Positions 1 through 39,273 of a stretch of 39,273 bases of DNA are shown piece by piece. The stretch is from contig SKQS01000128.1 in assembly GCA_007118895.1 (NCBI GenBank), positions 1-39,273 of the forward strand, written 5' to 3'. The notes beneath the pieces were generated by a model. That model was given only the letters and a program-made list of their open reading frames with translations. It was not told where the DNA came from and did not search any database. Positions within the stretch are counted from its first letter, which is position 1. Every line of letters starts with the position of its first letter. Source of the stretch: Wenzhouxiangella sp. GTDB lineage: Bacteria > Pseudomonadota > Gammaproteobacteria > Xanthomonadales > Wenzhouxiangellaceae. The position numbers were made by a program, and so were the translations under genes.

Positions 1-5
1 AGCGC

Positions 6-110
6 GTTTCAGTCTCAAAAGCCGCAGATCGTGCGGTGCGACCCGAGTGACAGTAGCCGTCGCTACGGCCGAGGGGCGCAACGTGCGAGATGCGGCTTTT
101 GAGGCGAAAC
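6..110. repeat. Imperfect palindromic repeat element, about 105 bp
   Basis: The two halves are imperfect inverted copies. A perfect 13-bp arm pair (14-26, CTCAAAAGCCGCA; 91-103, its complement) lies inside GTTTC/GAAAC ends at 6-10 and 106-110. The centre is a small hairpin, GCCGT-CGCT-ACGGC, at 56-69. I see no coding function. It is a REP/MITE-like element in the non-coding end of the window and may be part of a larger element that starts to the left. Confidence 0.6.
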
Positions 111-112
111 CC

Positions 113-223
113 TGACGGGACGGGCCTTTGCGGGTCTCCCACTGCGTTTCGACTCGCTCATTTGGAATGACCAAACCGCGCTCGCCGAAGTCGCACCGGG
201 CGATCCCGCAAAGGCACCGTCGC
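113..223. repeat. Second adjacent imperfect palindromic element
   Basis: Perfect 11-bp arms GCCTTTGCGGG (124-134) and CCCGCAAAGGC (205-215) enclose a partly paired interior. The centre is TTTGG-AATGA-CCAAA (151-165). It lies immediately next to the first palindrome but differs from it in sequence. The pair could be the sub-terminal structure of a transposable element whose end is at 233-250, or two REP-like units side by side. Confidence 0.55.
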
Positions 224-232
224 GCCCGCGCA

Positions 233-254
233 GAGTTATTCAGAGGCTCCTTAA
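233..254. mobile_element. Probable terminal end of an insertion element (left part outside window)
   Basis: Read on the minus strand, the sequence is TTAA followed by GGAGCCTCTGAATAACTC. This resembles the end of an IS5-like element next to a YTAR-type target site. Resemblance is from memory and no transposase is visible. The neighbouring beta-helix gene stops three codons inside this sequence, as expected if the element landed in that gene. The other end would lie before position 1. Confidence 0.35.
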
Positions 255-1271
255 GCCATCACATCGCTCCATTTGGATGGCGGCACCGCTGTTGGCGGTA
301 TTGTCGCTGACCCGCCCGGCATGAATGAAGAACTCGGCTCGTGCCAACTCGGGCCAGTCGACACCGTGACAGCGGATCCCGCCACCGATGCCACTGTCGA
401 CGGCTTCGTTGAATTCAACCACGCCAAAGCCACCGAGAAGATCATTGGCATGCAGGTTGAGGCTGGATTCGGCACGCAGATAAATACCGCCACCGTGGCG
501 CCCCTCGTTGCCAACCACGCCGCCAGGATGGTTCTGTGGATCAGGGCCTCCGGCCGACAGGTTCATTTGGCAGTTGAACAGATAGACGCCGCCACCGCCA
601 CCGAAGGGCGGGCCGGCCGTGGCTACATTGTCGGCGATCCATCCGGCATGCCATTCGATCAGGGTGCGGTGGCCGAGCTGACTACCGGAATCATCGCAGT
701 AGATGCCGCCGCCGTGGGCTGCCGTGTTGTCCCGGATCTCGTTGTCCGGGGAGTGCGAGATCAGGCGCTGGTTAACCGCGCCATTGAGCCAGATCCCGCC
801 GCCATCGGCGGTCGTGGTATTGCCATGGATGATGGTATTGTGCAGCTCCAGCCGGGTGCGATTGTTGACCCGGATCCCAGCGCCGTCACCAGTGCCGTTG
901 ACCCCGGTGATTTCCAGGTTGCGCAGCTCCACGTCATAGGTTGAGCCGCCCAGCGCAATATTGACTGCCCGGCTGGTGCCGGGACCGAGTACCGTTCTGC
1001 CGGTCGGGGCAAGACTGGAGCAGTTGAGAAACCCACCGATCAGGGTCAGCGACTTCGAAAGAATGGTCAGGCTGACACCTTCATAGGACTGATTGTTGGC
1101 GATATAGATGGTGGTGCCGCTGGGGGCGTCAAAGACAGCCTGGGTAAGGTCGGATGTGTCGCAACTGGCATCCGTATCCGAGCCAACCAGGATGTAACTG
1201 GCCTTGGCCTGACTAACCAGCGTCATCAGGATCAGACTTATCAGAATCTTGATCGAATCATTCACAAACAT
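240..1271 (-). CDS. Secreted right-handed beta-helix (polymorphic outer-membrane-like) protein, 3' truncated
   Basis: The product has 343 residues. It begins with a signal peptide (hydrophobic stretch about residues 9-20, cleavage near SQAKA). The body is a Gly/Asn-rich repeat with short motifs such as GGGIW, GGGIY and GGGVYLFN, and NxA/DN turns. This is the pattern of parallel beta-helix and chlamydial Pmp-type surface proteins. The ATG at 1271 is chosen because a GGAG lies about 6 nt upstream; an in-frame TTG at 1289 is less likely. Such proteins usually continue with more helix and a C-terminal anchor. Here the frame ends in RSL-stop right where IS-like sequence begins, so the 3' end is probably missing. 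It is transcribed divergently from the kinase gene. The family call is good; the ligand or role is unknown. Confidence 0.7.
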   Translation of the reverse strand: MFVNDSIKILISLILMTLVSQAKASYILVGSDTDASCDTSDLTQAVFDAPSGTTIYIANNQSYEGVSLTILSKSLTLIGGFLNCSSLAPTGRTVLGPGTSRAVNIALGGSTYDVELRNLEITGVNGTGDGAGIRVNNRTRLELHNTIIHGNTTTADGGGIWLNGAVNQRLISHSPDNEIRDNTAAHGGGIYCDDSGSQLGHRTLIEWHAGWIADNVATAGPPFGGGGGVYLFNCQMNLSAGGPDPQNHPGGVVGNEGRHGGGIYLRAESSLNLHANDLLGGFGVVEFNEAVDSGIGGGIRCHGVDWPELARAEFFIHAGRVSDNTANSGAAIQMERCDGLRSL

Positions 1272-1336
1272 TTGCTCCACTGCATTCAAGGCCGATGTGA
1301 AGTTTCAGGTTTTATTACGCGACGGGCACTAAAACC

Positions 1337-1363
1337 CGGACATCCACAGTGCCCGGCTATAAT
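1337..1363 (+). promoter_or_regulatory. Candidate promoter giving a leaderless kinase transcript
   Basis: A perfect TATAAT lies at 1358-1363. A partial -35 (CGGACA, 1337-1342) precedes it with a short 15-bp spacer. A start site 7-8 bp after the -10 box falls on or beside the ATG at 1371, and no Shine-Dalgarno sequence precedes that ATG. The kinase mRNA may therefore be leaderless. This is inference from spacing only. Confidence 0.35.
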
Positions 1364-1370
1364 CAAAACC

Positions 1371-3953
1371 ATGGTGCAGAAACCGTTTTACGCTCGCCTG
1401 ACGCCGGCCAGGCGGCGCCTGATCAACCGTGAGCTGGGTCATTTCCTTGATCTGGATGGCGATGCCGTTCAGCGCCGACTCGAATCGCTCGGACAGCGCT
1501 GTCCGCGGATAGCCGGTCACCTCGAGCGGCTGCTGCGCGCCAGCCAGGCCCCGACCGGCTTTCTCGACACGCTGTTCGAGCGGGTTGGCCAGGCAGCCGG
1601 CGAGGACCGGTCCGCGCCGCCGCCGGCCTTGCCGGAGGGCACGCGCCTGGGGCCGTGGCGGCTGATCGAGCCGGTGGGCGTTGGCGGCATGGGTATGGTC
1701 TATCGCGGCGAGCGAGCCGACGGTGCCTTCGAGATGACTGCCGCGATCAAGCTGATCCGCGGGAGCGGCCCTGAGCTGGAGGCGCGGCTGGCCGAGGAAC
1801 GGCGGCTGCTGGCCCGCCTGGATCATGCGCATATCGCCAGACTGCTTGACGGCGGCACCACCGGTGACGGTCTGGGTTTCCTGGTAATGGAGTGGGTGCC
1901 CGGACAGGACCTGGACGACTATTTGGCTAATCACCGGCAGCCCCGGCAGCGCCTTGCCATTTTCCGCCAGGTGGCAGAAGCGCTGGCGCACGCTCATCAG
2001 CGGCTGATCGTGCATGGTGATATCAAGCCGGCCAATATCCGGGTCATGCCCGACGGTCGCGCCCGCCTGCTCGATTTCGGGATTGCCAGAGTCCTGGCCG
2101 ATGAGAACGATGACCAGCCAGGCGACGAGCCGACAGCCCTGACACCGGCCTTCGCTGCTCCCGAGCAACTCGAGGGTCAGTCAGCCAGTGTGCTGACCGA
2201 CATCTATTCACTGGGTATGCTGCTGCGCTGGTTGATCACCGGCGAGCCGGCTGCAACGGCTCACGGCGAGTTGCCGGCATCGTCCATCCCCGCCGGCTGG
2301 CCGCGGCCGAACGACCTGGCCGCAATCGTCAACCGGGCCTGTGCTGACGATCCGGAACAGCGTTACAGCGCCGTTGCTGCCCTGATCCAGGATCTGGACA
2401 ACTACCTTGATCGCCGGGCAGTCAATGCCCGCCATGGTGGCCGGCTGTATCTGCTGACACGGTTCATCCAGCGCAACTGGCTGGGTGCCGGTCTGACCGC
2501 GCTGGCCGTGCTGTCGTTGCTGGCGGGCTTGATCGGAACGAGCTGGCAGGCGCAAAGGGCCGCCCATGAGCGTGACCGGGCCGAGCTTGAGCGTGATCGC
2601 GCCCGACTGGAAGCCCGGCGGACCCGCCAGGTCAGCGATTTCCTTGTCGATCTGTTCGAGCACGCCGACCCTGGCCAGGCGCTGGGGGAGGATATCACCG
2701 CCCGCCAGCTGCTGGACTATGCCGGGAGCGCCATCGAGGGCCTTGAGCAGGCGCCCGGCGTGCAGTCGGAGATGCTGCTGGTGCTCAGCCGCGTCAACCA
2801 GTCGCTGGGCCGTTTCGACATCGCCAGCGCCATGGCTGAACAGGGGCTGGAGCTGCGCAGGCAAATACTGGGCATCAGCACAGTGGATCTCGTTCGCGCC
2901 ATGTTGCGACTGGGTGATGCCATGCGTGCCGATGGACGGGCATCCGAAGCGGTAAGCTTGCTGCAACAAGCCCTGGATCTGGTGCCGACCGACGATCCGC
3001 TGATCCACCTGATTGCGCTGAACAAGCTGGGAGCAGTGCTGGATGAGACAGGTGACTATGCCAGTGCCGTGGCGAAGTTCGAACAGGCCCTGGTGCTTGC
3101 CGGCGAGCACACTGCGGGCAGCGAGCTCGAGGCAACCGTCCACCAGAATCTGGGCAGCGCCCTGTATCACCTTGACCGGATAGAGCCGGCACGCGACCAC
3201 ATGCGGCAGGCGGTCGAAATCTACCGGCAACATCATCCGGCCACGCATCCGCTGGTAACCCGCGCGCGCACCAACCTGGCCCACCTGCACGGCATGATTG
3301 GCGATACCGAGCTGGCCGAAAGCGAGCTATTGTCGATCATCGAGGCCATGCGTGAGGTTCTCGGCGATGCCCATCCGGAACTGGGCACCACCCTGCACGG
3401 TCTCGGTTCGCTGCACTTTCGCAACCGCGATGTAGAGCAGGCCGAGTATTATTGGCGCCAAGCGCTTGAGGTACACCGCGCTGCAGGCCTCGGTGACGAC
3501 AATCCGCTGGTCGCCGCAGCGCTCAATGCGTTGGGGTTGGCGGCCTGGCAAGCCGGTGAACTGGATCAAGCCGAGGACTACATGAACCGGGCGCTGGACA
3601 GCTTTCGCCAGGCTTACGGTGAAGGCCATGTCCGGGTACCGATGGCGCTGGCCAACCTGTCGCTGATCAGCAGCGCGCGCGGTGACATGGCCACCGCGGA
3701 GAGGTTGCAGCTGGAAGCGCTGGCCCTGTACGAGCCGCTGGTCGGTGAATACCACCACCATGTTGCCAGCACCCGCGCCAACCTGGCCAACCTGCATCGC
3801 CAACAGGGGCAGTTCGAACAGGCCATGGACTGGGCGCAGCAGGCCAAGTATGTCTACCGCACCATTTACTCCGACGACCACCCCCAGGTAGAGCGCATGC
3901 GAAACATGATTGCTGACATTGACGAGGGCTACGCCGGAGACCGCCGTCAATGA
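1371..3953 (+). CDS. Membrane Ser/Thr protein kinase with C-terminal TPR repeats
   Basis: The product has 860 residues. The N-terminal 90 residues are helical and unassigned. A Hanks-type kinase domain spans about 95-345: glycine loop GVGGMGMVY, ATP-binding Lys127 in AAIKL, catalytic loop VHGDIKPAN with Asp217, DFG Asp235, and APEQL. All catalytic residues are present, but the usual HRD is HGD, so this is a non-RD kinase. One membrane helix (about 370-392) separates it from a coiled coil and about eight to ten TPR units (about 480-850), which should lie outside the membrane. The domain order matches the PknB/TPR kinases common in Xanthomonadales. The ATG at 1371 is preferred over the upstream in-frame extension. 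The stop overlaps the next gene (ATGA), so it is probably cotranscribed with the two PH-domain proteins, which are candidate partners. Confidence 0.88.
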   Translation: MVQKPFYARLTPARRRLINRELGHFLDLDGDAVQRRLESLGQRCPRIAGHLERLLRASQAPTGFLDTLFERVGQAAGEDRSAPPPALPEGTRLGPWRLIEPVGVGGMGMVYRGERADGAFEMTAAIKLIRGSGPELEARLAEERRLLARLDHAHIARLLDGGTTGDGLGFLVMEWVPGQDLDDYLANHRQPRQRLAIFRQVAEALAHAHQRLIVHGDIKPANIRVMPDGRARLLDFGIARVLADENDDQPGDEPTALTPAFAAPEQLEGQSASVLTDIYSLGMLLRWLITGEPAATAHGELPASSIPAGWPRPNDLAAIVNRACADDPEQRYSAVAALIQDLDNYLDRRAVNARHGGRLYLLTRFIQRNWLGAGLTALAVLSLLAGLIGTSWQAQRAAHERDRAELERDRARLEARRTRQVSDFLVDLFEHADPGQALGEDITARQLLDYAGSAIEGLEQAPGVQSEMLLVLSRVNQSLGRFDIASAMAEQGLELRRQILGISTVDLVRAMLRLGDAMRADGRASEAVSLLQQALDLVPTDDPLIHLIALNKLGAVLDETGDYASAVAKFEQALVLAGEHTAGSELEATVHQNLGSALYHLDRIEPARDHMRQAVEIYRQHHPATHPLVTRARTNLAHLHGMIGDTELAESELLSIIEAMREVLGDAHPELGTTLHGLGSLHFRNRDVEQAEYYWRQALEVHRAAGLGDDNPLVAAALNALGLAAWQAGELDQAEDYMNRALDSFRQAYGEGHVRVPMALANLSLISSARGDMATAERLQLEALALYEPLVGEYHHHVASTRANLANLHRQQGQFEQAMDWAQQAKYVYRTIYSDDHPQVERMRNMIADIDEGYAGDRRQ

Positions 3954-4618
3954 CTGACACCGCCTTTGTCAATCGCCCGATCGCACCGGCCAGCCTGCCG
4001 GACTATCGCCAGGTCATCTTGAGCCCGGTGGCTGCTAGCTACCTGCCGTACGCGGTGCTGACCACGGCATTCTGGTGGCTGCTTCTGATTGTCGTCTCGC
4101 TGACTGTGCCTTACCTGCCGCGCATTGGCTTCGATCCGGGCTGGTGGCCGCCGCTGGTGCTGGGCCTGGCCGGCATTTGGTTCGTGCTGATCGCCGTGCT
4201 TGATGCCCGGCGGCGCGGCTGGGCGGTGCGCGAACACGATCTGATCTACCGCTCGGGCGTGATCTGGCGCAAGACGGTGATCCTGCCGTTTGCCCGCATC
4301 CAGCACGTGGAGACCGCCAGCGGACCGATCGAGCGCCTGTTCGGGCTGCGCCGTGTCAAGTGCTTTACCGCCGGCGGCATATCGGCCGATCTCAGCATCC
4401 TGGGGCTTGATGTCGACAGCGCCAGACGGGTGCGCCAGTACCTGCTCGAGCAGATCCGCGAAGACGGCTCCGTGGATGATGGTGATGCCGCTGCGGTCAA
4501 CATCGGACAGGCGCCGGAGGCTGCCGCTGACGAAGATCGAGACCGCGACAGCGAAGCGCAGGAAGGTCAGCTGGTCGACCGGCAAGGAAAGAATCTGGAT
4601 GAGCAGCGAAGCGACTGA
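3950..4618 (+). CDS. Bacterial PH-domain (bPH2/DUF304) membrane protein, YdbS-like
   Basis: The product has 222 residues. Two membrane helices (about 30-53 and 64-83) are followed by a bPH2 domain (about 93-165) with the family's GVIWRKTVILPFARIQHVE strand pattern. The last 45 residues are an acidic, low-complexity tail. In Firmicutes the YdbS/YdbT pair of this family affects envelope stress and bacteriocin resistance; the molecular role is not known. The start codon overlaps the kinase stop, and the 3' end overlaps the next, YdbT-like gene by 20 bp. This gives tight translational coupling of all three genes. Confidence 0.85.
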   Translation: MTDTAFVNRPIAPASLPDYRQVILSPVAASYLPYAVLTTAFWWLLLIVVSLTVPYLPRIGFDPGWWPPLVLGLAGIWFVLIAVLDARRRGWAVREHDLIYRSGVIWRKTVILPFARIQHVETASGPIERLFGLRRVKCFTAGGISADLSILGLDVDSARRVRQYLLEQIREDGSVDDGDAAAVNIGQAPEAAADEDRDRDSEAQEGQLVDRQGKNLDEQRSD

Positions 4619-6092
4619 GCAGTGGCAGCGACTGGCGCCGCTGGCGCTGGTGTTCCTGATCGTCAACGGACTGCAGAAATTCATTCGCGAGAATCTCTAT
4701 GCCTTTGCCGGGGCCGGGGCCGGGTTTGCCTTCATCGACTGGCTGGGCCTGCGCGAACTGCTGTTTGCGGCCGTCGCCGTGCTGTTGATCGCCACCCTGA
4801 CCGGGCTGGTCTACCATCGCCGATTCCGTTTTCGCCTCGAAGACGATGCCATCCGTCTGCGCCGCGGGATACTCGAGCACAAGGAGCTGAGGGTGCGATT
4901 TGCCCGGATCCAGAACGTCGAGCTGTCTTCGCCGTTTTACCTGCGGCCCTTTGGTCTGGTCCGCTTCAGCCTGCAGACGCCTGGTGCTGCGGAAAAGGAA
5001 GTCGAACTGCCGGGAATTTCCGGGGTGCTGGCAGCGCAGATGCGTGATCGCATCGCGGCCCGTGTCGATGGCAGCGAATCGGCTGAGGCGGCGCCTGGCT
5101 GGGAGCATGCTGGATCGGAATGGATGCTCAAGAAGGACAGCCTGGCGTTGTTTCGTCATGGCCTGACCAGCAACCAGATCTGGGTCATCGCCGGGGCCGC
5201 TGCCCCGTTTCTCGGCGTGGCATCGCAACGCCTGGTCGACTGGCTGAGTGATCTGGCGGCCTGGCAGTGGCTGGCCGAACAGATCCAGTCAGGCCTGGTT
5301 CTGGCTAGCTTGCTGGTGGCGGGCCTGGCGCTGACCTTGCTGCTGAGTTCCGGACTGCTGGCTATCGTTCGCTTTCACGGCTATCGCCTGACCGAGCGCG
5401 ATGATCGACTGGTCGCCGTGGCCGGCCTGTTCGACCGGCGCGAGCAGACCATTCGGCCAGTCAAGATCACCGGGGTGATGTGGCGCCAGACCGCTTTGGG
5501 CCGATTGCTGGGCTGCTGGTACCTGGTCGCCCGGCAGGCCTCCAGCATTGGTTTCGAGATGGATGGAGACAAGTCCAGCTTCACCATTCCCGGCCTGGAT
5601 GCAGAAGAACGCGAGGTGGCCGGGCGACTGATGGCCGGCGCTGAAAAGGCACCCGAACTCTTGCCGATAAGCCTGCGATTCAGGCGTTTTTTCTGGCTGC
5701 GGTTGTTCGTCCTGCTGGCGCTGGTCCTGCTTGCCGCGGTCATGTTGCTGGGTCGCGATCACTGGGCTGTATGGTTGATCGCCCTGGCGATGCCGCCAAT
5801 GCTGGTGCTGATTCACCTGCGCTGGCGGCACTGGGGATATGCCATTGTCGGCCAGATCATGTGGGTGCGCCAGGGCCTGCTGGGTCAGCGTATCGACGCC
5901 TTTCCCCTGGCCCTGGTACAGCAGCTTTCGGTTACCGAGAGCCCTTATCTGCGCCGGCACAAGCTGGCCAGCCTGCATCTGCTGCTGCCGCACGGCGAGA
6001 TCTCGGTGCCATTTCTTGATCGCGATGTGGCCGATCAGCTGGCCAATCAGGCCCTGCATGCTGCCGAAACCACCCGGCATCACCGGATCTGA
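4599..6092 (+). CDS. Multi-bPH2-domain membrane protein, YdbT-like
   Basis: The product has 497 residues. The start at 4599 is chosen for the AAGGAAAG ribosome site about 9 nt upstream; the open frame further upstream is out-of-frame coding of the preceding gene. There are hydrophobic helix pairs at about 12-65, 195-260 and 350-395. Each pair is followed by a bPH2 domain (signature strands such as RRGILEHKELRVRFARIQNV, VAGLFDRREQTIRPVKITGV and VRQGLLGQRIDAFPLALVQQ). Three PH repeats with six helices are typical for YdbT. It partners the preceding YdbS-like protein. The kinase-YdbS-YdbT linkage suggests a phosphorylation-linked envelope function, which is inference. Confidence 0.85.
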   Translation: MSSEATEQWQRLAPLALVFLIVNGLQKFIRENLYAFAGAGAGFAFIDWLGLRELLFAAVAVLLIATLTGLVYHRRFRFRLEDDAIRLRRGILEHKELRVRFARIQNVELSSPFYLRPFGLVRFSLQTPGAAEKEVELPGISGVLAAQMRDRIAARVDGSESAEAAPGWEHAGSEWMLKKDSLALFRHGLTSNQIWVIAGAAAPFLGVASQRLVDWLSDLAAWQWLAEQIQSGLVLASLLVAGLALTLLLSSGLLAIVRFHGYRLTERDDRLVAVAGLFDRREQTIRPVKITGVMWRQTALGRLLGCWYLVARQASSIGFEMDGDKSSFTIPGLDAEEREVAGRLMAGAEKAPELLPISLRFRRFFWLRLFVLLALVLLAAVMLLGRDHWAVWLIALAMPPMLVLIHLRWRHWGYAIVGQIMWVRQGLLGQRIDAFPLALVQQLSVTESPYLRRHKLASLHLLLPHGEISVPFLDRDVADQLANQALHAAETTRHHRI

Positions 6093-6164
6093 TGCGGCGC
6101 CGAAGAAACCGGCCGACGTGCTAATATTTCAGGCCGCCTGCAAACCATCAGCCAGGACCTCTTA

Positions 6165-7049
6165 ATGAGTGATCAAAGCCCCGGGGCGCGCCTGCGCCGC
6201 CTGGTTGCCGACAACGCCCCCGTACAGGTGGTCGGCACCATCAATGCCTACACCGCGCTGCTTGCCGAGCGAGCCGGCCACCAGGCGATCTACCTGTCCG
6301 GCGCCGGCGTGGCCAACGCCTCCTACGGGTTGCCCGATCTGGGTATCACCCAGCTGGCCGATGTGGTGACCGACGCCGAGCGTATTACCGCCATTACCGA
6401 TTTGCCGCTGCTGGTTGATGTCGACACCGGCTGGGGCAGCGCCTTCAATATCGCCCGCACCGTGCGTGAACTCGAGCGAGCCGGCGTGGCGGCAATCCAT
6501 CTCGAAGACCAGGTCCAGGCCAAGCGTTGCGGTCACCGGCCGAACAAGGCGCTGGTCTCGAGCGAGGAGATGGTCGACCGCGTGCGTGCTGCCGTCGATG
6601 CCCGGCGCGACGCCGACTTTGTATTCATGGCGCGCACCGACGCGCTGGCCAGCGAAGGCATGCAGGCGGCAATCGATCGTGCCGGCCGCTACGTCGAGGC
6701 TGGTGCCGACATGATCTTTGCCGAGGCCCTGCGCAGCCTGGATGATTTCGCTACCTTTACCGCTGCGGTCGATGTCCCGGTACTGGCCAATATCACCGAG
6801 TTCGGCCGTACCCCGCTGCTGTCGGTCGACGAGCTTGGCGCTGCCGGTGTCGGCCTGGTGCTGTATCCGCTGAGTGCTTTCCGGGCCATGAGCAAGGCGG
6901 CCCTGGCGGTATATCAGGCCATTGCCAGCGACGGTCATCAGCGTGCGGTGGTCGATGACATGCAGACCAGGGAAGAGCTTTACGACATCCTCGGATACCA
7001 CGAATACGAGAGCAAACTGGATCAACTGTTCAGCAAGGAATCATCATGA
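6165..7049 (+). CDS. prpB: Methylisocitrate lyase
   Basis: The product has 294 residues and is the last enzyme of the 2-methylcitrate cycle. It cleaves 2-methylisocitrate to pyruvate and succinate in the cytosol. The isocitrate lyase/PEP mutase fold is evident from LVDVDTGWG and HLEDQ. The catalytic motif KRCGH carries Cys122, equivalent to Cys123 of the E. coli enzyme; KRCGH is typical of the ICL/PrpB group. Length matches the family (about 290-300). The ATG at 6165 has AGGA 7 nt upstream. The stop overlaps the prpC start (ATGA). Confidence 0.95.
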
Positions 7050-8167
7050 GCAACAAGAAAGCCGGAGCCGGCCTGCGCGGCCAATCAGCCGGTCAGACGT
7101 CCATCTGCACCGTGGGCGCGGCCGGCAACAGCCTGCGCTACCGTGGTTACGCCGTCGACGACCTGGCCGAAAAAACCACCTTCAACGAAGTCGCATACCT
7201 GATTCTCAAGGGCAGGTTGCCCAACGCCCAGGAACTGGCCGCCTACAGCGAGCGCCTGAAATCGCTGCGCGGCCTGCCGACTGCCCTGAAGGATGTGCTG
7301 GAGCGAATTCCGGCCGCTACGCATCCCATGGATGTGCTGCGCACCGGGTGCTCGTTTCTCGGCAACATTGAGCCCGAGGGAGATTTCGATCAGCAGCAGG
7401 ACATTACCGACCGGCTGCTGGCGGCCTTCCCCTCGATCATTACCTACTGGTACCGCTACAGTCACGACGGCAAGCGCGTCGATACCGAGACCGATGACGA
7501 GGGAATCGGCGGTCAGTTCCTGCGTCTGCTGCATGACAGGGCGCCCTCCGAACTGCATGCCCGGGTCATGGACGTCTCTCTGATCCTGTATGCAGAGCAT
7601 GAGTTCAATGCCTCGACCTTCACCGCCCGGGTCTGTGCCTCGACACTGTCGGACATGCACTCCTGCGTGACCGGTGCGATCGGCTCGCTGCGCGGGCCGC
7701 TGCACGGTGGAGCCAATGAAATGGCCATGGCCATGCTCGAGCAGTACGACTCTCCGGAGCAGGCGCGCCAGGACGTGCTGGCCAAGCTGGCGGCCAAGGA
7801 GAAGATCATGGGCTTCGGGCATGCGGTCTACCGCGAGAAGGACCCGCGCAACGCGATCATCCGCGAGTGGTCGCGCAAGCTGGCCGAAGAGGTCGGTGAC
7901 CAAGTGCTGTTCCCGGTATCCGAGATTGTCGAGAACACGATGTGGGAGGAAAAACGGCTGTTCGCCAACGCCGACTTCTACCACGCCTCGGCCTATCACT
8001 TCATGGGCATTCCTACCGGGCTGTTCACGCCGATCTTCGTGCTGTCGCGGGTCACCGGCTGGTGCGCCCACATCATGGAGCAGCGCGCCGATAACCGCAT
8101 TATCCGCCCGGGTGCCGACTACATTGGCCCGGAAGACCGGTCGGTGCCGCCGATCGAGAACCGTTGA
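7046..8167 (+). CDS. prpC: 2-methylcitrate synthase
   Basis: The product has 373 residues and condenses propionyl-CoA with oxaloacetate to give 2-methylcitrate. It has the citrate synthase fold with catalytic His220 (LHGGANE), His259 (GFGHAVYR) and Asp310 (NADFYH). The short length, lack of the long N-terminal domain of type I citrate synthases, and fusion of start codon to prpB favour methylcitrate synthase over citrate synthase. No prpD, acnD, prpF or prpR follows; the next gene is convergent. The dehydratase/isomerase step must be encoded elsewhere. Confidence 0.94.
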
Positions 8168-8198
8168 CCGTCGCGAGTCTTTACCCCGGACCTGCAGA

Positions 8199-8804
8199 TC
8201 AAGAGCCGCGGCGAGTCATCGCCGCGGTCAGAATCAGTCTGACTGCATCCTCGAATGGCATGTCCACCGGCTCGCACCACTCGCGCGGAATGAATACCGT
8301 GTAGCCGGCGATCTGGTAGCTCAAGGGCAAATAGACCGCGACTTCCCCTTCGCGGCCGAATGGCAGCGTGCTGAAATCCTCGCGAGTGATAAAACCCAGC
8401 ACGGCAATCTGCAGGTCGGGATGTCGGACCAGTACCACCTGGTTGAACTTCTCGTCGTCGCCGGCGAAATACTCGACGAAGTCCTTGGTCGCCCGGTAAA
8501 CGGATTTGACGACCGGCATGCTGTCAAGCACCTTTTCGCCAATTTCGATCAGCTTGCGAAAAAGATAGATCTGGCTGAGCAGGCCGATGGCGATCACCAG
8601 CAGGATGCCCAGCACCAGGCCCATGCCGCGGATATACCAGTTTTCCGGCAGCACCGCCTGCAGCAGGCGGCCGACTCCACCCTCGGCCAGCCCGGCCAGC
8701 CAGAACACGATGACCAGGGTCAGGGCAATCGGGATGATTGTCGCCAGGCCCTTGAAGAACAGGCGCACCAGCTCGGAAACGTGATGATTGCGTTCAGAGC
8801 TCAT
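8199..8804 (-). CDS. DUF502 family inner-membrane protein
   Basis: The product has 201 residues with two membrane helices (about 17-39 and 57-82). A conserved cytoplasmic region follows, with the DUF502 pattern VLDSMPVVKSVYRATKDF, then LVRHPD and VFIPRE. Function in bacteria is unknown; plant relatives (LCV/COV) act in trafficking and vascular patterning. It is the last gene of a minus-strand operon, overlapping the PspB-like gene by 11 bp. The ATG at 8804 gives the usual length. Confidence 0.9.
   Translation of the reverse strand: MSSERNHHVSELVRLFFKGLATIIPIALTLVIVFWLAGLAEGGVGRLLQAVLPENWYIRGMGLVLGILLVIAIGLLSQIYLFRKLIEIGEKVLDSMPVVKSVYRATKDFVEYFAGDDEKFNQVVLVRHPDLQIAVLGFITREDFSTLPFGREGEVAVYLPLSYQIAGYTVFIPREWCEPVDMPFEDAVRLILTAAMTRRGS
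8206..8227. terminator. Hairpin at the prpC / DUF502 convergent junction
   Basis: A perfect 9-bp stem, CCGCGGCGA-GTCA-TCGCCGCGG, lies within the last codons of the DUF502 gene, 38 bp after the prpC stop. There is no T-run, so it may slow transcription from prpC or be coincidental coding sequence. Confidence 0.3.
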
Positions 8805-9003
8805 CGATCTGGCGTCGGAGCAGTTCGCGCTGGTCGGTGACGATGCGCTCCAGGGTTTCGATGCGTTCGCGCAATTCGCTTTCTATCTTCTCGATCTGCT
8901 TGCGATCAACGGCGCTGTATCGGCGTGACTCGGCCCAGTAACGGGCGATTGCCACCACGCCGAGAATGGCGGCGATGGCAACCATGGCGGAAAAGACGTT
9001 CAT
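8794..9003 (-). CDS. Small PspB-like membrane/coiled-coil protein
   Basis: The product has 69 residues: one N-terminal membrane helix (about 4-21), then a charged coiled coil with heptads ending RIETLERIVTDQRELLRRQI. This layout and length match PspB, the envelope-stress protein that works with PspC, although sequence identity to E. coli PspB is limited. The ATG at 9003 has GGAG about 7 nt upstream; a longer open frame to 9126 would overlap the previous gene. It lies between the zinc hydrolase and DUF502 genes, 26 bp from one and overlapping the other. No pspA or pspC is visible, so a PspB function is only suggested. Confidence 0.65.
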   Translation of the reverse strand: MNVFSAMVAIAAILGVVAIARYWAESRRYSAVDRKQIEKIESELRERIETLERIVTDQRELLRRQIDEL

Positions 9004-9029
9004 GGCATTCTCCAGGCTCAGACTAAGGC

Positions 9030-10106
9030 TCAGGGCAGGGTTTCGGGCAGCTCCGCGCCATCCGGTCGCCGCAACGGTGCCTCCGGACGCACCGTTTCGG
9101 GGCTGATGCGTTCCATCAAATAGCACAGACAGTCCTGGCGCACCACCTGCTCGTCGGTGCTCAGCATGGCCGGCATCAGTGCACGGCGGGTCGTGATACT
9201 GCCCGCCTCCAGGGCAAAGCAGGAGTCGGAAACGTTTCGGCCCTGGTGGTCGGTGGCCAGCAGCGAGATCTGCCGGCCGTTGACCGATCGCGCCAGTCGG
9301 GTACCGGCCGGCAACTCGCGAAAATTGAAGCGATCCAGGTCGGGCTGAAAGTGCAGATCCTCGGCCTGGTCATCGAAGCTGAAGTCCACGTCTTCCGGTA
9401 CCTGCACCGTGGCGATCACGTGGTAAAGCTCCAGGTCTTCAGGTGCTGGCGGCTGGTCAGGCAATTCGCGCAGGTTGAGCACCGTTTCCAGGTAGGCCAT
9501 GGCGTGATCGGTGCCGTGAACCTCCGAGGCCTGGCCGCACTCCAGTGTCACGGCCGGGCAGAATTCGCCGAAGGCCATCGATTGCACGCCTTTCGGCTCG
9601 GTGAAATAGATCACTGTGCGCGAAAACAGGGCGGCCAGCTGCAGGCGCTTGGGCTCGATCCGGTTGACTGCCGCGTAATGTGGATTGAGTCCGGTATTGT
9701 TGTGAATATCGATACTGGCAAACGGTCGGCGTGCCCGAACATGCTTGGTAATCTCGGTGAAGAGCCGATGCCAGGTCGTTGGCGCCATGTCGCTGCCCGG
9801 CCAGCATCGATTGAAGTCGGGCTGGTCAGCCAGCCGTCTCCGGTTCCTCGCCGCCGCGCGCACGTTGGCAATCAAAAGGATCAGGCTGCGCGGCAGCGGA
9901 TCTCGGCCGTAACGCCCCTTCAATAGCCGCCTCACCGCTTCCCAGCCCGAGGTTTCGTTGCCATGCTGCAATACCGAGACAAACAGTGGATCGGGATTGC
10001 GTCCGGCCAGGTGGATCAGGGTCGGGCCGTCCAGCGCCCGGTGCAGCGCAGTTGCCGGGCGCTCCAGCAGGCTCGAGGGCATGTGATCCAGAATGACAGG
10101 CTGCAT
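9030..10106 (-). CDS. Succinylglutamate desuccinylase/aspartoacylase-family zinc hydrolase
   Basis: The product has 358 residues. The M14-like zinc site is visible: His48 and Glu51 in HGNETSG, His135 in DIHNNTG. Asn99-Arg100 (FNRCWPG) is the substrate-binding pair of this family, and the likely catalytic Glu is in TLECGQ. The C-terminal half is a beta-rich domain found in AstE/AspA proteins. Members remove acyl groups from amino acids; the true substrate is not predictable. There are no arginine-catabolism neighbours, so it is not called AstE. It is the first gene of an operon with the PspB-like and DUF502 genes. An alternative start is Met9. Confidence 0.85.
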   Translation of the reverse strand: MQPVILDHMPSSLLERPATALHRALDGPTLIHLAGRNPDPLFVSVLQHGNETSGWEAVRRLLKGRYGRDPLPRSLILLIANVRAAARNRRRLADQPDFNRCWPGSDMAPTTWHRLFTEITKHVRARRPFASIDIHNNTGLNPHYAAVNRIEPKRLQLAALFSRTVIYFTEPKGVQSMAFGEFCPAVTLECGQASEVHGTDHAMAYLETVLNLRELPDQPPAPEDLELYHVIATVQVPEDVDFSFDDQAEDLHFQPDLDRFNFRELPAGTRLARSVNGRQISLLATDHQGRNVSDSCFALEAGSITTRRALMPAMLSTDEQVVRQDCLCYLMERISPETVRPEAPLRRPDGAELPETLP

Positions 10107-10279
10107 GTTTCATCCGTACCGCGGTAATCCTATAACCTAACCTTTTATGAGGCGGTTTGGAAGACGTCACGCGGATGGTTTTTGCCGCCAGGCGGCACTT
10201 GAAATGGGGCAGGAGTGCCACAATGTGCGGAGCGGGCGCAGGGGTTAAATCAACTCAGACAGCCAAGAGGTCAGGCCGA

Positions 10280-11200
10280 ATGATCGAAGCCAAATCGCTG
10301 ACGCGTCGCTACGGTCCGCTGCTCGCCGTCGATCGCATTTCCTTTACCGTCGAGCCCGGCACGGTGCTGGGTTTTCTCGGACCCAACGGTGCCGGCAAGT
10401 CGACGACCATGAAGATGCTTACGGGATTTTTGCCGCCTACCGAGGGCACTGCGGTCATTTTCGGTCATGACATCATCACCGACTCGCTGGCTGCCCGCCG
10501 GATCATGGGTTATTTGCCGGAGGGCGCACCACTGTACGGTGAGCTGACCGTGGCCCAATTCCTTGATTTCACCGCCCGCGCCCGCGGATTACGCGGTCGT
10601 CAGGCCGAACGGGCGATCGCTGGTTCGGTGGACAGGCTGACCCTTGGCGAGGTTCTGCCGCAAACCATCGAAACGCTGTCGAAGGGCTTCAAGCGGCGGG
10701 TCGGTCTGGCCCAGGCGATTCTTCATGATCCCCGGGTGCTGGTGTTGGATGAGCCCACTGATGGTCTCGATCCGAACCAGAAGCACCAGGTCAGGCAGCT
10801 GATCCGTGACATGGCCGAGGACAGGATCGTGATCATCTCCACTCACATCCTGGAAGAGGTCGATGCACTCTGCAATCGCGCCATGATCATTGCCAGCGGC
10901 CGCCTGCTCGCCGATGACACACCGCAGGGCCTGCTGCGCCGCTCGCGCTACAACGGTGCCGTGACCCTGGCCGTCGACGATGCACAGGTTGTGGCCTCGA
11001 AGCTCAGCGAGCTGCCCGAGGCAGCGGAAGTCGAGATTCGTCGCGGTCGGCTGACGGTGTTCCCTTCCGGACGCGGCAATCTGTTCGATGCAATCAACAG
11101 GCGTCTGACCGAGCATCAGATCAGGATTGACGAGATCCAGCTGGAGGGCGGTCGGCTGGACGAGGTGTTCCGCAGCATCACCATGGAGGAGGCGGCATGA
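10280..11200 (+). CDS. ABC transporter ATP-binding protein, GldA-like
   Basis: The product has 306 residues. Walker A is GPNGAGKST (34-42). The signature is LSKGFKRRVGLAQ, the LSKG variant usual in GldA/CcmA-type importers-exporters. Walker B is VLVLDEPTDGLDP, and the switch His is in STHILEEV. The start at 10280 follows AAGAGG by 9 nt; the frame open upstream to 10157 lacks a ribosome site. The ATGA overlap with the permease and the GldG and DUF4340 genes downstream define a four-gene unit. In Bacteroidetes GldA/F/G support gliding; proteobacterial copies have no established substrate. Confidence 0.92.
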   Translation: MIEAKSLTRRYGPLLAVDRISFTVEPGTVLGFLGPNGAGKSTTMKMLTGFLPPTEGTAVIFGHDIITDSLAARRIMGYLPEGAPLYGELTVAQFLDFTARARGLRGRQAERAIAGSVDRLTLGEVLPQTIETLSKGFKRRVGLAQAILHDPRVLVLDEPTDGLDPNQKHQVRQLIRDMAEDRIVIISTHILEEVDALCNRAMIIASGRLLADDTPQGLLRRSRYNGAVTLAVDDAQVVASKLSELPEAAEVEIRRGRLTVFPSGRGNLFDAINRRLTEHQIRIDEIQLEGGRLDEVFRSITMEEAA

Positions 11201-11946
11201 GCCAGCAGTTTTCCGGCAATCTTGGCACCGTGCTGCGCCGTGAGCTGGCCAGCTACTTTGCGACTCCGGTCGCCTACGTATTCATACTGATCTTTCTGAT
11301 CATGGCCGCCGCGTTCACTTTTTATCTGGGTGGATTTTTCGAGCGCGAAATCGCCGACCTGGAACCGTTCTTCCGTTTTCATCCCTGGCTGTATCTGTTC
11401 CTGGTGCCGGCCATTGGCATGCGACTGTGGGCCGAGGAACGCAAGTACGGCACCATTGAACTGCTGCTGACCCTGCCAATCACTGCCACTGAAGCTGTGA
11501 TCGCCAAGTTCCTCGCGGCATGGCTGTTCATCGGCTTGGCGCTGGTGCTGACTTTCCCGATCTGGATCACCGTCAACATGCTTGGCGATCCGGACAACGG
11601 CGTTATCCTGGCCGCCTACATCGGCAGCTGGTTCATGGCCGGTGGATTTCTCGCCATCAGCGCCTGTCTGTCGGCATTGACGCGCAATCAGGTGGTGGCT
11701 TTCATTCTGGCGGTGGTGGTGTGTTTCCTGTTCCTGCTATCGGGCTTGCCGATGGTGCTGGATCCTTTTCGCGCCATTCTGCCGCAGCCCATGCTCGATG
11801 CGATTGCAAATTTGAGCTTCCTGGTGCACTTCTCATCGATCTCCCGGGGCGTCATCGACTTGCGGGATGTTCTCTATTTCGCGCTGGTGATCGGGTTCTG
11901 GCTGATCGCGAACCGAATCGTTCTGGAAATCAAGAAGGCGAGCTGA
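11197..11946 (+). CDS. ABC-2 type permease, GldF-like
   Basis: The product has 249 residues with six predicted membrane helices: about 21-43, 63-80, 103-127, 142-165, 168-187 and 220-240. The family motif RLWAEERKYGTIELLLTLP follows helix two. It is the membrane partner of the preceding ATPase (start and stop overlap) and is followed 3 bp later by the GldG-like gene. Confidence 0.9.
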   Translation: MSQQFSGNLGTVLRRELASYFATPVAYVFILIFLIMAAAFTFYLGGFFEREIADLEPFFRFHPWLYLFLVPAIGMRLWAEERKYGTIELLLTLPITATEAVIAKFLAAWLFIGLALVLTFPIWITVNMLGDPDNGVILAAYIGSWFMAGGFLAISACLSALTRNQVVAFILAVVVCFLFLLSGLPMVLDPFRAILPQPMLDAIANLSFLVHFSSISRGVIDLRDVLYFALVIGFWLIANRIVLEIKKAS

Positions 11947-11949
11947 ATC

Positions 11950-13791
11950 ATGCGTAACTGGTACTCCGCAAGCGCCCTGATCGTACTCGCCGTGCTTTTT
12001 CTCGGCCTGACCATGCTGTCCGGCACGGCGCTCAAGGGTTTTCGAATCGATCTCACCGAACACCGACTCTATACGTTGAGCGACGGCACACGAAATCTGC
12101 TGGCCAACCTGGATGAGCCGATCACGCTGCATTTCTTCTTCAGTGAAGACACCAGCGGCGACTTCCCCATGGTGCGCAATTTCGCCCGCCGGGTGCAGGA
12201 GCTGCTCGATGAAATGGCGGCCCGCAGCGGCGGCAACCTGCAGGTTCGGCGCATTGATCCGCGACCGTTTTCCGAGGAGGAGGACCAGGCAGCGCGCTTT
12301 GGTCTGGAGGCCGTGCCGTTGGCGCGTGGCACCGACAGCCTGTACATGGGCATCGCCGGCACCAACCTGATCGACGGGCTGGAAGTGATTCCATTTCTGT
12401 CGCCGGCGCGCGAGGAATTTCTGGAGTACGACCTGGCGCGCATGATCTACGTGCTGAGCCTGCCCGATCGACCGCGGGTCGGCATCCTGACGAAGCTGCC
12501 GCTGGATGGCGGTTTCGACTTCCGTACCGGTCAGCGGCAGCCGGCCTGGGCAGTCTACGATCAGATCAGCCAGCTGTTCGATGTCGAGCTGCTGGAGCCG
12601 GATATCGATGTGTTGCCAGCGCCGCTCGACGTGCTGGTGCTGATCCACCCCGACGAGTTCAGCGAGGAACTGGACTATGCTGTCGACCAGTTCATGCTCG
12701 GCGGCGGGCGGGTGCTGGCCTTCATCGATCCGTTTTCCGAAACCGATCCGGTTACCGCTGCCGATGACCCCACTGCTGCACTGACTGCCGACCGCTCCTC
12801 CTACATGCCGCCCTCGTTCGCTGCCTGGGGCCTGGAAATGGAGCCTGATAGATTCGTCGCCGACCTGGGGCTGGCCCTGCAGGTCAACGTCGAACCAGGC
12901 CGACCAACACGCCATCCGGGCATCATTGGCATCGACCGCCGTCATCTGGCCGCCGATGATGTGGTCACCGGCGACCTGGAGACAATCAATGTCTCCAGTG
13001 CCGGCGCGTTCAGCCTGTCCGCCGATAGTGCGCTGGTTTTCGAGCCGCTGCTGACTTCCAGCGACCGGGCCGGGTTGCTGGATGCCGATCGCCTGCGCTT
13101 TCTCGGCGATCCATCCGAACTGGTTGCAGAGGCCACCCCGACCGGTGAGCGTTATGTCATTGCCGCCCGAATCAGCGGCGAGGCAGACACTGCCTTTCCC
13201 GATCGCAACGGGGACGATCACCTTGCCAGCGGCCTGGTCAACGCCATCGTGGTCGCCGATGCCGACCTGCTGGCTGACCGGTTCTGGGTCCAGCGCCAGC
13301 AGTTTTTCGGTTCGACCATACTCAACCCGTTTGCCGACAACGGCAGCTTCGCGATCAATGCCATCGATCACCTGATCGGAAATGCTGATTTGATCTCGGT
13401 GCGCAGCCGGGCCACGTCGGCACGGCCTTTTGACCTGGTCAACGATCTGCGACGCGAGGCCGAACGCAACCTGCGTGCCACCGAGCAGCGACTGGAGGGT
13501 GAGCTGGCCGAAACCGAGCGCCGCCTGACCGAGCTGCAGCAGGCTCGTGGAGATACCGACCTGAGCGTGCTGACGCCGGAGCAGGAGGCTGAAATCGACC
13601 GTTTCATGAGTCAGCGACTGGAGATTCGCCAGCAGCTCAGGCAGGTCCGGCGCGATCTCGACCGTGACATCGAGGCGCTGGGTAACCGTCTGAAGATCAT
13701 CAACATCGCCCTGGTGCCGGCGCTGGTTACGTTATTTGCGCTGTGGCTTGCCTGGCGGCGTCATCGTGCACTCAAGGAGGCCAAGCGATGA
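11950..13791 (+). CDS. GldG-family ABC auxiliary protein (PF09822-type)
   Basis: The product has 613 residues. An N-terminal membrane helix (about 7-26) is followed by the family motif FRIDLTEHRLYTLSDGTRNL and a large periplasmic region. That region contains two substrate-binding-like halves (for example RVGILTKLPLDG, then LIHPDEFSEELDYAVDQFML). A long coiled coil (about 500-575) precedes the C-terminal helix (about 582-602) and a basic tail. Length and order match GldG/ABC_transp_aux proteins. It lies between the permease and the DUF4340 gene. Confidence 0.88.
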   Translation: MRNWYSASALIVLAVLFLGLTMLSGTALKGFRIDLTEHRLYTLSDGTRNLLANLDEPITLHFFFSEDTSGDFPMVRNFARRVQELLDEMAARSGGNLQVRRIDPRPFSEEEDQAARFGLEAVPLARGTDSLYMGIAGTNLIDGLEVIPFLSPAREEFLEYDLARMIYVLSLPDRPRVGILTKLPLDGGFDFRTGQRQPAWAVYDQISQLFDVELLEPDIDVLPAPLDVLVLIHPDEFSEELDYAVDQFMLGGGRVLAFIDPFSETDPVTAADDPTAALTADRSSYMPPSFAAWGLEMEPDRFVADLGLALQVNVEPGRPTRHPGIIGIDRRHLAADDVVTGDLETINVSSAGAFSLSADSALVFEPLLTSSDRAGLLDADRLRFLGDPSELVAEATPTGERYVIAARISGEADTAFPDRNGDDHLASGLVNAIVVADADLLADRFWVQRQQFFGSTILNPFADNGSFAINAIDHLIGNADLISVRSRATSARPFDLVNDLRREAERNLRATEQRLEGELAETERRLTELQQARGDTDLSVLTPEQEAEIDRFMSQRLEIRQQLRQVRRDLDRDIEALGNRLKIINIALVPALVTLFALWLAWRRHRALKEAKR

Positions 13792-14825
13792 GTGCGAGGA
13801 GTCTGCTGATCCTGGTGCTGGTCACTGCGGTGATTCTCGTCATTGCTCTGAGCTGGCGCGGTGAGCGCGATACCGACGGTCTGGGTCCGCAGCCGGCGGT
13901 GCCCGGGCTGCGCGATCGGGTCAACGACATCGACCGCGTCGAGCTGCGCGGCGCCGGCGATGCATTGCTGGTCAGCCTGGTCCGCGATCGGGCACGTTGG
14001 CAGGTAACCGAGTTTCACGGCTACGAGGCCGACTTCGACCGGGTCCATGACCTGCTGCGAGGCCTTGCCGAGGCGCGGCGCCTGGAGCAGCGTACCGACA
14101 ACCCGCAGTGGTATCGACGGCTGGGGGTGGAGGATATCGCCGAGCCCGACGCTGAAGGCGTGATGGTTGCATTTCCCGGTCACGATCTGCCGGCGGTGAT
14201 TCTCGGCAACGCTGCCCCGGACTTCGGTGGTCAGTATCTGCGCGAAGCCGATCAGGCACGGAGCTGGCTTATCGACCGCGGGCTCGATGTGCCGCGAACG
14301 GCCCTGGAGTGGTTGGAGCGCAGCGTCATGGACATTCCGGCCTCCGAGATCGACGAAGTGGTGATTGTCCACCCGGACGGGGACCGGGTACGCCTGAAGC
14401 GGCTTGATCTCGACCTGGATCAACTGGTGCTGTTGGATGTGCCCGAGGGCTACGATGCCCGGCCCTGGCATCGCCTCAGGCCGGTCGCCAATGGGCTGGC
14501 CGGCGTGCGCCTGGAGAGCGTGCGCCCGCACCAAGCCGTACCCGAAGACGCCGTGCGCGCCCTGTTCACCACCATCGATCGTCTGAATTTCGTGGTCAGC
14601 GCGTTCGACGACGATGACGGCCGATGGCTGCATTTCAGCGTCAGCGCCGAAACCACCGCGCGCGAGGATGAGGAACTTGAAGAGGACGAGATCGCCTCGA
14701 CCGTGGATGCTGCTGCCGTTGACGCGCGACTGTCACCATGGCAATTTCGGGTCCCGTCTGCCAAGTTCGAGGCGCTGACCCGGCGCATGGAAGACCTCAT
14801 CGAAGAGGTCGATAGCGAATCCTGA
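13788..14825 (+). CDS. DUF4340 domain-containing membrane-anchored protein
   Basis: The product has 345 residues. A single N-terminal helix (about 4-22) anchors a periplasmic domain with the repeating DUF4340 pattern: DRVELRGAGDALLVSLVRDRARW, WLIDRGLDVP and DEVVIVHPDGDRVRL. There is an acidic segment near residues 290-305. The start has AAGGAGG 7 nt upstream and overlaps the GldG stop. DUF4340 proteins usually end Gld-type ABC operons; their role is unknown. Confidence 0.85.
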   Translation: MSARSLLILVLVTAVILVIALSWRGERDTDGLGPQPAVPGLRDRVNDIDRVELRGAGDALLVSLVRDRARWQVTEFHGYEADFDRVHDLLRGLAEARRLEQRTDNPQWYRRLGVEDIAEPDAEGVMVAFPGHDLPAVILGNAAPDFGGQYLREADQARSWLIDRGLDVPRTALEWLERSVMDIPASEIDEVVIVHPDGDRVRLKRLDLDLDQLVLLDVPEGYDARPWHRLRPVANGLAGVRLESVRPHQAVPEDAVRALFTTIDRLNFVVSAFDDDDGRWLHFSVSAETTAREDEELEEDEIASTVDAAAVDARLSPWQFRVPSAKFEALTRRMEDLIEEVDSES

Positions 14826-14880
14826 GCCCATCTTGGTCACCATGGCTCCGCAGTAGGCATCATGGTGAACAAGGTGGGCT
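14825..14880. terminator. 56-bp inverted repeat between convergent genes
   Basis: 20-nt arms (14825-14844 and 14861-14880) pair with two mismatches around a 16-nt loop. The hairpin fills almost the whole gap between the DUF4340 stop and the oxyR stop and could end transcription from both sides. It has no T-run, so a REP-like element is an alternative. Confidence 0.5.
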
Positions 14881-14884
14881 GAAT

Positions 14885-15787
14885 TCAGGGCTTGAGCAGT
14901 CTTGGCGGCAGGTCGCCGATCAGCACCGCCAGCTCGGCCAGAAATTTTCCCAGCGCCGAGGACTTGCGCCATACCATGGCAATGGTCCGGGTCGGCGCCG
15001 GTGGCCGAAAACGGCGAATCAGCAGGTTGTCGGTGTGCGCGACGGGTGACTTGATCGCCAGCGTCGGCATCAGCGTGATGCCTGTGTTGGCGGCGACCAT
15101 CTGACGCAGGGTCTCCATGCTGGTGGCGTGAAAATCGAGCTTCTCGTGTGCCCCGGCCAGATGACAAACGTCCAGCGCCTGTTCACGCAGGCAGTGGCCG
15201 TCCTCCAGCAGCAGCAGCTCCTGATCCTTTAGGTCATCGAGCGTGATCTCATCGCGCTCGGCCAGAGGATGCCCCTCCGGCATGACCAGGACGAACGGTT
15301 CTTCGAACAGCACTTCGGTGTGCAGCTGCTCGTCACCGATAGGCAGAGCCAGCAGGCCGGCATCCAGCCGCCCCAGCTGCAGCATGGTGATGACGTCTTC
15401 GGTCTTTTCCTCGAACAGTCGCACGGTCAGTCGCGGATAGCGCGTTCGGATACGTGGAATCACGTGGGGCAGCAGGTAGGGCGCCAGGGTAGGGAAAACC
15501 CCTAATCGGAGCAGGCCACTTTCCGGGTCGCGGCTTTGCCGGGCGATATCGCGCATCGCCTCGACTTCAGAAAGCAGGTTGCGCGCGCGCTGGACGATCT
15601 CTTCGCCGGCCGGCGTCAGCATGACCTGGCGCGGATGACGCTCGACCAGCTGGACGCCCAGCTCCTCTTCCAGCTTGCGAATCTGGGTACTCAGGGTGGG
15701 CTGGCTGACATGACACAATTCGGCAGCCTTGCTGAAGTGACGCACGTCGGCCAGGGTGACCAGATACTTGATGGCGCGAATGTTCAT
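14885..15787 (-). CDS. oxyR: Hydrogen peroxide-responsive LysR-type regulator OxyR
   Basis: The product has 300 residues. The N-terminal winged helix-turn-helix (about 1-60, with SQPTLSTQIRKLEEELG) and LysR substrate domain are complete. The redox motif GHCLREQALDVC has cysteines at exactly 199 and 208, the numbering of E. coli OxyR, which form the disulfide on peroxide exposure. The ATG at 15787 matches the family start; the open frame extends further but without similarity. No ahpC, katG or recG lies next to it. The gene follows the hybrid sensor gene by 37 bp on the same strand, so read-through is possible. Confidence 0.95.
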   Translation of the reverse strand: MNIRAIKYLVTLADVRHFSKAAELCHVSQPTLSTQIRKLEEELGVQLVERHPRQVMLTPAGEEIVQRARNLLSEVEAMRDIARQSRDPESGLLRLGVFPTLAPYLLPHVIPRIRTRYPRLTVRLFEEKTEDVITMLQLGRLDAGLLALPIGDEQLHTEVLFEEPFVLVMPEGHPLAERDEITLDDLKDQELLLLEDGHCLREQALDVCHLAGAHEKLDFHATSMETLRQMVAANTGITLMPTLAIKSPVAHTDNLLIRRFRPPAPTRTIAMVWRKSSALGKFLAELAVLIGDLPPRLLKP

Positions 15788-15824
15788 GGTGCTGTTGTGA
15801 TCCGGTTTTCCGGCAACCGCCGGT

Positions 15825-18800
15825 TCACGCTTTGGCGTCCTTGTCTGCGCTGCGGTACTCGCTGGGCGTGCATTGATAGTGTGCCTTGAAGGCCCGGGTA
15901 AATGCAGATTGTCGACGAAAACCGACCGCAAATGCGATCTGCGCAATGCGTGTATCGCTCTGGCGCAGCATCTCTGCAGCTCTTCTGAGTCGAAAGTTGC
16001 GAATGTATTCAGCCGGCGTGGTCTGGCTCAGTGTTTCCAGTCGCCGGTACAGTGACGCGCGACTGGTTCCAACCAGTGCGGCCACATCATCAATATCCAG
16101 TTCGGGATTCTCCAGCTGTTCCGTGAGCACCTGGTCGAGGCGAGTCATGAAGGTTGAAGTGATCACAGCAGCGGATGAAGGCTTTTCGCTCTCCGCGCCG
16201 GATTGTGTTCCGGACCGCTGTTCAGGCAGGGTCCGTGACAGCAGCCGTTCGATCCGGATCAGGAGTTGTTCGGCCGAGAATGGCTTTTCCAGATAGTGAT
16301 CAGCACCGGCCCGAAAGGCCCGGGCTTCCGTTTCCCTGTGCCCATGCGCGGTGCACAGGATCACCGGGGTGGTGGCAGTCTCATCGCGTTCCCGGAGCCG
16401 TTGGAGCAGCTCGAATCCATCCATCTCTGGCATTTGAGCATCGACGACGATGAGGTCGGGTCGTTCACTGCTGGCCAGCTTCTCGCCCTCCGTACCGCTC
16501 TGCGCCTGCAATACCTGGTAGCGCCCGTCAAGAATTTCGGTGATGTGGGCCCGGATCCCGGCGTTGTCGTCGACGACCAGGATCTTCGTCGCGCCGGACG
16601 CTGGCAGCACTGGAGTTTCATCAGGTTTATCGACCAGCGGAAACTCAAGCGTGAAACTGGCGCCTCCCAGGTCGCTGTCGCCAATCGTGATGGTGCCTGA
16701 GTGCTGCTCTACGATTCGGCGACACAACGCCAGTCCCAGACCCAGCCCGGGTCGATCGGTGTCGCCGCGAACGAACGGCTCGAAAAGGACTTCACGCCGA
16801 TCGGGCGCAATCCCCGGGCCGCTGTCCTCGATGACGATGGTGACATGACGACCGTAGACCGGCCTGTCAAGGCCGAGCCGCACCGAGCCGCCTCGCGGCG
16901 AGAACTTGATCGCGTTGTCGAGCACGATCGCCAGGGCTCGCTCGAGCCGGACGCTGTCGGCCTGCAGCCAGGGCGGGTCATCAAGCGCATGAATTCTTTT
17001 CTGAATCCGGACCGATTTCTCTTCGGCCGCGGGCGAGGCTGTTTCCATCACCCGTTCGAGCAGAGGCGACAGCGACACCGGCCGAGTTTCATCGGACCGG
17101 ATATATCCCAGCTGCTCAAGCTCCAGGATCTGGTCGATCAACGACTGCATCTGCTCGGCACTTCGGCGCATCCGCTTCAGCTGTGCAGAGTCGGGCGGCT
17201 CGTTCTGGTCGCGCAGGGGACCGAGAACCAGCGTCAATTGGGTTCTCAACTCGTGGCTGATGGCCAGAAACAGCTGATGACGCCGATTGGCGGTCGAGCG
17301 GATACTGCTCGCCTGAGCCTTGACCGTGGTCAGGGCCTGGCGCAGATCGGTGGTGCGCTGATCAACCGTGCGTTCCAGTCGAACCACCTGGGTGTGTTCG
17401 CGCCAGAACAGACCAGCCAGCAGTAGCAGCCCGCCCAGCCCCAGTATCAGCCAGTAGCCGCCGCGCTCGGTCAGTCGGGGAGGCACCTCGAATGCCAGCG
17501 TGGTCGCCTCGGCCGGCCATTGGCCGTCGTGATAGCGCGCCTGAACCTGCAGTCGATAGCTGCCCGGCGACAGCGACTCGAAAGCCAGTTCGGTCTGATT
17601 GCCGACGAAGTGCCATGCAGCCTGTTCGCCCAGGCGGTAACGAAACTGCACTGCGTCTTTGCCGCGCAGCGCCGTGGCCTCAAGTCGGGTCCGGAGCAGG
17701 CGCGCCTCGGGCGGCAGCCTGAGTTGTTCCCCTTCCGAATGGCCGAGCGGCGTGATGTTTGCCCTCAGCAGATGTTCCATCGCCTGCAGACGGTCGGGGT
17801 GGATCACCACGACTCCGTGTTGATTGGGAAACCAGATGCGGCCATCGGCCGTGCGCGTGCCGGCCTGGTGCAGGTTGCCGTTGCCCTCGTTGCCCGGCAT
17901 GCCGTCACGACTGTCGAAGCGGCGGGTGGTCAGGTTTTCTGCCCGGCCCTCGAAGAAATCGATCAGGTGTTCGATGTAGACGGCATAGATTCCGTTATTG
18001 GTATTGACCCACAGCCGGCCGTAGTCGTCCTTGATCATACGGTGGACGCTGTGGTGCGGCAGCCCGTCGGCGACCGAGATGCAGCGCTCCACGCCCTGAC
18101 CCGGATCAAGCAGGCACATGTCGCGGTCTTCCAGTCCGACCAGCAACCGATGATCGGCCAGCGCGTGCAGGCTGCGGACTGAGTTACTGGCCAGCCCGTT
18201 GCCGCTGTCGGCGATAACAGATAGCGGTTCCTGCGGAGAGTCGATGCTGGCCATCAGTACGCCATCGCTCATGGTCCCGAACGCCAGGTGCTGGTTGTCG
18301 ATGTTGACAGCCGTGCGTACGAAGGCCGCCGACAGTGGTTGGTCGGACCACTGGCCGTCGGCGGCACGCCGGTAAAGCCCGCGGTCCGATCCCATCCAGA
18401 TGGCATCGCCGCGGTCGCGCATCAGCAGTCGAATTTCCAGCTGGGGCTCGGGCTGGCCACCGGCGCAGCTGCCATCGCTTTGCAGCCGGCACAGGCCACT
18501 GCCGCCGATCAGCAGATCTTCGCCATCGACCACGGCGCCCAGTGGCAGAAACCACATCAGCCGTTCCCATGTCGCCGCGGCGGGGTCGTGGTGATACAGG
18601 GCGAACTGGTTGCCGATCAGCAGACCGTCGCCGTGTTCGGTTACCAGGTAAGTGTTGGGGTCGTCAAGACAGTCGCCTTGCCGGCAGGCGCTGTACATCA
18701 CCGGTTCGGTCAGGCGCTTCAGTCCGCCCCGCGAGGTGGCCAGCCAGACCTGGCCGTAGCGATCAAAGACAAAGTCGTTGATGGGATGCTCACCGACATG

Positions 18801-19763
18801 GACCAGCTCACCGTCGCGGTAAAGCCGCGTGCCGTGGTTGATCCACTGTTGCCCCCGGGCATCGGTTCTGGTCAGAACGAAGTGATGGAAGTCGTACGGC
18901 GCGGATTCGATTGGCACAACGCCGCGTTGGTCAATGCGCATCAGGCGACCGAATGGGGGCGTGCCGTTCATCGTCGTCAGCCAGCCCTCGGCCGTCCAGG
19001 ACATCCGTCTTCGATCCCACTGGACTTGCGGGATGGGAATGGTTTGGGAGCCATTCCGGCCATTCAGATCGATCAGTTCAAGACCGGACGGTGTCAGCAC
19101 GCCCAATTGACCCTGGGGATTGTTGGCCAGTGCCAGCGCCGGCCCCTCCAGCGCGTCAATCAAGCGGCGGCTGCGATTGTCGGCCGGGTAATAGGCGATC
19201 ACATCGGAGCGGTCGGTAGCAACGAAAAGCCGATCGCCAGCCGGGTCGGGGTGGATTAGCTCAAGGCTATCGAAAGCGGCGATCTGACGGGCTCCGGTAC
19301 CGGGCTCCCAGCGCATCAGCCGCTCTCCCTGCGCGTACCACAACCCGTCCTGGTCGACGCGCAGATTTTCGCGGCTGGTCCGACCGATCCCCTGGTAGCC
19401 GCCCTGCTTGCTGAACGTGCCAAAATCGCCGTTCTCGAAGCCAATGACGAGCCTGCCGGGGACGCTGATGACCCGGCTGAGTCGGTTGCCGGGCATGGCC
19501 GGCTTCGAATCGGCGTTGAAGTGGGAAAACCCGAATCCATCGAAGCGGGCCAGTCCGTCATGGGTGCCCAGCCATAGCGCGCCCTTGTCGTCGACGGCCA
19601 GCGAGGTGACCGTATCCACCGGCAGGCCATCGGCGGCCAGCCACTGGCCGGAGACGATATGACTGGGCGCCGGGGCTGCCAGGCTCATCGATGCGCCTGC
19701 TGCCAGCCAGGCCAGCAGCAGCGACAGTCGCGACAGCAGTTGTAAAGGTGTTGGCTGAAACAA
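15825..19763 (-). CDS. Hybrid two-component system protein (propeller sensor, kinase, receiver, AraC output)
   Basis: The product has 1,312 residues. In order: signal peptide (about 1-29); two-component-regulator beta-propeller repeats (about 35-640, e.g. GALWLGTHDGLARFD, GRLWVNTNNGIYAV, GRIWFPNQHGVVVI); Y_Y_Y domain (about 690-760); membrane helix (about 766-786); HisKA with phospho-acceptor His837 (ISHELRT); HATPase (N box DNAIKFSP, G box DSGPGIAP and GLGLGLAL); receiver with Asp1108 (VVDAQMPEMDG) and Lys in EKPF; and an AraC-type DNA-binding domain (about 1205-1305). One chain thus links periplasmic sensing to transcription. The start appears to be TTG at 19763, the only one that keeps the signal peptide. 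No good ribosome site precedes it, and a mobile element begins 17 bp upstream. It is divergent from the giant DUF11 gene. Confidence 0.92.
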   Translation of the reverse strand: MFQPTPLQLLSRLSLLLAWLAAGASMSLAAPAPSHIVSGQWLAADGLPVDTVTSLAVDDKGALWLGTHDGLARFDGFGFSHFNADSKPAMPGNRLSRVISVPGRLVIGFENGDFGTFSKQGGYQGIGRTSRENLRVDQDGLWYAQGERLMRWEPGTGARQIAAFDSLELIHPDPAGDRLFVATDRSDVIAYYPADNRSRRLIDALEGPALALANNPQGQLGVLTPSGLELIDLNGRNGSQTIPIPQVQWDRRRMSWTAEGWLTTMNGTPPFGRLMRIDQRGVVPIESAPYDFHHFVLTRTDARGQQWINHGTRLYRDGELVHVGEHPINDFVFDRYGQVWLATSRGGLKRLTEPVMYSACRQGDCLDDPNTYLVTEHGDGLLIGNQFALYHHDPAAATWERLMWFLPLGAVVDGEDLLIGGSGLCRLQSDGSCAGGQPEPQLEIRLLMRDRGDAIWMGSDRGLYRRAADGQWSDQPLSAAFVRTAVNIDNQHLAFGTMSDGVLMASIDSPQEPLSVIADSGNGLASNSVRSLHALADHRLLVGLEDRDMCLLDPGQGVERCISVADGLPHHSVHRMIKDDYGRLWVNTNNGIYAVYIEHLIDFFEGRAENLTTRRFDSRDGMPGNEGNGNLHQAGTRTADGRIWFPNQHGVVVIHPDRLQAMEHLLRANITPLGHSEGEQLRLPPEARLLRTRLEATALRGKDAVQFRYRLGEQAAWHFVGNQTELAFESLSPGSYRLQVQARYHDGQWPAEATTLAFEVPPRLTERGGYWLILGLGGLLLLAGLFWREHTQVVRLERTVDQRTTDLRQALTTVKAQASSIRSTANRRHQLFLAISHELRTQLTLVLGPLRDQNEPPDSAQLKRMRRSAEQMQSLIDQILELEQLGYIRSDETRPVSLSPLLERVMETASPAAEEKSVRIQKRIHALDDPPWLQADSVRLERALAIVLDNAIKFSPRGGSVRLGLDRPVYGRHVTIVIEDSGPGIAPDRREVLFEPFVRGDTDRPGLGLGLALCRRIVEQHSGTITIGDSDLGGASFTLEFPLVDKPDETPVLPASGATKILVVDDNAGIRAHITEILDGRYQVLQAQSGTEGEKLASSERPDLIVVDAQMPEMDGFELLQRLRERDETATTPVILCTAHGHRETEARAFRAGADHYLEKPFSAEQLLIRIERLLSRTLPEQRSGTQSGAESEKPSSAAVITSTFMTRLDQVLTEQLENPELDIDDVAALVGTSRASLYRRLETLSQTTPAEYIRNFRLRRAAEMLRQSDTRIAQIAFAVGFRRQSAFTRAFKAHYQCTPSEYRSADKDAKA

Positions 19764-19779
19764 GGGTGCCGGTTTCAGG

Positions 19780-19948
19780 CTAGCCTGGATAATTCATGAA
19801 CTCGCGCGTTGATCGCGCAGGATATTGTTCGCACAGTGGATTTTGCGATGGAGCGCCGTATCGGGCGATACGGCCGACTGAGCAAAATCCACTGTGCGGA
19901 CAATAGACTAGTGAGGGCGCGCGTATGTTCATGAATTATCCGGGCTAG
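19780..19948. mobile_element. 169-bp MITE-like palindromic element flanked by CTAG
   Basis: 18-bp terminal inverted repeats (19784-19801 and 19927-19944, CC[T/C]GGATAATTCATGAAC) lie inside CTAG on both sides (19780-19783, 19945-19948), which may be the duplicated target. Nested inside are 22-bp arms with one mismatch (19825-19846 and 19882-19903) and a perfect 9-bp central hairpin (19855-19863 and 19866-19874). It has no coding capacity. It occupies nearly half of the 371-bp gap between the hybrid sensor and the giant gene. The parent transposon is not identifiable here. Confidence 0.75.
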
Positions 19949-19979
19949 TGCCCCATATCTGCGATTTACCGCAGTGTAA

Positions 19980-20002
19980 CCCCCGAATTGATACGTAGGG
20001 GG
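19980..20002. promoter_or_regulatory. Candidate operator CCCCC-N13-GGGGG containing TACGTA
   Basis: An inverted repeat with 5-bp arms and the inner palindrome TACGTA (19992-19997) lies about 130 bp before the giant gene and just outside the mobile element. The rest of the leader (20003-20134) shows no convincing -35/-10 pair. A regulator site is possible but unproved. The ribosome site GAGG (20123-20126) is 8 nt before the ATG. Confidence 0.25.
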
Positions 20003-20134
20003 AAATAATTGAGAAACTCGGGAAACCCAATCAATGGCGATTTGGTACATTATCCTGACGGATGAAAGGGGTAAAACCAGCGCCCGCTGTCCTTGATGTC
20101 TATCACTTCAAATATCTGAACCGAGGTTTGAGTA

Positions 20135-23100
20135 ATGAGTCGACTGAGTGGTGAATGGGGGGCACGCATCCAGCGTGGCCACGATGGTAATGGGTTGCAG
20201 GGCAGGGGGCACGAACAACGCCGGCTCCGCGGTCGATTCAGGACGCTCCTGCTGGCCGCTGCCGCATTGTTGCTGGCAGGGCAGGGTGCCGCGCAGGACC
20301 CGAACATTACCGAAACGGTGCCCGCCGAGTCCTTTCTGGGCGAGCAGTTTTGCTTCACCACGGAATTTACCAATGACGGCGCCACCGGCTTCGGCCCCTA
20401 CCTGCAGCTGGTGCTGCCGCCGGAGCTGATACTTGATTCAGCCCAGGTCTACGGTGCTGCGCTGGGCGGCGGGCTTCAGTTTATTGGCACTTTCCCGGTC
20501 GATCCCGATCCCGGCGTCACCGAAACCGAGCTGACCGACCCGCGCATCAATCAGCCGGTACTGGGTCCGGAGGGCTTTAGCCTTTACCTGCTGGTGCTGC
20601 CGGTCGGCTCGCTGGTTGACGGCGCGCCGCCGCTGCCGGTCGATATCTGTCTGACCATCGACCCCGATGCGGTGGTTGGCGAGCCGCTGCCGATCAGCCT
20701 GACGCCGGTCTACCAATTCGGCGATACCGCCACCGGCGCCAATGGCCCGATCATCGGTGATTTGGTCGAGCAGGAGGTGGTACCCACCGTACTGCTGTTT
20801 GAAAAGACCAACAACGCCCCGGAAAGCGAGCGGCCGCCTGGGGCTACCTGGCCCTACACCTACACGCTGACGGTCGATATCGCCAACACCGCGACCATCA
20901 ACCCGATCACCATTACGGATGAGCTACCGGGTGATTTCCTGTACGAGATCGGCTCGGCGGACATCGTCGCCGGGGACAACTGCTTGATCAGCCAGGAACC
21001 CGATGGCCTTTCCCCGGGTGGCACGCTGATCGTGACTTGCGGTGAGAACGTTGGGACCACAGGCGGTGGCGATATCGTCATCACCTACTCTGGCCACATC
21101 GTCGACATTCTGGATGAGACGACCTGTGCTACCAGCCCGGTTCTGAACGACGCCTCGGTGGAGGCGACCTATGTCGACCAGGGCGGCACGCCCATTCCGC
21201 TACCGCCGGTGTTCGACGACAGCCTGGTCACGGCCAAGCATGTCGCGCTGCAGAAATCGGCCTCGCCCGGCCAGCTGATTCCCGGGAATACGGTGACCTA
21301 CACCCTGGCCGGCCAGGTCACTGATTTCGGTGATGTGTCCGAGCTGGTGATTACCGACGTGCTGTCCGACGGATTGGAGTTCATTGGTACCAGCGTCACC
21401 GTCAACATTGGCGGCACCCCGGTCACGGTGGCGCCTGATGTCACCATCAATCCCAACGGCACGACCACCATCGTGCTCGAGATTTCCGACGCCTACTTCG
21501 CCCAGACTCCTGCGACCCAGATCGATGCCAGTACCGCCCTGAGCATCAGCTACCAGGCCGTGGTGCTGCAGGAGTACCGCGAAACCAACGCACCAGTACT
21601 GGCCGCCGACAGCCTGCCCAATTCGGTGATCGCCGACTACGACATGGTCCAGGGTGCTCTGGCCTGTGAAGAGGACAGCAGCGCGAGTATTGGCATTGTT
21701 CCGGTAGAAGTCATCAAGTCCATTGTCGACCCGCAACCGTTCTACGAGCCGGGAGACCTGGTGCAGTTCCGCCTGCGCCTGGACGTGCCGTCTGGCGATA
21801 CCCGCGACATTATCTTTACCGACTTCCTGCCGCTGCCGGTGCTGCAGGTTGGCGATGTCGATCTCACCTTCAGCCTGGATTTAAACGACTGCCCAGCCTC
21901 GGCCGGCATCTGCAGGGGACCGAATGACACGCTGGGCCTGGTGCCAGACTCGATTACCGCCGATCCCGCGCTAAACGCCATCCAGATCGAGTGGCAGGAC
22001 ATCGACACCACCTCGGGCCAGATCATCGAGGTCGACCTGTACACCGTCGTGACCGATGATCCCTTTCCCGACGGCCTGTTCCTGACCAATATCTTCCAGG
22101 CGCAAACCTCCAACACCCCCGGCGATGTAGCGGTGGGTACCGGCCCGGTCCAGATCCAGGTCGGCGCGCCGGACCTGGTGATGACCAAGGGCGTGCTGGC
22201 CACCGACGGCGACGGGGTGATCGATCCGCCACCGTCCAGCCTGCCGGTGAACGGCAATATCAGCGGCGTCGAGGCCAGTGACGAAATCACTTTCCAGCTG
22301 ACCATCGAGAACATCGGTGCATCGCCGGCCTTCGAGGTAACCATCCTCGATGATCCGCCGGCCGGGCTGATCGGCTGTACGCTGGATACCGTGGTCAACG
22401 GCGACGGCATCGTGCTGGCCACCACCGGCGACCTGTTCGATATCAATGATCCGCTGGTGCTGACCGATCCGCTGCCCGGACGCACCGACCCGACGGGTCC
22501 GCCGTTTGGCGCCGAGACCGCGTTGGTGACTTTCACCTGCACCGTCGATCAGAGTGTGCAGCCGGAGCAGCTGCTGACCAACTTCGCTACCGGCGCCTAC
22601 ACCTCTCAGCCTGGCGGCCCCCAGTTCCCCGGGATCGAAGATGAAGCCGATATCGGCGTGGCCTCGGTCGAGACGGAAAAGTCGCTGGTCGCCACCTCCG
22701 AGGCGCATACCAGCGATACCGCCAGCCCGCCACGGGTGGCGATTGGCGAAATCGTGCGCTACCGCCTGGCCACCCGCATTCCGCAAGGCACCATGCCCAA
22801 CCTGCAGATCGAGGACTTGCTGCCGGCCGGCCTGCGCTTCTTCGATGACGATACGGCCACCCTGGCCTTTGTTTCGGCCAGCGGCGGCAACGTCAGCTCG
22901 TCCACCTTGAGCGGTGCTGGCCTCAACGTTGCCGGCACTTCTCCCAACGTGACCCCGACCTTCGTCATTCCGGGCTCGGCGATCAGCCCGGCCAGCTTCG
23001 GCAGCGGCACCAACCCGGTATTCAGCCTAGGCACTGTGGTCAACGAAGAAAACAATGACACCCCGGAGTGGGTGGTCATCGAGTTCAACGCCCTGGTGCT

Positions 23101-26100
23101 CAACGCCGGCAGCGCCGGAAACAACCGCAACAACCGGTTCAGAGTGCTGATGGACGGGGAACAGATTGGACCGCAGTCCAACCAGGTCCAGGTCCGGCTG
23201 GTCGAGCCGGCGATCAATATCGTCAAGAATGCCGACCCGACGAGTGGTCAGGCCGGCACCCTGGTCGATTACACGGTCACCCTGTCGGTGCTCACCGGCG
23301 AAAACCGTGCAGATGCCTTCGATGTGTTGCTGACCGACACCCTGCCGGCCCTGGCGCAGCTGGTACCGGGCAGTGTCTCGGTGGCGACCAATGCCGCCTG
23401 CAGCAGCCCCGGCATTACCGACAACACGGCCGGCAATACCGTCGAGCTGCTGTTTGATCAGCTGCCGACCGGATGCGTGGTTACCGTCGACTACCAGGCG
23501 ACCCTGACCATCGACGTGATTCCGGGCACCACGGTAAACAACACTGCCAACCTGGCCTGGACCAGCCTGCCTGGTACAGGCACCGATCCCAACCCCACCG
23601 ACTCGGTCACCCCGGGCGACAGTGGCGATCCGGATGGCGAGCGGACCTACTCCGGCAGCAATGGCGCCCAGGTCACGATTGATTCCGTGGCGCCGGCCAA
23701 GTCAATTGTCACTACCTCGGAAGCGCATACCAGTGGCAATAATCTGGCCATCGGTGAGCTGGTGACCTACCGCCTGGCGGTTCAACTGCCGCAGGGCACC
23801 TCGCCGGACTTTGCCGTGATCGACCAGCTTGATCCCGGCCTGGCGTTCCAGGCCGGCAGTGCACGCCTGGCTTTCGTGGCCAACGACGGCGGCATCAGCT
23901 CCAGTGATCCGGCGATCGGTACCGGCCCGCAGATTACCGGCGACAGCCCGGCGGTCAGCCCCACCTTCGTCATCCCGGCGGCCAACATCATCGCCACCGG
24001 CGACCCCCAGACCGAAAGCACGACCGTGCGCTTCGAGCTGGGCACGTTGACCAATGCCGATGATGATGCCGATGCCGAATTCGTGGTCATCGAATTCGAC
24101 GCTCTTCTGCTCAACATCGCCGGCAACGTCGCTGGCGTGACTCGCAACAACAGCTTCACCGTCGAGATCGGCGGCACGCAGAACGGCCCGGTTTCCAACA
24201 CCCAGCCGGTGGTGGTAGTCGAGCCCAGCCTGGTCGGGCTGGACAAGAGCGCTGACCCCGACAGCGGTGATGCCGGCGACCTGATCGACTTCAGCGTCGA
24301 GTTCAACGTGGCCTCCGGCGCCAATAACGTCGCCGCCTTCGATGTCATTCTGGCCGATACTCTGCCGGCCCAGATGGCGCTGGATCTGACCTCGATCAGC
24401 GTGACGGCCACCGCTTGCGGGCCGCTCCCGGTCGAGGACGACCAGTCCAGCGGCAACAGCGTGCTGCTCGAGTTTGCCGTGCTGCCGCCAGGCTGCCAGA
24501 TCGAAGTCAACTACACTGCCGAGCTGCTGGTCGCGGTCACGCCGGGACAGGTGCTGACCAATACCGCCAACCTGACCTGGACCAGCTTGCCGGGCGCCGG
24601 CACGGACACTCCGGGTGCGCCGGGCGATGTCGACGGCGAGCGCACCGGCGACGGTGGCGTCAACAGCTACTTCGACAGCGACGATGCCGATGTGACCATC
24701 GATGCGGTCACCCTGGCCAAGACCGTGGTTGACACCTCCAATCCGTTCACCGGCGATGATGAAGTCCGGCCGGGCGTGGATGACCTGGCGATCGGCGAGA
24801 CCGCCACCTTCCATATCACGGCTACCATTCCTGAAGGCACAACGCCCGAGGTGATCATTACCGACACCGTGCCGTATACCAACGGCGTGATGGAAGTGGT
24901 CAGTGCCCAGGTGATCAGCGTTGGCAGCAATCTCAGCCCTGAGAATGATCCGCCCATCATCACCATTTCCGACAACCAGCTCGGCGACGGCATCGATGAC
25001 ACCGTGGTGTTCAATTTCGGTGAAGTGATCAATCCTCCCGGTGGTCCGGGCGGGGCAGCCAGCCAGATCACCGTCGAGGTGGTCGCGCTGGTGCTTGACC
25101 TGCCGGCCAATACCAGTGGTGATCAGCTGACCAACACTGCGCTGGTTCAGTTCGGACCTGGATTGAGTGGTTCGGCCAGCGCCGGCGTGGATATCGTCGA
25201 GCCGTTTTTGAACCTGACCAAGACCGGTGACATCACCCAGGGCGATGCCGGTGACCTGGTGACCTTTACCCTGGAACTCCGCCATACCTCGGCCTCGACC
25301 GCGGACGCACATGATGTGTCCATCGTCGACAACCTGCCGGCCGGTCTGGTGCTGGTGGCTGGCTCCCTGCAGTCGATCAGCGGCCCGGCGCCGACTTCAC
25401 TGACCGAGCCGGGCAACGGCATCGAGGTGGTCTGGGATGTGTTCGAGCGTGGTGAAGTCGCCGAAATTCAATTCCAGGCGACCCTGGCGATCGGCGTGCA
25501 GCCGGCCGAAGTGGTAACCAACACCAGCCAGGCTGCCTGGAGCTCGATGCCGGGCCTGCCGCCCGAGCAGCGTGTCTATGGCGACAGCGACGGACACAGC
25601 ATTACCATCACCGAGCCGGGCGTGGTCAAGACGATCATTAATACCTCCAACCCGGATACCGGCAGCGACCAGTTCGGCCCCGAGGTCGATCTGACCATTG
25701 GCGAGTCGGTGACCTACCAGATCACTGTGACCTTCCCGGAAGGCACCAGCGAAGAGGTGGTCGTGCGCGACCAGCTGCCCACCGGCAGCTCCATCCTTGA
25801 GCTGGTTTCAGCCGAACTGGTCTTTATCGGCGCCAATCTGTCCGGCGCGGGCCTGAGCCTGGGTGATCCGGGCGTGGCCAGCGACAGCAATAGCGATGGA
25901 TTCGATGACCGCGTGCAGTGGAACCTGGGCACCATCGTCAACGACCCCGATGGCGTGGTTGACGAAGACGACACCCTGGTGTTCGAGGTGGTTGCCGTGG
26001 TGGTCGATCAGCCGGTCAACCAGAGTGGTGTGGTCGAGCAGGTCAATACCGCTACGCTCAATACCGCAACGGTCGGGCCGATCTCCGGCACGGTGGCCAT

Positions 26101-29100
26101 CGACATCGTCGCCCCGAGGCTTCTGATCGACAAGGCGGTGACTGATCCCGCCGACGGCTTTGTCGAAGCCGATCAGCTGGTTACCAACACCCTGACGATC
26201 CGGCACGCGACCTCGTCACCGGCTTCGACCGCGCCGGCCTACAACGTGACCATCACCGACACCCTGCCGCAGCCGGGTGTGAGCTGGGAGGATGATGCGA
26301 CCGTGGTCAGCGACTGTCCGGGGCTGAACGTCAATTCCGGCGCGGCGCCCGTGATCGAATTCAGCTTCGACCAGTTCAACCTGGACGATGGGCCGGCCGA
26401 CAACGGCGTGTGCACGATCAGCTACCAGGTCAGAACCGACCTGACCGTACAGCCCAACCAGTCGTTTACCAATACGGCCAGCATGGCTTATGACTCCATG
26501 CCGGTGTTCGTGGCCGGCCAGACCCGGCGTCTGACCGATGCCGACTCGGCCGAGATCACGGTGATCGCGCCGGCGCTGGTCAAGGTTTCGCTGCTGACCA
26601 GCCTGGACGATACCGGCTCCAGCCAGCACGACCCGGCGCTGTTTGACCTGGCGATCGGCGAGGAGATCACCTATCAGATCACCCTGATCCTGCCAGAGGG
26701 CCTGACCGTCGATGCCGTTGTCACCGACACCATGCCGCTGGACGGCGCCACGACGCTGCTCGAGGCGGTCGGCGCCAACGTGGTCAGTACTGGCGGAAAT
26801 ATCTCGACCACGCTGCCTGGCACACCGGTGTTCAGTGATGTCTCCGGCGATGGCGTCAACGATACCGTGACCTTCAACTTCGGCGACATCACCAACACGC
26901 CTGATGGCGTCAGCGATGAAAACGACCGCATCGTGCTCAACGTGGTCGGTCGGGTTCGCGACGTGCCGTCGAATGTCGATTCCGATGTGTTGGTCAACCT
27001 CGCCGAGTTCGATTTTGCCACCGGCAACCTGAGCGATACCGCCGATGCCGAGATCGTTGAGCCGGACCTGGCCTTGAGCAAGTCCATGGGCCCGATCGTC
27101 AACGGCGCCGTGCAGGTCACCCTGACAGTGACCAATACCGGCACCGCGCCGGCCTACGACATCAGCGTTTCCGATGTGCTCGATGAGTCGGTGTGGGATG
27201 TATCCGCGCTGTCAACGGTATCGGTCAGCACCGGCTTCTCGCTGAACGTGGTGCCGGGCCCCGGCGCCGGTGAGCAGACCGTGCTGTTCGAGACCAATCC
27301 GGGCGCGACGCCGCCAGGCTTTATTCCGGTCGGCAACGCGGTGACCGCGGTGTTTACGGTGCCGCTGGCCCAGCTGCCGCCTGTGCCCAACCCGGTGGTC
27401 AACCTCGCCGATCTCGACGATGCCTGCTCACTGCCCGGCGGTTGCGCCCCCGGCGGCAATGGCCGAACCCAGCCGCCTGACCAGGACGACGCTCAGATCG
27501 GCATCCCAGACCTGGTGCTGGAAAAGACCGCTGCGCTGGAAGTCGATGCCGATGGCTCCGGGGATGTATCGCCCGGCGACACGCTGCGCTACACCCTGGT
27601 GCTGACCAATATCGGCGCCGCCACGGCTACCGGCGTGGTGATCACCGATGCGCCCGATGCCTTGACCACCCTGGTCAATGGCTCGGTCACCACGACCCAG
27701 GGCAGCATCGTTACCGGCAACAACCCGGGTGATGCCACCATCGAGGTCGATATCGGCTCCGTGACAGCCAGTGGCTCCGTGACCATCACCTACGATGTGG
27801 TACTGGCCAACCCCTTCCCGGCTGGCGTGACTGAAGTTGTCAACCAGGCGCTGGTCAACTCCACCGAGCTGCCGCCGGGCGTCAGTGATGACCCCGATAC
27901 CCCGACCCCGGATGACGAGACGGTGGTGCCGGTCAACGCCGAACCTGATCTGACCATTGTCAAGAGCGATGGCGGCACTACCACCACGGCCGGCGGCACC
28001 ATTATCTATGTGCTGCAGTACGAGAATGTCGGCAATCAGGACGCCACCGGGGTGTTCATTACCGACACCGTGCCCGATCACACCAGCTTCGATCCGACCA
28101 ACAGCAGTGCCGGCTGGAGCTGTGTGCCCGATAACAGCGCCGGCAGTCTGTGCACGATCACTATCGGTGACCTGGATGCCGGAGATGGCGGCTCGTTCAA
28201 CTTCGCCGTGATCGTCGACAACCCGCTGCCGGCCGGCGTTGACCAGATCGACAACCTGGCGACCATCAGCGATGACGGCGCCAATTCCGACGAGCCGATT
28301 ACCGACACCGACGACGAGTCCACGCCGGTGGTCGCCGAGCCGGCGCTGTTCATCACCAAGAGCGATGGCGGCGTGACCGCTGTGCCGGGTGATGTTGTGG
28401 TCTACACCCTGAACTACGGCAATAACGGCGATCAGGACGCCACCGGCGTGTTCATCACCGACACCGTGCCCGATCACACCAGTTTCAACCCGGCCGCCAG
28501 CACCACCGGCTGGAGCTGTGTGCCCGACAACAGTGCCGGTAGCCTGTGCACGATTTCCATCGGCGATCTGGACGTGGGCGATACCGGTTCGGTGACGTTT
28601 GCGGTGACCGTGGACAATCCGGTACCGGCCGGCGTTGATCAGATCGACAACCTGGCCACCATCAGTGATGATGGCGCCAACTCCGACGATCCGATTACGG
28701 ACTCCGACGACGAGGTCACGCCGGTGATCGCCCAGCCCGCGCTGTCGATCAACAAGGACGACGGTGGGGTAACGGCCGAGCCTGGCGATGTGGTGGTTTA
28801 CACCCTGACCTTCGCCAATACCGGCAACCAGGATGCCACCGGGGTGTTCATTACCGACACCGTGCCGGATCACACCAGCTTCGACCCGGCCAGCAGCAGC
28901 GCCGGCTGGAGCTGCGTGCCTGACAGCAGTGCCGGCAGTGTGTGCACTATTCTGATCGGCGATCTGGATGCCGGCGACGGCGGTTCGGTCAGCTTCGCGG
29001 TGACGGTGGACAACCCGCTGCCGACCGGTGTGACCGAGATCTTCAACATCGCCACCATCAGTGATGACGGTGCCAACTCCGACGAGCCGATCACCGATTC

Positions 29101-31027
29101 CGACGGTGACAACACGCCGGTTGACGCCCAGCCAGAGCTGTTCATCACCAAGGACGACGGTGGCGTGACCGTCGAGCCAGGCGATGTCGTGGTCTACACA
29201 CTGAGCTATGGCAATACCGGTAACCAGGATGCCACCGGGGTGTTCATCACCGACACCGTGCCGGATCACACCAGCTTTGACCCGGCCGCTAGCAGCGCCG
29301 GCTGGAGCTGTATGCCCGACAACAGCGCCGGTAGCCTGTGCACGATCACTATCGGTGACCTGGATGCCGGCGACGGTGGTTCGGTCAACTTCGCTGTGAT
29401 CGTCGACAACCCGCTTCCGGCCGGCGTTGACCAGATCGACAACCTGGCAACCATCAGCGATGACGGTGCCAACTCCGACGAGCCGATCACCGACTCCGAC
29501 GACGAGTCCACGCCGGTTGATGCCGTGCCCGACCTGACTATCACCAAGAGTGATCAGGGCGTAACGGCCGAGCCGGGCTCCACCGTGATCTATCTGCTCA
29601 GCTACGAGAACGTCGGCAACCAGGACGCCACTGGCGTGGTGATCACCGAGACGGTACCCGACAACACCAGCTTCGCGGCCGGCGACAGCAGCCCGGGCTG
29701 GGTGTGTGTGCCCGATGGCAACGCCGGCAGCACCTGCACGCTGGAAATCGGACCGCTGGCTGCCGGATCCGGGGTGCAGACCGCGTTGTTTGCGGTGACC
29801 GTCGACGATCCGCTGCCGCTGGATGTCGAGGAACTCGTCAACCTGGTCAGCATTGCCGACGATGGTGAGAACGGCGACGATCCGACGCCGGACAACAACA
29901 GCGACAATGAGACCACGCCGGTGGAGATCGACCCGGCGATGGAGCTGACCAAGCAGCTGGTTGAACCGGTGCCCGATCCGATCCTGGCTGGCAGTATCCT
30001 GTTGTTCGAGGTTACTGCCACCAATACCGGCAACATGACCCTGACCAATGTGGTGGTCAGCGACGATCTGATTACGCCCGACGAGATCACCTGTTTCAGC
30101 GTCGCTCCCGGCGATACCTGTGTGCTGAGCGGTCAGTACGTGGTGACCCAGGACGACATGAACGACGGGCAGGTCGTCAACAACGCCACCGCCAACAGCG
30201 ATCAGACCGATGAGGAGGATGCCGATCTGACCGTGCCGATCGAGCAGGATCCGGCCATCGAACTGACCAAGGCGGCCGACACCGAAGGGCCGGTTGCCGC
30301 TGGTGAAGAGATCGGTTACACGATCACGGTGACCAATACCGGCAACGTCACGCTGTTCGACGTTGACGTCGACGACTCGCTGATCCCGATCGATTGCGTG
30401 CCGGCAACACCGGTGGATCTGGATCCGCAGGAGCAGATCATCTGCACCGGCAGCTACGAGGTCACCCAGGACGATATCGACTTGGGCGAGGCCATCGTCA
30501 ACGTGGCAACGGCGAGCGGCACCGATCCGAACGACGAAATAGTCGATGACGACGACGGTACCGAGACACCGGTCGAAGACGCCGATCCGGCCATTGAGCT
30601 GGTCAAGGAGGCCAATCTTATAGACCAGAACAACAATGGCTTCGCCGATCCGGGTGAAACCATCGAGTACACCCTGACGGCAACCAACACCGGAAACGTG
30701 ACCCTGACTGATGTCATCGTGATTGATTCGCTGATCAGCATTGACTGCGTGCCGGCCATTCCCGCCGTGCTGGCGCCGGGCGAGCAGGTTATCTGTACCG
30801 GCGAATACGAGGTGACGGTCGCCGATATCGGCAGCCAGATCATCAACTTCGCGACGGTCAGCGGCCAGGCGCCGGACAGCCAGATTGTCGACGATGCCGA
30901 CCAGACTGCAACCACTGCCATTGCGCCGATCAACGTGCCCGTGGGTGGACCAGCTGGCTGGATTGTCCTGATGCTGATGTTGATGCTGATGGCCGGTCGC
31001 CAGCTGGCGTCTCGCCGCAGTCACTGA
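20135..31027 (+). CDS. Giant secreted DUF11 / isopeptide-domain repeat surface protein
   Basis: The product has 3,630 residues. There is an unusually long basic n-region (1-35), then a signal peptide core (36-50, cleavage near AAQ). About twenty immunoglobulin-like DUF11 modules follow. Each opens with a Lys strand (xxLxK[SG]) and closes with an Asn strand (NTA/NLA), as in isopeptide-forming fimbrial domains. Residues about 850-2400 alternate two module types (one with K-S-[IL]-V-x-T-S and P-x-G-T, one with E-P-x-L) in five pairs. Residues 2602-3264 are five near-identical units of about 132 residues. Three more DUF11 modules follow. The end is a sorting-like tail: PVGGPAGW, helix about 3608-3621, then a basic RRSH terminus, similar in layout to IPTL-CTERM. 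It is rich in Asp/Thr/Val and poor in Lys and Cys. It is probably an extracellular stalk or adhesin; ligand unknown. Confidence 0.88.
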   Translation: MSRLSGEWGARIQRGHDGNGLQGRGHEQRRLRGRFRTLLLAAAALLLAGQGAAQDPNITETVPAESFLGEQFCFTTEFTNDGATGFGPYLQLVLPPELILDSAQVYGAALGGGLQFIGTFPVDPDPGVTETELTDPRINQPVLGPEGFSLYLLVLPVGSLVDGAPPLPVDICLTIDPDAVVGEPLPISLTPVYQFGDTATGANGPIIGDLVEQEVVPTVLLFEKTNNAPESERPPGATWPYTYTLTVDIANTATINPITITDELPGDFLYEIGSADIVAGDNCLISQEPDGLSPGGTLIVTCGENVGTTGGGDIVITYSGHIVDILDETTCATSPVLNDASVEATYVDQGGTPIPLPPVFDDSLVTAKHVALQKSASPGQLIPGNTVTYTLAGQVTDFGDVSELVITDVLSDGLEFIGTSVTVNIGGTPVTVAPDVTINPNGTTTIVLEISDAYFAQTPATQIDASTALSISYQAVVLQEYRETNAPVLAADSLPNSVIADYDMVQGALACEEDSSASIGIVPVEVIKSIVDPQPFYEPGDLVQFRLRLDVPSGDTRDIIFTDFLPLPVLQVGDVDLTFSLDLNDCPASAGICRGPNDTLGLVPDSITADPALNAIQIEWQDIDTTSGQIIEVDLYTVVTDDPFPDGLFLTNIFQAQTSNTPGDVAVGTGPVQIQVGAPDLVMTKGVLATDGDGVIDPPPSSLPVNGNISGVEASDEITFQLTIENIGASPAFEVTILDDPPAGLIGCTLDTVVNGDGIVLATTGDLFDINDPLVLTDPLPGRTDPTGPPFGAETALVTFTCTVDQSVQPEQLLTNFATGAYTSQPGGPQFPGIEDEADIGVASVETEKSLVATSEAHTSDTASPPRVAIGEIVRYRLATRIPQGTMPNLQIEDLLPAGLRFFDDDTATLAFVSASGGNVSSSTLSGAGLNVAGTSPNVTPTFVIPGSAISPASFGSGTNPVFSLGTVVNEENNDTPEWVVIEFNALVLNAGSAGNNRNNRFRVLMDGEQIGPQSNQVQVRLVEPAINIVKNADPTSGQAGTLVDYTVTLSVLTGENRADAFDVLLTDTLPALAQLVPGSVSVATNAACSSPGITDNTAGNTVELLFDQLPTGCVVTVDYQATLTIDVIPGTTVNNTANLAWTSLPGTGTDPNPTDSVTPGDSGDPDGERTYSGSNGAQVTIDSVAPAKSIVTTSEAHTSGNNLAIGELVTYRLAVQLPQGTSPDFAVIDQLDPGLAFQAGSARLAFVANDGGISSSDPAIGTGPQITGDSPAVSPTFVIPAANIIATGDPQTESTTVRFELGTLTNADDDADAEFVVIEFDALLLNIAGNVAGVTRNNSFTVEIGGTQNGPVSNTQPVVVVEPSLVGLDKSADPDSGDAGDLIDFSVEFNVASGANNVAAFDVILADTLPAQMALDLTSISVTATACGPLPVEDDQSSGNSVLLEFAVLPPGCQIEVNYTAELLVAVTPGQVLTNTANLTWTSLPGAGTDTPGAPGDVDGERTGDGGVNSYFDSDDADVTIDAVTLAKTVVDTSNPFTGDDEVRPGVDDLAIGETATFHITATIPEGTTPEVIITDTVPYTNGVMEVVSAQVISVGSNLSPENDPPIITISDNQLGDGIDDTVVFNFGEVINPPGGPGGAASQITVEVVALVLDLPANTSGDQLTNTALVQFGPGLSGSASAGVDIVEPFLNLTKTGDITQGDAGDLVTFTLELRHTSASTADAHDVSIVDNLPAGLVLVAGSLQSISGPAPTSLTEPGNGIEVVWDVFERGEVAEIQFQATLAIGVQPAEVVTNTSQAAWSSMPGLPPEQRVYGDSDGHSITITEPGVVKTIINTSNPDTGSDQFGPEVDLTIGESVTYQITVTFPEGTSEEVVVRDQLPTGSSILELVSAELVFIGANLSGAGLSLGDPGVASDSNSDGFDDRVQWNLGTIVNDPDGVVDEDDTLVFEVVAVVVDQPVNQSGVVEQVNTATLNTATVGPISGTVAIDIVAPRLLIDKAVTDPADGFVEADQLVTNTLTIRHATSSPASTAPAYNVTITDTLPQPGVSWEDDATVVSDCPGLNVNSGAAPVIEFSFDQFNLDDGPADNGVCTISYQVRTDLTVQPNQSFTNTASMAYDSMPVFVAGQTRRLTDADSAEITVIAPALVKVSLLTSLDDTGSSQHDPALFDLAIGEEITYQITLILPEGLTVDAVVTDTMPLDGATTLLEAVGANVVSTGGNISTTLPGTPVFSDVSGDGVNDTVTFNFGDITNTPDGVSDENDRIVLNVVGRVRDVPSNVDSDVLVNLAEFDFATGNLSDTADAEIVEPDLALSKSMGPIVNGAVQVTLTVTNTGTAPAYDISVSDVLDESVWDVSALSTVSVSTGFSLNVVPGPGAGEQTVLFETNPGATPPGFIPVGNAVTAVFTVPLAQLPPVPNPVVNLADLDDACSLPGGCAPGGNGRTQPPDQDDAQIGIPDLVLEKTAALEVDADGSGDVSPGDTLRYTLVLTNIGAATATGVVITDAPDALTTLVNGSVTTTQGSIVTGNNPGDATIEVDIGSVTASGSVTITYDVVLANPFPAGVTEVVNQALVNSTELPPGVSDDPDTPTPDDETVVPVNAEPDLTIVKSDGGTTTTAGGTIIYVLQYENVGNQDATGVFITDTVPDHTSFDPTNSSAGWSCVPDNSAGSLCTITIGDLDAGDGGSFNFAVIVDNPLPAGVDQIDNLATISDDGANSDEPITDTDDESTPVVAEPALFITKSDGGVTAVPGDVVVYTLNYGNNGDQDATGVFITDTVPDHTSFNPAASTTGWSCVPDNSAGSLCTISIGDLDVGDTGSVTFAVTVDNPVPAGVDQIDNLATISDDGANSDDPITDSDDEVTPVIAQPALSINKDDGGVTAEPGDVVVYTLTFANTGNQDATGVFITDTVPDHTSFDPASSSAGWSCVPDSSAGSVCTILIGDLDAGDGGSVSFAVTVDNPLPTGVTEIFNIATISDDGANSDEPITDSDGDNTPVDAQPELFITKDDGGVTVEPGDVVVYTLSYGNTGNQDATGVFITDTVPDHTSFDPAASSAGWSCMPDNSAGSLCTITIGDLDAGDGGSVNFAVIVDNPLPAGVDQIDNLATISDDGANSDEPITDSDDESTPVDAVPDLTITKSDQGVTAEPGSTVIYLLSYENVGNQDATGVVITETVPDNTSFAAGDSSPGWVCVPDGNAGSTCTLEIGPLAAGSGVQTALFAVTVDDPLPLDVEELVNLVSIADDGENGDDPTPDNNSDNETTPVEIDPAMELTKQLVEPVPDPILAGSILLFEVTATNTGNMTLTNVVVSDDLITPDEITCFSVAPGDTCVLSGQYVVTQDDMNDGQVVNNATANSDQTDEEDADLTVPIEQDPAIELTKAADTEGPVAAGEEIGYTITVTNTGNVTLFDVDVDDSLIPIDCVPATPVDLDPQEQIICTGSYEVTQDDIDLGEAIVNVATASGTDPNDEIVDDDDGTETPVEDADPAIELVKEANLIDQNNNGFADPGETIEYTLTATNTGNVTLTDVIVIDSLISIDCVPAIPAVLAPGEQVICTGEYEVTVADIGSQIINFATVSGQAPDSQIVDDADQTATTAIAPINVPVGGPAGWIVLMLMLMLMAGRQLASRRSH
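27938..29926 (+). repeat. Five tandem 396-bp coding repeats inside the giant gene
   Basis: Units start at 27938, 28334, 28730, 29126 and 29522. The shared codon for the first Val of VFITDTVPDHTSF is at 28052, 28448, 28844, 29240 and (as VVITETVPDNTSF) 29636, an exact 396-bp period. The last unit is 9 bp longer. Units 1-4 are nearly identical in protein but carry many synonymous differences, so the amplification is not brand new. Each unit has two Cys (WSC...LC) and an acidic DDGANSDEPIT linker. Confidence 0.9.
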
Positions 31028-31035
31028 CCAACCCT

Positions 31036-31063
31036 GGCCCGGGAGCGATGGCGCTCCCGGGCC
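31036..31063 (+). terminator. Hairpin after the giant gene
   Basis: A perfect 12-bp GC-rich stem, GGCCCGGGAGCG-ATGG-CGCTCCCGGGCC, begins 8 bp after the stop codon. The following bases are not a T-run, so termination strength is uncertain. Confidence 0.6.
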
Positions 31064-31157
31064 TCTGCCGGGTGCGGGATTCGAGCAGATTTGACTGAAG
31101 CCGAATCGACAAGGCGCGGCATATGCGTTCTATATTGAAACCATACAGACAATCAAT

Positions 31158-31185
31158 TTGATTTATAGGGCCATTGGTTTATGCT
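31158..31185 (+). promoter_or_regulatory. Candidate sigma-70 promoter for a small RNA
   Basis: TTGATT (31158-31163) and TATGCT (31180-31185) are separated by 16 bp. The predicted start near 31192 lies just before the first hairpin of the candidate RNA. Surrounding DNA is clearly AT-richer than the window average. Confidence 0.4.
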
Positions 31186-31191
31186 GACCGT

Positions 31192-31284
31192 CGAGCATTG
31201 CCAATGCGGCAATGCCCGACAATGTTCTCCAGACTATGTTGCCATGCCCCAAGCTTGCCCCACCGTCATGGTGGGGCATTTTTT
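31192..31284 (+). ncRNA. Candidate small RNA, about 93 nt
   Basis: The transcript would contain a perfect 8-bp hairpin at its 5' end (GCATTGCC-AATGC-GGCAATGC, 31195-31215). A 41-nt mostly unpaired middle with a C-rich stretch (GCCCCAAGC) follows, and it ends in a strong intrinsic terminator with six T. A promoter-like sequence lies at the right distance. No convincing open reading frame explains the region. I cannot match it to a known RNA family. It lies in the 547-bp gap between the giant gene and the thioesterase gene. Confidence 0.45.
31257..31284 (+). terminator. Strong intrinsic terminator
   Basis: An 8-bp stem GCCCCACC / GGTGGGGC (31257-31264, 31270-31277) with loop GTCAT is followed by A and TTTTTT (31279-31284). 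It is the only classic Rho-independent terminator in the window. It lies 230 bp after the giant gene, and a promoter-like sequence precedes it, so it more likely ends a separate short transcript. Confidence 0.8.
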
Positions 31285-31287
31285 GGG

Positions 31288-31454
31288 CTAGGAGCCTGCG
31301 CGGCAGAAGCCGTCCGGGCCGCAATGGCGCCCTCCCCATTGATTGCGCCTATCGTCGAGCTCACATAGCACCACTATGCGCGCTCTCCGATAGACACACT
31401 CAATGGCGATTACATCCGTTTCGTCTCGAATATTTCTGCCGCGCAGGTTCCTAG
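31288..31454. mobile_element. 167-bp MITE-like palindromic element
   Basis: 21-nt terminal inverted repeats (31288-31308 and 31434-31454) match with one difference and begin with CTAG. The interior is also an imperfect palindrome. Shared blocks such as CCATTGA, CTATCG and CATAG run to a central CATAG-caccacTATG-like hairpin near 31375, so the whole element could fold as one long stem. Both strands encode similar junk peptides ending FCRAGS, which confirms the symmetry. The outer GGAGCCT resembles the IS-like end at 244-250. It starts 4 bp after the terminator T-run. Confidence 0.7.
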
Positions 31455-31498
31455 ATCTGTCGGCCTGGTGCTTTGGTGGCAAAAGTGCCGAGCGCCCG

Positions 31499-31518
31499 GA
31501 TGTCACCCGATGCCTCCC
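31499..31518 (+). repeat. 20-bp dispersed repeat, copy 1
   Basis: GATGTCACCCGATGCCTCCC here matches GATGCCACCCGGTGCCTCCC at 38990-39009 with two differences. A partial third unit (GATGCCACC) follows directly at 31519. Both copies lie 37-45 bp from a long palindromic element. Function unknown. Confidence 0.45.
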
Positions 31519-31574
31519 GATGCCACCTGCGGGAAATGTGTAAGCTTGGGTTTTAGCCCATGCAAGAAACGACC

Positions 31575-31970
31575 ATGTCCGACCAGATCGAGCGCATCGA
31601 ACAGTCCCGCACCCGGATCACAAAGCTGGTGTTTCCCCACGACACCAACCCGATTGGCACGCTGTATGGTGGCACGGCGCTGCACTGGATGGATGAAGTG
31701 GCTTTTCTGACCGCCACCCGCTATGCCCGCTGCCAGGTGGTCACGGTGTCGATGGACCGGGTTGATTTCAAGGTGCCGATTCCCGAAGGCGCGATTGTCG
31801 AGCTGACCGGTGAGGTGGTGCGGGTCGGAAGAACCAGCATGACCGTGGAGGTCGGGATAGTGCTCGAGGATGCCCGCAAAGGCACCCAGCAGCTGGCTAT
31901 CAGCGGCTCGCTAGTGATGGTGGCTGTCGACGACAACATGAAGCCGATGCCGCTGCCCGGCAATCACTGA
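31575..31970 (+). CDS. Acyl-CoA thioesterase, hotdog fold (YciA/BACH-like)
   Basis: The product has 131 residues (136 if the ATG at 31560 is used). It has the acyl-CoA thioesterase motif NPIGTLYGGTALHWMDEVAF, with the Asp of the hotdog active site, then VDFKVPIPEGAIVELTGEVV. It hydrolyses acyl-CoA in the cytosol; chain preference is not evident. No clear ribosome site separates the two starts; the family usually begins close to SDQIERIEQSRTRI. The stop overlaps the convergent trmL stop by 7 bp. Confidence 0.88.
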   Translation: MSDQIERIEQSRTRITKLVFPHDTNPIGTLYGGTALHWMDEVAFLTATRYARCQVVTVSMDRVDFKVPIPEGAIVELTGEVVRVGRTSMTVEVGIVLEDARKGTQQLAISGSLVMVAVDDNMKPMPLPGNH

Positions 31971-32419
31971 AAGCTGCACTGACGCCAGGCCTCGTAGACC
32001 CCCACGGCCACCGCGTTGGCCAGGTTCAGGCTGCGTGAGTCCGGTCGCTGGGGGATAAACAGACGCCGTTCCGGCGCAATGCCATCGAGTACTGATTCCG
32101 GTAGCCCGCGCGACTCCGGTCCGAACAGCAGCACATCCCCGGCGCGAAAGGACCAGTTGCTGTAGCAGGTCTGCCCACGGGTGGAAAATGCCAGCCAGCG
32201 ACGACCGGCCAGGGCGTCAGCAAAAGCCTGCCAGTGGTCATGGATTTCAAGCTCGGCCAGGTCGCGGTAGTCCAGGCCGGCCCGGCGCATCCGGCGGTCA
32301 TCCAGCACGAAACCCAGTGGCGCGATCAGATGAACACGGCAGCCGGTATTGGCGGCCAGGCGCAGGATGTTGCCGGTATTGGCCGGGATTTCGGGCTGAA
32401 AAAGGGCAATTTCGAGCAT
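31964..32419 (-). CDS. trmL: tRNA (cytidine(34)-2'-O)-methyltransferase
   Basis: The product has 151 residues, a minimal SPOUT (SpoU) methyltransferase that modifies the wobble base of tRNA-Leu. Typical motifs are present: QPEIPANTGNILRLAANTGC at the N-terminus, then LLFGPESRGLP and IPQRPDSRSLNLANAVAVGV, which form the trefoil knot and bind S-adenosylmethionine. The start at 32419 gives the usual length; the upstream in-frame extension lacks similarity. It is divergent from nrdJ. Confidence 0.93.
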   Translation of the reverse strand: MLEIALFQPEIPANTGNILRLAANTGCRVHLIAPLGFVLDDRRMRRAGLDYRDLAELEIHDHWQAFADALAGRRWLAFSTRGQTCYSNWSFRAGDVLLFGPESRGLPESVLDGIAPERRLFIPQRPDSRSLNLANAVAVGVYEAWRQCSFQ

Positions 32420-32472
32420 CAGGTCACAATGCTTGATTACGGCGGCAATGATCTGTATCTTATGGGGTCCTG

Positions 32473-32520
32473 GCACAAGATGTTGTGTCAGAAGCGGGGA
32501 GAGACCACAACAAGTTGTGG
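32473..32520. promoter_or_regulatory. Pair of NrdR-box-like palindromes upstream of nrdJ
   Basis: Two 16-bp palindromes, GCACAAGATGTTGTGT (32473-32488) and CCACAACAAGTTGTGG (32505-32520), begin exactly 32 bp apart, three helical turns. NrdR, the ATP/dATP-sensing repressor of ribonucleotide reductase genes, binds paired 16-bp boxes of the form ACAC-N-TAT-N-GTGT at about this spacing. The boxes lie 63-110 bp before the nrdJ start. The core agrees at the CACAA/TTGTG arms and deviates in the centre. Confidence 0.7.
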
Positions 32521-32582
32521 AAGAGTGCGGGACAACCTGTGCATAACATCAGACAACTACCGAATAATCAAGAGGTTGAGGC

Positions 32583-34727
32583 ATGAGTGTATCGGCAGAG
32601 GCATTGACCGCGGCGCTCCCGGAAATTGATTTTCAGGACGCATCGCTGGATATCTGGGACAAGAAGTACCGGCTCAAATCCAAGACCGGCGAAATAATCG
32701 ATACTGATATCGATGCCACCTACAAGCGAGTGGCAAGAGCGCTGGCCGATGTCGAGCAGGGCAGCGATGCCCGTGAGCACTGGTACCGGGAGTTCCTTTG
32801 GGCGCTACGGCGCGGTGCCATTCCAGCCGGCCGCATTACATCCAACGCGGGTGCGCAGGCCCACAAGCCGGCTACCTCGACCATCAACTGCACGGTTTCC
32901 GGCTCGATCGGCGATTCGATGAATGACATTCTGGCCAAGGTGCACGAGGCCGGACTGACGCTCAAGGCTGGCTGCGGCATCGGTTACGAGTTTTCAACGC
33001 TGCGCCCGCGAGGGGCCTATGTTTCCGGCGCCGGGGCCTACACCTCCGGCCCGCTTTCTTTCATGGACATCTACGACAAGATGTGTTTTACCGTGTCCTC
33101 GGCCGGTGGCCGGCGCGGTGCGCAGATGGCTACCTTCGACGTCTCGCATCCCGATGTCATGGATTTCATTCGCGCCAAGCGCTCCGATGGTGTGCTGCGC
33201 CAGTTCAACTGCTCGTTGCTGATCACCGATGATTTCATCCGCGCCGTGCAGGCTGAAGCTGATTGGCCGCTGGTATTCCCGATCCTGGAAACCGAGCGCG
33301 GCGAGATCGACCTGGAAGATCCGGAGCAGGTGATTTGGCGAGAATGGCCGCTGCAGTCTGGGTACGTGGTCAATGACGAGGGGTTGGTGGCTTGCAAGGT
33401 CTACCGCAAGGTGCCGGCCAAGCGCCTGTGGAACATGATCATGAGCTCGACCTACGACTACGCCGAGCCCGGGTTTGTGCTGGTCGATCGCATCAATGAT
33501 CAGAACAACAACTGGTGGTGCGAGAACATTCGCGCCACCAATCCCTGTGGAGAGCAGCCATTGCCGCCATATGGTGCCTGCCTGCTCGGCTCGGTCAACC
33601 TGACCCGGTTTGTCGAGCACCCGTTCACCGACCAGGCGCGGTTCAATTGGGATGAGTATCGCAGGACCGTCAAGATATTCACCCGCATGCTTGACAACGT
33701 GGTGGAAATCAATGGCTTGCCGATGGCCGCCCAGCGTCGCGAGATCGAGTACAAGCGTCGCCACGGTATGGGCTTTCTGGGCCTGGGCTCGACCCTGACC
33801 ATGCTGTGCAGCAAGTACGGCAGCCCGGAATCTCTTGAATTTACCGGAAAGGTGGCCAGGGAGATGGCCGTTGCAGGCTGGGAAACCGCGCTCGAGCTGG
33901 CAGAGGAGAAGGGTCCGGCGCCGATAATGAACGATGAGTTTGAAGTGACTGCCGAGATGCTGCGCAAGCGACCGGAAATGAAGGCCGATGGATACAAGGT
34001 CGGTGACCGGGTGCCCGGGCGTATCCTGCATGCACGCTACAGCCGCTACATGCAGAAGGTATCCGCCGTGGCGCCGGAACTGGTCGACCGGCTGGCAGAA
34101 GTCGGCGCACGATTCAGCCACCATACTTCGATCGCGCCGACCGGTACCATCTCGCTGTCGCTGGCCAACAATGCCTCCAATGGCATCGAGCCCAGCTTTG
34201 CCCATCATTACAATCGAAACGTTATCCGCGAGGGACGCAAGAGCAAGGAGAAGGTCAGCGTTTACTCCTACGAGTTGCTGGCCTACCGTACGCTGGTCAA
34301 TCCCAAGGCCATGCCTTACTCCGAAGACGCCGAGGAGCAGTTGCCGGAATACTTCCTCACTGCCGAGACCATTACCCCGCGCGAGCATGTTTCGATTCAG
34401 GCCGCGGCGCAAAAGTGGGTCGACTCGTCGATTTCCAAGACGGCCAATGTGCCAACCGACTATCCCTATGAAGATTTCAAGGACATCTACCTGTTTGCCT
34501 GGGAGCAGGGGCTGAAAGGTTGCACCACCTTCCGCTTCAATCCCGAGGCTTTCCAGGGTGTTCTGGTCACCGAGAAGGATCTGGAATCGACAACTTACGC
34601 ATTCGAGCTCGAAGACGGTTCGGTCATCGAGCTCAAGGGCAACGAAGAAGTTGAATACGACGGCGAGGTACATACCGCGGCCAATCTGTTCGACGCACTC
34701 AAGGAAGGCTATTACGGCAAGTTCTGA
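32583..34727 (+). CDS. nrdJ: Adenosylcobalamin-dependent (class II) ribonucleotide reductase, large part
   Basis: The product has 714 residues (NrdJa of split systems). It reduces ribonucleotides to deoxyribonucleotides, using B12 to form a thiyl radical. The active-site loop NPCGEQPLPPYGACLLGSVNL contains the radical Cys322, Glu324 and Cys333; Cys103 in STINCTVSGS is the partner of the redox pair. KAGCGIGYEFS, SSAGGRRGAQMATF and the PTGTISL loop are also typical. The chain lacks the C-terminal Cys-rich tail, which the next gene supplies, as in Pseudomonas NrdJa/NrdJb. Ribosome site AAGAGG is 7 nt before the ATG. Two NrdR-like boxes precede it. Confidence 0.94.
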   Translation: MSVSAEALTAALPEIDFQDASLDIWDKKYRLKSKTGEIIDTDIDATYKRVARALADVEQGSDAREHWYREFLWALRRGAIPAGRITSNAGAQAHKPATSTINCTVSGSIGDSMNDILAKVHEAGLTLKAGCGIGYEFSTLRPRGAYVSGAGAYTSGPLSFMDIYDKMCFTVSSAGGRRGAQMATFDVSHPDVMDFIRAKRSDGVLRQFNCSLLITDDFIRAVQAEADWPLVFPILETERGEIDLEDPEQVIWREWPLQSGYVVNDEGLVACKVYRKVPAKRLWNMIMSSTYDYAEPGFVLVDRINDQNNNWWCENIRATNPCGEQPLPPYGACLLGSVNLTRFVEHPFTDQARFNWDEYRRTVKIFTRMLDNVVEINGLPMAAQRREIEYKRRHGMGFLGLGSTLTMLCSKYGSPESLEFTGKVAREMAVAGWETALELAEEKGPAPIMNDEFEVTAEMLRKRPEMKADGYKVGDRVPGRILHARYSRYMQKVSAVAPELVDRLAEVGARFSHHTSIAPTGTISLSLANNASNGIEPSFAHHYNRNVIREGRKSKEKVSVYSYELLAYRTLVNPKAMPYSEDAEEQLPEYFLTAETITPREHVSIQAAAQKWVDSSISKTANVPTDYPYEDFKDIYLFAWEQGLKGCTTFRFNPEAFQGVLVTEKDLESTTYAFELEDGSVIELKGNEEVEYDGEVHTAANLFDALKEGYYGKF

Positions 34728-34734
34728 CCATCTG

Positions 34735-34777
34735 CCCGGCCTTGAAGGCTTTGGGTATTGAAGACAGTCAGGCCGGG
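34735..34777 (+). other. Hairpin between nrdJ and nrdJb
   Basis: CCCGGCCT (34735-34742) pairs with AGGCCGGG (34770-34777) across a 27-nt loop in the 108-bp gap. It could set mRNA stability or the ratio of the two subunits. There is no T-run, so it is not a clear terminator. Confidence 0.35.
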
Positions 34778-34835
34778 TGGCCGACAGACTAAGGAAACCA
34801 GTGGGGTCTTGGCACAGACCCAGGAGCAGGCGAAC

Positions 34836-35594
34836 ATGACAGTAAGAATCGACAAGAAGATCGTGGGTTACCAGGTCGGTGACCGCAAAAGGAAGGAAGA
34901 GCGGCGCGAGCCGGTGGCTGATAGCAGCCGCAGCAAAAAGGCCGAAATCATCCGCATGCACGAGAAACTCGAGCGGCCGGAAGGGATGGAGTGTCTGGAG
35001 GGCGCCACCTACAAGATCCGCACTCCGCTCGATGATCATGCGCTGTATGTCACCATCAACGACATCGTTTTGAATGCCGGTACCGAGCATGAGCAGCGCC
35101 GGCCGTTCGAGATCTTCATCAACTCCAAGAACATGGATCACTTCCAGTGGATCGTGGCCCTGACCCGGGTGATGTCGGCGGTGTTTCGCAAGGGTGGGGA
35201 TGTCACTTTCCTGGCCGAGGAGCTGCAGGCAGTGTTCGATCCCAAGGGCGGCTACTTCAAGCCCGGCGGCCGCTTCGTGCCGTCCATCGTGGCCGATATC
35301 GGCGCGGTGGTCGAACACCATCTGAAGCGGATCGGGCTGATCGAGCCGGATGAATTGAGCGAGCAGCAGCAGCTGCTGCTCGACCAGAAAAAGGCCGAGG
35401 CGGAGGCGAGGGAGCAGCAACTGGCGGAAAAAAAAACCCTGAATAACGCTGCCAACAACAATGGGGCCCAACAAGCCAACGAGACTTCCTATCCCGCCTC
35501 GGCCTCCTTGTGCTTCAAGTGCAACACCAAGGCAATGGTGCTGCTGGATGGCTGCAAGACCTGCCTGGCCTGCGGTTACTCCAAGTGTGGCTGA
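34836..35594 (+). CDS. nrdJb: Class II ribonucleotide reductase small part NrdJb
   Basis: The product has 252 residues. The NrdJb domain (about 45-180, with YKIRTPLDDHALYVTINDIV and DVTFLAEELQAVFDPKGGYF) is followed by a Gln/Lys/Asn-rich linker. The end is a zinc-finger tail, CFKCN...CKTCLACGYSKCG, whose last cysteines shuttle electrons to the NrdJa active site. The start at 34836 has AGGAG 9 nt upstream; the frame open to 34758 is less likely. It acts as a complex with the preceding gene product. A run of nine A lies in the linker at 35428-35436. Confidence 0.92.
   Translation: MTVRIDKKIVGYQVGDRKRKEERREPVADSSRSKKAEIIRMHEKLERPEGMECLEGATYKIRTPLDDHALYVTINDIVLNAGTEHEQRRPFEIFINSKNMDHFQWIVALTRVMSAVFRKGGDVTFLAEELQAVFDPKGGYFKPGGRFVPSIVADIGAVVEHHLKRIGLIEPDELSEQQQLLLDQKKAEAEAREQQLAEKKTLNNAANNNGAQQANETSYPASASLCFKCNTKAMVLLDGCKTCLACGYSKCG
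35428..35436 (+). other. A9 slippery run in the nrdJb linker
   Basis: Codons GAA AAA AAA ACC contain the A-AAA-AAA heptamer. A -1 shift reads AAC CCT GAA TAA. A +1 shift or loss of one A reads CCC TGA. Either slip ends translation within five codons and removes the Cys tail. Confidence 0.4.
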
Positions 35595-35615
35595 TCGGGC
35601 CCGCCCGGGCCCGAT
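35594..35615 (+). terminator. Hairpin after nrdJb
   Basis: A 9-bp stem ATCGGGCCC-GCCC-GGGCCCGAT starts at the last base of the stop codon. Only two T follow, so it may be a weak or factor-assisted terminator. Confidence 0.5.
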
Positions 35616-35681
35616 TTCGCACCGGGTAATCGACGCCCAACATTGCTATGATTGGGGGTTTGAATCATCGGAGTAACCCCC

Positions 35682-37868
35682 GTGAAACACCTCATTCCCC
35701 TGGCTGCCGGTCTGCTGTTGCTGGCCGGCTGCGCCGAAGATTCGCCGCCACCTGAGCCGGCGGAGCCCGCTGCCCCTGATACCATCGAAAGCGAAGTGGA
35801 CGAAGTCGCCGAAGACAGCAACCCGCTGCTGGAGCCGCAGCGTCTGCCGTATGCCATGCCGCCGTTTGACCGCATCGAGGCCCATCATTTCAGGTCTGCC
35901 CTCGATGAAGGGATGCGTCGCCATCGGATAGAGGTCGAACGCCTGGCCGGCAACGCCGATGAGCCCACCTTTGAAAACACCATCGTCGCCCTGGAACGTA
36001 CCGGTCAGCTGCTGGATCGTGTTCAGCGGCTTTTCTCCAACCTGGCCGGCACTCACACCAACGATGAGCTGCAGGCCATCCAGCGCGAAATGGCGCCGAA
36101 GCTTTCCGCGCACCGCGACGAGATCCTGCTCAATCGTGATCTGTTCGCCCGCATCGAGACGGTCTATCGGCAGCGCGATGAGCTGGAACTCGATGCCGAG
36201 TCCCATCGCCTGGTCGAGCGTACCTACCGAGAATTCGTGCGCGCCGGCGCCCGTCTGGACGATGAGGGCCAGGATCGCCTGCGCGACATCAACCGTGAAC
36301 TGGCCGAATTGGGCACCGAGTTCAGCCAGCGTGTGCTGGCCGGCGTCAATGCCTCGGCGCTGGTGGTGGACAGCCGCGAAAAGCTCGATGGCCTGTCCGA
36401 TTCACGCATCCAGTCGGCTGCCGGTGAAGCAGCCGATCGGGGTCTCGATGAGGGCACTTACGTCATTACTCTGCTCAACACCTCCGGTCAGCCGCCGCTG
36501 GCCTCGCTGACCAACCGTGAAATCCGGCAGCAGCTTCACGAAGCCTCACTCAATCGCGGGAGCCTGGGCGACGAGCACGACACTCGCGAGATTGTCGCCC
36601 GTGTCCTGGCGCTTCGAGCCAAGCGCGCCGAGCTGCTGGGTTATGAGACCCATGCCGATTACATTCTGGCAGAACAGACTGCCGGCAGCATCGAGGCCGT
36701 CAACGAGATGCATCGACGCATTGGTCCGGCCGCCATCGCCAGCGCACGGCGCGAGGGTGACGACCTGCAGGCACTGATCAACGAACTGGAGGACGAACCC
36801 TTCGAGCTGGCCTCCTGGGACTGGGCCTATTACACCGGAAAACTGCGCCAGCGCCGCTACGACTTTGACGAGTCGCAGATCCGACCCTACTTCGAACTCA
36901 ACAACGTGCTGGTCGATGGCGTCTTTTACTCGGCTACCCGGCTGTTCGGTATTACCTTCGTCGAACGTCCGGACCTGCCGGTCTATCACCCGGATGTGAG
37001 AATCTGGGAAGTGTTCGAGGAAAACGGCTCGCCGCTAGGGCTTTTCATCGGCGACTTCTACGCTCGCAGCACCAAGCGCGGCGGTGCCTGGATGAATTCC
37101 TACCGGATTTATTCCGATCTGTTGCCGACACCGCCGGTGGTGGGCAATCACCTCAATATCCCGAAACCGCCGGAGGGTGAGCCGACGCTGATGACCTTTG
37201 ACGAGGTCACCACCCTGTTCCACGAATTTGGCCACGCCATCCACGGCCTGTTTTCGGACGTGGCTTATCCGCGTTTCGCCGCGACTGCCGTACCGCGCGA
37301 CTTTGTCGAGTATCCCTCGCAGGTCTATGAAATGTGGGCGGTCTGGCCGGAAGTGCTGAAAAACTATGCACGCCACTACGAAACCGGCGAGTCTATTCCG
37401 TCCGAGCTGCTTGAGCGGGTGCTGGAGGCGCAGATATTCAACGAAGGCTTCCGCACCACCGAGTACCTGGCCGCCTCGATCGTCGACCAGGCACTGCACC
37501 AGCTGCCAGCCGGGCAGACGCCTTCGGCCGATGAGCTGATGGCTTTCGAGGCCAGTGTGCTGGCCGAGTGGAGCATGGATTATCCGCCGGTGCCGCCGCG
37601 CTATCGCATTCCGTATTTCTCTCACATCATGGGCGGTTATTCGGCGGGCTACTACTCCTATATCTGGAGCGAGGTGCTGGATGCCGACAGCGTGCTTTGG
37701 ATCAAGGAAAACGGTGGCCTGGATCGCGAGACCGGGCAGCACTTCCGCGACACCATCCTGTCGCGCGGTGGCAGTCGCGATGCAATGGATCTCTACCGAG
37801 AATTCGCCGGGCGCGATCCGGGCATCGAGCCCCTGCTGCAGCGGCGCGGCCTGCTTGAAGCGGATTGA
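35682..37868 (+). CDS. M3-family zinc metallopeptidase lipoprotein (Dcp/oligopeptidase-like)
   Basis: The product has 728 residues and starts with GTG (GGAG 8 nt upstream). A type II signal with lipobox LAGC (Cys17) and Ala at +2 predicts an outer-membrane lipoprotein facing the periplasm. After a Pro/Glu-rich linker comes the helical M3 fold. The zinc motif HEFGHAIH has His514, Glu515 and His518, and Glu543 in VEYPSQVYE is the third ligand; GGYSAGYYSY near the end is the substrate-binding Tyr loop. Most M3 enzymes are soluble, so the lipid anchor is notable but known in Xanthomonadales-like bacteria. It degrades short peptides. Dipeptidyl versus endopeptidase type is not decided. Confidence 0.92.
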   Translation: MKHLIPLAAGLLLLAGCAEDSPPPEPAEPAAPDTIESEVDEVAEDSNPLLEPQRLPYAMPPFDRIEAHHFRSALDEGMRRHRIEVERLAGNADEPTFENTIVALERTGQLLDRVQRLFSNLAGTHTNDELQAIQREMAPKLSAHRDEILLNRDLFARIETVYRQRDELELDAESHRLVERTYREFVRAGARLDDEGQDRLRDINRELAELGTEFSQRVLAGVNASALVVDSREKLDGLSDSRIQSAAGEAADRGLDEGTYVITLLNTSGQPPLASLTNREIRQQLHEASLNRGSLGDEHDTREIVARVLALRAKRAELLGYETHADYILAEQTAGSIEAVNEMHRRIGPAAIASARREGDDLQALINELEDEPFELASWDWAYYTGKLRQRRYDFDESQIRPYFELNNVLVDGVFYSATRLFGITFVERPDLPVYHPDVRIWEVFEENGSPLGLFIGDFYARSTKRGGAWMNSYRIYSDLLPTPPVVGNHLNIPKPPEGEPTLMTFDEVTTLFHEFGHAIHGLFSDVAYPRFAATAVPRDFVEYPSQVYEMWAVWPEVLKNYARHYETGESIPSELLERVLEAQIFNEGFRTTEYLAASIVDQALHQLPAGQTPSADELMAFEASVLAEWSMDYPPVPPRYRIPYFSHIMGGYSAGYYSYIWSEVLDADSVLWIKENGGLDRETGQHFRDTILSRGGSRDAMDLYREFAGRDPGIEPLLQRRGLLEAD

Positions 37869-37877
37869 GTTCATGAC

Positions 37878-37907
37878 GCGGGCAGCCGACGAATATCGGC
37901 TGCCCGC
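37878..37907 (+). terminator. Perfect 12-bp hairpin after the peptidase gene
   Basis: GCGGGCAGCCGA (37878-37889), loop CGAATA, TCGGCTGCCCGC (37896-37907). It starts 10 bp after the peptidase stop. The ATG at 37908 touches its right arm, which argues against that codon as a start for the next gene. No T-run follows. Confidence 0.6.
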
Positions 37908-37931
37908 ATGCTGCTGCTGGCAGCCCTGCAA

Positions 37932-38669
37932 ATGAACCGTCCGGCACCATCACGGCCTGAACCGCCTGCCTGGGCGGCGCGGATGCGGCGCCTGACCGAC
38001 TATCTCACCGCCGACTGCCTTGGCGGTCCGCGTCCCTGGAAGTTTGCCTGGGTCATCAACTTCCAGAAGGCCGGCACCTTCGTCTTTCTCGGCCTTTTGA
38101 TGTGGTGGTACGAAAACACCTCGACCGTAGCCTGGATTTACCTGGCCATGCACGGCAGCTACGGTATCGCCTGGCTGGTCAAGGATGCGAGCTTCCCCGA
38201 CCCGGCCTGGCAGCAGCGCATCACCATAGCAGGCGGCATCAATGCCTTTGCCGGCGTACTGGGTTGGTACTGGGTGTTTGGCTGGCTGCTGATTTCCGGC
38301 CATGCCGGGGGCGACTGGCCGCTGCCGGATGGCGCCTGGTTTGCACTGTGTGTCAGCCTGTGCCTGATCGGCACGGTGATCATGATTGCTGCTGATGCCC
38401 AGAAGTACTACACCCTGAAGCTTCGCCCGGGGCTGATCACCGACGGGCTGTTTCGCCATGTGCGCCACCCCAACTACACCGGCGAGATGATGATCTATGG
38501 CAGCTTCGCGCTGATGGTCTGGCACTGGTTGCCGGTACTGGTGCTGGCCTGGGTCTGGCTTGGCGTCTTCGCCGTCAATATCGTTTGCAAGGAAGCCAGC
38601 CTGTCCCGTCACCCCGGCTGGCAGGACTATCGCGCCCGTACCGGATTGCTGCTGCCGAAGCTGTTCTGA
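37932..38669 (+). CDS. Isoprenylcysteine carboxylmethyltransferase / DUF1295-like membrane protein
   Basis: The product has 245 residues with about five membrane helices (about 42-58, 63-78, 97-124, 134-155, 190-215). The family motif near the C-terminus is LRPGLITDGLFRHVRHPNYTGEM followed by YRARTG, the cofactor-binding region shared by ICMT, phospholipid methyltransferases and steroid reductases. The methyl or hydride acceptor is unknown. Start choice is uncertain: 37908 abuts a hairpin, 37932 is preferred, and 37983 (MRRLTDYL) is also possible; none has a strong ribosome site. Confidence 0.8.
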   Translation: MNRPAPSRPEPPAWAARMRRLTDYLTADCLGGPRPWKFAWVINFQKAGTFVFLGLLMWWYENTSTVAWIYLAMHGSYGIAWLVKDASFPDPAWQQRITIAGGINAFAGVLGWYWVFGWLLISGHAGGDWPLPDGAWFALCVSLCLIGTVIMIAADAQKYYTLKLRPGLITDGLFRHVRHPNYTGEMMIYGSFALMVWHWLPVLVLAWVWLGVFAVNIVCKEASLSRHPGWQDYRARTGLLLPKLF

Positions 38670-39046
38670 TCGCGCACCTGCCTGGGTATTGCGATGTTCG
38701 GTTCGTTTGGCCCCCTGAAATTCTGGAAAAACTCAATGGTTCAAGAGCACCCGGCGCAGGTCCAGGTTTCAGTTGGCACCACTATCTCGCAGCGGGGGGC
38801 ATTTGAGCGATCGCGGACTGAACGGGTGGCGGAAGCAACCCGGGAGAAGCGCCCGAACCATCCGGCACGCCAGCTGCTTGATCGAATGTGACAGGCATCC
38901 CGAAGCACTGAACCAGTCTTGCCGGAATAAGGCCACCAGATCCACAGGAATCGACCAGGCCGATCACCCGGGCTGGCCGTGAGCGGTCAGATGCCACCCG
39001 GTGCCTCCCAGCCTTACTAGTCCCTGCATAAGTATTGCCTCACTCA
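38670..39046. other. Non-coding stretch with no recognised gene
   Basis: Short open frames on both strands here (for example 38694-38891 plus, 38782-38997 minus) have no ribosome sites, no recognisable similarity and no domain pattern. Apart from the 20-bp repeat at 38990-39009 I see nothing. It may be decayed sequence next to a mobile element. Confidence 0.5.
38990..39009 (+). repeat. 20-bp dispersed repeat, copy 2
   Basis: GATGCCACCCGGTGCCTCCC matches the copy at 31499-31518 with two differences. It lies 37 bp before the terminal palindromic element. Confidence 0.45.
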
Positions 39047-39271
39047 GAGCTTCGGACGCGTTCGCTCGCAAGGCGCGCTAGCGCCGGCGTGAACGAAAGG
39101 GCGATTTTGCGCAGCAAAAAAGCCCTGTAGTGGAGCCGACAGCGCGTGAAGGCATAGTGGGCCTACGTCGAGCCAGCGGAACACGCGCCACGCCCTGCGC
39201 CACAGCGCTTCTTGCTTCGCAAATCGCACTGTGGCTTCGGGCTGCGCTGCGAGCGGGCGCGTCCGAAGCTC
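39047..39271. mobile_element. 225-bp palindromic MITE-like element at the window's right end
   Basis: Perfect 14-bp ends GAGCTTCGGACGCG (39047-39060) and its complement (39258-39271) enclose an imperfect palindrome. The block with GCGATTTTGCGCAGCAAAA (about 39101-39119) recurs inverted near 39209-39228 (GCTTCGCAAATCGC). The centre near 39160-39172 (AGTGGGCCTACG) is itself symmetric. The TAGTGGGCCTAC core resembles intergenic repeats I recall from gammaproteobacteria. It has no coding capacity. Confidence 0.65.
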
Positions 39272-39273
39272 CC

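Follow-up and report, generated by a model that had tools for sequence, protein, structure and literature searches.

A probable hook-tipped, isopeptide-locked attachment fibre of the GhpA family in a Wenzhouxiangellaceae bacterium

What does a bacterium of the family Wenzhouxiangellaceae build from a single open reading frame of 3630 residues? The frame lies in the window, i.e., the whole stretch of DNA analysed here (39,273 nucleotides, to which all positions refer), and belongs to a genome that is 95% complete and split into 288 contigs. It runs from 20135 to 31027 on the forward strand, starts with ATG, ends with a stop codon and is a real open reading frame. A sequence-only reading of this locus had described a very long secreted DUF11 protein whose modules would be closed by Lys-Asn isopeptide bonds. 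On the evidence given below, the protein is probably a gammaproteobacterial member of the GhpA family, which would form a hook-tipped, isopeptide-locked attachment fibre.

Modules and triads

The protein is acidic, with 366 Asp and 164 Glu residues, 24 lysines and 52 arginines. Above their cut-offs, the Pfam models DUF11, DUF7507, DUF7619 and DUF7927 match 15, 9, 6 and 5 stretches, respectively, and the NCBIfam model TIGR04226 ('isopeptide-forming domain') matches 8; with DUF11, DUF7507 and TIGR04226 all over cut-off, the protein belongs to the CLIPPER/DUF11-type family. According to PMC12617251, in which DUF11 was renamed CLIPPER and DUF7507 CLIPPER_2, the two families often alternate in tandem, and CLIPPER domains routinely form the stalks of fibrillar adhesins, described as elongated monomeric proteins.

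The protein divides into 24 Ig-like modules, M0 to M23 (Table 1). A signal-like stretch, recognised by eye, suggests that it is secreted, and similar hydrophobic stretches precede the conserved part in the orthologs too; conservation seems to be lacking in the first ~30 residues, and the real start codon may therefore lie downstream. The two cysteines of M0 (residues 73 and 172) are invariant in 30 sequences. M4 is also B-like and makes up five B/A pairs with M5A-M13A, the mean identity between modules being 34% for A-A, 36% for B-B and 19% for A-B. In the 132-residue block, M16-M19 are 73-84% identical and M20 is a diverged copy; a single repeat of this block used as a query returned only apparent chance matches. 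Translation and the identities between modules thus bear out the coordinates, the length, the alternation and the repeat block of the sequence-only reading. The five alternating pairs that it placed before the 132-residue block are there as well, but they do not adjoin it, as M14-M15 intervene; three compact DUF7507-type modules (M21-M23) come after the block.

Table 1. Features of the GhpA-type gene and of its divergent neighbour in the window
Feature	Position	Strand	Basis
N-terminal 54 residues: leader and putative hydrophobic Sec-type signal stretch	20135..20296	+	translation, by eye
M0: N-terminal Ig-like domain, triad-free, start of the GhpA-type head	20297..20788	+	
M1-M4: triad modules, rest of the best-supported GhpA-colinear head	20789..22663	+	
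M5A to M13A: alternating A and B modules, triad in each	22664..27064	+	
M14-M15: two DUF11-type modules with triads	27065..27946	+	
M16-M20: DUF11 repeats of 132-135 residues (stem); M20 with Glu instead of Asp	27947..29935	+	
M21-M23: compact DUF7507 (CLIPPER_2) modules with triads	29936..30922	+	
C-terminal tail: short VPV(GGPAGW), hydrophobic stretch, Arg-rich end	30923..31024	+	
Divergent neighbour: hybrid two-component regulator (propeller, Y_Y_Y, HisKA, HATPase, receiver, AraC HTH)	15825..19763	-	

When the 24 modules are aligned, a Lys, an Asp and an Asn column are three of the five nearly invariant columns. Lys is found in 23 of the 24 modules, Asp in 22 plus one Glu (M20) and Asn in 23, M0 having none of them. 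As in CLIPPER domains, 23 modules therefore carry Lys, Asp/Glu and Asn at the bond positions (for instance, K224/D262/N338 in M1, K374/D408/N496 in M2, K528/D563/N652 in M3 and K685/D739/N816 in M4), and the catalytic acid that was sought near Lys and Asn is present in every Lys-bearing module.

Relationship of the N-terminal head to GhpA

Searched alone against the PDB with phmmer, a 1,130-residue N-terminal part matched GhpA of Aureispira sp. CCB-QB1 (PDB 9FLP and seven more entries) at E 4.4e-108. The match is colinear, with residues ~56-1154 of the window protein aligning to GhpA 28-1107. A nine-sequence profile (window protein plus eight orthologs) found GhpA at E 1.4e-206 and an M0-M1 profile at E 1.7e-71, while a profile of the modules placed GhpA first in the PDB (E 1.5e-24), EbpB second and 9IFR third. 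The window protein thus has a homologous, GhpA-type N-terminal head. The next 1,126 residues (M7-M13, all triad modules) gave no match in the PDB at E <= 1, which argues that the GhpA match is not a general effect of DUF11 domains. This length-matched control, taken from the window protein itself, was added because another one was weakened: the first 2,000 residues of a DUF11 protein on contig C112 of the same genome, with three full triads, did not find GhpA at E <= 1, but neither did the full 3,630-residue window protein find any match in the PDB with phmmer, for which our guess is composition bias. M5-M6 alone gave no GhpA match with phmmer, though they do align with it as part of longer queries or profiles; the head homology is thus strong by itself no further than about M4. 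Past ~1,110-1,140 residues, GhpA has no significant match to the module profile.

The two proteins share the Cys pair of M0 and, as read from the printed alignment, the Lys, Asp and Asn of M1, M3 and M4. At M5 the Lys and Asp of GhpA are seen, the rest lying outside the printed alignment. Unlike the window protein, GhpA has 5,898 residues, and its domain matching M2 has His, Phe and His in place of the triad, all three residues being gone together. GhpA, grappling hook protein A (Lien et al. 2024), serves Aureispira to catch prey.

In the literature searched, GhpA and grappling hook occurred together in PMC13319060 only. As described there, GhlA of Litorilinea aerophila, reported as a GhpA homologue, consists of DUF11 beads on a string, as does the window protein, and forms hook-tipped filaments of ~180 nm; the likeness is one to the published description. 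In contrast to the window protein, GhlA comes from the Chloroflexota, has 6,596 residues, 49 DUF11 domains and a three-stranded stem, and is said to lack a signal peptide (PMC13319060).

We propose that the N-terminal ~1,100 residues form a conserved distal head, borne by a stem of Ig-like modules whose number would change between species as beads are added and lost, and that the C-terminal tail would hold the protein at the cell. A filament with a hooked tip probably arises by the bundling of several chains and would attach the cell to other cells or surfaces. At about 3.7 nm per domain (~180 nm over 49 domains; PMC13319060), the 24 modules would span some 90 nm.

Alternatively, the protein could act as a single chain, a fibrillar adhesin of the ordinary kind whose stalk consists of CLIPPER domains and whose GhpA-like N-terminus is just the adhesive end, with no multi-chain hook. 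The model for this would be B9T28_05395 of Acinetobacter silvestris, another Gram-negative protein of the same domain family, whose CLIPPER (DUF11) domain is PDB entry 9IFR; unlike the window protein, it is an adhesin of 2,129 residues with a CshA-like head, an OmpA-like anchor and no reported GhpA head. Such a protein would fit the routine use of CLIPPER domains as stalks of monomeric adhesins (PMC12617251) and the lack of likeness to GhpA in the stem past ~1,140 residues. On the other hand, the colinear match to GhpA spans about seven modules rather than isolated domains, and hooks have been seen from a second, Chloroflexota homologue (PMC13319060). We therefore consider the single-chain adhesin unlikely, although a serious alternative to the hook-tipped fibre.

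The relation to grappling hooks had been missed by the sequence-only reading and says more about the purpose of the fibre than the isopeptide bonds do. Isopeptide-bonded DUF11 domains and bacterial grappling hooks, known separately, meet in the window protein: the main text of PMC13319060 holds neither 'isopeptide' nor 'sortase', that of PMC12617251 neither 'grappling' nor 'Aureispira'; in the literature searched, 'isopeptide' and 'grappling hook' occurred together in two papers, both on archaeal filaments, and Wenzhouxiangella with DUF11 in none.

The triads as candidate isopeptide bonds

The conservation of the triads was assessed in an alignment of the window protein with eight orthologs, which are 34-60% identical. 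The columns tested were those of eleven modules (M1-M6 and M9-M13), among the sequences with a letter there; M7 and M8 were set aside because six of the eight orthologs have a gap at this place, and M14-M23 fall outside the alignment. Among the triad columns 31 of 33 are invariant, compared to 213 of 1831 other columns. The same holds residue by residue, as Asp is invariant in 11/11 triad columns vs. 15/157 others and Asn in 10/11 vs. 7/80. The Asn of M2 was assigned to residue 496 by its invariance in this alignment; with residue 485 instead, the figures become 30/33 and 214/1831. Both exceptions lie in M12 of one ortholog (G031), where Lys is replaced by His and Asn by Asp.

In a broader set of domains, collected with an ordinary profile, Lys is present in 916 and Asn in 909 of the 917 domains (out of 1,315, after removal of four duplicate contigs and identical rows) that have letters in all three columns, figures that are biased because rows without Lys get trimmed. 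With a profile in which the triad was masked, 710 of 1,253 domains had no letter in at least one column, and the other 543 contain Lys in 489, Asp/Glu in 536 and Asn in 487 cases. The Lys-Asn association among these 543 domains is not significant (P 0.055), and several apparent losses are misalignments, e.g., that of the window protein's own M5. Evidence for joint loss thus comes from two single cases, namely M12 of G031 (Lys and Asn) and the GhpA domain matching M2 (all three residues).

Every lysine of the window protein but one sits on a triad site (23 of 24). The chance of finding at least 22 of 24 lysines on 23 preset sites is about 5e-54, a value that gives a scale only, since the sites were picked after being seen. 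Lysine outside the triad site is also rare in the relatives (median 0.36%, vs. 2.3% in neighbouring ORFs at 68 loci, these being the longest non-overlapping ORFs and not curated genes). We rejected such lysine economy as a sign of cross-linking: seven other DUF11 proteins of the same genome are equally lysine-poor (0.30-0.88% overall), and low lysine therefore appears general to these secreted proteins. The special feature is the placement of the remaining lysines, not their scarcity. A literature search on lysine poverty and isopeptides gave, among the matches listed, none with 'intramolecular isopeptide'. The seven frames (on contigs C112, C144, C210, C154, C16, C114 and C126; loci L037-L043), one of which has 4,530 residues, carry triads in only some cases.

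Across 80 proteins with at least seven profile domains, 957 of the 2,060 lysines after residue 60 are put at the bond site by the profile, ranging from 0/16 to 21/24; this count is a lower bound for the window protein, whose true figure is 23, and it leaves out four duplicate loci and one real ortholog (L035, 21 lysines). The lower extreme is a protein of Paraglaciecola polaris (L093) with a GhpA-type head (360 bits), in whose 9 domains the profile puts none of the 16 lysines at the site. It is perhaps a natural relative without bonds.

The fold was predicted for four modules with AlphaFold2, three of which (M1, M11 and M12) belong to the 23 triad modules. The mean pLDDT was 95.6 for M11-M12 (39-sequence alignment) and 93.1 for M0-M1 (30-sequence alignment). 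In these models, the module's first strand bears the Lys, a middle strand has the Asp at its end or close to it, and one of the late strands carries the Asn, in keeping with the layout proposed by the sequence-only reading. In model numbering, K10, D57 and N149 of M11 fall in strands 7-15, 48-58 and 147-154, and K178, D220 and N291 of M12 in strands 174-182, 213-221 and 288-298; across the 39 aligned sequences, K10, D57, N149 and D220 never vary and K178 and N291 hardly do.

Comparison of the models with known structures using VIA-align points to a CnaA-like fold for M12 and M1. The B module M12 superimposes on 9IFR with Z 14.1 (rmsd 1.8 A over 119 residues) and M1 with Z 13.1 (2.1 A, 117 residues); the M11-M12 pair superimposes on the antigen I/II C-domain 2wza (Z 12.9, 5.0 A, 253 residues), an entry whose title states two isopeptide bonds. 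Gram-positive pilin domains of CnaA type (RrgB, BcpA, EbpB) and antigen I/II C-domains (SspB, SpaP) reach Z 12-14; unlike the window protein, they are Gram-positive subunits or adhesins. Isopeptide bonds are found in CnaA-type pilin domains and in antigen I/II C-domains other than 2wza, and Gram-positive pilins and adhesins are polymerised by sortase or anchored through LPxTG. Integrin leg chains top the comparison lists with rmsd >11 A, which we take to reflect tandem Ig domains only. GhpA is not among the 50 matches listed per comparison, VIA-align omitting chains of >3,000 residues.

The closest precedent is 9IFR, a DUF11 domain from a Gram-negative adhesin in which crystallography shows an isopeptide bond (PMC12617251). 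Its bonded Lys and Asn share alignment columns with the Lys and Asn of the window modules. The Asp aligned with theirs is chain residue 44, i.e., 749 by the Lys715/Asn806 offset, and is printed as 748 in PMC12617251. Taken with the triads, their invariance and the predicted fold, this supports the Lys-Asn isopeptide modules of the sequence-only reading, which was right in kind and not new: a DUF11 isopeptide bond had already been published (PMC12617251), so its main claim becomes a new example of something described.

A reading of the modules as non-cross-linked spacers, in which the triad is a structural motif, appears very improbable to us. The Paraglaciecola polaris homologue would fit such spacers, since its domains without site lysines indicate that the fold does not seem to need Lys. 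Against them stand the near-invariance of all three residues, the placement of the lysines of the window protein, the two joint losses and the precedent of 9IFR. Under the proposed isopeptide-locked fibre, each of the 23 modules would close an Asp-assisted bond from the Lys of its first strand to the Asn of a late strand. The bonds would keep each bead from unfolding, and the covalently locked chain would be a rod about 90 nm long that withstands proteases and pulling. Covalent locking of hooks, if it occurs, would explain why a moving cell can be held by a thread whose thickness is one or a few Ig domains.

Distribution, C-terminal ends and gene neighbourhood

A single-sequence search of the genome contigs found no relative; an alignment-based search gave 192 candidates, the best 80 of which were kept and represent 75 distinct loci. 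The head is present at E <= 1e-120 in 7 of 43 genomes of the family, and in one more (G001) the contig carries the rest of the gene but breaks off before reaching the head. Class-wide, 6 of 274 genomes match at E <= 0.001, three of them, own genome included, over most of the head. Its distribution is therefore patchy. Where the gene is present, the head is kept while the stem varies: the 132-type unit occurs in 1 to 11 copies in seven proteins (a rough motif count, which in G016 includes the start of M1 and in G003 misses one unit), and the M7-M8 pair is a gap in 6/8 orthologs. Another genome of the class has a GhpA-type head in a 7,459-residue frame (G215:C233:17564-18556), twice the size of the window protein.

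The tail of the window protein looks like a degenerate IPTL-CTERM-type anchor. It scores below every NCBIfam sorting cut-off, with TIGR04174 not found at E <= 1, and the LPxTG pattern is absent from its last 60 residues. TIGR04174 is over cut-off in two of seven ortholog tails (G001 and G009), one paralog tail is below, and the tail of a Marinicella relative has IPTL-CTERM over cut-off. Exosortase H pairs with IPTL tails. We found no exosortase in the 95% complete own genome; 18 of the 41 genomes surveyed (own included) have one, among them six of the ten with a match to the protein. The orthologs of G004 and G009 (99% complete) have IPTL-type tails, over cut-off in G009 and below in G004, and neither genome has an exosortase, which leaves either another enzyme or a membrane anchor only. 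With the tail below cut-offs, no exosortase found in the genome and no outer-membrane route visible, surface display of the window protein is assumed.

We then compared the ends of 66 GhpA-headed proteins, a set from which four duplicate contigs were dropped and in which some near-identical pairs remain; 19 of them are cut by contig ends. The other 47 comprise 25 IPTL-like ends (a class set by a loose pattern, window protein included), 10 with a sortase-type motif, one LPxTG and 11 others. All ten sortase-motif loci bear Chloroflexota-type labels (Anaerolinea, Levilinea, Chloroflexi and the like), and Pfam Sortase matched the four ends tested (E 1e-18 to 1e-23). In these four (L089, L096, L108 and L118, labelled Levilinea or Anaerolineales/Anaerolineaceae), the C-terminal 240 residues hold a sortase domain (PF04203) fused to a GhpA-headed protein; such a fibre, equipped with its own sortase, is unusual. 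The LPxTG tail (L122) comes from a MAG labelled Nitriliruptoraceae, which we take to be actinobacteria, and is a pattern match only, no Pfam or NCBIfam model being named for it.

The phylum labels of MAG loci need care, as two cases are probable binning errors: a 'Bacteroidetes' protein with the same length and nearly the same composition as an Anaerolineae one (L087 and L098), and a contig of 3.3 kb labelled 'Nealsonbacteria' that shares 63% identity with the window protein (L049). Such errors do not explain the sortase ends, since one of these loci is from an isolate, Levilinea saccharolytica.

T9SS substrates are held by their C-terminus. As the ends are of known anchor types, we infer that the C-terminus faces the cell and that the conserved head is distal. 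GhpA-type heads thus occur under several phylum labels with differing C-terminal ends, a pattern suggesting that several anchoring systems have been paired with this head. More tentatively, and with slightly less than even confidence, the heads could be a mobile isopeptide-locked attachment module spread across several phyla and joined to each lineage's own anchor (T9SS in Bacteroidota, IPTL-CTERM in Gammaproteobacteria, a same-chain sortase domain in Chloroflexota and LPxTG in an actinobacterium), its pull strength coming from one bond per bead.

GhpA is a T9SS substrate of a T6SS-bearing predator (PMC11205867), and T9SS is described as unique to Bacteroidetes-Chlorobi-Fibrobacteres (PMC12421860). 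In contrast, the window protein has the IPTL-like tail; SprA_N was not found in its genome, by a model that matched no control genome either. That it serves as a predation weapon alongside a type VI secretion system, in the manner of Aureispira ixotrophy, has GhpA homology as its only argument and is extremely improbable, since the sheath family VipB (PF05943) was not found in the own genome, and occurs in 0/10 genomes matching the protein vs. 6/31 others (41 genomes, own included). Hook-type proteins extend beyond T9SS/T6SS predators to Gammaproteobacteria without a detected T6SS.

Finally, we inspected the gene neighbourhood, which gave no clue to how the outer membrane is crossed. The divergently transcribed hybrid regulator, separated from the hook-type gene by 371 bp, is a possible regulator of it. 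No second copy was found among ten flanking proteins of six orthologs, and no neighbour recurs in the flanks scanned: they show one CHASE2-type sensor kinase upstream, different TPR proteins in two cases and a second DUF11 protein in one. An ABC transporter cluster (10157-14825, +; ABC_tran, ABC2_membrane, ABC_transp_aux and DUF7088, with a DUF4340 protein), absent from those ten flanking proteins, lies about 5 kb from the hook-type gene, and its parts are GldA/GldF/GldG-like.
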